Positions 1 through 43,882 of a stretch of 43,882 nucleotides of DNA are shown one piece after another. A model generated the notes under the pieces. That model was not told where the DNA came from and did no database searches. It saw only the letters and a program-made list of their open reading frames with translations. The stretch comes from Candidatus Rokuibacteriota bacterium (lineage in GTDB: Bacteria > Methylomirabilota > Methylomirabilia > Rokubacteriales > CSP1-6): assembly GCA_003220315.1 (NCBI GenBank), contig QHSA01000151.1, positions 1 to 43,882 on the forward strand, read 5' to 3'. Within the stretch, counting starts at the first letter, position 1, and each line of letters opens with the position of its first letter. A program made the position numbers and the translations under genes.

Positions 1-713
1 CCGAGGATGATGACGGCGAACGCCTTGATGGACGGCAGCGTGCCCGTGTAGGGGCTGAAGGGGTTGACGATGCCGTAGAGCGAGCCGGCGAGGGCGCCGA
101 GCGCGGCGCCGATCCCGAAGGTCAGCATGTCCATGCGCTCGACGCGGATGCCCATGAGCATCGCGGCGACCCGGTTCTGGCTCGTCGCGCGCACGTCCCG
201 CCCGAGGCCCGTCCGATGGAGCACCACCCAGAGCCCGGCGATGATCGTCCAGGCCAGCACGAGCAGGACGATGAAGTCGTAGCGCAGCGTGATGAGCCCG
301 AGGTCCACGACCTCGGTCGCATACGGCGTCTTGATCTGGACGTGCTCGCGGAAGCGCGGCACGAACACCCGCGCGAGCGCGTTCTGGAGGATCAGGATCA
401 GCGCGATCGAGAAGAAGACCTCGTTGATCTTCTCGCCGCCCCGGAGCCACCGAAAGCCGAAGCGCTCGATGACGACGCCGACCAGGCCGACCGCGGCCAT
501 CGAGAGGAAGATGGCCAGGTAGGGGCTGAGCCCGGCCGAGTGCGCGAGGATGAAGGTCACGAACGCGCCGAGCATCATCAGCTCGCCGTGGGCGAAGTTG
601 ACCACCTTCATCACGCCGAAGATGAGCGTGATGCCCGTCGCCAGCAGCATGTAGACGCTGCCGGTGACGAGCCCCCAGGTGAGGACGCGCGCGAGGGTGC
701 CGAGATCCGGCGT
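1..713 (-). CDS. livH: Branched-chain amino-acid ABC transporter permease, LivH type (partial, C-terminus off window)
   Basis: Inner-membrane permease of a HAAT-family importer for branched-chain amino acids or similar small compounds. The reading frame gives a LivH N-terminal third to two thirds: a first membrane segment (GLVTGSVYMLLATG), then LIFGVMKVVNFAHGE, a family hallmark, then further hydrophobic helices and the loop GIRVERMDMLTFGIG. The gene leaves the window at base 1. It lies directly after the substrate-binding protein gene, so the two form a transport operon. Odd point: no ATG, GTG or TTG lies between the upstream in-frame stop (764-762) and the first helix. I set the start at an ACG (713-711), giving (M)PDLGTLARVLTW; this start is a guess. 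Family assignment is firm, substrate is not. Confidence 0.9.
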
Positions 714-730
714 GGGAGCCGCCTTCGGCC

Positions 731-2023
731 CTAGGGCTGCTTGTACCGGGCCTCGGCGAGCTCACCCGGCCAGACGATCGTCGGCCGCAGCTCCTTGACC
801 TTGTCGTCCCAGGCCATCTGCTGCACGAAGAGGACGAACGCAGCCTCGCGGTACTTGGGGTCGAAGCGGATCTTGCCGCCCTGCATCGCCAGCACCATCT
901 GGTCCATCTCGACCTTGCCGAGCGCCTCGATGATCTTCTTCCGGTCGAGGCTCCCCGCCCGCTCGATCGCCCCGGCCGCGATGTGGACGACGTCGTACGC
1001 CGACACGCCGAGGAGGCCGGGGAGCGTGCCGTACCGGTCCTGGTAGGCCTTGCGGAACGCGGCCCACTTTGCGAAGCCGGCCCCTTTCGGGATCGCGTAC
1101 GTGCTGTAGAGGCTGAGGATCGTCGTGCCGTGTCCGACCTTCCCGAGGTCCTTGTAGTAGAGCGGGTCGTCGGCGCACGCGCACACCGGTCCGAGGTGCG
1201 TCTTCTTGAGGTCGAAGCCCACGTCCACGACGGCCTGCTGCACGGCGGCCACGGTCTCGCCGCGGAAGCCCTGCGGCACGAGAACGTCGGGACCGAGCCC
1301 CTTGATCTTCGTCAGCAGCGAGCGATAGTCCGTCTCGCCCACCCTGAAGCGCTCGGCGGCGACCGCCTCGATCGGCAGGGTCGCGTCCTTCACCCGTTCC
1401 GCGAAGCCACGGTAGAGCTCGGCGCCGAACGGTGAGTCCTGGTACATCCAGGCCACGCGGAGCGCGCGGCGCCCGGCCATCAGCGGCTTGAGCTCCCTGA
1501 CGAGGAAGTCGGCGATCGTCGCTCCCTGCATCAGGCCCGTCGCCTGGTAGTGGAAGACCATGGACTTCGTCGGGTCGGGCCCCATCTCCGGCGTGCGCGT
1601 GAAGAGGGGTGTGGACGGCGTCGGGATGTACGGCACGCCGTGCTCGCGGATCTGCGGCAGCGCCGCCATGCCGAAGGCGCTGCCGAGCCCGCCGAAGACC
1701 ACCTGCACCTTGTCCTCGACGAGAAGCCGCGTCACGGCGGACACCGCGCCCTCGCGCGAGGTCTGGTCGTCGCCGATCACGAGCTGGAGCCCGAGCTTCG
1801 CGTTCGCCTCCCTCACCAGGACGCCGCCCGCGGCGTTGACCTCGTCCACGGCGAGCGCGGCGGCGCGCCGCTGGTCCTCGCCGGTCGAGGCCGCCGGGCC
1901 CGTCATCGAGGTGAGCAGGCCGAGCGTGATCGCGGTCTGGGCGGCGGCCGGGGCCGCGGCGCCGAGCGCCGCGAAGACGAGCGCTCCCACGGCGAGAATC
2001 GCTCCAAGGAAAGCTCTCTTCAT
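731..2023 (-). CDS. Branched-chain amino-acid-type ABC transporter substrate-binding protein
   Basis: Periplasmic binding protein (Peripla_BP_6 / LivJ type, 430 residues) that delivers ligand to the LivH-like permease encoded just downstream. It opens with a signal peptide, MKRAFLGAILAVGALVFAAL, ending near APAAAQ, followed by ITLGLLTSMTGPAAS, the usual family start in which the first strand leads into the ligand loop. The chosen ATG has GGGAGAGG 8 nt upstream; a longer frame starting at 2107 lacks a ribosome site and would bury the signal peptide. A paired-Cys stretch (CACADD, about residue 290) may form a disulphide. Substrates of this family include leucine, amides, urea and aromatic acids, so the real ligand is open. 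Confidence 0.93.
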   Translation of the reverse strand: MKRAFLGAILAVGALVFAALGAAAPAAAQTAITLGLLTSMTGPAASTGEDQRRAAALAVDEVNAAGGVLVREANAKLGLQLVIGDDQTSREGAVSAVTRLLVEDKVQVVFGGLGSAFGMAALPQIREHGVPYIPTPSTPLFTRTPEMGPDPTKSMVFHYQATGLMQGATIADFLVRELKPLMAGRRALRVAWMYQDSPFGAELYRGFAERVKDATLPIEAVAAERFRVGETDYRSLLTKIKGLGPDVLVPQGFRGETVAAVQQAVVDVGFDLKKTHLGPVCACADDPLYYKDLGKVGHGTTILSLYSTYAIPKGAGFAKWAAFRKAYQDRYGTLPGLLGVSAYDVVHIAAGAIERAGSLDRKKIIEALGKVEMDQMVLAMQGGKIRFDPKYREAAFVLFVQQMAWDDKVKELRPTIVWPGELAEARYKQP

Positions 2024-2128
2024 GAGGTGACCTCTCCCTGCGTGGTGCCGGGAGGATAACCGAAACGCCGACGTTCTGCTCGGATGGCTTAATTTCCGGA
2101 ACTCCAAACGTCGTCACGTCGGGATTGC

Positions 2129-2157
2129 TTGACACGTGGAGTCGTGCAGTGTATCTC
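2129..2157 (+). promoter_or_regulatory. Sigma-70-like promoter of small secreted protein copy 1
   Basis: TTGACA (2129-2134), a 17-nt spacer and TATCTC (2152-2157). Only 6 nt separate the -10 hexamer from the ATG at 2164, so transcription should start at or next to the start codon (leaderless mRNA). No Shine-Dalgarno sequence is present. Confidence 0.65.
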
Positions 2158-2163
2158 GTCGCC

Positions 2164-2463
2164 ATGTCGTTCCGGCGTCGCCTGACCCTGCTCGTGGTAG
2201 GCGCGATCGCGTTGCTGGCGCCCCTGGCCCATGCCAGTCCACCCGATCCCGCGTGGATCGCCGGCTTCTGGGACAACGCTGACTACGACGACGTGGTGCT
2301 GCTGGTGACTTCCGCAGTCGGCACCGCTGACTCTCGCCCACCTTACGTCACGGTGTCCGCCCCGGTCGTCATCGCCTCTGTCTCCTCGCCAGACGAGAGC
2401 CCCGTCTCCGGCCGCCCACTCTCGTCGTGGAACACACGCGCCCCTCCGACCGCCTCCGCCTGA
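2164..2463 (+). CDS. Small secreted protein, SPPDP/TRAPPT family, copy 1
   Basis: A 99-residue protein that I cannot assign to a named family. Residues 1-24 form a clear signal peptide (MSFRRR, hydrophobic core, then LAHA), with predicted cleavage before Ser25. The mature part starts SPPDPAWIAGFWDNADYDD, continues VVLLVTS, passes through a variable Ser/Pro/Val-rich middle and ends PLSSWNTRAPPTASA. The same start and end motifs occur in two more proteins in this window (4169-4459 and 10357-10650), all with Ser at position 25. The mature N-terminus is acidic and aromatic, and there is no Cys in this copy. The start codon sits 6 nt after a -10 hexamer. Function unknown; presumably exported to the periplasm or outside. 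Confidence 0.85.
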   Translation: MSFRRRLTLLVVGAIALLAPLAHASPPDPAWIAGFWDNADYDDVVLLVTSAVGTADSRPPYVTVSAPVVIASVSSPDESPVSGRPLSSWNTRAPPTASA

Positions 2464-2658
2464 GATAGCCGCTCCCTGAGCCTCGCGTCCGCTTCGTCTG
2501 CGCGGAGCGGAGCCGCGCGAGCCGACTCGAGTCCGCCCGAGGGACGCGTGTCGGCGTCAGTGGGCGCGTCGTGACTCCAGATCTCGAGGAAAGGAGGGCG
2601 CGCGGACGAGGAATGTGACGGTCCAGAGAATGCCGCTTGCTCAAGAGGAGACAGAGCG

Positions 2659-4035
2659 ATGACAATGCAGGCAGCGACCAAGTTGCTCCCCCGATCCACA
2701 CTTCCATGGGTGCTCGCCGGTGTGCTATGTGCCGGTGCGCTATCCGCCGGTGCGGCTCTGGCTGGTGAGCCTGGGCGGAATGGGGGAGCTATCACGCTTC
2801 TCGGGACCATCGCGGTCCCGACGAGTCTCAAGCCCCTCCATGGCTGGGATATCAGCTGGCTCGACGCGGACACCCAACTTTTGTATGTCGCCGACCGTTC
2901 CAACCGCAGCGTCGACGTTTTCAACGCGAGCACCAATACATTCGTCAGGGCGATCACGGGCGGGTCAACGCCGTTCGCCGGCGTCGCCTTCAACCCTGCG
3001 ACCGGCGCGGCGGACAACGGGCGATCCGGCCCCAACGGCGTCGTCGTGAGCGGACATTGGCTTTTTGTGACCGACGCCAACAGCAGGGTGGTCAGCATCG
3101 ACCTCAGGACCGATCAGATTGTTCCCGGCGGCGATGTCTCCACTGGTGGAGCGGACGCCCTGCGGGCCGATGAGTTGGCTTACGATCCGGACCATGGGGT
3201 TCTTCTCGTCGCCAACAACGCCGACGACCCGCCGTTCGTGACCTTGATCAAGGTCAATCGAACCAACGGGCAGCTGACCGTTGGCGCCAGAATCGCGTTC
3301 GACCCGGCGAACAATGGCTTCGATGCGACCAATGGTGCGGAACAACCGCAATACCATCGGGGCAAGTTCTATCTGTCCATTCCCGAAGTGGACTGCCCCC
3401 GGAAGATTGGCAACCCGCCCGTGGACAACCCTGTCTGCGGGGGCTCCTTCGCCGACGGAGGCGTCGTGACAATCGACCCGAACAGTTCGGGCAAGATCGA
3501 GAAGCTGTCTCATGTGAAGTTCTGCCAGCCGGCTGGACTCACGGTCGGTCCGAACGACGATTTGCTCATTGGTTGCAGTCAGGCCTTTGACACGGCAGGT
3601 AACGCGTGGACCGCGTCCGATCCCCACACCGCGGCGCCGATCTCGGTGATCATGGACGCCAACACGGGCGCCATCGACACGATAGTCGCCGGAGTCTCGG
3701 GAAACGACGAAGTCTGGTTCAACCGCGGCGACGGACGCTACTACCTCGCCGCCCGCAACCAACCAGGAGGCCCGGTGGTCGGCGTCATCGACGCGGAGAG
3801 CCAGAGCCTTGTCCAGGTGGTTCCGACCCTCAACGTCGGCGGCAAGAACTGCACCCTCAACCCGCTCAACTGTAGTGCCGCGTTCCCCGCGGGAACCGCG
3901 CACTCGCTCGCAGTGGATCCACACAGCAACCACGTGTTGGTGCCCCTGGCGGCCAATAACGTCTTCCCGCAGTGCTTGAACGGTTGTGTCGCCGTGTACG
4001 GGACGCCGAGAGGGGAGCACGACGACGAGGAGTGA
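2659..4035 (+). CDS. Secreted beta-propeller-like protein of unknown function
   Basis: 458 residues. A signal peptide (residues about 1-36, LPWVLAGVLCAGALSAGAALAG) leads into repeated strand-rich segments of the YVTN/NHL propeller kind: LLYVADRSNRSVDVFNAST, WLFVTDANSRVVSIDLRTD, GVLLVANNADDPP, GRYYLAARNQPGG and HSNHVLVPLAANN, each a blade-like 'x(V)AxNxxxxVxVID' unit. Several Cys pairs (DCPRK with PVCGG; NCTLNPLNC; QCLNGC) suggest disulphides and fit an exported protein. The C-terminus is acidic (EHDDEE). The start is supported by GAGGAG 8 nt upstream. It lies between two copies of the SPPDP small secreted family on the same strand. No catalytic motif is visible; a binding or scaffold role is possible. 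Confidence 0.85.
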   Translation: MTMQAATKLLPRSTLPWVLAGVLCAGALSAGAALAGEPGRNGGAITLLGTIAVPTSLKPLHGWDISWLDADTQLLYVADRSNRSVDVFNASTNTFVRAITGGSTPFAGVAFNPATGAADNGRSGPNGVVVSGHWLFVTDANSRVVSIDLRTDQIVPGGDVSTGGADALRADELAYDPDHGVLLVANNADDPPFVTLIKVNRTNGQLTVGARIAFDPANNGFDATNGAEQPQYHRGKFYLSIPEVDCPRKIGNPPVDNPVCGGSFADGGVVTIDPNSSGKIEKLSHVKFCQPAGLTVGPNDDLLIGCSQAFDTAGNAWTASDPHTAAPISVIMDANTGAIDTIVAGVSGNDEVWFNRGDGRYYLAARNQPGGPVVGVIDAESQSLVQVVPTLNVGGKNCTLNPLNCSAAFPAGTAHSLAVDPHSNHVLVPLAANNVFPQCLNGCVAVYGTPRGEHDDEE

Positions 4036-4068
4036 CGTCGTTGGGCCTCTGATTTTTTCCAGTCGGCG

Positions 4069-4093
4069 AAACGGCGGCGCCTGGCCGCCGTTT
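4069..4093 (+). terminator. Hairpin after the propeller gene
   Basis: A perfect 10-bp inverted repeat (AAACGGCGGC / GCCGCCGTTT) with a 5-nt loop, 33 nt after the stop codon. The arm ends in TTT but no longer U tract follows, so this is a plausible but weak intrinsic terminator separating the propeller gene from copy 2 of the small secreted family. Confidence 0.5.
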
Positions 4094-4155
4094 CCCGTCT
4101 GGACCCGACGCCGATGCATGTGGCTCCGGAGCTGGCGGCGTCAAGCGGGGCAGAG

Positions 4156-4161
4156 TATTGT
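4156..4161 (+). promoter_or_regulatory. Putative -10 element of small secreted protein copy 2
   Basis: TATTGT ends 7 nt before the ATG at 4169, the same placement as in the other two copies. No good -35 hexamer stands 16-18 nt upstream (TGGCGG), so the call rests on positional agreement with the paralogues. Confidence 0.45.
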
Positions 4162-4168
4162 AGGGGCG

Positions 4169-4459
4169 ATGCGGCGTCGGGTTTCCCTGGCGATGTTGCT
4201 CTTCGCAGCGGTGGTCGTGCTGCCGGCGCTGGCTCACGCGAGCCCCCCAGACCCGTCGTGGGTTGCCGGCTTCTGGGATGACGCCGACTACGACGACGTC
4301 GTCCTCGCCGTCACCGGAATGACCGCCGCTCCGCATTACACGCCGGACGCCGTGCCGAGCCCTTCTCCCTGTGTTGTCGGCGTCACTCGGCCGCGCCCCA
4401 GGATCGTTCACCCGGCTCCACTCGCCTCGTTCCCTACGCGCGCTCCCCCGACCGTCTAG
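4169..4459 (+). CDS. Small secreted protein, SPPDP/TRAPPT family, copy 2
   Basis: 96 residues, paralogue of the proteins at 2164-2463 and 10357-10650. The signal peptide is again 24 residues (MRRRVSLAM, hydrophobic core, LAHA), followed by SPPDPSWVAGFWDDADYDD and VVLAVTG. The middle is Pro-rich, with a single Cys (PSPCVVGV), and the protein ends in FPTRAPPTV. The spacing from the start codon to the mature Ser25 is identical in all three copies although the intervening residues differ, which supports both the start and the cleavage site. AGGGG lies only 2 nt from the ATG, too close for a normal ribosome site. Function unknown. Confidence 0.83.
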   Translation: MRRRVSLAMLLFAAVVVLPALAHASPPDPSWVAGFWDDADYDDVVLAVTGMTAAPHYTPDAVPSPSPCVVGVTRPRPRIVHPAPLASFPTRAPPTV

Positions 4460-4569
4460 AGTGCTGCCGCGTTCGTGGCTGCGGATGACGTCCGCGGCTC
4501 ACGGCGTCTCCAGTGAATCGCCGCAGCGTGCAACTGCGTGGGTGTCAGTTCGCAAATGGGAGGCGATCA

Positions 4570-4794
4570 ATGATTGGGCCCCAGGACCTCTGGGTGGCGC
4601 TGGGTCTTATGGTCTTTTTCTTCGGGGCGAAGAAGCTGCCCGAGTTGTCTCGATCGCTTGGCCAGGCGCTCGCCCAGTTCAAGAAGGGGCTCGCGGAGTC
4701 CAACGATGAGGCGCGAGCGTCCGACGCGGTGACCCCAGCCCCGAAGGCTGCCGCCGCACACGACCCATCCCAACGACCAGACGGCTCCGTGTGA
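4570..4794 (+). CDS. tatA: Twin-arginine translocase subunit TatA/TatE
   Basis: A 74-residue component of the Tat pore, which exports folded proteins across the inner membrane. It shows the family plan: a short periplasmic N-terminus, one membrane helix (LWVALGLMVFFFGAKKLPEL), the FGxKKLPEL hinge, an amphipathic helix (SRSLGQALAQFKKGL) and a polar tail. Usual length for TatA. GGGAGG lies 7 nt upstream of the ATG. No tatB or tatC is nearby. The DUF1460 protein at 10758-11684 begins with an RR-containing leader and could be a client, but that is conjecture. Confidence 0.92.
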   Translation: MIGPQDLWVALGLMVFFFGAKKLPELSRSLGQALAQFKKGLAESNDEARASDAVTPAPKAAAAHDPSQRPDGSV

Positions 4795-4822
4795 TGCTGC
4801 GAGCCGCGGCCCTGGCATCGAA

Positions 4823-5206
4823 ATGAAACCGTGGGCCATTCTGGCGTCGACCCTCCTCGTCGGCCTCGCCCTCGGCGTCGGCGGCACCATCCTCTTGCCG
4901 CCCGCGATCGAGCCGTATCTTGCGTCGGCACTCCGCGCGCCTCGGCGCCCGGTCGAGGGCCAGGTCATCGGGAAGCAACGGGAGGAGGGCCACGTCCTCT
5001 TGAAGGTGCAAACCGACGACGCACTCATCCTGGCGACATTCACGAAGAAGGTGCCGGAGATCGACCTGCTGGTTGAACAGGGCGACTCGATCATCCTCGC
5101 GTTGCCGAACACCGGTCCGTTCGTGGACGATCCCGTCATCGAACGGGTGACCCATCCCCGCTCGAGTCAACCGTCGGACAGTGGGCGCCCCGCTCCCCGC
5201 AAGTGA
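4823..5206 (+). CDS. Small membrane-anchored protein of unknown function
   Basis: 127 residues, not recognised. One N-terminal hydrophobic helix (AILASTLLVGLALGVGGTIL, residues 5-24), probably an uncleaved anchor, is followed by a soluble part of about 75 residues rich in beta-type stretches (GHVLLKVQTDDALILATF, LLVEQGDSIILAL) and a polar Ser/Pro/Arg tail. The pattern resembles an OB-like or SH3-like small barrel outside the membrane, but there is no sequence motif to prove it. It lies 28 nt after tatA and 31 nt before the MFS carrier on the same strand, so co-transcription is likely. Confidence 0.7.
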   Translation: MKPWAILASTLLVGLALGVGGTILLPPAIEPYLASALRAPRRPVEGQVIGKQREEGHVLLKVQTDDALILATFTKKVPEIDLLVEQGDSIILALPNTGPFVDDPVIERVTHPRSSQPSDSGRPAPRK

Positions 5207-5237
5207 GAAGCGCCGAACACTGGAGAGGAGCTGAGAC

Positions 5238-6560
5238 ATGGGAACCGCAGCCAAGCCGGCCGCAGAAAGTCGGGCGTCCGCCAGCGCCCGGTGGGTGCAA
5301 CTGGTGCTCGGCATTGTCGGGATGGTGGCGATCGCCAACCTCCAGTACGGCTGGACGCTCTTCGTCAATCCGATCGATAGCAGGTTTCACTGGGGGAAGG
5401 CGGCAATCCAAGTCGCCTTCACCGTGTTCGTGTTGGCCGAGACGTGGCTCGTGCCGTTCGAGGGCTACCTCGTCGATCGCTTCGGCCCGCGATGGCTGGT
5501 CGCCGCCGGAGGCATCCTCGTCGGCCTCGCCTGGTCGGTCAACGCCAACGCGAGCTCGCTCCTCACGCTGTACGCGGGCAGCCTGATCGGCGGCGTTGGC
5601 GCCGGCATCGTCTATGGCACGAGCGTAGGCAACGCGCTGAAGTGGTTCCCGGAGCACCGAGGGCTGGCCGCCGGTCTCACGGCGGCCGCGTTTGGCGCGG
5701 GCTCAGCGCTCACGATTGTGCCGATCGCGAACGTCATCAATACCCGAGGCTATGAGACCGCCTTCATCTATTTCGGGCTCGCGCAAGGTCTCGTCGTCGT
5801 CCTGTGCGCGCTGCTGCTCCGCGCTCCCCAGACGGGCGACGTGCCCGACGTCACGACACCCAAGGTTCAGCAATCGGTCGGAGATTTCACGCCGCTGGAG
5901 ATGCTGAAGGCTCCGGTGTTCTGGCTCTTGTACGCGATGATGACGATGCTGGCCATGGGCGGCCTGATGGCGACCGCCCAACTGGGTCCGATTGCCGCGG
6001 ACTACAAGGTTGCCCAGGTCCCAGTGTCCCTGCTTGGGATTACGATGGCTGCCCTTCCGTTCGCGCTCTCCTTGGACCGCATTCTCAACGGGCTGACGCG
6101 GCCATTCTTTGGTTGGGTCTCGGATCACATCGGCCGTGAAAACACGATGCTCATCGCCTTCGGCTTGGAGGGTGTCGGGATCTTGCTCCTCATCACCTTT
6201 GCGCACATCCCGAGCCTGTTCGTCGTGTTCTCGGGTCTGGTCTTCTTCGCCTGGGGTGAGATCTACAGCCTGTTCCCCGCCGTGTGTGGCGACCTCTTTG
6301 GCCGGAAGTTCGCCACGGCAAACTACGGTCTGCTGTACACGGCGAAGGGCACGGCGTCGTTGCTCGTCCCGCTGGGGAACGTCCTCAGGGCCGCCACGGG
6401 GAGCTGGATGCCCATCTTCGTCGCGGCGATCGCGCTCGACTGGATCGGCGCGCTCCTGGCGTTTTTCGTCTTGAAGCCGCTGCGCATCGGCTGGGTGTCC
6501 GCTCACGCCGGTGTTTCTCCCCGAGCGGTTGGGCCGACGGCGACGCCGATCCGACATTGA
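5238..6560 (+). CDS. MFS transporter, oxalate:formate antiporter (OxlT)-like
   Basis: 440 residues with about 12 membrane helices. The N-terminal helix region (VAIANLQYGWTLFVNPI) and the loop GYLVDRFGPRWLVAAGG fit the OxlT-like branch of the major facilitator superfamily, as does the second half with LNGLTRPFFGWVSDHIGREN, the duplicated loop motif. Proteins of this branch exchange or take up small carboxylates (oxalate, formate, monocarboxylates); the real substrate cannot be read here and no oxalate catabolism gene is adjacent. GGAGAGGAG stands upstream of the ATG. It is the last gene of a plus-strand group and converges with the methyltransferase gene at 6606. Confidence 0.88.
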   Translation: MGTAAKPAAESRASASARWVQLVLGIVGMVAIANLQYGWTLFVNPIDSRFHWGKAAIQVAFTVFVLAETWLVPFEGYLVDRFGPRWLVAAGGILVGLAWSVNANASSLLTLYAGSLIGGVGAGIVYGTSVGNALKWFPEHRGLAAGLTAAAFGAGSALTIVPIANVINTRGYETAFIYFGLAQGLVVVLCALLLRAPQTGDVPDVTTPKVQQSVGDFTPLEMLKAPVFWLLYAMMTMLAMGGLMATAQLGPIAADYKVAQVPVSLLGITMAALPFALSLDRILNGLTRPFFGWVSDHIGRENTMLIAFGLEGVGILLLITFAHIPSLFVVFSGLVFFAWGEIYSLFPAVCGDLFGRKFATANYGLLYTAKGTASLLVPLGNVLRAATGSWMPIFVAAIALDWIGALLAFFVLKPLRIGWVSAHAGVSPRAVGPTATPIRH

Positions 6561-6605
6561 CGGAGACTCAGCCGCGGGGCGAGCGCTCCGAGACGTTGGC
6601 CGCCG

Positions 6606-7286
6606 TTATCGTGGCGATCGCCCCACCCCTGTATGACTATCGGTCACGGATCGTCTCCTGGCTTCGACGTCGGCCGTCGCAGAAGGAGCTTTGAGAGACG
6701 AGACGACCAGCTCGTACCGGCTCGGCGTCCGGTCGAGTCGACTCACCGGGATCTTGCAGTGGTCGTACAGCGCCAGCAGAGTCCCCTCCGTGTAGCGGAA
6801 GACGTGAACGCGGCCGTCGGCCGTCCGCGTGAGAGCACGGGCGAGCCAGCGGACGGAGCGGCGTCGGGACTGGGAGAGGTTGCGGACGGGCTCGGCGATC
6901 ACGAGGAGACGTCGCGCGGCCGCATACAGGCGTGGAAGCAACGTGTCCGCGATGTCGTGGAACTGATACAAACTCGCCTGCATGATCACGGTGTCGGCCG
7001 TGGGGACCGGATCGCCCGAGCGCACGTCGAAGGCGCGGACGTCGACGCCGTGACGGCGCGCCAGCTTCAGCATCGCGCCCGAGTGCTCGAGGCCGATATA
7101 CGATTTCAGGAGCCCTCGCGCCTCGAGATGCCGGTGGAGCGCGAGGTCACCGCAGCAGAGTTCCAGCACGTCGCCCGGTGCCCGGATGACGTCGGCGATC
7201 AACGTATAGCGCGCAGCGTAATCCGGCCCGTACCCGATGCGCGTCGTGAGCCGGTAGAGCGTGGGGGAGTGGTAGATCGTCACCAT
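6606..7286 (-). CDS. SAM-dependent methyltransferase, class I
   Basis: 226 residues. The Rossmann-type SAM site is visible as DVLELCCGDLALHRHLE (motif I, residues about 38-54), then YIGLEHSGAMLKLARRHG with the acidic residue of motif II, then TADTVIMQASLYQFHD (motif IV region). The double Cys in motif I (LCCGD) is unusual but occurs in some small methyltransferases. I chose the ATG at 7286 because the conserved fold starts right after it; further upstream the frame shows no protein-like sequence. It follows the GT39 and epimerase genes on the same strand, so it may methylate a glycan or lipid product; the substrate is unknown. Confidence 0.82.
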   Translation of the reverse strand: MVTIYHSPTLYRLTTRIGYGPDYAARYTLIADVIRAPGDVLELCCGDLALHRHLEARGLLKSYIGLEHSGAMLKLARRHGVDVRAFDVRSGDPVPTADTVIMQASLYQFHDIADTLLPRLYAAARRLLVIAEPVRNLSQSRRRSVRWLARALTRTADGRVHVFRYTEGTLLALYDHCKIPVSRLDRTPSRYELVVSSLKAPSATADVEARRRSVTDSHTGVGRSPR

Positions 7287-7417
7287 GGCCAGAGCGGGCG
7301 CGCCTGCATGGTGCGCCGCATTGTAGCGTATCGGGAACACTGATGGGCGAGCGCGAGCTCCCGCGTGGGACGCGCGGACCCCGATCACCGACGTCGAGAA
7401 CTCGAGGTCGTGTTCTG

Positions 7418-7510
7418 CTACACGATCTCGTCGTCCGCGGCCTCGAGGAGCTTCTGTAAGATGAAGACGCAGTTGATCTCGCCCGGCATCGACTGTGACG
7501 GCCGGTCCAC
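7418..7510 (-). CDS. Possible 30-residue small ORF overlapping the GT39 stop codon
   Basis: A GTG overlaps the last base of the GT39 stop codon and opens a short frame with (M)VDRPSQSMPGEINCVFI at its start and LQKLLEAADDEIV at its end. Codon third positions are almost all G or C, as in real genes here, and the peptide looks natural (amphipathic helix at the end). It could be a true small protein, or the surviving C-terminus of a decayed gene. I have no homologue in mind. Confidence 0.3.
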   Translation of the reverse strand: MDRPSQSMPGEINCVFILQKLLEAADDEIV

Positions 7511-9273
7511 TACGAGCCCCCCGATTCCTTGTCCGGTGGACGTCGAGAAGGGTCTTCGCCATGCCGGAACGCGAGTGGGGGCGGCCGGTTTGTCACCAGC
7601 ATGGAGCGTGGTCCCGCGGCGAGGAGGATGGCGCCGGGAATGTCGAGGCCGCGGTCACCGACGACGAAGACGCGGCCGTTCGAGGCCCACAGGCGCTCGA
7701 ACCCCTCGCGTGTCAGGAAAAGACCCGACGCGTCGCCCCTCCTGTAGCCGAAGAGGAGGTCGCCGCGCGCACTATCGAGCATTCGGGTCGGGTAGCCCGT
7801 GTAGAGCGATACGCCGCAGTAGTCCTCGTAGGTCCCCCAGACGACGAGCTCCGCCGTCGGCTCCCAGAGCGCGCGGATGATCGGCGCGAGATCACGCTGC
7901 GAGCGATCCGGAGCTACCAGGCGATGGCCGAGCTCGGCGAACCACACGAGCCCGACCGCCCCGAGCACCCAGATCGTGAATGCCAGACGCGCGCGAGAGA
8001 GGCGCGACGCGAGCAGGGCCGCGCCTCCGAAGAGAAGGATGAACACTGCGAAGGGGCGGATGAGCCTCAGGCATCGCTCGACCACGGCGAACGACACGTC
8101 TGGATGAGCGACGAGGTAGTCGCGATAGACACCGTCGAGCAGCGTGATGAGCGAGGTCAGGAACTCCGCGGTGCTCTCCCGGGAAGCAACGAGCCACGGA
8201 ACGAGCGCGACACCGATGCCGAGCACGATCCACGCGGCGACGCGAGCGCCGGCCGGCGCGGGTCGGGCGTCGATCGCGCGTCGCCAGTACGCTGCGACGA
8301 TCACGGCGAGGGCCGGGAAGGCGGGCAACGCGTAATACTCAAGCCGCGACGCGCTCGTGGTGAAGAACGCCAGCACCCACACCGACCAAGCGAGCGGGAG
8401 CGCGAGACCCCTCCTGAGATCGGGTGAAGCGATCGCGGCGGGGAGGAAGAGCGACCACGGGAGGAGCCAGAGGGCGGTCGCGAGCCAGAAGCCGCCGATC
8501 GAAAGCGGCGTGTAGTCGACCGGCTCTCGTGCGTTGAAGAACCGGAGGACGTGCTCGTTCACGAAATAGAAGCGCATGAAAGCAGGGTCGCGCGCGGCGA
8601 GGAGGAGGTGCCAGGGGACAAGGACGAGCGAAACGATCGCCGCTCCAAGGAGCGGGCGGAGGTCGTGCGGAAGGCGCTTCCGGCCGAAGAGCAGCCAGCA
8701 GGTGCTGGCGGTCCCGAGCGGCAAGACAATGCCCACGAGGCCCTTGGTGAGTCCGGCGAGCGAGAGACCACTCCAGAACAAGAGGGGGCCAAGCAGGCCG
8801 CGGCGTCCTCGCACGGTGAGCACGAGGCCGAGGAACGAAACGGCAAGCCAGAGACCGAACAGGGTGTCCGTGAAAAGGGACCGGCCGTAAAGGAGGGGGC
8901 CTGCTGAAGTCGCCAGGACGAGCGCCGCGAGCGGTGCCGCCGAGGCGCCGAGAAGCTCGTGAGCGAGGAAGAACGTGACCGCCACCGTGGCGATGTACGA
9001 CACCGCGCTTGGCAGGCGCGACGCCATCTCGTTCTGGCCGAACAGGCGGTAGGAAGCAGCCACACTCCAGTAGAGCAACGGCGGCTTCTCATAGTAGCGG
9101 ACGCCGTTCAAGCGCGGCTGCACCCAGTCGCCCCTCTCGAGCATCTCGCGCGCGATCAATGCGTACCGGGCCTCGGCAGGGCTTGAGAGCGGCCGCTCGC
9201 CGAGTTGGTAAAGGGCAAGAACGACCGACAGGGCCAGGCAGCCGGCCAGATGCAGAGCCGTCCGGTCACTCAT
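7510..9273 (-). CDS. Glycosyltransferase family 39 protein, ArnT/PMT_2-like
   Basis: 587-residue integral membrane glycosyltransferase that moves a sugar from a polyprenyl-phosphate donor to a lipid or protein acceptor on the periplasmic side. Hallmarks: a first helix (LALSVVLALYQLG), then SSPAEARYALIAREMLERGDW (the acidic EAR motif that in ArnT/PMT proteins holds the catalytic Asp/Glu region), PRLNGVRYYEKPPLLYW, and about 11-12 membrane helices followed by a periplasmic C-terminal part of about 150 residues. ArnT family members have this size. Its start overlaps the stop of the epimerase gene by one base (TGATG), so the two are translationally coupled. Acceptor and sugar are not known; a pentose derived from UDP-glucuronate is a reasonable idea given the neighbour. 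Confidence 0.88.
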   Translation of the reverse strand: MSDRTALHLAGCLALSVVLALYQLGERPLSSPAEARYALIAREMLERGDWVQPRLNGVRYYEKPPLLYWSVAASYRLFGQNEMASRLPSAVSYIATVAVTFFLAHELLGASAAPLAALVLATSAGPLLYGRSLFTDTLFGLWLAVSFLGLVLTVRGRRGLLGPLLFWSGLSLAGLTKGLVGIVLPLGTASTCWLLFGRKRLPHDLRPLLGAAIVSLVLVPWHLLLAARDPAFMRFYFVNEHVLRFFNAREPVDYTPLSIGGFWLATALWLLPWSLFLPAAIASPDLRRGLALPLAWSVWVLAFFTTSASRLEYYALPAFPALAVIVAAYWRRAIDARPAPAGARVAAWIVLGIGVALVPWLVASRESTAEFLTSLITLLDGVYRDYLVAHPDVSFAVVERCLRLIRPFAVFILLFGGAALLASRLSRARLAFTIWVLGAVGLVWFAELGHRLVAPDRSQRDLAPIIRALWEPTAELVVWGTYEDYCGVSLYTGYPTRMLDSARGDLLFGYRRGDASGLFLTREGFERLWASNGRVFVVGDRGLDIPGAILLAAGPRSMLVTNRPPPLAFRHGEDPSRRPPDKESGGS

Positions 9274-10238
9274 CAGCCAGAACGCGCTTCGCCTCGGAAG
9301 AAGGCGATCGTCCGCCCGAGCCCCTCGTCGAGAGACACCTTCGGTGCAACCCCGAGGATGACACGCATCCGCCGGATGTCTGGGACTCGCCGTGGGATGT
9401 CCTCGTAGCTCGACCCGTACACGTCTTCCTGGCGGACGTTTTGGATCTCCGACCTCGATCCGGAGATCGCGATGATGCGCTCGGCCAACGTTCGGATCGA
9501 CACCTCCTCGTCGGTGCCGACATTGAACGTCCCGCCGACCGCCTGCGGGCTGAGTCCCGCTGCGACCGTCGCGAGGATCGCGTCGCTCACATACGTGAAA
9601 CAGCGCGTCTGGCGGCCGTCGCCGATCACCGTGAGCGGCCGGTCGCGCAGCGCCTGCCCGAGGAGGATCGTGACCACGCGCCCGATGTCGATCGCGTCAA
9701 GCCGCGGACCGTACACGTTGAAGTAGCGGAGCACCGTGACGGGGAGACCCATCTTCGCGAAGGCGAAGCAGAAGTGCTCGCCGACCGCCTTTGAGGTTGA
9801 GTAGCACCAGCGGTCGGTGGCGGTCGATCCGAGGATGCGGTCATCCTCCTCCCTCCAGGGGATCCTGGGGTTCCGGCCGTAGACCTCTGATGTGGAGGAG
9901 AAGACCAGGCGCTTACCGTGCCTGAAGGCGAGCCTCAGCACATTCTGCGTCCCGTTGATGTTGACGTTCAGCACTTCGTGCGGGTCGCCGACGTAGTGCT
10001 CGACGCCGACGACCGCGGCGAGGTGGTAGACGAGGTCGACCCGGGCGATGAGCCCGTCGAGGATCGTCTCGTTGAAGAGGCTGTCGTGGACGAAGTGGAG
10101 CGCGTGATGCCCGAGCAAGTGGCGGATTTTGAGGGTCGGTCCGCGGTCGAGGATGAACACCTCGTCGCCGCGCTCGAGGAACGCGTCGGCAAGGTGCGAG
10201 CCGAGGAAACCAGCGCCTCCGGTGATCAGAACCTTCAT
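9273..10238 (-). CDS. NAD-dependent sugar epimerase/dehydratase (extended SDR; UDP-glucuronate decarboxylase-like)
   Basis: 321 residues. Motifs of extended short-chain dehydrogenases: MKVLITGGAGFLGSHLAD (GxxGxxG NAD site), DLVYHLAAVVGVEHYVGDP, FSSTSEVYG with the catalytic Ser/Thr, YSTSKAVGEHFC with the catalytic YxxxK, and LRYFNVYGPRL. The VYHLAAVVG and LRYFNVYGPR stretches are close to UDP-xylose synthases and UDP-glucose 4-epimerases. AGGAG lies 7 nt upstream of the ATG. It is the first gene of the minus-strand group epimerase, GT39, methyltransferase, which suggests making and transferring a nucleotide-sugar-derived residue to the cell envelope. The exact reaction is not decidable from the sequence. 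Confidence 0.88.
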   Translation of the reverse strand: MKVLITGGAGFLGSHLADAFLERGDEVFILDRGPTLKIRHLLGHHALHFVHDSLFNETILDGLIARVDLVYHLAAVVGVEHYVGDPHEVLNVNINGTQNVLRLAFRHGKRLVFSSTSEVYGRNPRIPWREEDDRILGSTATDRWCYSTSKAVGEHFCFAFAKMGLPVTVLRYFNVYGPRLDAIDIGRVVTILLGQALRDRPLTVIGDGRQTRCFTYVSDAILATVAAGLSPQAVGGTFNVGTDEEVSIRTLAERIIAISGSRSEIQNVRQEDVYGSSYEDIPRRVPDIRRMRVILGVAPKVSLDEGLGRTIAFFRGEARSG

Positions 10239-10356
10239 AAAGTCTCCTGGAGCTTCGGGGCTTCGTCCGAATGACGCACCGACACGACGCCGCAAGGCGC
10301 ACGGACTCCGCGCCCTTGCTCGCGGGCGATCCCGCGGCGACGTCAGCTGGCGGGAC

Positions 10357-10650
10357 TTAGGTGGTTGGAGGGGCGCGCGTCTGCCACGACGAGAGCGCGC
10401 GAGCCGGCGGCGGACTCTCGACGGGCAGGGACAGCACGGCGATGACAACCGCGACGGATTCCGGTTCGTAAGATGGCCGAGGGTCCGCGATACTCACCCC
10501 AGACGTCGCCAGCAGCACGACGTCGTCATAGTCGCCATCGTCCCAGAAACCGGCGATCCACGCGGGATCGGGCGGACTGGCGTATGCCAGGGGCCCTGCC
10601 GAGGCGAGCGCGCCGATGAGGAGGAGAACGAGGAGACGCCGAACGCTCAC
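10357..10650 (-). CDS. Small secreted protein, SPPDP/TRAPPT family, copy 3
   Basis: 97 residues from a GTG start. The signal peptide runs (M)SVRRLLVLLLIGALASAG then PLAYA; the mature part begins SPPDPAWIAGFWDDGDYDD, then VVLLATSG, and ends ALSSWQTRAPPTT. An ATG four codons upstream (10662) is possible, but the GTG is better: it puts Ser25 at exactly the same position as in copies 1 and 2, and it lies 7 nt after a TATGCG -10-like hexamer that itself contains the ATG. The protein is closest to copy 1 (shared VVIA and LSSWxTRAPPT). It stands alone between the epimerase and DUF1460 genes. Function unknown. Confidence 0.83.
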   Translation of the reverse strand: MSVRRLLVLLLIGALASAGPLAYASPPDPAWIAGFWDDGDYDDVVLLATSGVSIADPRPSYEPESVAVVIAVLSLPVESPPPARALSSWQTRAPPTT

Positions 10651-10657
10651 GGGTGGA

Positions 10658-10687
10658 CGCATACCATTGGGCTGCTGCGTGTGTCAA
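10658..10687 (-). promoter_or_regulatory. Sigma-70-like promoter of small secreted protein copy 3
   Basis: Read on the minus strand: TTGACA (10687-10682), 18-nt spacer, TATGCG (10663-10658), 7 nt, then the GTG start at 10650. The -35 region GCTTGACAC is shared with copy 1. Predicted leaderless; no Shine-Dalgarno sequence. Confidence 0.55.
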
Positions 10688-10757
10688 GCGATTGGGGTTG
10701 TTGCGGGAGACGACTCCGCTCGCGATCTCGTCGACGACCGCGTCGACTCACGCGTCG

Positions 10758-11684
10758 CTACGCCACCTCCAGCGGGCGTGCCACCATGATGCCCGTGTGC
10801 GTCGGCACGCGCGCGAGGTACGTCGCGAGCTCCTCGTCGAGGATGACGGCTTTCTGGGTGGTCGACGCGTGCAGCAATCTCACGGTCCCGCCCTCGTCCC
10901 TGTAGCAGAACCCCGCGTGCGCGCAATCGAGACCGTCGATCGTCGTGGTCACCCCGACGATGTCGCCCGTCATCAAGCGCGGCTGGGCGGCCGCCACCTT
11001 CTCTCTCGGCACATACTGTAGCTCACGGGCGTTGATCTCGGCCTCGACGCGCGCGATCTTCCGGACCAGGTCGGGATTCGCCGTGAGCTGTCGGTAGGCC
11101 TCGGGATGCGTGCTCATGAAGTTGACCCGCTTGATGAAGCGCGTGGCTCCCGGAAGCTCGCGCGTGGTCAGACGGACGACTCCCTTGTGCGCGTTGTCGA
11201 AGAACCAGTCGCTGAGGTAGTGCAGCCGCGACACATAGTCGGTGAGCCGGCCGCCCCGGTACCGGGTGAAGGTGACCTCCGCCAGCAGCGCCTCGGATGT
11301 GCGCCCACCGCGCCTCAGCATTCGCGCGAAGGCGAGCGAGCTTTCCAGGAACGTGACGCAGTCCAGGCCGCGGAGGTTGACCGAGCAGACCTCGCGATCC
11401 TCGTAGAGCTCGAGCGTCGCGGCGACGTACGGCGTCTGCCGGAGGGCCATGCCGATGGCGCCGATGCGTTCGCCGATCGGCAGCTCGCGCCAGGCGCGCT
11501 CGCGCCCCAGCACCAACAACTGCTCGAACGTCTCCTGTCCTGCGAAGACGTTCGGATCTCGGTCGCGCGCCGGCACGGGATCCGGGCGCGAGATCGCGAG
11601 GACCCCGGCCCCCACCAGGGCCTGCCCCATCAGCGTCACGAACGCTCGCCGTTCCAGCGTCGAGCCACGCATCGCTCTTAGCAT
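10758..11684 (-). CDS. DUF1460 / N-acetylmuramoyl-L-alanine amidase-like exported protein
   Basis: 308 residues of the PF07313-type family, cysteine hydrolases of NlpC/P60-like fold linked to cell-wall peptide cleavage. The catalytic Cys is in GLDCVTFLESS (Cys109). The matching His region is GLDCAHAGFCYRDEG, followed by VRLLHAST. The N-terminus (STLERRAFVTLMGQALVGAG) has two arginines before a hydrophobic stretch and could be a Tat or Sec leader. The start is uncertain: ATG at 11684 or at 11672. It is the last gene after NagZ (21 nt gap) in a minus-strand operon; the pairing of an amidase-like enzyme, NagZ and a sodium symporter points to reuse of wall fragments. Confidence 0.86.
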   Translation of the reverse strand: MLRAMRGSTLERRAFVTLMGQALVGAGVLAISRPDPVPARDRDPNVFAGQETFEQLLVLGRERAWRELPIGERIGAIGMALRQTPYVAATLELYEDREVCSVNLRGLDCVTFLESSLAFARMLRRGGRTSEALLAEVTFTRYRGGRLTDYVSRLHYLSDWFFDNAHKGVVRLTTRELPGATRFIKRVNFMSTHPEAYRQLTANPDLVRKIARVEAEINARELQYVPREKVAAAQPRLMTGDIVGVTTTIDGLDCAHAGFCYRDEGGTVRLLHASTTQKAVILDEELATYLARVPTHTGIMVARPLEVA

Positions 11685-11705
11685 CGCACGGTGGAGGCGG
11701 CCGGC

Positions 11706-12773
11706 TCAACCGGGTGCGGGAAAGGACCACCGTGCGCGCTGAGCCACTTCCTCCGCGAGGGCGCGATGCTCGGCGCAGCCGATCACCGAAACGTCGGGCC
11801 GTGGTCCGGCGGTCGCGATGAGCCGGCGGACTGCCTGGCGGCGCTGCACGGCCGGAGCGAGGTCGAGCACGCCCCGGTCGATGTCTCGGCCAATCGCCGC
11901 CGCCGCCTCGTGTCGCGCCTCGGCACTGCGGCAGACGAGCGCAAGATCGCCGCCGGCGGCCAGGAACCGTCGAGCCGCGCCAGCGACGCCCCAGGTGCTG
12001 GCGACCGCGGCCATCTCGAGGTCGTCACTGAGGACGAGGCCGGAGAAGCCGAGGCGCCGCCGGAGCAGGCCGCCGATGACCTCGGCGGAGAGCGACGCCG
12101 GGAGGGCCGGGTCGAGAACGCGGTACCGCACGTGGGCGACCATCACCGCCGGGCAGCCGGCTCCGAGGGCGGCGCGGAATGGAACGAGATCCCAGCGCTC
12201 CAGCTCGTCGATGGTCGCGTCGACGTCCGGCAAGGCGAGATGCGAGTCGACCGAGGTGCGTCCGTGCCCCGGGAAGTGCTTGGCGACGGGAACCAGCCCT
12301 TCGGAGAGCAGGGCCTCGACGAACGCGACGCCGCACGCGGCGATGATATCGGGGGCCGTCCCAAACGCGCGGTCATCGATCACCGTGTTCGCCGGATTGA
12401 GCAGGCAGTCGAGCACCGGCGCCAGCCCGGAGTCGAACCCGGCGGCGCGGAGTTCGCGAGCCATTGCCCTCGCGACAGCGACCGCCAGGTGAGGATCGCC
12501 CGAGCGTCCAACCGCTGCCGCAGGCGGAAACCGGGTGAAGGGAGGGGGCAGGCGGTGAACCCGTCCGCCTTCGTGATCCACGAGGACGAGGACATCGGGG
12601 CCGAGCTTCCGCGCGGCCGCCGTGAGCGCGAGCACCGTCTCGAGGTTGGGGCAGTTCCGCGCAAACAGGACGACGCCGCCCAGCCCGGCGTGCTCCGCCA
12701 GGGCCACGAGATCGTCGGGAACGCGCGTGCCCTCGAAGCCGACGGCCAGGGCGCGTCCGGGCCCCATCGGCAC
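11706..12773 (-). CDS. nagZ: Beta-N-acetylhexosaminidase, GH3 family (NagZ)
   Basis: 355 residues, single-domain glycoside hydrolase 3, which removes N-acetylglucosamine from muropeptides. Seen: VLVLVDHEGGRVHRL (residues 61-75), LAPVLDCLLNPAN, and VAKHFPGHGRTSVDSHLALP (residues 164-183), the NagZ signature with the flexible loop carrying the Asp176/His178 pair that acts as acid/base. GLVLSDDLEMAAV carries the nucleophile Asp. Size matches cytosolic NagZ, and no signal peptide is visible. The start is GTG at 12773 or ATG at 12767; GAGGTG stands upstream. Only 6 nt separate it from the end of the symporter gene, so the two are one operon. Confidence 0.93.
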   Translation of the reverse strand: MPMGPGRALAVGFEGTRVPDDLVALAEHAGLGGVVLFARNCPNLETVLALTAAARKLGPDVLVLVDHEGGRVHRLPPPFTRFPPAAAVGRSGDPHLAVAVARAMARELRAAGFDSGLAPVLDCLLNPANTVIDDRAFGTAPDIIAACGVAFVEALLSEGLVPVAKHFPGHGRTSVDSHLALPDVDATIDELERWDLVPFRAALGAGCPAVMVAHVRYRVLDPALPASLSAEVIGGLLRRRLGFSGLVLSDDLEMAAVASTWGVAGAARRFLAAGGDLALVCRSAEARHEAAAAIGRDIDRGVLDLAPAVQRRQAVRRLIATAGPRPDVSVIGCAEHRALAEEVAQRARWSFPAPG

Positions 12774-12779
12774 GGGCCG

Positions 12780-14552
12780 TCACCTCTTCGGTCCTGGCCG
12801 AAGGTCACTCGGCACAGTCTCTTCGACGAGCGATGCACGCAGGGCGAGCGGAACACCCTCGGCGGTCCGAGCCTCCTCGGCGTGACGGGCCACGCCCTTC
12901 AGTACCTGGTCCGGGGTGCGGAAGAGGACGCCGACACAAAAGACGACGAGCGCGCCGATCATGGGCCACCAGGTGAACGAGACTTCGGGAATCGCGAGGG
13001 GCTGCTGAAACGTCCGGTGGATGCCGAACAAGGGGGCCGCCGTGTTCAGGAGGGTGATGTTCAGCTTGCCAGCGACAACAGTCGCGAGGAGCCCCGCCGG
13101 GATGGCGACGATGTTTCCGGCGTCGGAACCGCGCCGTTGGGTGAGCATGCCGATGAGGAAGACACCGAGCATGGGGCCGAGGATGAATCCGGCGATTCCG
13201 AGCACGACCGGAATGATTCTCAAATCCGGGTTCGTCACCTTCGCATAGGCGAATCCGCCGGCGATGACGATCATGAGCACGGCGAAGAGGACCGTGAACC
13301 AGCGCGCGGCCTTGACGTAGTGCGCCTCGCTCTTGCCCGGAACCCACCGGAGGTACCAGTCGTTCGTGGCGGCGGTCGCCAGAGCGTTGAGCGCCGCGGA
13401 AAAGGAGCCCATGGCGGTGGCGAAGATGCCCGCCAGCACAAGACCGCGGACGCCCACGGGCATGACGTTGAGGATATACGAGCCAAAGACGTCCGCAGCG
13501 GCCGTGGGCTGGAAGGTGGGGTCCTTCTGGTAGTAGGCGACGAGCAGGATTCCGATGAAGACGAAGGCGGAGGCGATCGGCAGGTCCAGGAAGGCGGCCG
13601 TCACCAGGCTGCGGCGCGCCCTCTGGTGGGTCTCGGCTGTCAGCATCCGCTGAACCATGTCCTGATCGGTGCCGAAGGCGGCCATGTTGCCGAGTGTCGC
13701 CCCGATGAGCGCAGAGAAGAGGGTGTAGTCGCTCGCGAGAATCAGCTTGATGGAGTCCCACAGGCCCATCGCCGCAAGCTGGTGGCTCTCCTTCCACTTC
13801 GCGACGATGCTCGGTTCGAACCCGTGGAGGAAGTAGCCTTCGTGGGTGGTCAGCTGCGGGACGGCCCGGATGACCTCGTGGAGTCCGCCGACGTGATTGA
13901 GCAGCGTGCCAATGGCAATCAGCGCGCCGCCGAACATCAGGCAGGCCTGAATCAGGTCCGTCCAGATGACGGCCTTGATTCCGCCGAGCGCCGTATAGAA
14001 GCAGGTGACGAGGGTGAGGGCGATGATCGCGATGAGATAGGGACCGACCGTCGTGACCGCCTGCTGGCTGAACTGCACCTGTCCGCCCGAGACGAACATG
14101 CGGTACGCCAGCACCATCACGAGCGAGGGGATGAAGAGCCGCGTTCCCGACGCCAGCGTCCGCATGAACAGGAAGAGGGCGGAGACGTAGCCCTTGGTCC
14201 ACGGCCCGAAGCGAACGCCCAGGTAATCGTAGACCGTGTACACCTTGAAGGTGTAGTAGGGCTTGAGGAAGACATTGCCGACGATGACGCGCCCGATGAT
14301 GAGGCCCAGCACGAGCTGCACGTAGGCGAAGCTCTTGTTGGTGTAGCCCTCGACGGGCGCGCCGAGGAAGGTCGCCGCGCTGGTTTCCGCCGCGATGATG
14401 GACGCCATCGCGGCCCACCACGGCACGCGACGCCCTCCGAGCGCATAGTCATTCAGGCTCTTCTCCCGCCGCCCCGCATACAGCCCGATGGCGGTGATGG
14501 CGACGAAATAGAAGAGGATGATGAGTCCGTCGACCAGAAGCCGCCCGTCCGT
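12780..14552 (-). CDS. Sodium:solute symporter (SSS family), possible muropeptide or amino-sugar carrier
   Basis: About 590 residues with some 13-14 membrane helices. The family entry signature is plain: DGLIILFYFVAITAIGLYAG (helix 1), LNDYALGGRRVPWWAAMAS, then AAETSAATFLGAPVEGYTN, and later TALGGIKAVIWTDLIQ, which matches the SSS consensus. Odd: helix 1 is in frame but no ATG, GTG or TTG precedes it after the in-frame stop (14576-14574). I place the start at ACG (14552), which has GGGGAG 6 nt upstream and gives (M)DGRLLVDGLIILF; a CTG at 14537 is the alternative. The GTG at 14426 would delete helix 1. Operon context with NagZ suggests a wall-derived substrate. Confidence 0.85.
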   Translation of the reverse strand, partial: TDGRLLVDGLIILFYFVAITAIGLYAGRREKSLNDYALGGRRVPWWAAMASIIAAETSAATFLGAPVEGYTNKSFAYVQLVLGLIIGRVIVGNVFLKPYYTFKVYTVYDYLGVRFGPWTKGYVSALFLFMRTLASGTRLFIPSLVMVLAYRMFVSGGQVQFSQQAVTTVGPYLIAIIALTLVTCFYTALGGIKAVIWTDLIQACLMFGGALIAIGTLLNHVGGLHEVIRAVPQLTTHEGYFLHGFEPSIVAKWKESHQLAAMGLWDSIKLILASDYTLFSALIGATLGNMAAFGTDQDMVQRMLTAETHQRARRSLVTAAFLDLPIASAFVFIGILLVAYYQKDPTFQPTAAADVFGSYILNVMPVGVRGLVLAGIFATAMGSFSAALNALATAATNDWYLRWVPGKSEAHYVKAARWFTVLFAVLMIVIAGGFAYAKVTNPDLRIIPVVLGIAGFILGPMLGVFLIGMLTQRRGSDAGNIVAIPAGLLATVVAGKLNITLLNTAAPLFGIHRTFQQPLAIPEVSFTWWPMIGALVVFCVGVLFRTPDQVLKGVARHAEEARTAEGVPLALRASLVEETVPSDLRPGPKR

Positions 14553-14573
14553 GGCTCTCTCCCCTCGTGCGAC

Positions 14574-14852
14574 TCAGGCGCTCCGCGGACCTCGTTGACA
14601 CTCCTCTTCCCAGATTCGGTGGCATCGGCCGTGGAACCTGAGGACTCGGCCGTCCGGGAACCGGTATGCGACCTGCGCCCCCGGCTCATCGCATGCCGCG
14701 CACCTCGCCACGCCGATGGCGGTATCCACGGTCATGTGCCCCGTCGGTGCAGTTCGCCGCCCTGGCTCCGTCGTGAGTGGCGCGACGGCCCGAGGCAAGG
14801 CGCCGGCGTCGAGCCGTTCACGGATCCTCTGTGTGACCGCTGTCTTATCCAA
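14574..14852 (-). CDS. Small Cys-rich protein, probable metal-binding
   Basis: 92 residues, family not recognised by name. The N-terminal half is charged and probably helical (VTQRIRERLDAGALP); the C-terminal half has CAACDEPGAQVAYRFPDG, then FHGRCHRIWEEE, i.e. CxxC followed after about 25 residues by HxxxCH, a likely zinc site in a small beta domain. It lies 21 nt before the symporter gene on the same strand and is the promoter-proximal gene of the nagZ group. A regulatory or chaperone-like role is possible, but nothing in the sequence fixes it. Confidence 0.65.
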   Translation of the reverse strand: MDKTAVTQRIRERLDAGALPRAVAPLTTEPGRRTAPTGHMTVDTAIGVARCAACDEPGAQVAYRFPDGRVLRFHGRCHRIWEEECQRGPRSA

Positions 14853-15108
14853 GTCGCGTTCCCTCGAATCGATCGTCCGCTAAGACGCGCCGCCGAGTCA
14901 AACTTCCCGTGGGCAGCTTTCGCCTACGCCGATCTCCGCGCGGTCGCGAACCGCGGCTATCTCCTGGAGACGGGGGCGGTTATCCTGGGGGCCATGCGGC
15001 GCTCGCCCTCGGCGCCCGGATCGAGATCGACTTTGTCGCGCGGCGTTCCTGAGCCTGGTGGAAGGATGGCTGGCGCCGCGCGCAGCGACGGATAAAGGTG
15101 GCGAACGG

Positions 15109-15483
15109 GTGAGGTGGGCGTGGACGATCGCCACCATGGTCGCCCTGGGCGGCGGGTGGAGCGCGGCGAGCGGTATGGATGATCGGCCGGTGATCGATCC
15201 CGGCGTCCGTGCCGTGGTCAGCGGAGGCACGCTGCGCGTCCTCGTGGAGCTTCGCGTTCCTCGTCGCGATCCCGTTGCCCTCAGGAACGCCCAGGATGAG
15301 GTCTTGCGCCGCCTGGCCGGCACCGGCGGCCGCCTCGCGCGCCGCTACGCGACGGTACCCCTTCTCGCGCTCGAGATCGACGCCGCCGCGCTGGTTCGGC
15401 TCGAGGAGATGCCCGCCCTCGTGATCCGCGTACGAGCGGACGATATCTCTCCTCCGTACGAGGGTCCCGCGCCTTCTCGCTGA
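15109..15483 (+). CDS. Free-standing subtilisin propeptide-like secreted protein
   Basis: 124 residues from a GTG start with AAAGGTGG upstream. A signal peptide (WAWTIATMVALGGGWSAASG) is followed by a domain that matches the prodomain of the S8 protease encoded next: TLRVLVELRVP, a helix with NAQDEVLRRLAGTG, GRLARRYATVPLLALEIDA and LVIRVRADDI parallel the protease's VRVLVELLLP, DAASRLLSRLT, RVLRRYVTAPLIALEAG and LVKRVTEDRI. No catalytic domain follows; the protein ends PPYEGPAPSR. Known free propeptides (I9-type) act as folding helpers or inhibitors of subtilases. Whether this one serves the neighbour, or is what remains of a lost protease, cannot be told. Confidence 0.72.
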   Translation: MRWAWTIATMVALGGGWSAASGMDDRPVIDPGVRAVVSGGTLRVLVELRVPRRDPVALRNAQDEVLRRLAGTGGRLARRYATVPLLALEIDAAALVRLEEMPALVIRVRADDISPPYEGPAPSR

Positions 15484-15488
15484 CCACC

Positions 15489-15530
15489 CTCTCGGGGTGA
15501 CTTTTCTCTCCGAGTGACGTCTTGGGTCAC
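15489..15530 (+). promoter_or_regulatory. Direct and inverted repeats upstream of the protease gene (possible activator site)
   Basis: CTCTCGGGGTGAC (15489-15501) and CTCTCCGAGTGAC (15506-15518) match at 11 of 13 positions, 17 nt apart. The second also forms GTGAC-N7-GTCAC (15514-15530). They lie about 75-115 nt before the sigma-54-like promoter, the usual place for an enhancer-binding activator. Confidence 0.4.
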
Positions 15531-15591
15531 CAGGACTGCCAAGCCGTCACTCGACCTTGCCGAAAGCCCTTCCCTTCAAGGGGCTTGCGTA

Positions 15592-15606
15592 TGGCACGTT
15601 CGTTGC
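15592..15606 (+). promoter_or_regulatory. Sigma-54-type -24/-12 promoter of the S8 protease gene
   Basis: TGGCAC-N5-TTGC (15592-15597 and 15603-15606), an exact match to the sigma-54 core. Transcription would start near 15617, only about 5 nt before the ATG at 15622. Chance occurrence cannot be excluded. Confidence 0.55.
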
Positions 15607-15621
15607 CCACTATGACGGCCC

Positions 15622-18600
15622 ATGGCCGGCCGGGCGCTTTCGTTCCTCGCCGCGAGTCTGTTGCTGCTCGGGGTCCTCCTACCCACGAATGTGGTCGCGG
15701 CACCTGCCGACAAAGACGGTCACGTGGTGCCGACGGCGATCCACGACCGCGCGCGGGCCGAAGGCGAGGTGCGCGTCCTCGTCGAGCTCTTGCTTCCCTC
15801 CGGCCGCGTTGCCGAGGGTGCCGTGCCGAATCAGGCGAGGGCCCTCTACCGCCAAGAGATCACCGACGCCGCCTCGCGTTTGCTGAGCCGGCTCACACAG
15901 CACCCGCACCGTGTCCTTCGCCGATACGTGACGGCGCCACTGATCGCGCTCGAGGCTGGCCCGACGGCGTTGCAAGCGCTGGATGCATCGAGCTCGCTGG
16001 TCAAGCGGGTGACGGAAGACAGGATTCACACGCCGGTCCTGCTGGATAGTGTCCCGCTCATCGGCGCCGACAAGGCGTGGGCTCAGGGCTTCGACGGCAC
16101 CGGCCTCGTGGTGGCGCTGATCGACACCGGTGTCGACTCGGCTCATCAGTTCCTCGCCGGCAAGGTCGTGGAGGAGGCGTGCTACTCGACCACGTCCGCG
16201 CAGCGGAGCACGACGCTCTGCCCGAACGGCGCCGACGAGCAGATCGGTACCGGGGCCGGGGTGTACTGCCCGCTCGAGCTCGAAGGCTGCTGGCACGGCA
16301 CCCACGTCGCGGGCATCGCCGCCGGGAACGGGACGCCGTCCGGCCTGCCGATCTGGGGTGTCGGGCGGGGCGCCAGCATCATGTCGGTCCAGGTCTTCTC
16401 ACGGTTCGACGGGTTCTTCGACTGCGGCGGCTCGCCACCCTGCATCGGAGCGTACACGTCCGATATCCTCGCCGCCCTCGAGCGTGTCTATGCCCTGCGT
16501 ACCAAGCACCCCTTTGCCGCGGTCAACATGAGCCTGGGCGGCGGGCTCTTCAGCTCGACCTGCGACGACCAACCCTACAAGCCGTTCATCGACAACCTGC
16601 GCGCAGCCGGCATCGCGACCGTCGTGGCCTCCGGAAACAACGGGGCCATCGACCGGCTCAGCGCGCCGGCGTGCGTCTCCACCGCTGTGAGCGTCGGCGC
16701 GACGACCAAGGACGACCAGGTCGCGGACTTCTCGAACGTGGCCCCCTTCCTGTCCCTGTTCGCCCCCGGCGTCAGCATCATCTCGTCGTTCGCCGGTGGC
16801 GGGTTCGCGATCGCGAGCGGGACGTCGATGGCGGCCCCGCACGTCGCCGGCACCTGGGCGGTGCTCAAGCAGGCCAAGCCGACCGCGAACGTCGACGAGA
16901 TCCTCCAGGCCCTGACCGGCACAGGAGTCATGATCGAGGACACTCTCGCCGGAACGGGCACCACCCGGCCGCGGATTCAAGTCGACCTCGCGCTGAGCGC
17001 CCTCCTCAACCCGGGCGTGCCGATCATTTCCGGCATCTCTCCCAAGCGAGGGACGCTGGGCACAAGCCTCACCGTGACGGTCAACGGGATCAACTTCGAG
17101 CCCGGGGCGACCGCCTCGTTCGGCGCCGACGTCACGGTGACGTCGATGACGGTGGTCTCGTCCACTCAGCTCTCGGTCGCCCTCGCCATCGCCGCCACGG
17201 CGAATCCCGGTCCGCGCGACGTCACGGTGACGAACCCCGGCGGGCAGACCGTGACCCGCGCGGGCGGCTTCACGGTCCTGCCGCCGCCGCCGGCGCTCAG
17301 CCTGGCGTTTCTGGGGAAGCTACGCGACAAGGTGGGGCAGGGCAATTCGGCCTTCAGCGCGGACGGCGCGCTCGACGGCAGCTTCCGGGTGACCGTCCAG
17401 GGCGGGGTCTGGCCTCGGACGGTGACGCGGCTCGAGCTGCGCTCCAGCGGCGGCGTCTGGGACACCGACCCCGCGACCGCGCACTGGGCCCTCGGGGCCT
17501 CAGCGAGCCTCGACGGCGCGCTGCTCAACACCGGGACCGGGACGGTGAGCTTCGGCGTCGCCGACGGCGGCGCCTTCTTCGCATTCGCTTCCGATCTGAA
17601 CCCCACCGTGTTCAATAGCGGGACGGGCTTCACGCTCACCGCCAACTTCGCCGACGGTACCTCCGCCGTCGCGACCTTGAGCCTGCCGATCGTGCCCACG
17701 ATCTCGAGCGTGTCGCCGAGCACCGGGCTTCAGGGAGCGAACCTCACCGTTACGGTGACGGGCACGAACTTCAAGGCGGGGGCGAGCGCCGGGTTCGGCG
17801 CCGGCATCACGGTCGGCTCGACGACGGTGGTCTCGTCCACCCAGCTCTCGGTCGCCCTCGCGATCGAGGCCACGGCGGCGATGGGCCCGCGTGACGTGAC
17901 GGTCTCGAATCCCGACGGCCAGTCAGTGGTGCTGACGGGCGGCTTCACGGTGACCCCGCCACCGCCGACGCTCAGCCTGGCGTTTCTCGGCAAGCTGCGG
18001 GACAGGGTGGGGCAGAGCAACTCGGCCTTCAGCGCGGACGGCGCGCTCGATGGCACCTTCCGGGTGACCGTCCAGGCGGGGAGTTTCGCCCGGACAGTGA
18101 CACGGCTCGAGCTGCGGACCGGCGGCGGGGTCTGGGACACCGATCCCGCGACGGCGCACTGGGCTCTCGGGGCCTCGACCAGTCTCGACGGCGCCCTGCT
18201 CAACGCCGGGAACGGGACGGTGAGCTTCGGCGTCGCCGACGGCGGGGCGTTCTTCGTGTTCGCGTCCGATCTGAACCTCACGGCGTTCAGTAGCGGAGCC
18301 AGCTTCACGCTGACTGCTAACTTCGGCGACGGCACCTCGGCCAGCGCGACCGTCAGCGTGCCGCTCACGCCGACGATCGCCAGCGTGTCGCCGAGCAGCG
18401 GGGTTCAGGGAGCGAGCCTCACCGTCACGGTGGCCGGCACGAACTTCCAGGCCGGGGCAAGCGCCTCGTTCGGCGCCGGCATCACGGTCGGCTCGACGAC
18501 GGTGGCGTCGTCCACCCAGCTCTCGGTGGCCCTCGCGATCGGGGCCACGGCGGCGATGGGCGCGCGCGACGTGGCGGTGTCGAATCCCGACGGCCAGACG

Positions 18601-19725
18601 GTGGTGCTGACGGGCGGCTTCACGGTGACCCCGCCGCCGCCGACGCTCGGCCTGGCGTTTTTCGGCAAGCTACGGGACAAGGTGGGGCAGGGCAATGGGG
18701 CCTTCAGCGCGGACGGCGCGCTCGACGGCAGCTTCCGGGTGACCATCCAGGCGGGGAGCGGCGCGCGGACGGTGACGCGGCTCGAGCTGCGCCGGACCGG
18801 CGGCGGCGGGGTCTGGGACACCGACCCCGCGACGGCGCACTGGGCGCTTGGGGCCGCGGGGAGTCTCGACGGCGCGCTGCTCAACACCGGCACCGGGACG
18901 GTGAGCTTCGGCGTCGCCGACGGCGGGGCGTTCTTCGTGTTCGCGTCCGATCTGAACCCGACGGTATTCGGTAGCGGGGCGGGCTTCACGCTGACTGCCA
19001 ATTTCGGCGACGGCACCTCGGCCGGCGCGACTGTCAGCTTGCCGCTCATGCCGACGATCGGGAGCGTGTCGCCGAGCAGCGGGGTTCAGGGAGCGAGCCT
19101 CACCGTCACGGTGACGGGCGCGAACTTCCAGGCGGGGGCGAGTGCCGGGTTCGGCGCCGGCATCACGGTCAGCTCGACGACGGTGGTCTCGTCCGCCCAG
19201 CTCTCGGTGGCCCTCGCGATCGGGGCCACGGCGGCGATGGGCGCGCGTGACGTGACGGTGTCGAATCCCGACGGCCAGACGGTGGTGCTGACGGGTGGCT
19301 TCACGGTGACCCCGCCACCGCCGACGCTCGGCCTGGCGTTTCTCGGCAAGCTACGGGACAAGGTGGGGCAGGGCAATGGGGCCTTCAGCGCGGACGGCGC
19401 GCTCGACGGCAGCTTCCGGGTGACGGTTGGGGCGGGGAGCGGCGCGCGGACGGTGACACGGCTCGAGCTGCGCCGGGCAAGCGGTGGAGCTTGGGACACC
19501 GACCCCGCGACGGCGAACTGGGCGCTCGGGGCCGCGGGGAGCCTCGACGGGGCGCTGCTCAACGCCGGCACCGGGACGGTGAGCTTCGGCGTCGGGGACG
19601 GCGGCGAATTCTTCGTGTTCGCGTCCGACTTCGGCCCGGCGGCCTTCACGACGGGTACAAGCTTCTCATTGACCGTGACTCTCGCCGACGGCTCGGTGGC
19701 CACGGTCCCGACGACGATCCCTTAG
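15622..19725 (+). CDS. Secreted S8 subtilisin-like serine protease with four IPT-plus-unknown-domain repeats
   Basis: 1367 residues. Order: signal peptide (1-27, LSFLAASLLLLGVLLPTNVVA), propeptide (about 48-145), S8 catalytic domain (about 146-455), then four tandem units of about 225 residues (467-1367). Catalytic residues: Asp168 in ALIDTGVDSAH, His225 in WHGTHVAGIAAGNG, oxyanion Asn339 in SGNNGA, Ser402 in SGTSMAAPHVAG. Each unit is an IPT/TIG immunoglobulin-like domain (SPSSGVQGASLTVTVTGxNF...) and, after a PPPP linker, a domain of about 135 residues (LAFLGKLRDKVGQGN ... WDTDPATAHWALG ... VSFGVADGGAFFVFASDLN) that I do not recognise. The ATG has no ribosome site but sits just after a sigma-54-like promoter. 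Probably released or displayed outside the cell. Confidence 0.93.
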   Translation: MAGRALSFLAASLLLLGVLLPTNVVAAPADKDGHVVPTAIHDRARAEGEVRVLVELLLPSGRVAEGAVPNQARALYRQEITDAASRLLSRLTQHPHRVLRRYVTAPLIALEAGPTALQALDASSSLVKRVTEDRIHTPVLLDSVPLIGADKAWAQGFDGTGLVVALIDTGVDSAHQFLAGKVVEEACYSTTSAQRSTTLCPNGADEQIGTGAGVYCPLELEGCWHGTHVAGIAAGNGTPSGLPIWGVGRGASIMSVQVFSRFDGFFDCGGSPPCIGAYTSDILAALERVYALRTKHPFAAVNMSLGGGLFSSTCDDQPYKPFIDNLRAAGIATVVASGNNGAIDRLSAPACVSTAVSVGATTKDDQVADFSNVAPFLSLFAPGVSIISSFAGGGFAIASGTSMAAPHVAGTWAVLKQAKPTANVDEILQALTGTGVMIEDTLAGTGTTRPRIQVDLALSALLNPGVPIISGISPKRGTLGTSLTVTVNGINFEPGATASFGADVTVTSMTVVSSTQLSVALAIAATANPGPRDVTVTNPGGQTVTRAGGFTVLPPPPALSLAFLGKLRDKVGQGNSAFSADGALDGSFRVTVQGGVWPRTVTRLELRSSGGVWDTDPATAHWALGASASLDGALLNTGTGTVSFGVADGGAFFAFASDLNPTVFNSGTGFTLTANFADGTSAVATLSLPIVPTISSVSPSTGLQGANLTVTVTGTNFKAGASAGFGAGITVGSTTVVSSTQLSVALAIEATAAMGPRDVTVSNPDGQSVVLTGGFTVTPPPPTLSLAFLGKLRDRVGQSNSAFSADGALDGTFRVTVQAGSFARTVTRLELRTGGGVWDTDPATAHWALGASTSLDGALLNAGNGTVSFGVADGGAFFVFASDLNLTAFSSGASFTLTANFGDGTSASATVSVPLTPTIASVSPSSGVQGASLTVTVAGTNFQAGASASFGAGITVGSTTVASSTQLSVALAIGATAAMGARDVAVSNPDGQTVVLTGGFTVTPPPPTLGLAFFGKLRDKVGQGNGAFSADGALDGSFRVTIQAGSGARTVTRLELRRTGGGGVWDTDPATAHWALGAAGSLDGALLNTGTGTVSFGVADGGAFFVFASDLNPTVFGSGAGFTLTANFGDGTSAGATVSLPLMPTIGSVSPSSGVQGASLTVTVTGANFQAGASAGFGAGITVSSTTVVSSAQLSVALAIGATAAMGARDVTVSNPDGQTVVLTGGFTVTPPPPTLGLAFLGKLRDKVGQGNGAFSADGALDGSFRVTVGAGSGARTVTRLELRRASGGAWDTDPATANWALGAAGSLDGALLNAGTGTVSFGVGDGGEFFVFASDFGPAAFTTGTSFSLTVTLADGSVATVPTTIP
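17020..19722 (+). repeat. Four tandem in-frame repeats of 672-681 bp in the protease gene
   Basis: Units: 17020-17694, 17695-18369, 18370-19050, 19051-19722. Units 3 and 4 are the most alike at the DNA level; unit 1 is the most diverged in its IPT half. Length changes are whole codons. Near identity over long stretches, including synonymous sites, indicates recent duplication or gene conversion. Confidence 0.92.
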
Positions 19726-19738
19726 GCGGCACCCTCGC

Positions 19739-20257
19739 TCACTTACGCGTGTACTCGGGCCTGCGGGAGGACACCAGACGCGCGTACCGAGCCTGCAGAA
19801 TCCAGCTCAGTGTCGCGCCAATCAGGATACCCACCATGACCTTCAGGGCCAAATAGCAGTACGCCTGCACGAGGGCGAATTGCTCGGGCGTCAGCCCGAG
19901 ACGAAGTCGATGCCAATCCGCCAGGGTGGGGAAGAGCGCGGCTCCGATCAGCACCACGGTCGTGAGGAAGTGTCCGATGCTGAACGGCCGAGCCAGTCGC
20001 GTGACACTTTCCGTGGTAATGATCGCGGCCACGACGCTCAGAAACAGGCCCAGCCCGGCCAGCCGCCGCAGCGACGGATTGTCGATCGCCGAGAACAAAT
20101 CGAGACCGGCGGTCGAGCCCACCACCCACGTCAGCAAGGCTGGCAGGACGTCATAGAACAGCACATGCCCCACGACGGCCACCGGCACGAGCAGCTTTTC
20201 CAGCATCTCCGAGCGCCTGCCCGCGCTCCTCTCGTCCGCCTCATCGCTATAGGGCAT
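19739..20257 (-). CDS. Membrane protein of unknown function, four to five helices
   Basis: 172 residues, not recognised. An acidic, polar N-terminus (MPYSDEADERSAGRRSEM) precedes hydrophobic segments LVPVAVVGHVLFYDVLPALL, LAGLGLFLSVVAAIIT, FLTTVVLIGAALFPTL, LVQAYCYLALKVMVGILIGA and a basic C-terminus. The start is backed by GAGGAG 7 nt upstream of the ATG. The frame stays open further upstream through the Rieske fragment, but the ribosome site and the change in sequence character mark the real beginning here. It converges with the protease gene, the stops being 14 nt apart. Confidence 0.72.
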   Translation of the reverse strand: MPYSDEADERSAGRRSEMLEKLLVPVAVVGHVLFYDVLPALLTWVVGSTAGLDLFSAIDNPSLRRLAGLGLFLSVVAAIITTESVTRLARPFSIGHFLTTVVLIGAALFPTLADWHRLRLGLTPEQFALVQAYCYLALKVMVGILIGATLSWILQARYARLVSSRRPEYTRK

Positions 20258-20338
20258 CTCCAGGCTCCTCTGGCAGGCCGACTGCCGAAGTCGACGCCAC
20301 CGACTACTATTCCATAGGGAACGCCGCCACGCACAGAC

Positions 20339-20761
20339 GAGTCCCCACCGGCTGCGGTCGAGGTGCTCCCCGTAGGCGTCCTTCGCGAACGGTACCCCGA
20401 CCAGCGCGCCGTCCGTGGCATAGCTCCAGCCGTGGTAGGGGCACGTGAACTCGACCGTGTTGCCCTCGTCGTACCGGCAGACCTTCATGCCGCGGTGTCG
20501 GCACGAGTTCAGGAAGACGTGGATCCGCCCCGCCCGGTCGCGGCAGAGAATGACCGACTCCTCCCCCATGGACGACACCAGGTAGTCGCCCGGCCGCGTG
20601 ATCTGGCTCTCGTGGCCGACGAAGAGCCAGGCGCGCGCGAACATCCGCTCCTGCTCCTGGCGGTAGATCTCCTCGTTCACGAAGATCTCGCGGCTCACGA
20701 TGCCCTTGTCGACGTCGACCAGACCAAGGAGATCTCCGGGCTTCGGCCTCGGCATCGTCAT
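20339..20761 (-). pseudogene. Truncated Rieske-type ring-hydroxylating oxygenase alpha subunit (N-terminal third)
   Basis: 141 codons matching the start of an aromatic-ring oxygenase large subunit: GLVDVDKGIVSREIFVNEEI, then IYRQEQERMFARAWLFVGHE, then the complete [2Fe-2S] site, CRHRG (Cys87, His89) and CPYHGW (Cys107, His110), then HLDRSRWGL. At that point homology stops; the catalytic iron domain (about 280 more residues, with the 2-His-Asp site) is absent. The start has GGAGG 6 nt before the ATG. The frame then runs on without a stop through about 27 unrelated codons into the membrane-protein gene, giving a 340-residue chimera if translated. I read it as a deletion remnant; an isolated Rieske domain or an expressed fusion are the alternatives. 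Confidence 0.78.
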
Positions 20762-20935
20762 CGTGATCCTCCGGGCGGCGGCGGTCGCCCTCGGTCGCAG
20801 GCTGACGATAGCGCCGCACCGGAGCGTCCGCAAACGCCGTCAGCCCATCGAGGGGATCGCCGCGGGCCGCGGCTGTCTCAGGGGATCACGCCTTTAGATC
20901 GATGCCCGCCTGGTCGCTTTGCCTTATTGTGAGAT

Positions 20936-23077
20936 GTGGACGATGGTGACATGGCGCGCGAGCTGACAGACGGGCGCCTGGTATTCCTGTCGACCCTGCC
21001 CGCGGGGCGCGGCGAGCGCCGGCTCGCGCTCACGGTCGTACTCGTCTCCGCCGCGATCTTTCTCAGCGCGGTGCCGTTCGCGAAGATGCCGCTCGCGCAG
21101 ATCTCGGCCTTCATCCCGATCTACGAATCGGCGCTCGTGATCAACGATCTGATCACGGCGGGCTTGCTGTTCGGTCAGTTCAGCTTCTTACGATCGCGGG
21201 CGCTGTGCGTGCTGGCCAGCGGCTACCTGTTCACCGCTCTCATGACCGTCTCGCACGCGCTCACGTTTCCCGGCCTGTTCTCGCCGACCGGCCTGCTCGG
21301 CGCCGGGCCCCAGAGCACGGCCTGGCTGTACATGCTCTGGCATGGCGGCTTCCCCCTCCTCGTCATCGCCTACGCACTGCTCAAGGACGCGGGGCGGGAG
21401 ACGGGTCGGCCGCGCGGCCGCGCCGGCGTCGCCGTCCTCGCCAGCCTCGCGGCGGTGTTCGTCGTCGCGGGCGGGCTCACCCTCCTCGCCACGGCCGGCC
21501 AGGACGTGCTCCCCGCGATCATGCAGGGGAACCACTACACCCCGGCGATGACCCTGGTCCGCTCGAGCACCTGGGTGTTGAGCCTCCTCGCGCTGGCCGT
21601 TCTCTGGTGGCGCCGGCCGCACGCGGTGCTCGACCTGTGGCTCATGGTCGTGATGTGCGCGTGGCTCTTCGATATCGCGCTCGCCGCGGTCTTTAACGCC
21701 GGCCGTTTCGACCTCGGTTTCTATGCCGGCCGGATCTATGGGCTGCTGGCGGCGAGCTTTGTGCTCATGGTGCTGCTGCTCGAGAACGGCAAGCTCTACG
21801 CTCGGCTCGTCGAGGCGCACGAAAGCGAGCGCCGGGAGCGCCAGCGCGTGCAGGAGAGAACCACCGAATTGACCGCCGTGAACGCGGAGCTGGCGACCGA
21901 GGTGACCGAGCGCCGTCGCGCCGAGGCCGAGGCGGAAGCGGCGAATCGTGCCAAGAGCGAGTTCCTCTCGCGGATGAGCCACGAGCTTCGGACCCCCCTC
22001 AACGCGATTCTCGGATTCGCGCAGCTCCTGGAGCTCGAAGTGCGGCAGCCGGCGGATCGCGAGAGCGTCGAGCAGATTCTGAAGGGGGGCAGACATCTGC
22101 TGGGCCTGATCAACGAGATTCTCGAGATCGCCAGGATCGAGTCGGGGCAGCTCCCCTTGTCGCCCGAACCCGTGCCTGTGGGCGACGCGATCCAGCGGGT
22201 GCTGGACCTGGCGCGGCCGCTGGCGGCCGCGCGTGGCATCGAGCTCGACACGACTGGCGCAGCGCTCCACCCGCGGCACGTGTGGGCAGACCAGCAGCGG
22301 CTCCAGCAGGTGCTCCTGAACCTCGTGTCGAACGGGATCAAATACAACCGGGACGGAGGTCGGCTGACAGTCGCGTGTGACGTGGCTCAAGACGGCCGAC
22401 TTCGGATCCGCGTCACGGACACGGGGCCCGGCATCGCCCCGGCGCTACAGGAGCGGCTGTTCCAGCCATTCGACCGACTGGGCGCGGAGCAGCGTGGGGT
22501 GGAGGGGACGGGCCTGGGTCTGGCGCTGTCCAAGCGGCTCGTCGAAGCCATGGGGGGTACGATCGGCGTGGAGAGCCAGCCGAGCGCGGGGAGCACGTTC
22601 TGGGTCGAGTTCCTCCAGGCGGAGAGCCCGGTGGCGCGTCAGGAGCGCAGCGAGTCGGATGTCACGGCACTCCCGACGTCCTCAGAGCAGGGCGGTACGG
22701 TGCTCTACATCGAGGACAACCTCTCGAACCTGCGCCTGGTGGAGCGAACAATGTCCCGGCGCCCACGGGTCAAGCTCATCCCCGCGATGCAGGGACGTCT
22801 TGGACTCGCGTTGGCGCGACAGCACCGGCCAGACCTGATTCTGCTGGACCTGCACCTCCCCGATATCTCGGGAGAAGAGGTGCTGCGTGAGCTCCACGGC
22901 GATCCCGAGCTCCGGCAGACGCCGGTGATCGTCCTGAGCGCCGACGCCACCCCCGGGCAGGTTCAGCGGCTCCTGGCGACCGGGGTGCGCGCCTACCTGA
23001 CCAAGCCCCTGGATGTTCGACAATTCGTGGCGCTCCTCGACGAGACGCTGCCCGCTCGGGAGATGCCCGATGGATGA
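20936..23077 (+). CDS. Hybrid sensor histidine kinase with MASE4-like membrane sensor and receiver
   Basis: 713 residues. N-terminal membrane sensor of the MASE4 kind (about residues 20-285, seven or eight helices, with SAFIPIYESALVINDLITA and TALMTVSHALTFPGLF), a coiled linker (ERTTELTAVNAELATEVTER), HisKA with the phospho-accepting His349 in FLSRMSHELRTPLNAILGF, HATPase_c with the N box (NLVSNGIKYNRDGG), G1 (DTGPGIAP) and G2 (GTGLGLALSKRL), then a receiver with Asp638 in ILLDLHLPD and the late Lys in YLTKPLD. It autophosphorylates and passes phosphate to its own receiver; the output partner is unknown. Start: GTG at 20936 or ATG at 20951; neither has a good ribosome site. Its gene ends at a strong hairpin. 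Confidence 0.92.
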   Translation: MDDGDMARELTDGRLVFLSTLPAGRGERRLALTVVLVSAAIFLSAVPFAKMPLAQISAFIPIYESALVINDLITAGLLFGQFSFLRSRALCVLASGYLFTALMTVSHALTFPGLFSPTGLLGAGPQSTAWLYMLWHGGFPLLVIAYALLKDAGRETGRPRGRAGVAVLASLAAVFVVAGGLTLLATAGQDVLPAIMQGNHYTPAMTLVRSSTWVLSLLALAVLWWRRPHAVLDLWLMVVMCAWLFDIALAAVFNAGRFDLGFYAGRIYGLLAASFVLMVLLLENGKLYARLVEAHESERRERQRVQERTTELTAVNAELATEVTERRRAEAEAEAANRAKSEFLSRMSHELRTPLNAILGFAQLLELEVRQPADRESVEQILKGGRHLLGLINEILEIARIESGQLPLSPEPVPVGDAIQRVLDLARPLAAARGIELDTTGAALHPRHVWADQQRLQQVLLNLVSNGIKYNRDGGRLTVACDVAQDGRLRIRVTDTGPGIAPALQERLFQPFDRLGAEQRGVEGTGLGLALSKRLVEAMGGTIGVESQPSAGSTFWVEFLQAESPVARQERSESDVTALPTSSEQGGTVLYIEDNLSNLRLVERTMSRRPRVKLIPAMQGRLGLALARQHRPDLILLDLHLPDISGEEVLRELHGDPELRQTPVIVLSADATPGQVQRLLATGVRAYLTKPLDVRQFVALLDETLPAREMPDG

Positions 23078-23111
23078 TGGGAAGTTCTCGTCTTACCGAG
23101 CTGAGCGCGGT

Positions 23112-23148
23112 CGCGCCGTACGCGAAGGGTGTCTTCGCGTACGGCGCG
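23112..23148. terminator. Perfect 16-bp hairpin between convergent genes
   Basis: CGCGCCGTACGCGAAG (23112-23127), 5-nt loop, and its exact reverse complement (23133-23148), between the stops of the kinase (23077) and the RRM gene (23181). There is no U tract on either side. Most likely a bidirectional transcription terminator or mRNA 3'-end stabiliser. Confidence 0.7.
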
Positions 23149-23180
23149 GCGACCTTCGAGAGCGTTACCGAACTACCAGA

Positions 23181-23495
23181 CTACCAGCGCCCTCCGCGCG
23201 AGGATCCGCCGAAGCCCCGCGAGTTCCCCCCACCGCCGCCACGAGAGCCGCCGGCCGAGGCCTTCTCCACCCGGAGCTGACGGCCGTCCAGGTCCTTGCC
23301 GTTGAACTGCGCGATCGCCTGATCGGCCTCTTCCGCCGTGGCCATCTCCACGAAGCCGAAGCCGCGCGAGCGACCCGTATCGCGGTCGGTCACGACGGCA
23401 GCCGATTCGACCTGGCCGGCCGCCGCGAACACTTCGCGAAGCCGCTCCGTCGATGTGGAAAACGCGAGCCCGCCGATGAACAGCTTCTGCGCCAT
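23181..23495 (-). CDS. RNA-binding protein with a single RRM and glycine-rich tail
   Basis: 104 residues. One RNA-recognition motif: RNP2 as KLFIGGLAF (residues 4-12) and RNP1 as RGFGFVEMA (about 44-52), followed by GKDLDGRQLRVEKA, then a Gly/Ser/Arg-rich tail (GGSRGGGGGNSRGFGGSSRG). This is the bacterial Rbp type, small cytosolic proteins that bind single-stranded RNA and are often induced by cold. AAAGGAGG, a near-perfect ribosome site, lies 6 nt before the ATG. A leader of about 130 nt separates the gene from an AT-rich block carrying a TATAAT, compatible with post-transcriptional control. Confidence 0.92.
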   Translation of the reverse strand: MAQKLFIGGLAFSTSTERLREVFAAAGQVESAAVVTDRDTGRSRGFGFVEMATAEEADQAIAQFNGKDLDGRQLRVEKASAGGSRGGGGGNSRGFGGSSRGGRW

Positions 23496-23630
23496 GGGGC
23501 GCCTCCTTTGCTGCTTCCACGCTGTGAGTTCATGCACGCTCCAGAGAAACGCGGACGCTGAAGTCATGGCCTGACGAGGCGGAGGGGTTCCCGTGAACCG
23601 ATAGCCAAGTCGGACGACACCGACAGTATC

Positions 23631-23662
23631 ACGAATTATATAAAAGATAAATGCTATATACG
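23631..23662 (-). promoter_or_regulatory. AT-rich promoter-like block upstream of the RRM gene
   Basis: About 30 bp of almost pure A+T in a GC-rich window. On the minus strand it contains TATAAT (23640-23635); no clear -35 hexamer is seen. It would give the RRM mRNA a leader of about 130 nt. Confidence 0.5.
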
Positions 23663-23676
23663 TCGGGACGACCCGC

Positions 23677-24501
23677 TCAACCCTCCATGAAGCCGTTCAA
23701 CTCCGGCGTGGTCAGGGACCGGTCGAGGTAGCCGAACGTGCCCTTCCCTTTCACCTCGCGGGCGGCGTCGAGCAGGCCACTCATCGCCGCGCGATAGAGC
23801 GACGTGGCGAGGCTGATCCGTCTGACGCCGGCGGTCGCGAGCTCCGCCACCGTGAACGACTTGCCCCTGATGCCGACCATGAAGTTGACCGGCTTCGACA
23901 CCGCGGCACAGACCGCGCGCACCGCCGCCAGGTCGGGCAGGCCGGGCGCGAACAGCACGTCGGCCCCGGCCTTCTCGAAGGCCACGAGACGCGTGATCGT
24001 GTCGTCCAGGTCCGGGTTGCCGCGCAGGAAGTTTTCCGCCCGGGCGGTCAAGGTGAACGGGAAGGCGAGCGCGCGCGCCGCCTGCGCCGCCGCTGCCACC
24101 CGCTCGATCGCGTGGCCGATGTCGTAGAGCGGCCTGTTCTTGTCGCCGGTCGCGTCCTCGATGGAGCCGCCGACCAACCCCACCGCGGCGGCGTGACGGA
24201 TGGTCTCCGCCGCCGCTTCCGGCGCGTCGCCGAAGCCCTTCTCCAGGTCGGCGGAGACGGGAAGGTCGATCGCCGCCACGATGGCGCGGGCGTGCGCCAG
24301 CGCCTCCTCGCGCGTCACCGTGCCGTCGCGCCGACCGAGGACGCCGGCGGCGGCGCCGCTCGACGTCGCCAGCGCCTGGAAGCCGAGCCCGGCGAGGATG
24401 CGCGCCGAGCCGGCGTCCCACGGGTTCGGAATCACGAAGGCGCCAGGCGCCTGGTGCAGTGCGCGGAAGCGGGCGGCCTTGTCGTGCTGGCTTGCCGTCA
24501 T
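23677..24501 (-). CDS. Isocitrate lyase / PEP mutase superfamily enzyme
   Basis: 274 residues, TIM-barrel of the ICL/PEPM superfamily, which forms or breaks C-C or P-C bonds next to a carboxylate (2-methylisocitrate lyase, oxaloacetate decarboxylase, phosphonopyruvate enzymes). Visible: FVIPNPWDAGSARILAGLGF at the start, TSSGAAAGVLGRRDG (substrate-binding loop), PVSADLEKGFGD (metal-binding Asp/Glu), GGSIEDATGD and LTARAENFLRG. The strict KKCGH catalytic loop of isocitrate lyase is not present, so it is not a classic ICL; the short form resembles the family often named carboxyvinyl-carboxyphosphonate phosphorylmutase-like. AAGGAGG lies just before the ATG. It is a single gene with no metabolic neighbour. 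Confidence 0.88.
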   Translation of the reverse strand: MTASQHDKAARFRALHQAPGAFVIPNPWDAGSARILAGLGFQALATSSGAAAGVLGRRDGTVTREEALAHARAIVAAIDLPVSADLEKGFGDAPEAAAETIRHAAAVGLVGGSIEDATGDKNRPLYDIGHAIERVAAAAQAARALAFPFTLTARAENFLRGNPDLDDTITRLVAFEKAGADVLFAPGLPDLAAVRAVCAAVSKPVNFMVGIRGKSFTVAELATAGVRRISLATSLYRAAMSGLLDAAREVKGKGTFGYLDRSLTTPELNGFMEG

Positions 24502-24569
24502 AGGTTTCCTCCTTGTCCCCCGTTCACGGCCCTCGTTCAGATCGGGGCGGGCCTGTCAGCTCTCGCGGG

Positions 24570-24575
24570 TATAAT
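24570..24575 (+). promoter_or_regulatory. -10 element (TATAAT)
   Basis: A consensus TATAAT 20 nt before the ATG of the next gene, with GGAGG between; no convincing -35. Confidence 0.55.
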
Positions 24576-24595
24576 CGCGTCTGGAGGTCGACGGC

Positions 24596-24994
24596 ATGCA
24601 GATCCGTCACTCGCGCGATCTGGAAGGACGGGCGCGCGCGGCGCCGAGCCCGATGACCGTCGACGAGCTCTTCGCCCGTTTCCCAGAGGTCCCTCGCGAC
24701 CTGCGCGACGAGCCCGTGCTCGCCGAGTTCGTCCGTGCCTTCGGCTCCCAGCTCCGGGTCGCCCAGAAGCCCTCACCCTGCGTGGCGCAGGCGGGCGCCG
24801 GTGACGCCGAGCATCATTTCTACACGCGTCTGGTCAACGATCTCGCCGTCTACGGCATCGGCCTCGCCCGGCGCGAGCGGACGCTCCAGCGGCTCGAAAC
24901 CCTCGTCGCCGAGTATCGCGCGCACCCAGCCACCTTCGCTTGCACGCTGGTCCCGAAGAAGGCGCCGGACGCGCCGCGCACGGGATGCAGGTAG
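24596..24994 (+). CDS. Conserved-looking small soluble protein of unknown function
   Basis: 132 residues, no named family that I recognise. The middle is well structured: MTVDELFARFPEVPRDLRDE, PVLAEFVRAFGSQLRVAQKP, then HHFYTRLVNDLAVYGIGLAR, RRERTLQRLETLVAEYRAHP, largely helical; two Cys are present (SPCVAQ, FACTLVP). It starts 20 nt after a TATAAT and has GGAGG 8 nt before the ATG; an inner ATG (residue 20) is the alternative start. It converges with the FAD oxidoreductase gene. Soluble, no export signal. Confidence 0.68.
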   Translation: MQIRHSRDLEGRARAAPSPMTVDELFARFPEVPRDLRDEPVLAEFVRAFGSQLRVAQKPSPCVAQAGAGDAEHHFYTRLVNDLAVYGIGLARRERTLQRLETLVAEYRAHPATFACTLVPKKAPDAPRTGCR

Positions 24995-25020
24995 CCAGCG
25001 CGATCGGCGCTGCGTCGCGG

Positions 25021-26250
25021 TCAGAAGGCCCCCTTGTCGAGCGCATAGAAGTTGGCGTAGATCGACTCGCAGTCGCCCTGGAGCCGTCCCCGGCTCCCGT
25101 AGCGCGAGCCGAAGCGGGTCAGCGCCTGGGTCGAGAGGTCCACGCTCGTCTTACCGTCCACGATCAGCTCGCTCATCCATTGTCCGATCAGGAGCGAGCC
25201 GGCGATCCCGAGGGCGTTGCACCCGGTGGCCGCGTAGAGCCCGTGGATGGACGGTACCTGCCCGACCAGAAAGTTCCCGTCGGGCGTGAAGGTCGGAAGA
25301 CCCGCGCACCCTCGTATGATCGGCGCCGCCTGGAGGGCAGGAAAGGCGCGCGTGAGTCCGGCGCCGAGCTCCTCCAGGACTCGCTGGTCACGTTCGGTCT
25401 CCTCGACCGCAAAAGTGGCCGGGAGGTCGGCCATGGCGAACCGCTTGGGCGCTCGCTCGAAGCCTCCGATGAGCACGCCGCCCACTTCCGGACGCAGATA
25501 GACGGAGGCGTCGGGCACCCGGACCACCGGCATCTCACGCGGGATTCCGTCGATGGGGGCGGTGACCCAGAGCTGGTGTCGGATCGGGATCGTGTCGAAC
25601 CGAAGCCCCAGCGCCGCGCCGATCAGCTCGCTCCAGGGCCCCACCGCCACCACGACCGTCTCGCACGTGATCGGTCCGCTCGCGGTCTCGATGCCCGTGA
25701 CCCGTCCGCGGTTGAGCGTGATACCGGTGACGGGCGTCTGGGTCCGCATCCTGACGCCGAGACGACGGGCCGCACGGGCGAGGGCCATCGCCAGCGTGTA
25801 GGGCTCGGCGTAGCCGTCGGTCGGAATCCACGCGCACGCCTTCACCCCGTTCGTCTCCAGGAGGGGCACCCGAGCCTGCGCGTCCCGCGGAGCGACAAGC
25901 TCCACCGCGAGCCCCCAGCCGAACGCCTGAGCCACCTGGACCTCGAGCTCGCGGACGCGCGCGTCCGTCAGCGCGAGCTTCAGGCTCCCGACCTGGCGGA
26001 ACCCTGAATCCTCCCCGTGCTCGGCCTGCCATCGGGTGAGCCTGTCGACGACCGCCATGATGGAGCGCGCCATGAGCTCGGAGGCGCGGAGCTGGCCGAC
26101 GAGTCCGGCGGCCTGCGAGGTGTTTCCCGAGGCGAGCTCCCGGCGCTCGAGCACGAGCACGTCGGAGACGCCGGCGCGGGCCAGATGGTAGGCGATGGAG
26201 CACCCCCAGATTCCGCCTCCGATGACGACGACCCGGGCCGTCTCACTCAT
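25021..26250 (-). CDS. FAD-dependent oxidoreductase, DAO family (glycine/sarcosine/D-amino-acid oxidase-like)
   Basis: 409 residues. N-terminal dinucleotide fold ARVVVIGGGIWGCSIAYHLA (GxGxxG) with the acidic ribose-binding residue in VLVLERREL, then GNTSQAAGLVGQLR, the covalent/near-flavin segment typical of dimethylglycine and sarcosine oxidases. The C-terminal FAD-binding part is seen as CAGLPTFTPDGNFLVGQVP and GLYAATGCNALGIAGS. It oxidises a secondary or primary amine with release of an imine; the substrate cannot be read. It lies 30 nt after the cytochrome c gene, the third gene of the PQQ dehydrogenase group, so it may feed electrons or act on a related substrate. Confidence 0.9.
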   Translation of the reverse strand: MSETARVVVIGGGIWGCSIAYHLARAGVSDVLVLERRELASGNTSQAAGLVGQLRASELMARSIMAVVDRLTRWQAEHGEDSGFRQVGSLKLALTDARVRELEVQVAQAFGWGLAVELVAPRDAQARVPLLETNGVKACAWIPTDGYAEPYTLAMALARAARRLGVRMRTQTPVTGITLNRGRVTGIETASGPITCETVVVAVGPWSELIGAALGLRFDTIPIRHQLWVTAPIDGIPREMPVVRVPDASVYLRPEVGGVLIGGFERAPKRFAMADLPATFAVEETERDQRVLEELGAGLTRAFPALQAAPIIRGCAGLPTFTPDGNFLVGQVPSIHGLYAATGCNALGIAGSLLIGQWMSELIVDGKTSVDLSTQALTRFGSRYGSRGRLQGDCESIYANFYALDKGAF

Positions 26251-26280
26251 GGCTTCTGACTCGAGCGCCCCCCGCGTGGC

Positions 26281-26658
26281 TCAGGGGTGAGTCTGGACGG
26301 TTTGCAAGTAAATGAAGATACGCCGCAGCACGTCGTCGCTCAGGACGCCCTTCCAGACGGGCATGCCCTTGTCGAGGCGCCCCTTGCTCACGGTCTCGTC
26401 GAACACCGTGGGCGCCTCTTGTCCGTAACGGAGCGTGAGCCGGCGCAAGTCGAGCGGCCGCTCTCCCTGGATCGCGTTTGGCCCGTGGCAGTGCGCGCAG
26501 TACTGGTTGAACAGGCTTCGGCCCTCCGCGATCACGTCGGCGGAACCCTCCATCGGGTTCGCGGTTCGTGTCTCCTGGGCCGCGGGTGTCGCGGCCCAGG
26601 AGAGACAGAGGGCGGCGCCGAGCGCCGCGACGCTCAGAGAGCGGCGGAGCCCGGTCAG
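26281..26658 (-). CDS. Exported mono-haem cytochrome c, likely electron acceptor of the PQQ dehydrogenase
   Basis: 125 residues. One haem site, QYCAHCHGP (Cys54, Cys57, His58), and a later Met in KGMPVWKGV as the sixth ligand; about 90 residues of mature domain, the usual class I size. The frame upstream of the first ATG (26553) encodes an evident signal peptide, TGLRRSLSVAALGAALCLSW then AATPAAQ, but the only possible initiator is CTG (26658-26656), which overlaps the stop of the dehydrogenase gene as CTGA, the analogue of an ATGA coupling junction. A start at 26553 would leave the haem protein in the cytosol, which is unlikely. Position suggests it plays the XoxG role. Confidence 0.87.
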   Translation of the reverse strand: MTGLRRSLSVAALGAALCLSWAATPAAQETRTANPMEGSADVIAEGRSLFNQYCAHCHGPNAIQGERPLDLRRLTLRYGQEAPTVFDETVSKGRLDKGMPVWKGVLSDDVLRRIFIYLQTVQTHP

Positions 26659-28349
26659 TTACCCAGCTCGAACACCACGAGAACGCCGCCCTCGGGGCTC
26701 GCGTCGATGACCTTCTGACCGATCTTGCCCAGGAACGACGGCGGCCCCTTCACGCGACCCGCGACGACCGCCAGAAACTGCTTGCCGTCCACAGCGTAGG
26801 TGATCGGGCTCTGGAGTATGCCGGTGCCGACGTTGAACTGCCACAAGACGTCGCCGGTCTTGGCGTCGACGCCCTTGAGGGCACCGTGCGTGTTGCCGTA
26901 GAAGACCAGGCCGCCCGCGGTGGACATGGCGCCGCCGAGGAATGGCAGGTCCTCCTTGATGCCCCAGACAGCCGCCTGCTTCACCGGATCCCAGGCCTTG
27001 AGCTCCGAGAGGTGCCCGCCCGAGCCGGCCTTGTCGAGGTCGAACTCGGAGGCCAGGTAGAACTTGCCCGGTGAGTAATCCTCCGCCTTGCCCGCGATAT
27101 CCATGCACAGGTTGAAGGACGGGATGTACGCGAGCCCGGTCTGGCGGCTGTAGGACATCGGCTCCCAGTTCTTGCCGCCGAAGAGGTTCGGGCACACGTT
27201 CCTCGCCCATCGGTTGAGCCGGGGCCGCTTTTCCGGGTCCTCGATCGGACGGCCCGTGGCGCTGTCGATCCCCTTGGCCCAGTTGACCTCCACGAACGGC
27301 TGGGCCGAGACCAGCTTGCCGCTTTCCCGATTGAGCACGTAGAAGAAGCCGTTCCGGTCCGCCTTCATCAGCGCCGGTACGGTCTGGCCGCCCACCCTCA
27401 GATCCGCCAGCACTGCCTCGTTGACGCCGTCGTAGTCCCACACGTCGGCCGGGGTCATCTGGTAGGCCCAGACGATTCGGCCACTGTCGCCGTCGAACGC
27501 GAGCTGTGAGGCCGTGTGCAGGTTCGTGTACTGACCGTACTCGCTCGTATCCGTGCTGCGCGTGTGGGCGCCCCACGGTCCGGCGTTGCTCGTGCCCCAG
27601 TAGACCAGGTTGAGCTTGGGATCGTACGATCCCACGTACCAGGTAGAGCCAGCTCCCGTCTTCCAGGAGTCGCCGATCCACGACTCGTTCCCCGGCTCGC
27701 CGGGCCCGGGGATCGTATACGTCTTCCACGCCAGCTCACCGGTATCCTGCTTGTAGGCCTGGACGGCGCCGCGCACGCCGAACTCGCCGCCGGCGAAGCC
27801 TGTCACCACCAGGTTCTTGTAGACGAGCGGCGGCGACGTGATCGCGTGGCCGGTCTTGTAATCCACCACCGTGACGGTCCACAGCTCCTTGCCCGTGTTG
27901 GCGTCGAGCGCCACCAGCGCGGCGTCGAGCCGCGTGACGAACACCCGCCCGTTCGCGTAGGCGACGCCGCGGCTGTCCAGCCCACAGCACACCGTGGCGA
28001 CGACGTCTTTCGGCAGCTCGGGCTCGTACTTCCACTTCACCGTGCCATCCCGGGCGCTCAACGCGAAGACGTACTTCGGGCCGGTCGAGGTGCTGACATA
28101 CATCGTGTCGCCGACGACGATCGGCGTGGATTCCTGGGACTCGAGACTGCCGAGCGAGCGGATCCACGCCACGCGCAGCTTGCGCACGTTCTTGGTGCTG
28201 ATCTGGTCGAGGGCGCTGTAGCGGGTGTTCCCATAGTCCGCGCCGTACATGCCCCAGTCCTTGCCCGGCTGCGCGCCCGCAGACCCTGCCCAGAGCGCCA
28301 GAGCCACGGTCAAGACGCTGCTCGTCAACGTACGCCCGACGTCTCTCAT
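26655..28349 (-). CDS. PQQ-dependent alcohol dehydrogenase, lanthanide-type (XoxF/PedH-like)
   Basis: 564-residue periplasmic quinoprotein, an eight-bladed propeller oxidising an alcohol or aldehyde and passing electrons to cytochrome c. Signal peptide (TSSVLTVALALWAGSAGAQ), then WGMYGADYGNTRYSALDQI. The adjacent-Cys pair of PQQ enzymes is Cys121-Cys122 (VCCGLD). The active-site segment is TPADVWDYDGVNE: catalytic Asp305 and, two residues on, Asp307, which in XoxF-type enzymes ligates a lanthanide and is Ala in calcium-dependent MxaF. Tryptophan-docking-like repeats (GTVKWKYEP, GKELWTV, GDVLWQFNVGTG) are visible. AAGGAGG precedes the ATG. First gene of a group with cytochrome c and an FAD oxidase. 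Substrate unknown; it is somewhat shorter than XoxF methanol dehydrogenases. Confidence 0.92.
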   Translation of the reverse strand: MRDVGRTLTSSVLTVALALWAGSAGAQPGKDWGMYGADYGNTRYSALDQISTKNVRKLRVAWIRSLGSLESQESTPIVVGDTMYVSTSTGPKYVFALSARDGTVKWKYEPELPKDVVATVCCGLDSRGVAYANGRVFVTRLDAALVALDANTGKELWTVTVVDYKTGHAITSPPLVYKNLVVTGFAGGEFGVRGAVQAYKQDTGELAWKTYTIPGPGEPGNESWIGDSWKTGAGSTWYVGSYDPKLNLVYWGTSNAGPWGAHTRSTDTSEYGQYTNLHTASQLAFDGDSGRIVWAYQMTPADVWDYDGVNEAVLADLRVGGQTVPALMKADRNGFFYVLNRESGKLVSAQPFVEVNWAKGIDSATGRPIEDPEKRPRLNRWARNVCPNLFGGKNWEPMSYSRQTGLAYIPSFNLCMDIAGKAEDYSPGKFYLASEFDLDKAGSGGHLSELKAWDPVKQAAVWGIKEDLPFLGGAMSTAGGLVFYGNTHGALKGVDAKTGDVLWQFNVGTGILQSPITYAVDGKQFLAVVAGRVKGPPSFLGKIGQKVIDASPEGGVLVVFELGN

Positions 28350-28532
28350 GGTCGTGCCGCCTCCTTGGTGTGCCGTCGCCCCGGTCCTCGATGCCCGGCG
28401 CCCTTGTAGACCCGAGGGCGGCGGTCTGTCAAGGGGCACCCTCTCGGGGCCTGAGGTGACGGACCGCGTGTCGTCACCCGCGGCCGCCGGCGCGTGCTAC
28501 GATTCGCCGTACCACGGTCCCACGGAGACCCC

Positions 28533-29741
28533 ATGGCTCACACGGGCATGAAGTTCGGCATCTTCCTCGCCCCGTTCCACCGGGTCGGCGAGAACCCCAC
28601 CCTCGCCCTGGCGCGCGACATGGAGCTCATCGAGTGGCTCGACCATCTCGGCTACGACGAGGTGTGGGTCGGCGAGCACCACTCGGCGGGATGGGAGACT
28701 ATCGCTTCGCCCGAGGTCTTCATCGCCGCAGCCGCCGAGCGCACGCGCCACATCATGCTGGGCTCGGGCGTGACGAGCCTGCCCTACCACCACCCGCTGA
28801 TGGTGGCCAACCGCTTCGTCCTGCTCGACCACATGACGCGCGGCCGCACCATGCTCGGCTGCGGCCCGGGGGCGCTCGTGTCCGACGCCTATATGATGGG
28901 CATCGAGCCCGTGACCCAGCGTCCGCGCATGGAGGAGGCGCTGGAGGCCATCATGCGGCTCCTCAGGTGCGACGAGCCGGTGACGATGAAGACCGACTGG
29001 TTCGAGCTGCGCGAGGCGCGGCTGCACCTGGCGCCGTACACCGAGCCGCACTTCCCCATCGCGGTGGCCAGCACCATCACACCCTTCGGCATGGTGGCGG
29101 CGGGCAAGTACGGCCTCGGCGTGCTCTCGATCGGCGCAGGACTGCCCGGCGGGCCCAACGCGCTGGCCGAGCAGTGGAAGATCGCCGAGGAGACCGCCGG
29201 GCGGCACGGCAAGCGCATGGACCGAAAGGACTGGCGCGTCGTGGTCAACGTCCACGTCGCAGAGGATGACGAGGGGGCGCTGCACGAAGTCCAGCGCGCC
29301 GAACGGCACGAGACCGTCACCTACTTCGAGGAGACCCTCGGCCGCCCACCCGGCCGTGCCGACGACCCCCTGCGCGAGGGCGTGCGCATGGGCACCACGC
29401 TGGTCGGCTCGCCCGAGACCGTTGTTCGCGGTATCGAGCGGCTCCAGCAGTTCAGCCAGGGCGGCTTCGGCGGCCTCCTCTTTCGCGCCCACGAGTGGGC
29501 CAACCGCGAGCAGACGCTGCGGAGCTACGAGCTCTTCGCCCGGTACGTCATGCCTCGCTTCCAGGGCTCCCTCACGACCGTCCAGGCGTCGAACGACTGG
29601 GCGCGGGCGAACCGCAAGACGATCTTCGGCCCCAACGTGGAGGCCGTGCGCCGCGCCTACCTCGATGCTGGCCGCGAGATCCCCGCCAAATACCGGGAGC
29701 GCACCTCCGGGGCGCGGGATGTGGAGCCGCCGCCCTCATGA
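28533..29741 (+). CDS. LLM-class flavin-dependent monooxygenase
   Basis: 402 residues of the bacterial-luciferase-like superfamily, which use reduced FMN (or F420) to oxygenate small substrates. Seen: MKFGIFLAPFHRVGENP at the start, LGYDEVWVGEHHSAGWETIA (the EHH motif near the flavin), LGSGVTSLPYHHPLMVANRF, GRTMLGCGPGALVSD, and GSPETVVRGIERL and GFGGLLFRAHEWA near the C-terminus. It resembles limonene or alkanal monooxygenase-like members. GGAGACC lies just before the ATG. Its stop overlaps the SDR start (ATGA), so the two are coupled; the third gene encodes a MetE-like protein. Together they look like a catabolic module for an unknown compound. Confidence 0.9.
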   Translation: MAHTGMKFGIFLAPFHRVGENPTLALARDMELIEWLDHLGYDEVWVGEHHSAGWETIASPEVFIAAAAERTRHIMLGSGVTSLPYHHPLMVANRFVLLDHMTRGRTMLGCGPGALVSDAYMMGIEPVTQRPRMEEALEAIMRLLRCDEPVTMKTDWFELREARLHLAPYTEPHFPIAVASTITPFGMVAAGKYGLGVLSIGAGLPGGPNALAEQWKIAEETAGRHGKRMDRKDWRVVVNVHVAEDDEGALHEVQRAERHETVTYFEETLGRPPGRADDPLREGVRMGTTLVGSPETVVRGIERLQQFSQGGFGGLLFRAHEWANREQTLRSYELFARYVMPRFQGSLTTVQASNDWARANRKTIFGPNVEAVRRAYLDAGREIPAKYRERTSGARDVEPPPS

Positions 29742-30490
29742 GGCTCGCGGGGAAGGTCGCGCTCATCACCGGCGGCGCCAGCGGTATGGGCCGGAGCGAG
29801 GCGACAATCTTCGCCAGGGAGGGCGCGAAGGTCGTCGTCGGCGACCTTCTCGAAGCCGAGGGGTCCCAGGTGGCCGCGGACATCGCCAAGACGGGCGCGC
29901 AGGCGTGTTTCGTGAAGCTCGACGTTACTCGCGAGGCGGACTGGCGGGACGCCATCGCCACCACCGTGGTGAGCTTCGGCAAGCTCCATGTCCTCGTCAA
30001 CAACGCGGGCATCAGCGGCACGTTCGATCCCGACACGGAGAGCTCGGCGGCCTGGGACACCCTCATGGACGTGAACGCCAAGGGCGTCTTTCTCGGTATG
30101 AAGCACGCGGTTCCCGCCATGCGCCAGGCCGGCGGAGGCGCCATCGTCAACATCTCGTCGATCTCCGGATTCGTCGGCCAGGACAGGATCCACATGGGGT
30201 ACAACGCCTCGAAGGGCGCCGTGCGCCTCATGACGAAGTCGGCCGCCGTGCAGTACGCCAAGGACGGCATCCGGGTCAACTCTGTGCACCCCGGCATCAT
30301 GCCGCCGATGCGGACGTCCAAGGTGTCGGCCGATCCGGAGTGGCGGGCGAAGACGCTCAGGGCCGTGCCGATGAAGAGAGAGGGACGGGTGGAAGAGGTC
30401 GCTTACGCCGTGTTGTTCCTCGCCTCGGACGAGGCGTCGTATATCACCGGCACCGAGCTGGTCGTCGACGGCGGCTACCTCGCCGTGTAG
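29738..30490 (+). CDS. Short-chain dehydrogenase/reductase (classical SDR)
   Basis: 250 residues. Cofactor motif ALITGGASGMGRSEATIF (TGxxxGxG), VNNAGISG (NNAG), catalytic NISSIS (Ser), YNASKGAVRLMTKSA (YxxxK), then RVNSVHPGIM and the usual ending FLASDEASYITGTELVVDGG. Typical size and fold of NAD(P)-dependent alcohol/ketone oxidoreductases; the acidic residue after strand 2 (VVGDLLEAEG) favours NAD(H). Four bases overlap with the monooxygenase gene. It probably handles the alcohol or ketone formed or used by that enzyme. Confidence 0.93.
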   Translation: MRLAGKVALITGGASGMGRSEATIFAREGAKVVVGDLLEAEGSQVAADIAKTGAQACFVKLDVTREADWRDAIATTVVSFGKLHVLVNNAGISGTFDPDTESSAAWDTLMDVNAKGVFLGMKHAVPAMRQAGGGAIVNISSISGFVGQDRIHMGYNASKGAVRLMTKSAAVQYAKDGIRVNSVHPGIMPPMRTSKVSADPEWRAKTLRAVPMKREGRVEEVAYAVLFLASDEASYITGTELVVDGGYLAV

Positions 30491-30513
30491 GGCCAACGTC
30501 AGGAGGAAGCGCC

Positions 30514-31635
30514 ATGGCCGGGTCCGCGCGACCGCCATTCCGCGCCGATCACGTCGGCAGCCTGTTGCGGCCGCCCGCGCTCAAGGCGCGCAGGCTCGAG
30601 AAGGAGTCGGGGCGGGCGAGCGCTGGAGAGCTCCGCGCCGCCGAGGAGCGGGCGATCCGCGAGGTGGTCTCACTTCAAGAATCGGTCGGCCTCCGCGGCA
30701 TCACCGACGGGGAGCTGCGCCGGACGTCCTGGCATCTGGACTTCCTGCGGGAGCTCGGCGGCTTGTCGAGCCAGGGGCAGACGATTCCCGTCACCTTTCA
30801 CGGCAAGGCCGGTGACGTGCACTTCACGCGCCCCGATCTCGCGGTCGCGAGCCGCGTCACTCGGCCGCGGCCGATCTTCGTGGACGCCTTCACGTTCCTC
30901 GCCTCGGTCGTCTCGCGGACGCCCAAGCTCACCATCCCGTCGCCGTGCATGCTCTACTCGCAGGTCGGCCGCGCCAACATCGCGACCGGTGTCTACCCGG
31001 ACCTCGACGCCTTCGTCGAGGACACCGCCGCCGCGTACCGCGCGGAGATCGCCGATCTCTACGCCGCCGGATGCCGATATCTCCAACTCGACGACGTGAG
31101 CCTGGCCTATCTTTGCGACGAGGAGATGCGGGCCCAGGGCCGAGCGCGCGGCGACGATCCCGACGCGCAGCTCCGACTGTCGGTCAAGCTGATCCAGGCG
31201 ACGCTGCGCGGGCGGCCCAGGGACCTGGTCGTCTGCACCCATCTCTGCCGCGGCAACTTCCGGTCGAGCTGGCGCGCCCAGGGCGGCTACGCCCGGATCG
31301 CCGAGGCCATCTTCAACGAGCTGCCATACGACGGCTTCTTCCTCGAGTTCGACGACGCCCGCTCGGGCGACTTCGCGCCGCTCCGGTTCGTCCCCAAACA
31401 CGTGCGCGTGGTCCTGGGGCTGGTGACCACCAAGGTCGGCACCCTCGAGCGGAAGGACGACCTCAAGCGGCGCCTCGATGAGGCGGCCAAGTACGTGCCG
31501 ATCGAGCAGGTCTGCCTGAGCCCGCAGTGCGGCTTCTCCTCGACCGTCGAGGGCAACGAGATCACGGTCGACCACCAGAAGGCGAAGCTGTCGCTCTGCG
31601 TGGAGCTGGCGCGCGAGGTGTGGGGCGGGCTCTAG
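30514..31635 (+). CDS. Cobalamin-independent methionine synthase (MetE C-terminal)-like zinc methyltransferase
   Basis: 373 residues, corresponding to the C-terminal catalytic barrel of MetE. Zinc ligands are in order: CTHLCRGNF (His and Cys), FFLEFDDARSG (Glu) and LSPQCGFSST (Cys). The N-terminus RADHVGSLLRPPALKAR and GITDGELRRTSWH are typical of the short MetE-like proteins found next to oxidoreductase genes in many soil bacteria; the N-terminal folate-binding barrel of true MetE is missing. These proteins probably move a methyl or similar group between a thiol and an unknown donor. AGGAGGAAG precedes the ATG, and the gene follows the SDR by 23 nt. Confidence 0.9.
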   Translation: MAGSARPPFRADHVGSLLRPPALKARRLEKESGRASAGELRAAEERAIREVVSLQESVGLRGITDGELRRTSWHLDFLRELGGLSSQGQTIPVTFHGKAGDVHFTRPDLAVASRVTRPRPIFVDAFTFLASVVSRTPKLTIPSPCMLYSQVGRANIATGVYPDLDAFVEDTAAAYRAEIADLYAAGCRYLQLDDVSLAYLCDEEMRAQGRARGDDPDAQLRLSVKLIQATLRGRPRDLVVCTHLCRGNFRSSWRAQGGYARIAEAIFNELPYDGFFLEFDDARSGDFAPLRFVPKHVRVVLGLVTTKVGTLERKDDLKRRLDEAAKYVPIEQVCLSPQCGFSSTVEGNEITVDHQKAKLSLCVELAREVWGGL

Positions 31636-32011
31636 GCGACGCGGAGCGGGGCCTCCTTCATCGAGCGCGGCAGGAGCAGCGCGAGGTCGGGGACCGGCAT
31701 CGGCAGGCACGCCGCGCCGGGTTGCCAACGTGTCAAGCAGGTGTCATGAGGACGTCACTCGCGCCGGGTAAGCGACGTGTGATGGTCGTCCGCGTCGCTC
31801 TCCGCGCGCGATGAAATCTCGGGCTCCGGGACGTGTTTTCGTCACAGCGCCCGGCGTTATGCATCCGCCGGAAGGCACTTCGAGCGGTGCCGATGTTCGC
31901 GGCAGAGCTTCCGGCATGCCGTCCGCCTGAGCAGCGTGCCGGTGGCATCGGGGTTGCTGATATCGCGACCCGGGTGCTGCCCTGAGTCATTTGCCCGCGG
32001 TGCGAGACCCA
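31636..32011 (+). other. Intergenic stretch without a supportable gene
   Basis: 376 nt between the MetE-like and hydrolase genes. No open frame with convincing codon use spans it, and I see no promoter with both hexamers. A 34-codon minus-strand frame at its left edge (31634-31738) has coding-like third positions but no start signal; see rejected items. Confidence 0.5.
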
Positions 32012-32911
32012 ATGCCGATCGACCGTCGCTCCGTCGTCGTAGACGGTCGCCGGGTGTCCTATCTGACCGCGGGGGGGTCGGCGGCTGCGCGAGCGATCCT
32101 ATTGATCCACGGCTCGGCGGTGAGTGCGGGCTACTGGATCAACCAGCTCTGCAGCCTGGGCGACGCGTTCCAGGTGGCGGCCATCGACCTGCCGGGACAC
32201 GGGAAATCCGATCCCATCCCGCAGGCGAGCGTCGAAGCATACGCCGAGACCGTCGGAAAGTTCCTCGAGGCCCTCGGCATGGACCCGGTCCTGGTCGTGG
32301 GGCACTCGCTCGGCGGCGCGGTTGCCATCGCGCTCGCCGCGCGGCGGCCCGAGACGGTGACGGGGCTCGTCCTCGTCGCGAGCTGCGCGAAGCTTCCTCG
32401 GGTCGACGGCTCCCGGGAACGCTTGCTCGCGTATCTTCCCGGACCCCTTCGAAGGATGCTCTTCTTCTGGACGGCGCAGAAGCTCCTGTTCTCTCCGGCC
32501 GCGCCCGGTCACGCGGTCAGCCTCGGGATGCACGAGCTTCGCTCCTGCCGCGCGGAGACGGTTGTTCAGGATTTCCACGCCGCTCAGGCCATGGACCTGA
32601 CCCGACAGGCGACGGAGCTCGAGGCTCCCACACTCATCCTCTGTGGCAGCCGGGACAGGCTCACCCCGCCGGCGCTCTCTGAGCATCTCAGAAAGCTGAT
32701 CCCGCGATCACGTCTGAGCCTCGTCGAGGGGGCCGGACACATGGTGCTCCTGGAAGCACCAGAGCGGGTGAACCAGGAGATCCTCGGCTTCGCCGCCTCG
32801 CTCAGGGGCGAGGCGCGCTCGTTCACCGTCAAGTGGGAGCGTCGCGGGCGCTCACTCGTTCGGCGGCTTCTGGACTGGACGCGAGCCTGTGTGCTTTTCC
32901 TGACCTCGTGA
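32012..32911 (+). CDS. Alpha/beta-hydrolase fold enzyme
   Basis: 299 residues. The fold is clear: ILLIHGSAVSAGYW (oxyanion loop), VAAIDLPGHGKSDP, the nucleophile elbow VVGHSLGGAVAI, the acid in LCGSRDRLTPP and the catalytic His in VEGAGHMVLLEAPE, giving a Ser-Asp-His triad. A cap domain of about 70 residues lies between. The C-terminus adds about 35 basic residues (SFTVKWERRGRSLVRRLLDW) ending in a short hydrophobic patch, unusual for the family and perhaps membrane-associating. The start may be this ATG or a TTG seven codons upstream. It converges with the lipoprotein gene; substrate unknown. Confidence 0.88.
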   Translation: MPIDRRSVVVDGRRVSYLTAGGSAAARAILLIHGSAVSAGYWINQLCSLGDAFQVAAIDLPGHGKSDPIPQASVEAYAETVGKFLEALGMDPVLVVGHSLGGAVAIALAARRPETVTGLVLVASCAKLPRVDGSRERLLAYLPGPLRRMLFFWTAQKLLFSPAAPGHAVSLGMHELRSCRAETVVQDFHAAQAMDLTRQATELEAPTLILCGSRDRLTPPALSEHLRKLIPRSRLSLVEGAGHMVLLEAPERVNQEILGFAASLRGEARSFTVKWERRGRSLVRRLLDWTRACVLFLTS

Positions 32912-32946
32912 CCGTCCGCGCGTAGCTCGGTCCTACCGGCGACGTT

Positions 32947-33900
32947 TCAGCGCTGCTTGACCAGGAAGTTGGCCCGGCGGTTCTTCGCCCAGCACGCCTC
33001 GGTCTCCTCCGTGCAGACCGGCTGCTCCGCCCCGAGGCTCACGATCGATATCCGCTCGGCCGAGATGCCACTCGAGATGAGGTGGTCGCGGGCCGCGCGC
33101 GCCCGGCGCTCCCCGAGGGCGAGGTTGTACTCGGCGGTGCCACGCTGGTCGCAGTGCCCCTCGATCAGGACGAGCGCCTCGGCGTTCGTCTTGAGCCACT
33201 CGGCGTTCGCCTCGAGGATCTTCGCGTCGTCGGGCCGGATGTTGTACTTGTCGAAGTCGAAGTAGATCGGCTTCACCTCGGCGATCTCGGAGAACTCCTT
33301 CGGTGCGGGCCGGCCCGGCTCGGCCGGCATGGGCGCCGGAGGCGGCGGAGGCGCGGCGGCGACGGACGGCGGCGCCGTCGGCGGCTCGGGGGCGACCGGC
33401 GCCGGCGCGGGGGCCGGCCGAGACGCGGGAGGCGGCGCAGGCGCGGCGACGACCGGCGCCGACGGCCTGACACGCGTCAGCACGATCCGCACCGGTGGGT
33501 CGGCGTCGCGGATGTAGCCGACCATGCGGTCGCCCTCGACCTTGAAATCGGCCCGAAAGACGCTGCCGCCGAGCTCGTGGCGCATGACGACGTCGTTGCG
33601 GGATACGTCGAACTGTACGCGCACGCCGGTGAGCCCGGCGTTACGCAGCGCCACCGGCACCCCGAGGACGGCGCCGGTCGTGTGCAGCGTGAGTCGTCCG
33701 GTGCCGCGCGCGCCCTGCTGGACGAGGTCGGCCGTCGCGTCATCGGTGCGCGCGATGCCCATGACGTGCCCCCTCCACGTCCCGCTCCACCTGCCGGAGA
33801 GGTCCAGGTCCGTCCGGGGGCTGCTCCATAGCCACCTCACCCCCCCACAGCCGGGTGCCATGAGCGCGACAGCTATCAACAGAAGTCCGACTGGTCGCAT
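32947..33900 (-). CDS. OmpA/Pal-family outer-membrane lipoprotein with extra N-terminal domain
   Basis: 317 residues. The signal peptide ends in a lipobox-like sequence (MRPVGLLLIAVALMAPGC, Cys18), so the protein is probably lipidated. A beta-rich domain follows (about 35-150: LSGRWSGTWRGHVMG ... GRLTLHTTGAVLGVP ... VEGDRMVGYIRDAD), then a Pro/Ala linker (about 165-215), then the OmpA-like peptidoglycan-binding domain: IYFDFDKYNIRPDDAKIL, ALVLIEGHCDQRGTAEYNLA, GERRARAARDHL, SLGAEQPVCTE, KNRRANFLV. This domain anchors the outer membrane to the wall as in Pal. AAGGAGG lies before the ATG. No tol genes are adjacent. The N-terminal domain is not part of normal Pal and is unrecognised. Confidence 0.9.
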   Translation of the reverse strand: MRPVGLLLIAVALMAPGCGGVRWLWSSPRTDLDLSGRWSGTWRGHVMGIARTDDATADLVQQGARGTGRLTLHTTGAVLGVPVALRNAGLTGVRVQFDVSRNDVVMRHELGGSVFRADFKVEGDRMVGYIRDADPPVRIVLTRVRPSAPVVAAPAPPPASRPAPAPAPVAPEPPTAPPSVAAAPPPPPAPMPAEPGRPAPKEFSEIAEVKPIYFDFDKYNIRPDDAKILEANAEWLKTNAEALVLIEGHCDQRGTAEYNLALGERRARAARDHLISSGISAERISIVSLGAEQPVCTEETEACWAKNRRANFLVKQR

Positions 33901-34123
33901 GCCCCCCCTCCTTCGTGGAACCAGACTGCCCGACACGCCGTACACGCTCTCCATCGTACCTCCGGGCTTCACGCATCCCATCATGTTCCAGTACGGGAGC
34001 GACCCGCGGCCAGGGGCAGCGGGCGGCTCGACGTTCACTTCAACCTTGAATCTCCCACATCTTGGATGATAAAGTCCGGCCCATCCCAGATCTTGGGGCT
34101 GGGGAGGCTACAAGGAGACGGCA

Positions 34124-34852
34124 ATGTCGATCTTTCTCCTCCGCTCGCTGCTCCAGGAGATCGCCGCGGATCTCCCCGGGGCCGGCGCCGGCGAGCCTAC
34201 GGGAGAGCCCACGATGAGCTATCTGATCGTCGTCGCACGGAATGAGTCGGCTCTCTACGAGCATTTGCGCAGTCGTCACGGGAGCGATCCTCGCGTCCGC
34301 GTGATGATCGACCGGCGCTCCGCGAAGAATGCGGCCACGACGGAAGGCCCGCGCCCCGTCGAGCGCCGCCGCCGCCGGTCGTGGCTCGCGACGGGGGCCT
34401 CTCACGAGCTCGTCGAGCTCGCGCGCCAGTACACGACCGAATCCCCGAGTCCGAAACAGCAACCCAGCAGTCACTCTGAGGAGGCACCACGGCAGATGAG
34501 CGAGACAGAGACGTTCGAAGATCAGCAGCGGGTCGGGCGGTGGCTCGTCGAAGGCCAAGACATGCTGGGCCGCGTGATCCCGGCGCTGATCGAGGATCGG
34601 GATCGCCTGCGCCAGACTCTCGAAGCGAGGGAGCGCGAGTGCGAGCAGCTCCGTGGAGAGGGCGGCGAGCTCCGCCGCAACCTGGGCGCGCTCCAGAGCG
34701 AAGTCGAGAAGCTGCGCGGCGAACGGGTAGCGATGGCCGACGCCTTCGGTGGCGTCGTGGACTTGCTCGGACAGCTCCAGCGGCCGCTAGAGGAGATGAC
34801 GCGCCGGCTCCATGCGGCGCAGCGGGTCGCGGTCGACACGTCCGCGGCCTAG
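34124..34852 (+). CDS. Protein of unknown function with C-terminal coiled coil
   Basis: 242 residues. Part one (about 31-90), MSYLIVVARNESALYEHLRS then RHGSDPRVRVMIDRRSAK, looks like a small alpha/beta domain with a basic end (VERRRRRSW); part two (about 125-242) is a long charged coiled coil, DRLRQTLEARERECEQLRGE, RNLGALQSEVEKLRGERVA, ending LLGQLQRPLEEMTRRLHAA. ACAAGGAGACGG supports the ATG at 34124; an ATG at 34214 with GGGAGAG is also possible and would start right at the domain. No membrane segment. It is divergent from the lipoprotein gene. I cannot assign a function; DNA-associated or signalling roles are guesses. Confidence 0.75.
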   Translation: MSIFLLRSLLQEIAADLPGAGAGEPTGEPTMSYLIVVARNESALYEHLRSRHGSDPRVRVMIDRRSAKNAATTEGPRPVERRRRRSWLATGASHELVELARQYTTESPSPKQQPSSHSEEAPRQMSETETFEDQQRVGRWLVEGQDMLGRVIPALIEDRDRLRQTLEARERECEQLRGEGGELRRNLGALQSEVEKLRGERVAMADAFGGVVDLLGQLQRPLEEMTRRLHAAQRVAVDTSAA

Positions 34853-34960
34853 CGGGAGCGTCTCTCCCTCGGCAGCCCGGCTCGCCCTGATCCACTCCGG
34901 GCGGACGCCGTACTCGCCGTGCGCGCGTCAGAGGCATGCTGTCTTTGGGAGGGAAGGCCG

Positions 34961-35296
34961 ATGGCCGTGCCGGTACCGGATCTGCGCAAGAAGAGCGAGG
35001 CGGAGCTGTGGGAGCTCTTGCATTCGGGGGACGCCGATTCGTCACTCCACAAGCAGTGTCTGGTGATGCTGGAGATGCGGAACATCGAGAAGCAATTGAA
35101 GGCGGCGACCGAGCAGGCAAGGGCGGCCGCGGATCTCGCCATCGCATCACACGGGATGGTTGCCGCAACGCGCGGGCTGGCCGCCTTCACCCGGGGTTTG
35201 GTCAGGGCCACGTGGGCGCTCTTCGCGGTCGCCGCAGCCACGCTCATCCTCACCCTCGTGCAGGTGCTGCTCGTCACGAAGGTGATCGGATCGTGA
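34961..35296 (+). CDS. Small tail-anchored membrane protein of unknown function
   Basis: 111 residues. A soluble start (VPVPDLRKKSEAELWELLHS) is followed by a helix (LVMLEMRNIEKQLKAATEQA), an Ala-rich amphipathic stretch and one C-terminal membrane helix (ALFAVAAATLILTLVQVLLV). GGGAGGGAAGG stands before the ATG. Such layouts are often called holin-like or membrane-scaffold proteins, but there is no motif. It lies about 110 nt after the coiled-coil gene and could share its transcript. Confidence 0.7.
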   Translation: MAVPVPDLRKKSEAELWELLHSGDADSSLHKQCLVMLEMRNIEKQLKAATEQARAAADLAIASHGMVAATRGLAAFTRGLVRATWALFAVAAATLILTLVQVLLVTKVIGS

Positions 35297-35343
35297 CCGA
35301 GGTGGCCTGCGCCCCGCCGTCTGTCCTCCGCCAGCTCATCGCG

Positions 35344-35538
35344 TCAGACCGCGAGCCGACGCTCCCAGTGCACGTTGCAGTCGACGCACTCCACCCACGC
35401 TACGCCCCAGCGCGCGCCGTTCTCGGTCACCTCGACGATGCTCCCGGCGAGCCCGTCGCACACACGGTGCTCGGCGACGTACGTCTCGAAGCTTCCGACG
35501 AGGTCGGCGATGACCGCCGCGCGGCGTCCATCCTCCAT
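35344..35538 (-). CDS. Small protein with CxxC motif, unknown function
   Basis: 64 residues: a helical start (EDGRRAAVIADLVGSFETYV), HRVCDGLAGSIVEVTENG, then GVAWVECVDCNVHWERRLAV. CVDC plus the nearby His may bind a metal. It begins 17 nt after the stop codon of the serine hydrolase gene and has GGAGGA before its ATG, so it is probably the second gene of that transcript. Codon use fits its neighbours, which supports a real gene despite its size. Confidence 0.65.
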   Translation of the reverse strand: MEDGRRAAVIADLVGSFETYVAEHRVCDGLAGSIVEVTENGARWGVAWVECVDCNVHWERRLAV

Positions 35539-35555
35539 CAGCGTCCTCCGCCTCG

Positions 35556-36722
35556 CTAGAGCGCCCGATACACCTCCGTCTCGAACTTCCCGAGCAGGTC
35601 GATCGTTGTGTGGTCGTAGAACGGGAAGACCTGAGAGAGGAAGACGCCGGAGACGCGTCGGGTGCGGTCGATCCAGAAGTAGGTGTTCGCGAGCCCGGCC
35701 CAGGCCAGGCTTCCGGCCGAGCGACCGGTCGGAAGTTGCTGGGCGTTGATCAGGAAGCTCAGGCCCCACTTCAGGGAGATTCCCGGGAGCAGCTCGATGT
35801 CGTTGGAGAGCGCCGGAATCGCGCTTCTGAACTCGCCGACCTCGAGCGCGCCGATGTGGTTCTGTGACATGAGGGCGACCGTCTCGGGACGCAGGAGCTG
35901 CGCGCCTTTCACGCCGCCGCCACGCAGGATCATCTGGGTGAAGGCCAGGTAGTCGGTGGCGGTGCCGTACAGCCCACCTCCCCCCATGTGGAATTCGGGC
36001 TGCTGCGGGATCTCGAACTCGATCGGCGCCAGGGCGCCGTCACCGCCGCGCTGATGCACGCTCGCGAGCCGCGCGCGCTGCGAGGGGGAGATCGTGAACG
36101 AGGTGTCCTTCATGCCGAGCGGGCCGAAGATGTTCTCCTGGAAGTACCGGTCGAGCCTCTGGCCGCTCACGGCCTCGACCATCTTGCCGGCCCAGTCGAT
36201 GCTGATCCCGTACTCCCACCGGTCGCCTGGATCGAACATCAGCGGGGTCGTCAACGCGGCGTTCGTGCAGGTCGTGATCCCCGGCGTGCCCGTGGCGGTC
36301 TGATACCGGGCGATCGCGGGATCCCAGATCTCATAGCCGAACCCCGCCGTGTGGGTCAGGAGGTGACGGAGCGTGATCGGCCGCTTGGGCGCCCGAAGCC
36401 GCGGCTTCCCGGCCGCGTCGAAGCCCTCGAGCACTTTGGCCGCGGCGAGCTCCGGGACCATCTCGCTCGCCGGACGCTCGAGGCTCAGCTTGCCTCGCTC
36501 GACGAGCTGCATCGCTGCGGTCGCCGTGATCGCCTTGGTCATCGACGCGATCCAGACGACCGAGTCGAGCGTCATGGGCGCCGGCTTGCCGAGATCCCGC
36601 TTGCCGAAGGCGCCCTCGTACAGCACTTCCGTGTCGGTCGCGGCCACCGCAACGACCCCGGGCATCGCCTTCGACTCGACGGCCTGGCGCAAGATCCGAT
36701 CGAGGTTCACGAGGCTCGACAT
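35556..36722 (-). CDS. Serine hydrolase, class C beta-lactamase-like (EstB-type esterase)
   Basis: 388 residues. The SxxK motif is SMTK (Ser60, Lys63) in VVWIASMTKAITATAAMQLV; the second motif region is WEYGISIDWAG (Tyr as general base); HTAGFGYE and MGGGGLYGTATDYLAFTQMI are family landmarks, the latter preceding the third-motif position. No signal peptide is evident, so it is more likely a cytosolic esterase or D-peptidase-like enzyme than a secreted beta-lactamase. GGAGGTGG stands before the ATG. It is divergent from a peptide-type ABC importer; hydrolysis of imported peptides or esters is possible but unproven. Confidence 0.9.
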   Translation of the reverse strand: MSSLVNLDRILRQAVESKAMPGVVAVAATDTEVLYEGAFGKRDLGKPAPMTLDSVVWIASMTKAITATAAMQLVERGKLSLERPASEMVPELAAAKVLEGFDAAGKPRLRAPKRPITLRHLLTHTAGFGYEIWDPAIARYQTATGTPGITTCTNAALTTPLMFDPGDRWEYGISIDWAGKMVEAVSGQRLDRYFQENIFGPLGMKDTSFTISPSQRARLASVHQRGGDGALAPIEFEIPQQPEFHMGGGGLYGTATDYLAFTQMILRGGGVKGAQLLRPETVALMSQNHIGALEVGEFRSAIPALSNDIELLPGISLKWGLSFLINAQQLPTGRSAGSLAWAGLANTYFWIDRTRRVSGVFLSQVFPFYDHTTIDLLGKFETEVYRAL

Positions 36723-36923
36723 GGTCCACCTCCGCGTGGGTGCGCGCGTCGCGATCACTGGGACGCACGGATGAGAAGGCTTGACTGCCCACCACTGAGT
36801 CGGCGACAGCTTATAGCAAGACTCCGTACGTCTCAACGCGGACGTCACGGCCCGCGCGTCGTGGCGCCGGAAGAGATGCGACGGCGCCGAGGCGTCGCGT
36901 CCTCCGGCCAGACCGCGTGGCAT

Positions 36924-36951
36924 TTGACAAACCGAGTGGTCGAACGATAAT
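36924..36951 (+). promoter_or_regulatory. Sigma-70 promoter of the peptide-type ABC importer operon
   Basis: TTGACA (36924-36929), 16-nt spacer, GATAAT (36946-36951). It would give a leader of about 50 nt before the ATG at 37008. Confidence 0.75.
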
Positions 36952-37007
36952 GGCGCATCGCGACGAGTCGGTTCCCACGCCTCGGTCGCTTGGGGAGGAC
37001 CGGTCCA

Positions 37008-38609
37008 ATGTGGCTCGCAACGCTCGCGCTCCTCGTCGCCGTCGCCCTCCACGTCACCCCGGGTCCGGCGCTCGGCCAGACCTTCGTGTTCGGCGCTCAG
37101 GGTGAGCCCGTGCAGCTGGATCCAGCAATCATCACCGACGGGATCTCGTCCCGCATCACCCGGCAGGTCTTCGACGGGCTCGTGAGGTACAAGGGGCCGA
37201 CCACCGAGGTCGAGCCGGCGCTGGCCGAGCGGTGGGACGTGTCGCGGGACAGCCGGGTCTGGACCTTCCAGCTTCGCCGCGGGGTCAAGTTCCACGACGG
37301 GACCCCGCTCGACGCCGCGGCCGTCGTCTGGAACTTCGAGCGCTGGTGGAAATCCGACCACCCGCAGCACGACAACCAGGTCAAGGCGGGCCAGACCTTC
37401 GAGTACTGGGAGGCGCAGTTCGGCGGGTTCGACGACAAGTCGATCGTCGCGAAGGTCGAAGCCGTCGGCTCGCACACGGTCCGCATCACGCTCAAGGACC
37501 CGCAGGCGCCGTTCCTCGCGAACCTCGCCATGTTCGTCTTCGATATCGCGAGCCCGAGCGCGGTGGAGAAGTGGGGCACGGAGTTCGGGAAGCACCCGGT
37601 GGGCACGGGCGCGTTTAAGTTGGTCGAGTGGAAGCCGAACCAGGAGGTCGTCCTCGAGGCCAATACCGACTCCTGGGGCCCGAAGCCCCGGGTGAAGCGC
37701 GTGGTCGTGCGGAACATCAAGGACAACTCGCAGCGCCTGGGCGCGCTGAAGGCGGGTGAGATCCACGGCATGGAGGGGCTGAATCCCGAGGACGTCCTGG
37801 TGGTCAAGAGCGACCCGAGCCTCCAGCTCCTCTTGCGTCCGACGAACACCACCGGCTACATCGCGTTCAATTACAAGGTGAAGGAGTTCCAGGACAAGCG
37901 GGTACGCGAAGCGTTCGCGCACGCCGTCAACAAGAAGGCCATCGTCGACGCGCTCTATGGCGGCACGGGGCTCGTGGCGACGCAGTTCCAGCCGCCCTCC
38001 CTCTGGGGCTACAACAGGGAGCTCAGAGACTTCGAGTACAGCCCGGCGAAGGCCCAGGCGCTCCTCAGAGGAGCCGGGTTCGCGCAAGGAGTCTCGGAGG
38101 TCACGTGGGACGACGGGAAGCGGGAGCCTCTCGTCTTCTGGTACATGTCGCGCTCGCGGCCCTATTTCCCCAACCCGAAGGAGATCGCCGAGGCGATGGC
38201 CGCGGATCTCGCGAAGGTCGGGATCAAGGCCCAGCTCCAGACCGCCGAGTGGGCGGTGTACCTGGACAAGCGCAAGAACGGGCAACTCCCGCTCTACATG
38301 CTCGGCTGGACCGGTGACAACGGGGACCCGGACAACTTCCTGTGCTACTTCTTCTGCCAGCCGGGCGTCTCGCGCGAGGGCTTCTACGCGAACAAACCGC
38401 TCGCCGAGGTCCTGCTCCGCGCGCAGACGCTGACGAGTCAGGCGGAGCGGGCGAAGCTCTATCGCCAGGCCGAGCAGATGCTGCACGACGATGTCGGACG
38501 GCTCTTCATCGCGAACAACCGGCCGCCGCTCGCCTTCTCGAAGCGGGTGAAGGGGTACGTCCCCCACCCGACCGGCTCCGAGTACTTCGACACCGTGGAG
38601 ATCCAGTAA
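37008..38609 (+). CDS. ABC transporter substrate-binding protein, SBP_bac_5 (peptide/nickel) family
   Basis: 533 residues. The signal peptide (MWLATLALLVAVALHVTPGP, cleavage near ALGQ) leads to TFVFGAQGEPVQLDPAIITD, the family start. Further landmarks: EPALAERWDVSRDSRVWTFQ, LRRGVKFHDGTPLDAAAVVW, HPVGTGAFKLVEWKPNQEV, RVREAFAHAVNKKAIVDALY and the C-terminal DDVGRLFIANNRPPLAF. It captures an oligopeptide or similar ligand in the periplasm. The ATG at 37008 has GGGGAGG 9 nt upstream; a TTG six codons earlier would be inside that ribosome site. First gene of a three-gene operon with the two permeases. Confidence 0.94.
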   Translation: MWLATLALLVAVALHVTPGPALGQTFVFGAQGEPVQLDPAIITDGISSRITRQVFDGLVRYKGPTTEVEPALAERWDVSRDSRVWTFQLRRGVKFHDGTPLDAAAVVWNFERWWKSDHPQHDNQVKAGQTFEYWEAQFGGFDDKSIVAKVEAVGSHTVRITLKDPQAPFLANLAMFVFDIASPSAVEKWGTEFGKHPVGTGAFKLVEWKPNQEVVLEANTDSWGPKPRVKRVVVRNIKDNSQRLGALKAGEIHGMEGLNPEDVLVVKSDPSLQLLLRPTNTTGYIAFNYKVKEFQDKRVREAFAHAVNKKAIVDALYGGTGLVATQFQPPSLWGYNRELRDFEYSPAKAQALLRGAGFAQGVSEVTWDDGKREPLVFWYMSRSRPYFPNPKEIAEAMAADLAKVGIKAQLQTAEWAVYLDKRKNGQLPLYMLGWTGDNGDPDNFLCYFFCQPGVSREGFYANKPLAEVLLRAQTLTSQAERAKLYRQAEQMLHDDVGRLFIANNRPPLAFSKRVKGYVPHPTGSEYFDTVEIQ

Positions 38610-38637
38610 CGCTCGGAGATCCGCGCCGGGGGCGGCC

Positions 38638-39642
38638 GTGAGGCGCTACGCTCTTCAGCGCGGCCTCACGGCCATCCCCGTCCTCCTGGGAGTCTCCGTC
38701 CTCGTTTTCGGCTTTATCCACCTGATTCCTGGCGATCCCGCCGTGACGATGCTGGGCGAGCGGGCGACGCCCGAGAAGGTGGCGGAGATCCGCGCCCGCC
38801 TCGGACTCGACCGCCCCCTCTGGGAGCAGTACGTACGCTACGTGGGCCGGGTGATCCGCGGCGACCTCGGAGTCTCGATCGTCCGGGGCGACCCGGTGCT
38901 CACCGATCTGCTCCGGCGTTTCCCCGCGACCGTCGAGCTCGCGACGGCGGCGATCGTCGTGGCCGTCGGTCTCGGCATCCCGATCGGCGTGGCCTCGGCC
39001 GTGTGGCGCAACTCGGTGGTCGACAGCCTCGCGCGGCTCGGGGCGCTCATCGGGGTCTCGATGCCCATCTTCTGGCTCGGTGTCATGCTGGCGTGGTTCT
39101 TCGGCGTCACCCTCCGAGTCTTGCCGACCGGCTTCCGCCTCGACACCGGAGCCGCCTTCGTGCCGTGGACGAACTTCGTCATCGTCGACGCCGCCCTGCA
39201 GGGGAACTGGCGCGTGCTGGTCGACGCGCTCCGCCACCTGATCCTGCCCACGCTGGCGCTCGCGACGATTCCCCTGGCGATCGTCGCGCGCATGACGCGC
39301 GCCAGCATGCTCGAGGTGCTGTCCCGGGAGTTCATACGCACGGCGGAGGCGAAGGGGCTGTCGCAACGGGCGGTGATCCTGCGCCACGCGCTTCGGAACG
39401 CGCTCCTGCCCATCGTGACGGTCGTCGGACTTCAAATCGGCCATCTGCTGGCGGGGGCGATCCTCACCGAAACGATCTTCTCGTGGCCCGGGATCGGATT
39501 GTGGGTCTACGAGTCGCTCGAGGCCCGGGACTACGCCATCGTGCAGGGGACCAGTCTGTTCATCGCGGTCATCGTCGTGGTCGTCAACTTGACGACCGAC
39601 CTGCTCTACGCCGTGGTGGATCCGCGCATCCGGTACGATTGA
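38638..39642 (+). CDS. ABC transporter permease, DppB/OppB type
   Basis: 334 residues from a GTG start. Hallmarks of the B-type permease: RRYALQRGLTAIPVLLGVSV at the start, VFGFIHLIPGDPAVTMLGE, RARLGLDRPLWEQYVRYVG, and the EAA loop that touches the ATPase, FIRTAEAKGLSQRAVILRHA, followed by LRNALLPIVTVVGLQIGHLL. Six membrane helices. It forms the channel with the next gene product; its stop overlaps the next start by one base (TGATG). Confidence 0.95.
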   Translation: MRRYALQRGLTAIPVLLGVSVLVFGFIHLIPGDPAVTMLGERATPEKVAEIRARLGLDRPLWEQYVRYVGRVIRGDLGVSIVRGDPVLTDLLRRFPATVELATAAIVVAVGLGIPIGVASAVWRNSVVDSLARLGALIGVSMPIFWLGVMLAWFFGVTLRVLPTGFRLDTGAAFVPWTNFVIVDAALQGNWRVLVDALRHLILPTLALATIPLAIVARMTRASMLEVLSREFIRTAEAKGLSQRAVILRHALRNALLPIVTVVGLQIGHLLAGAILTETIFSWPGIGLWVYESLEARDYAIVQGTSLFIAVIVVVVNLTTDLLYAVVDPRIRYD

Positions 39643-40544
39643 TGGCGACGCTCGAAGGCGCCGTCGGTCACCCGGCCGCCGTGACGAACGGCGGCCGGAG
39701 CCCGGCCAGCGCGGCCTGGCTCCGGCTCGCCGCGAGTCCGGTGGCGCGCGCCGGGCTCGTCATCGTCGGCCTGTTCGTCCTGATCGCGGTCGTCACGCCC
39801 GCGGTTCACCACTACGACGCCAGGACCGACGCGGATCTCGGGCTGCGGCTCAAGCCCCCGACCGCGGCGCATCCGCTCGGCACGGACACCCTCGGGCGCG
39901 ACATCCTCGTGCGCATCGTCCACGCCACCCGGGTGTCGCTCGGGCTCGCCGTGACCGCCGTCGCCGTCGCGGCGACGCTCGGCTCGCTCCTCGGGTTCCT
40001 GGCCGGTTATCTCCGTCGTCAGGTCGACCTGGTCCTGATGTTCTGTATGGACATCCTCCTCGCCTTTCCGGCGACGCTCCTGGCCATCGCCATCGTGGCG
40101 ATGATCGGCCCCGGCCTGCGCAACTCGCTGTTCGCGATCAGCCTCGTGTCGGTCCCCGCGTACGCGCGTCTGAGCCGCGGCGCCGTGCTCACGCTGCGCG
40201 AGCAGGAGTTCGTTCTCGCAGCGCGGAGCCTGGGTGGGAGCGGGGGCCGTGTCCTTGTGAGCCACATCGTCCCGAACAGCCTGCCGCCGCTGATCGTCCA
40301 GGCGACGCTCTCGGTCGCGTTCGCCATCCTGGAATCCGCGGCGCTCGGCTTTCTCGGGCTCGGCGCCCAGCCGCCGACGCCCGAGTGGGGCGCGATGCTC
40401 GCGGATTCCTACAAGTACTTCACGAGCGGCGCGTGGTGGGCCTTCTTCTTCCCCGGCGCCGCGATCATGCTCGCCGTGCTCGGGTTCAACCTGCTCGGCG
40501 ACGGGCTCCGCGATGCGCTCGATCCGCGCCTGGGCCCGGGATGA
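39642..40544 (+). CDS. ABC transporter permease, DppC/OppC type
   Basis: 300 residues. C-type landmarks: LRLAASPVARAGLVIVGLFV, HPLGTDTLGRDILVRIVHAT, the LTLREQEFVLAARSLGGSGG EAA loop, HIVPNSLPPLIVQATLSV, ESAALGFLGLGAQPPTPEWG and FNLLGDGLRDALDPR at the end. Six membrane helices. The usual two ATPase genes (dppD and dppF) do not follow; a DinB-like gene comes next. The importer must take its ATPases from another locus or share them with another system. Confidence 0.95.
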   Translation: MATLEGAVGHPAAVTNGGRSPASAAWLRLAASPVARAGLVIVGLFVLIAVVTPAVHHYDARTDADLGLRLKPPTAAHPLGTDTLGRDILVRIVHATRVSLGLAVTAVAVAATLGSLLGFLAGYLRRQVDLVLMFCMDILLAFPATLLAIAIVAMIGPGLRNSLFAISLVSVPAYARLSRGAVLTLREQEFVLAARSLGGSGGRVLVSHIVPNSLPPLIVQATLSVAFAILESAALGFLGLGAQPPTPEWGAMLADSYKYFTSGAWWAFFFPGAAIMLAVLGFNLLGDGLRDALDPRLGPG

Positions 40545-40568
40545 CGAGGGTCGGTTGCCTCACTCCCG

Positions 40569-40595
40569 TTGTCGGCGACACTCAGCTACTATAGA
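40569..40595 (+). promoter_or_regulatory. Possible promoter of the DinB-like gene
   Basis: TTGTCG (40569-40574), 15-nt spacer, TATAGA (40590-40595). The -10 is good, the spacer short. Confidence 0.4.
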
Positions 40596-40642
40596 GGCGG
40601 ATCTCACGAGGCGGGTCTCACCGATCGAAGGAGGAGGACGAC

Positions 40643-41125
40643 ATGGGAGCACGCGCAGAAACCCTCGCGAAGCAGTTCGAGGAAGCCAGCAAGGCCGTCG
40701 CCGACATCGTCGCGCGCCTGAGCGACGCGGAATGGAAGAAAATGACATCGGGTGAGAAGTGGTCGGTCGGCGTGGTGGCGCATCACGTCGCCATGGGACA
40801 CGCGGGCATCGCCAACATCGTCAAGAGCGTCGCCAGCGGGCAGTCCCTCCCGAACTTCACGATGGCGAAGCTCGACGAGATGAACGCCCAGCACGCGCGC
40901 GAGCACGCCACCTGCACGAAGGCCGAGACCCTCGAGCTCCACAAGAAGAACGCCGCCACGGCGGCGAGCGTCGTCCGCGGGCTCTCGGACGCCGAGCTCG
41001 ACCGGAGCGGGACCGTCCTCGCCGGGATGCCGCCGATGACCGCCCAGCAGGCCGTGGAGCGGATCCTCATCAACCACGTCAACGAGCACCTCGGCAGCAT
41101 CCGCGCCGCTGTCGGCGCCAAGTAG
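40643..41125 (+). CDS. DinB/YfiT-like putative metalloenzyme
   Basis: 160 residues, four-helix bundle of the DinB superfamily. The three-His metal pattern is suggested by VVAHHVAMGHAG and INHVNEHLGSIR, with WKKMTSGEKWSVG before the first, all common in DinB_2 proteins. Members include thiol-dependent transferases (bacillithiol, mycothiol or glutathione); many are of unknown role. GGAGGAGG stands before the ATG. It has its own possible promoter, so it need not belong to the ABC operon before it. Confidence 0.88.
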   Translation: MGARAETLAKQFEEASKAVADIVARLSDAEWKKMTSGEKWSVGVVAHHVAMGHAGIANIVKSVASGQSLPNFTMAKLDEMNAQHAREHATCTKAETLELHKKNAATAASVVRGLSDAELDRSGTVLAGMPPMTAQQAVERILINHVNEHLGSIRAAVGAK

Positions 41126-41129
41126 TCCG

Positions 41130-41166
41130 GCGGCGCGCGGGGCAGGGTCTCATCGCAGCGCGCCGC
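41130..41166. terminator. GC-rich hairpin after the DinB-like gene
   Basis: A 9-bp perfect inverted repeat (GCGGCGCGC at 41130-41138 and GCGCGCCGC at 41158-41166) with a 19-nt loop, without a U tract, between two convergent frames. Confidence 0.35.
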
Positions 41167-41188
41167 GCCCGGCGCTCTCGAGGAAGGT

Positions 41189-41365
41189 CTAGTCCCAGAC
41201 GCTGACCGCGTAGCGGTCGGCCGCCGGGAGGTGGGGGACCTCGAAGTACGCTCGCCCGAGCCCGGGCACGCCGCCGCCCCTCCCTTGCCTCGACACATAC
41301 CACGCCGCGTAACCCTGCACGGAAACGCGCGTCGTTCCGACGAACGGCTCGGACGGAAGGCACCT
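41189..41365 (-). pseudogene. Remnant: C-terminal end of a lost gene, or an unannotated 43-residue protein
   Basis: The minus-strand frame from 41365 to the TAG at 41191-41189 reads as natural protein with GC-rich third positions: PSEPFVGTTRVSVQGYAAWY, then VSRQGRGGGVPGLG, then RAYFEVPHLPAADRYAVSVW and a final Asp. No ATG is available; a GTG at 41320 would give 43 residues. The ending is typical of the last strand of a globular domain, so I favour a 3' gene fragment. Family not recognised. Confidence 0.4.
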
Positions 41366-41460
41366 CTAGGGTGGTTTCCCGTACCCGTCTTCAAGGAAAC
41401 ACCCGATTGAAGCCGACTTCTCCCGAAGGCTATGCTCGGCCCCGTGGACTTCCCTGTGGA

Positions 41461-41889
41461 ATGGCTGAGATGACGGCGAGACTGTTGATCGTCGACGACG
41501 ATATTGCGTTTCTCGAGGGCCTCAAAGCGTCCCTCGTCGGGCTGGGCTACCAGGTGGACCGCTCCTCGCACGGCGCGGATGCGCTCATGGCGATCCGCCT
41601 CGTGCGTCCGGACGTCGTGCTGCTCGACATCAGGATGCGCGGCCTCAGCGGCGTGGAAGTCCTGAAGCGTATCCGCGCGATGGATCCCACCATCCCCGTG
41701 ATCATGGTGACTGCGGCCGATGACCCTGTGCTCATCCGTGAGACGCGTGAGATTGGCGCCTACGGCTACCTCGTCAAGCCGATCGAGGAGCCTCGTCTGA
41801 TCCGGATGGTGGCCGAGGCCGTGGCGCGGTCCCGAGTCGAATACCAAGGTCGTGCGGGACTGGTGAGCCCGACGGCGCAAGGAAGCTAG
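41461..41889 (+). CDS. Single-domain response regulator (CheY-like receiver)
   Basis: 142 residues consisting of one receiver domain: LLIVDDDIAFLEGL (acidic pocket), phospho-accepting Asp56 in VVLLDIRMRG, VIMVTAADD (Thr switch), GAYGYLVKPIEEPRL (Lys). There is no output domain; about 20 extra residues follow. The start is ATG at 41461 or 41470. A MASE1 hybrid kinase starts 167 nt downstream on the same strand and is the natural partner, although that kinase has an altered H-box. Confidence 0.92.
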   Translation: MAEMTARLLIVDDDIAFLEGLKASLVGLGYQVDRSSHGADALMAIRLVRPDVVLLDIRMRGLSGVEVLKRIRAMDPTIPVIMVTAADDPVLIRETREIGAYGYLVKPIEEPRLIRMVAEAVARSRVEYQGRAGLVSPTAQGS

Positions 41890-41911
41890 CGCGGCTGAAG
41901 CTAGCGCGGCT
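41882..41911 (+). repeat. Perfect tandem duplication of 15 bp across a stop codon
   Basis: GAAGCTAGCGCGGCT occurs twice in direct succession (41882-41896, 41897-41911). The first copy contains the TAG stop of the response regulator. Confidence 0.9.
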
Positions 41912-41962
41912 TCGGAGCGTTTCGTCGGTGGACATCCGTGGATAAGTAGCCGCTGAATTGGC

Positions 41963-41991
41963 TTGACGTCCATCTGAGAGCAGCGTAGCGT
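41963..41991 (+). promoter_or_regulatory. Possible promoter of the MASE1 kinase gene
   Basis: TTGACG (41963-41968), 17-nt spacer, TAGCGT (41986-41991), 65 nt before the ATG. Confidence 0.45.
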
Positions 41992-42056
41992 CCCCGCCGT
42001 CCGGCTCTTCATGATGCGAGCTGACGTCGCATCGCTGTGACGGATCAGGGGATTGA

Positions 42057-43882
42057 ATGACTGGGCGTTCTGGGAACGCGCTCCTCCTGGCAGCGCTGTT
42101 CGGTCTCTACGTTCTCACCGGCAAGGTCGGGCTCTCCGTCGCCTTCGTCCACGCCAGCGCCACGGCCGTCTGGCCGCCGACGGGGATCGCCCTGGCGGCC
42201 TTCCTGACGCTCGGTTACGAGTGCTGGCCGGCGATCTTCGCAGGCGCGTTCGTGGTGAACATCTCCACTGCGGGCTCGGTGGCCACGTCGCTCGGGATCG
42301 CCACGGGCAATACCCTCGAAGGGCTCCTCGGCGCCTACCTGGTCAATCGATTCGGCACCGGTGTCAGGACGTTCGAGCGCGCGCAGGACGTGTTCAAGTT
42401 CGCCGGGCTCGCCGCTGTCCTGTCGACCATCGTCGGCGCGACGACCGGCGTCGCCAGCCTGTCGCTCGCGGGCCACGCCGCGTGGGCCGACTGGGGACGC
42501 ATCTGGCTGACCTGGTGGCTCGGCGACATGACCGGCGCCCTCATCGTCGCCCCGCTCCTGATCCTGTGGATCCAGAACCCGCGGCCTGACTTGGTCCGCC
42601 GCCGTCCCCTCGAGGCCGCGTGCCTCTGCCTGGTGACGATCCTCGTCGGACTGGCCGTGTTCGGCGAAGGCGTGGTCTTCTTCGGACTCAGGACGTTTCT
42701 GCTCACGTTCTTCTGCACCCTTCCCCTCCTGTGGGCCGCGTTCCGGTTCAGGCAGCGCGAGGCGGCGGTGCTCATCGCCGTGCTGTCGGGAATCGCGATC
42801 TGGGCGATGCTCCGGGGCTCCGGACCCTTCGCCGGCGTCACGGCAAACGAATCGCTCCTCCTGTTGCAGAGCTTCATGGGCACGGTGTCCGTCATGATCT
42901 TGTCGGCCGCCGCGCTCGTCGAGGAGCGCCGGCGGGTCGAGCGAGATCGCGAGGATCTGCTCGCGCGTGAGCAGGCGGCGCGGGCCGAGGCGGAGGGCGC
43001 CGGCCGGGCCAAGGACGAGTTCCTCGCCATGCTCGGTTACGAGCTGCGCAACCCCCTCGCGATCATCATCAGCGCCGTGAGCGTCCTCGATCGCATCGAG
43101 AGCCAGGAGGACTTCGCGGTGCGTGCCCGGGGGGCCATCCGCCACCAGATCACGCATCTCAGCCGACTGGTCGACGACCTCCTCGACGTCGCTCACGTCG
43201 CCAGCGGAAAGATCGTCCTGTCCTGTCAGCCGCTGAACCTGGCGACCAGCGTCCAGCGGTGCGTGAGCGTGTTGGCGGGCACGGGGCGGCTCGAACGCCA
43301 CATCGTCGACGTCCAGGCGGAGCCGGCGTGGGCGCATGCCGACCCGACCCGACTCGACCAGATCGTCTCGAACCTGCTCGCGAACGCGGCGAAGTACACG
43401 CCGCCGGGCGGCACGATCCGTGTGCGCGTCAGGGGCGAGGGGGATGAGGCAGTCGTCCGCGTGGCGGACACCGGCATCGGCATCCCCGTCGGGCTCCTCC
43501 CACGCATCTTCGACCTGTTCGTCCAGGGCGAGCGTGGGCTCGATCGCGCCAAGCAAGAGGGGCTTGGCGTCGGCCTGACGCTGGTCCGCCGCCTGGTGGG
43601 CCTGCATGGTGGACGGGTCGAGGCGTCGAGCGACGGGCCTGGCCGCGGCAGCGAATTTGTCGTCCGGCTGCCTCGGATCGCCCCCGCGCCGGCCGAAGAC
43701 GTTGCCAGACCTCCGGCGAGCCAGCGTCACCGGATCCTGATCGTCGACGACAACCCCGCAGCACGACAGATGCTTCGCCTCACGCTCGAGCTGGCGGGCG
43801 ACGAGGTGGAGGTCGCGGAGGACGGTCACCGGGCACTCGACCTCGCGGAGAGCGGCTGGCCCGAGGTCGTCCTCATCGACAC
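42057..43882 (+). CDS. MASE1 hybrid sensor histidine kinase with His-to-Tyr H-box (partial, runs off window)
   Basis: 608 codons visible. The MASE1 membrane sensor (about 1-290, eight helices) carries its signature ATAVWPPTGIALAAFL and TWWLGDMTGALIVAP. A coiled linker (REQAARAEAEGAGRAKDEF) leads to HisKA, but the H-box reads FLAMLGYELRNPLAIIISAV: the phospho-accepting His is Tyr328 (TAC, 43038-43040). HATPase_c is intact: NLLANAAKYTPPGG, VADTGIGIPVGLL, GLGVGLTLVRRLVGLHGG. A receiver starts at RILIVDDNPAARQML, and the window ends at its phospho-site Asp (VVLID). No ribosome site is obvious before the ATG. As it stands it should be unable to autophosphorylate in the usual way; it may be a phosphatase, a pseudokinase or a heterodimer partner. 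Confidence 0.9.
   Translation, partial: MTGRSGNALLLAALFGLYVLTGKVGLSVAFVHASATAVWPPTGIALAAFLTLGYECWPAIFAGAFVVNISTAGSVATSLGIATGNTLEGLLGAYLVNRFGTGVRTFERAQDVFKFAGLAAVLSTIVGATTGVASLSLAGHAAWADWGRIWLTWWLGDMTGALIVAPLLILWIQNPRPDLVRRRPLEAACLCLVTILVGLAVFGEGVVFFGLRTFLLTFFCTLPLLWAAFRFRQREAAVLIAVLSGIAIWAMLRGSGPFAGVTANESLLLLQSFMGTVSVMILSAAALVEERRRVERDREDLLAREQAARAEAEGAGRAKDEFLAMLGYELRNPLAIIISAVSVLDRIESQEDFAVRARGAIRHQITHLSRLVDDLLDVAHVASGKIVLSCQPLNLATSVQRCVSVLAGTGRLERHIVDVQAEPAWAHADPTRLDQIVSNLLANAAKYTPPGGTIRVRVRGEGDEAVVRVADTGIGIPVGLLPRIFDLFVQGERGLDRAKQEGLGVGLTLVRRLVGLHGGRVEASSDGPGRGSEFVVRLPRIAPAPAEDVARPPASQRHRILIVDDNPAARQMLRLTLELAGDEVEVAEDGHRALDLAESGWPEVVLID

Follow-up and report, generated by a model that had tools for sequence, protein, structure and literature searches.

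A multi-copy family of candidate RAPP-type translation-arrest leaders upstream of envelope genes in Candidatus Rokuibacteriota

The window analysed here comprises 43,882 nucleotides of Candidatus Rokuibacteriota contig QHSA01000151.1 (assembly GCA_003220315.1). Translation confirmed three ORFs within it that code for homologous pre-proteins of 96–99 residues. All three have in common an n-region/hydrophobic signal sequence, the stretch ASPPDPxWxAGFWDxxDYDDVVL and a C-terminal TRAPPT, and the two others are 49% and 65% identical to the first. We refer to them as leaders 1–3, in line with the role proposed below. Leader 1 (99 residues; 2164–2463, plus strand) consists of a signal peptide (residues 1–24), the SPPDPAWIAGFWDNADYDDVVL element, a spacer and RAPP at residues 92–95. 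The RAPP codons CGC GCC CCT CCG (2437–2448, plus strand) are a predicted stall site and contain CCTCC (2443–2447), an anti-Shine-Dalgarno sequence. From the sequence we read a promoter at 2129–2157 on the same strand (-35 TTGACA at 2129–2134, 17-nt spacer, -10 TATCTC at 2152–2157), the -10 of which ends 6 nt 5' of the ATG, so that a leaderless transcript is predicted. The putative target, an exported NHL/beta-propeller-like protein (2659–4035, plus strand), is preceded by a GAGGAG ribosome-binding site (2645–2650).

The other two loci share this architecture. Leader 2 (96 residues; 4169–4459, plus strand) carries RAPP at residues 91–94, and its codons CGC GCT CCC CCG (4439–4450, plus strand), the predicted stall site, contain CTCC. 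A -10-like TATTGT ends 7 nt 5' of its ATG. The gene downstream codes for TatA, a twin-arginine translocase subunit (4570–4794, plus strand; Pfam TatA_B_E, E = 1.7e-12), with a GGGAGG ribosome-binding site at 4558–4563. Leader 3 lies on the minus strand (10357–10650; 97 residues when read from GTG) and has RAPP at residues 92–95, with the predicted stall codons CGC GCC CCT CCA (10366–10377, minus strand) again containing CCTCC. Its promoter, also read from the sequence (10658–10687, minus strand), consists of TTGACA (10687–10682), an 18-nt spacer and TATGCG (10663–10658), which ends 7 nt before the GTG. Since this predicted promoter puts the transcript start near the GTG, a start at the ATG at 10662 is less likely. 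Downstream follows an NAD-dependent epimerase/dehydratase of the sugar nucleotide type (9273–10238, minus strand; Pfam Epimerase, E = 1.2e-51) with an AGGAG ribosome-binding site at 10248–10244.

A sequence-only reading of the window had described the three small proteins as homologues with a common start and end, suspected a multi-copy genomic family and proposed a profile search of this and related genomes. With a profile of the three window proteins, three more copies came up in this genome (E = 4.8e-23, 5.8e-15 and 6.2e-7), which excludes chance similarity, and related genomes gave about 140 matches to the family profile. Genome searches gave six copies in the source genome and up to 14 in others. 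The family has about 130 members in 35 of the 95 genomes of the phylum, all carriers belonging to one order of Candidatus Rokuibacteriota; it looks restricted to Rokubacteria. The lone match assigned to 'Acidobacteria' (L165) shares 99.8% identity across 7.6 kb with a Rokubacterial contig (L164) and is most likely mis-binned rather than transferred. The window proteins gave no Pfam match at E ≤ 10, and no family was found for them in Pfam, NCBIfam or PDB, in agreement with the earlier view that they are not enzymes and belong to no named family. Rfam returned no match to known structured RNA leaders, riboswitches included, within positions 1–16000 of the window.

Across the family, the closing TRAPPT is not fixed: it occurs in the three window proteins and is one form of a general R-[A/S/G]-P-P. 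RxPP was present near the C-terminus of 121 of the 125 complete ORFs, most often two residues before the stop, and the four ORFs lacking it appear truncated or frameshifted. Among the 121 intact members the x residue is A in 94, S in 15, G in nine, and C, D or P in one each. Mutagenesis of ApdA/ApdP at this position left full activity with G and partial activity with S, D or P, while the R was irreplaceable (PMC12992588); apart from cysteine, the residues found here fit this permissive set. RAPP and RGPP were absent from 522 neighbouring proteins (expected 5.9 and 4.2), and motifs of this type have been demonstrated to arrest ribosomes in other peptides. RxPP is also the most strongly constrained part of the protein (dN/dS = 0.04), and the residues 3' of it evolve neutrally (dN/dS = 1.06).

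A hydrophobic signal with an A-x-A-like cleavage site, judged by eye, was found throughout the family. Purifying selection on the SPPDPxW..WDDxDYDD element is strong (dN/dS = 0.14). The middle had been thought to vary freely, which holds for its sequence and hardly for its length: WD(D) and R are 52–54 residues apart in 109 of 114 members. Nor is there the diversifying selection that had been suspected, as dN/dS is 0.46 and indicates mild purifying selection. The AlphaFold model shows no confident fold for the mature region, with a mean pLDDT of 58.8 and helices only at the signal (residues 3–23) and at residues 40–54. Could these be secreted small proteins after all (signals, adhesins or wall elements) that function through the mature SPPDPxWxxGxWDDxDYDD and carry RxPP as a secondary autoregulatory or folding feature? 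The conserved N-terminal element, which signal peptidase cleavage would free, speaks for this, but the peak of constraint at RxPP, the neutral tail, the fixed spacer length and the low-confidence fold speak against it, as do the position upstream of codirectional genes and the retention of these genes within each lineage (see below). We consider it improbable.

The genomic context points to leaderless operon heads. A -35/-10 pattern, ending mostly 5–11 nt before the start codon, preceded 68 of 119 leaders (6.9 in shuffled sequences). Shine-Dalgarno sequences were found 5' of 65 of the 89 downstream genes (versus 18), and 5' of 23 of the 119 leaders (versus 15). After correction, 118 of 126 downstream genes are codirectional with the leader (114 before correction), in contrast to only 70 of 119 upstream genes (Fisher p = 4e-11). 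About eight members lack a clear codirectional downstream gene, several of them from one SPPDQSW clade. Leader and target are commonly separated by about 50–250 nt.

Targets include propeller, TatA, polysaccharide and efflux genes, and the neighbourhoods consist of housekeeping and envelope genes. TatA follows 15 family members and was the sole protein-localization target seen; none of the downstream clusters and representatives examined contained secA, secDF or yidC. Changes of target class on the leader tree numbered 25, compared with 57 (50–63) after shuffling; leaders stay with the same target gene through evolution, even across genera. This constancy, the type of neighbours and the absence of a common partner gene disagree with a toxin/antitoxin, bacteriocin-like or mobile selfish module. 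Small size, multiple copies, an own promoter and a patchy distribution would suit such an element, yet we regard it as very improbable indeed.

We then compared the stall codons with the ribosome-binding site of the next gene. CTCC occurred within the RxPP codons of 73 of 120 members, versus 23.9 expected given codon context, and the bias persisted after clustering at 60% identity (41 of 69 versus 13.5). A general wobble-T preference was rejected as the cause: T is hardly or not at all in excess in the Arg codon and the second Pro codon, and within these ORFs the ASPPD codons yielded 13 of 74 versus 9.8 expected. Predicted pairing of the xPP codons peaked at positions -15 to -6 relative to the next start codon (0.61/0.76 versus 0.16/0.25 after synonymous recoding). 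Member by member, a downstream site with GGAG was not significantly associated with the presence of CTCC (p = 0.26). For the three intergenic RNAs of the window, predicted folding is not better than that of shuffled controls (z = 0.22, 0.35 and -0.55), and the case for sequestration therefore rests on family statistics: pairing of the 3' end with the Shine-Dalgarno sequence, as in CutF, is predicted family-wide and does not stand out at any of the three window loci on its own. Intergenic RNAs with no unusual degree of structure would be compatible with RAPP leaders that act through Rho-dependent termination or attenuation, where the stalled ribosome blocks Rho and the operon is transcribed. 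This is how CruR operates, the RAPP leader whose ligand sensing has been studied best, with an intergenic region of 162 nt (PMC9426467, PMC9973294), and the distances in our family are in keeping with this. However, such a mechanism leaves the CTCC bias and the pairing peak unexplained, and we think it unlikely to be the main one.

Because of the constraint on RxPP, the neutral tail, the fixed spacer, the leaderless operon-head position and the predicted Shine-Dalgarno pairing, a regulatory arrest peptide acting during its synthesis is favoured over a secreted effector; the displayed or processed peptide proposed earlier does not agree with these features. Thus, each small protein is probably an export-sensitive translation-arrest leader, a nascent-chain sensor for the downstream gene resembling SecM, ApdP or CruR. 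Against this count the members that lack a clear codirectional downstream gene and the N-terminal element, which is conserved beyond the needs of a plain force sensor like SecM. What we infer is the stall, its release through export, the sensed ligand or force, and that stalling turns the downstream gene on. The leaderless mRNA would begin at the leader's start codon, and the Sec-type signal sequence would direct the nascent chain to the export channel. At the C-terminal RxPP the ribosome could stall, its P and A sites occupied by the two Pro codons, as in ApdA, ApdP and CruR. By then the signal peptide would be inserted, and WDDxDYDD, separated from the peptidyl-transferase centre by about 53 residues, would have just emerged from the ribosome at the translocon. 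Pulling by export would decide on release, possibly modulated by a binder of the acidic element. If the ribosome passes, the CTCC/CCTCC of the RxPP codons would pair with the next Shine-Dalgarno sequence and keep the gene off; if it stalls, the ribosome would enclose these codons and translation of the next gene could start. Duplication would have placed the family before up to 14 different envelope/export genes per genome.

Known RAPP/RGPP arrest peptides (ApdA, ApdP, the 'RQH' family (PMC10987492) and the S. lividans set (PMC12992588)) are likewise small, with an N-terminal localization signal, a C-terminal motif near the stop, a codirectional downstream gene and the same permissive x residues. 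The sequence features of RQH-type peptides, a C-terminal RAPP-like motif, an N-terminal localization signal and a codirectional target downstream, are thus found in our family. The known peptides are mostly unrelated single-locus uORFs of secA, secDF, yidC or other genes (PMC10987492, PMC12992588), whereas here one homologous family with 1–14 copies per genome combines a conserved N-terminal element at a constant spacing, a predicted leaderless start and predicted stall codons that double as anti-Shine-Dalgarno. The literature searched on these peptides contained no mention of Rokubacteria or tatA. CruR (DUF2946, Bordetella pertussis) and CutF (Rhodobacter capsulatus) are also exported nascent sensors upstream of a target operon, in which a set distance separates the conserved sensing motif from the Pro-rich stall motif at the C-terminus; CxxC and RAPP are 45 residues apart in CruR, and the CutF model places a hairpin over the next Shine-Dalgarno sequence (PMC9426467, PMC9973294). 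Unlike these, our element is acidic/aromatic (W..G.WDDxDYDD), the spacing is 53 residues and the targets are not mainly copper genes; the window proteins contain no CxxC and, as noted, have no Pfam match, DUF2946 included. With the secretion monitors SecM, VemP and MifM the family shares a Sec signal and a C-terminal arrest motif, and with SecM the (here predicted) regulation by Shine-Dalgarno exposure. It differs in its targets and lacks the SecM motif FxxxxWIxxxxGIRAGP, and strict SecM-like monitoring of Sec/YidC finds no support among the downstream clusters and representatives examined.

RAPP arrest leader peptides are already known and were shown in 2024–2025 to be widespread, mostly as isolated, unrelated uORFs; new is their multi-copy form. 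A more ambitious proposal, which we hold tentatively and with somewhat less than even confidence, is that one shared envelope/export signal is sensed through the common acidic/aromatic element and controls as many as 14 separate operons per genome in cis, with the stall codons as an anti-Shine-Dalgarno lock and TatA supply under arrest-peptide control. If true, this distributed regulon would parallel, at the peptide level, a riboswitch class that recurs many times within one genome. With a single family repeated before many different envelope genes, arrest of the nascent chain would prove usable as a general, duplicable regulatory module. Its about 130 natural variants would offer a means of finding what the N-terminal element senses, and the codon signature, in which stall codons would lock the ribosome-binding site that follows, can be computed and might reveal other such systems. 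For this uncultured soil phylum, it would provide a first regulatory handle.

The three homologous small ORFs described by the sequence-only reading (2164-2463 and 4169-4459 on the plus strand, 10357-10650 on the minus strand) are present in the window. Their products align end to end with 37 invariant columns, the other two being 49% and 65% identical to the first. The claim of a multi-copy family held as well: besides the window's three, a profile built from these sequences revealed further copies on contigs C277, C65 and C284, making six for this genome. When the profile was run against 95 genomes from the phylum, 35 proved to be carriers, with as many as 14 copies in one genome. All carriers belong to one order (34 to the window's own family, one to another), and no match was found in the 35 phylum genomes outside it. 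A scan of genomes from 84,980 species yielded only Candidatus Rokuibacteriota soil MAGs, apart from one contig binned as Acidobacteria AA35 (L165, QHVJ01000332.1). The latter matches a Rokubacterial contig (L164) at 99.8% identity across 7,595 bp and is probably a mis-binning in a public MAG. We found no matching family in Pfam, NCBIfam, PDB or Rfam. In total, 132 distinct members were extracted.

Near the C-terminus, 121 of the 125 complete ORFs carry R-x-P-P, most commonly two residues ahead of the stop; the other four appear truncated or frameshifted. In an alignment of 69 diverse members, invariance was confined to the motif's R and two P columns, but these representatives were picked from motif-bearing members, and 121/125 is the unbiased figure. 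Residue x is A in 94 cases, S in 15, G in 9, and C, D and P in one each. In the ApdA/ApdP motif, no other residue can stand in for Arg; at x, Gly gives full activity and Ser, Asp and Pro retain part of it (PMC12992588). RAPP and RGPP were absent from 522 other proteins encoded near family members (5.9 and 4.2 expected), as has also been described for bacterial proteomes in general (PMC12992588). The simplest account is that the family consists of arrest leader peptides.

Analysis of 30 close pairs gave dN/dS values of 0.04 for RxPP, 0.14 for the SPPDPxW..WDDxDYDD element, 0.41 for the signal peptide, 0.46 for the middle and 1.06 for the tail after RxPP, where synonymous change was also lowered (pS 0.168 versus about 0.3 elsewhere, p = 0.002). 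The middle had been described as freely varying. However, 52-54 residues separate WD(D) from the Arg of RxPP in all but 5 of 114 members (109), and the middle is therefore a fixed-length spacer. Since the ribosome exit tunnel accommodates about 30-40 residues, the conserved element would sit just outside it at the stall, at the translocon. In the most divergent members (L113, L122, L108) SPPDPxW is nearly gone while signal sequence and RAPP/RGPP are retained, which suggests that the N-terminal element is replaceable. The near-constant distance between conserved element and stall motif resembles CruR, where CxxC and RAPP are held within 1-2 residues of a set spacing (PMC9426467). The main rival is a Rho-dependent variant of the arrest leader, as for CruR.

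The gene downstream is codirectional with the leader in 114 of 126 cases (118 once missed genes were corrected by hand), the upstream gene in 70 of 119. Downstream genes are diverse and envelope-centred: exported propeller proteins (20), TatA (15), an exported family of no assigned function (9), PMT-type glycosyltransferases (7), polysaccharide-type asparagine synthases (5), GT21 glycosyltransferases (4), RND efflux (at least 4), acyltransferases, sugar-nucleotide enzymes, sigma-54 activators and others. The window's leaders precede a propeller protein (2659-4035, plus), TatA (4570-4794, plus) and a sugar-nucleotide epimerase (9273-10238, minus). On the leader tree, which is poorly resolved (100 columns), target class changed 25 times versus 57.2 (50-63) with shuffled labels, so a leader lineage tends to remain with its gene across genera, as a cis-acting regulator would.

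Several loci deserve separate mention. The window's tatA is solitary, with tatB and tatC not adjoining among the ORFs examined. A single tatA recurs behind a distinct leader clade (the VPDPTWIGGLYDGADGDE type; for example members L130, L121 and L126), and the window genome holds two such pairs (contigs C261 and C284). At L061, L075 and L083, divergent leaders a few hundred bases apart each head their own operon, in L061 with a PMT glycosyltransferase on one side and an asparagine synthase on the other. The leaders L147 and L051 are each flanked on both sides by a full-length RND efflux pump gene (about 1026 codons), and leader and pump genes all run in one direction. Five SPPDQSW-clade members (L145, L049, L052, L046, L048; genomes G007, G028) have an intact RxPP and no clear close codirectional downstream gene; their target may be a fast-evolving gene.

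A -35/-10 pattern precedes 68 of 119 members (6.9 in shuffles), its -10 box mostly ending 5-11 nt ahead of the start codon. By sequence, the first window leader has TTGACA-17-TATCTC, and 6 nt separate the end of this promoter from the plus-strand ATG (2164). Shine-Dalgarno (SD)-like sites were found ahead of 23 of 119 leaders, where chance predicts 15, and ahead of 65 of 89 downstream genes, where chance predicts 18. Given the close -10 boxes and few SD-like sites, leader mRNAs are predicted to be leaderless.

The motif's codons are biased. CCT makes up 37% of its first Pro codons, compared with 5.7% in neighbour genes, and GCT 42% of its Ala codons (5.4% in neighbour genes, 13% when Pro comes next); either codon creates CTCC. 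Of 120 motifs, 73 contain CTCC; codon usage alone would give 13.3, and 23.9 once codon context is included. After clustering at 60% identity the count is 41 of 69 (13.5 expected). T is hardly or not at all enriched in the Arg and second Pro codons, and CTCC is not significantly in excess among the ASPPD codons of the same ORFs. In partition-function folding, the xPP codons showed specific pairing to the region from -15 to -6 relative to the next start codon (probability summed over each 5-nt bin 0.61 and 0.76; with the four motif codons synonymously recoded, 0.16 and 0.25), with no comparable excess in any other bin. Taken singly, the three window loci showed no unusual RNA structure, so the predicted anti-SD pairing rests on family-wide statistics.

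For the arrest-leader account, we infer stalling, sensing and the direction of regulation as follows. Once a ribosome has moved past RxPP, the motif codons would base-pair with the ribosome-binding site of the following gene; a ribosome stalled there would hold them inside, leaving that site free. Export would pull the nascent chain and release the stall, as the Sec-type signal peptide suggests, and the acidic/aromatic element may contribute ligand or translocon interaction. In known RAPP/RGPP arrest peptides, the motif likewise lies close to the C-terminal end of a small exported protein, encoded ahead of diverse genes (PMC12992588, PMC10987492, PMC10951233), and CruR (PMC9426467) and CutF (PMC9973294) are ligand-sensing arrest leaders. 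In the arrest-peptide literature searched we found no mention of Rokubacteria/Methylomirabilota or tatA, nor of stall codons acting as anti-SD together with RAPP. We therefore count the Rokubacterial family as a new form of the RAPP/RGPP arrest leader, a principle already known.

Follow-up and report, generated by a model that had tools for sequence, protein, structure and literature searches.

The closest described counterpart of the protein considered here is DivL of Caulobacter crescentus (PDB ID: 4q20), in which a tyrosine, Tyr550, sits at the acceptor position of the HisKA domain inside a recognisable DHp–CA core, and which binds DivK~P while being inactive in vitro both as a kinase and as a phosphatase (PMC4211667). 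DivL carries several PAS domains, comes from the Alphaproteobacteria, and has a Tyr that is conserved among its homologues (PMC4211667). Kinase-dead HisKA proteins have also been made in the laboratory, for instance CrdS H371A and the His243 mutants of EnvZ, where the acceptor His is lost and the T/N residue is kept; this residue, four positions after the His, is the one needed for phosphatase activity (PMC3510030). Published HisKA proteins deprived of the His have no kinase activity; phosphatase activity falls only modestly in CrdS H371A, and in PleC H610A it is lost as well (PMC3510030). A further example is the ChrS pseudokinase of an evolved Corynebacterium glutamicum, a catalytically dead kinase that still sways signalling via another kinase (PMC9491836).

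A protein with Tyr at this position lies at the end of a 43,882 nucleotide stretch of DNA from a soil-type bacterium, Candidatus Rokuibacteriota, here called the window. The features needed to follow the argument are these:

41461–41889, forward strand: stand-alone receiver (VDDD...VVLLDIRMRG...TAAD...VKP), about 168 bp before the kinase gene (PF00072, E 2.8e-27).
42057–43882, forward strand: MASE1–HisKA–HATPase_c–receiver hybrid histidine kinase, from the open frame and Pfam; 608 codons are visible and the contig end cuts the gene.
42087–42932, forward strand: MASE1 membrane sensor domain, residues 11–292 (PF05231, E 2.1e-48, 165 bits against a cut-off of 29.8).
43008–43199, forward strand: HisKA (DHp) domain, residues 318–381 (PF00512, E 3e-10, 40.6 bits against a cut-off of 26.9), predicted to form a two-helix hairpin.
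43038–43040, forward strand: Tyr328 (TAC) at the position of the phospho-accepting His, from the sequence and the alignment; CAC in nine orthologue loci.
43050–43052, forward strand: Asn332 (AAC), the conserved T/N residue for HisKA phosphatase activity, kept, from the sequence and the alignment (role: PMC3510030).
43341–43676, forward strand: HATPase_c (CA) domain, residues 429–540 (PF02518, E 2e-28, 99.8 bits).
43734–43882, forward strand: N-terminal part of a receiver, residues 560–608, up to just past the phospho-acceptor Asp (VVLID; PF00072 positions 1–49 of 111).

Compared with DivL, the window kinase has a MASE1 sensor and a receiver, its Tyr is seen in one genome only, and Pfam found no PAS domain in it. 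The laboratory mutants differ in being engineered, with His changed to Ala in CrdS, whereas the present case is natural and carries Tyr, and the inactivation of ChrS originated in a frameshift in the CA domain rather than at the His.

The preliminary description had placed a Tyr at bases 43038–43040 in place of the H-box His, and both the reading frame and the alignment bear this out. The forward strand at 43021–43060 reads tcctcgccatgctcggttacgagctgcgcaaccccctcgc, and the TAC within it is codon 328, in frame from the ATG at 42057 (...ATG CTC GGT TAC GAG CTG CGC AAC CCC...). In an alignment of 135 distinct HisKA–HATPase cores, each at least 35% identical and at least 200 residues long, the phospho-acceptor column is His in all 134 other cores and Tyr in the window protein, which thus lacks the phospho-accepting His of the H-box; the T/N position, four residues further on, is occupied by Asn332. 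We discarded apparent Tyr calls at four other loci (L002, L008, L024 and L027), where a PAS-like stretch (RLYGYAAREV) had been wrongly aligned with the H-box. When searched against the PDB with phmmer, the segment amlgYelrnpl pairs with gnvsYelrtpl of DivL (4q20), placing Tyr328 directly on Tyr550. Judged from these alignments, its position on the acceptor column is no chance look-alike. We rejected a special homology to DivL, since the His-bearing orthologue scores about equally against 4q20 (E 2e-28, compared to 1e-29 for the window kinase); the likeness is therefore one of HisKA domains generally, with a Tyr acquired independently.

The remainder of the kinase core is well kept. Among 39 near-invariant columns of the core alignment (at least 97% conserved), the window kinase breaks one, and that is His328Tyr; none is broken in the CA domain, where the N box (N439, N443), DTGIGI (D471, G473, G475), F485 and the G2 box GLGVGL are all intact. 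Glu329, beside the acceptor position, is also kept. In the predicted structure (mean pLDDT 80) the CA sandwich and the helical hairpin of the DHp domain are both retained, and residue 328 falls within the first helix. The earlier statement that the ATP-binding domain and the receiver are both intact thus holds for the former. The latter cannot be asserted to be intact, as the contig (G000:C261), all of which is the window, stops at 43882, right behind the receiver Asp codon, leaving 1–49 of 111 receiver positions on it and the receiver Thr/Ser and Lys, as well as any downstream gene, beyond its end. The source genome is rated 98% complete and lies in 301 contigs. We sought the missing end of the gene there by means of the region that follows in a same-genus sister genome (G002), and did not find the junction; another contig (G000:C123) carries some later genes of that region and breaks off at its own first match.

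The nearest relatives by sequence match are the Candidatus Rokuibacteriota metagenome genomes AR22, AR23, AR26 and AR27. Orthologues matched over the core occur in seven genomes of one sister genus, at 68–75% identity over MASE1–HisKA–HATPase, and all seven have His at the acceptor position; an eighth genome (G062) holds only a fragment that does not cover the H-box. At base level the codon is CAC in 9/9 orthologue loci compared, some of these being two copies of one record, so that, as had been proposed, a single C-to-T transition suffices to explain the Tyr. Three genomes of the same genus as the window gave no match over the kinase core at the level of an orthologue, and for the MASE1 part gave at most 59% identity or nothing above threshold. 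A degenerate DNA pattern for the Tyr H-box, L-[SGA..]-Tyr-E-L-R-[NT]-P, occurs once across 95 phylum genomes, at the site in the window, and a search for further Tyr H-boxes of this form in the family and the phylum found none besides it. The His version of the pattern has 116 sites in 57 genomes of the family; as the pattern covers one form of the H-box, these figures serve as a comparison rather than a full census. Since all seven orthologue genomes have His, the result that the preliminary description itself had named as a refutation, Tyr328 is private to the source genome, and a conserved pseudokinase family is not borne out.

The orthologous group varies in other ways. The His-bearing members (those of AR22, AR23, AR26, AR27 and others) differ from the window kinase not only in their CAC codon but in ending soon after the HATPase domain; the receiver of the window kinase is missing from the sister-genus orthologues at loci L009, L010, L038–L041 and L118, by gain on one side or loss on the other. 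The orthologue in G068 (L122 and L040) lacks about 25 residues, a linker helix, between MASE1 and HisKA and is otherwise intact. That in G065 (L121:2380–3108) keeps its His and has GLSLDL in place of the G2 box GLGVGL, together with F485L and N439T, which from its sequence is likely to be a second, different loss of catalysis within the same small kinase group. Our literature search found no useful paper on Rokubacteria kinases.

Substitution patterns agree with a gene under constraint. Pairwise dN/dS (Nei–Gojobori) between the window gene and the seven orthologues is 0.22–0.34, compared to 0.11–0.29 among the orthologues themselves, the highest values being those of the window gene and G065. 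Against the orthologues, 191–230 of about 510–537 third positions differ in the window gene, versus 61–92 second positions. By this measure the window kinase gene is one that has been constrained over its history, somewhat less than its relatives. These ratios, together with the single broken column among 39, uphold the earlier view that the gene is not in general decay. A recent change is not datable from them, because the nearest relative is 75% identical and synonymous sites are heavily changed.

We give about an even chance to the explanation that a real, lineage-private CAC-to-TAC substitution arose in a well-kept MASE1 hybrid histidine kinase, costing it autokinase activity and leaving regulator binding; its basis is one base in one genome. 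With no imidazole at position 328, no phospho-His would be formed, and therefore neither autophosphorylation nor transfer of phosphate to the protein's own receiver would be expected. Dimerisation, ATP binding and response regulator binding would probably be kept, and a response regulator may be dephosphorylated via Asn332. That phosphatase activity is kept is a guess by analogy, as PleC H610A and DivL both lose phosphatase activity too (PMC3510030, PMC4211667). Any residual role would be that of a kinase-dead phosphatase, a sink or a scaffold.

The strongest rival to a private substitution is a strain polymorphism or a consensus or assembly error, with CAC at 43038 in the population or in the true sequence, and early decay of the gene comes next. 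We regard polymorphism or error as a possibility to be taken seriously, though on the whole doubtful. The assembly is split into 301 contigs, and this one comes to an end inside the same gene, 844 bases after the changed base; the gene is an accessory one, lacking an orthologue at this level in the three same-genus genomes; and a transition at the residue most guarded by selection, in a core otherwise canonical, is just how a false or rare base is expected to look. Against this, there is no direct sign of error. The frame is clean and the other near-invariant residues are unbroken, which speaks against a generally poor local consensus.

That Tyr328 marks the start of gene decay, in a kinase dispensable to this lineage and only just inactivated, we consider unlikely. 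The patchy, accessory distribution is in keeping with it, as are the pairwise dN/dS values, in which the window gene and G065 rank highest. The G065 orthologue, from another genus, points the same way: its degraded G2 box and N439T beside a kept His imply that loss of catalysis does occur in this kinase group. However, the window gene stays open for 608 codons, uninterrupted by any stop or frameshift; its third-position bias is strong, and every other key residue is in place.

The preliminary description supposed that the adjacent stand-alone receiver would be left short of its obvious donor. In G002, the upstream ABC-transporter genes (91% identical in nucleotides) and the receiver (81% in amino acids) follow in the same order, but homology does not extend past the receiver; no MASE1 kinase comes after it, the next gene encoding a metallo-beta-lactamase-fold protein. 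In another genome (G001) the receiver (78%) lies close to an alpha/beta hydrolase gene and one resembling an integrase. As both genomes carry the receiver without the kinase, we rejected the two as a conserved pair; the lost donor finds no support, the seven core-matched orthologues of the kinase being in another genus. Within window positions 41832–42056, where the receiver gene finishes, synteny with G002 (L138) is lost, which suggests either an accessory insertion of the kinase or a deletion in G002. The source genome also holds a paralogue of the receiver, 79% identical, on a short contig with another stand-alone receiver (L140, G000:C104). Elsewhere in the window, another hybrid histidine kinase, encoded at 20936–23077, has the canonical H-box SHELRTPL, and a reverse-strand frame at 19739–20833 begins like the large subunit of a Rieske ring-hydroxylating dioxygenase and continues into membrane-like sequence, suggesting that the gene has been truncated or has suffered a frameshift.

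These results bear on whether the protein is a repurposed pseudo-histidine kinase after the manner of DivL, its Tyr maintained by selection for sensing a response regulator or controlling another kinase. DivL proves that a protein with Tyr in place of the His can still bind its regulator (PMC4211667), and the window protein is intact around Tyr328, but the Tyr of DivL is conserved across homologues where this one is in a single genome, and the adjacent receiver is no conserved partner; we find such repurposing very improbable. That Tyr328 takes phosphate from ATP, giving a working tyrosine-phosphorylating kinase, is hardly credible: the CA domain and Glu329 are intact, but DivL, the studied Tyr case, is without autophosphorylation (PMC4211667).

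As one base in one metagenome assembly, the observation serves chiefly as a warning about how single-residue changes are read in genomes of this type, and there is only a slim prospect that it represents an independent, naturally selected, DivL-like Tyr conversion of a MASE1 hybrid kinase, caught early and outside the Alphaproteobacteria, in a group where a member from another genus has a degraded G2 box. If the base is real, it would be a natural one-step change of His to Tyr at the DivL position, in an unrelated sensor architecture and in another phylum. It would then show the ease of the step from kinase to pseudokinase, in a group where His-bearing relatives are available for comparison.
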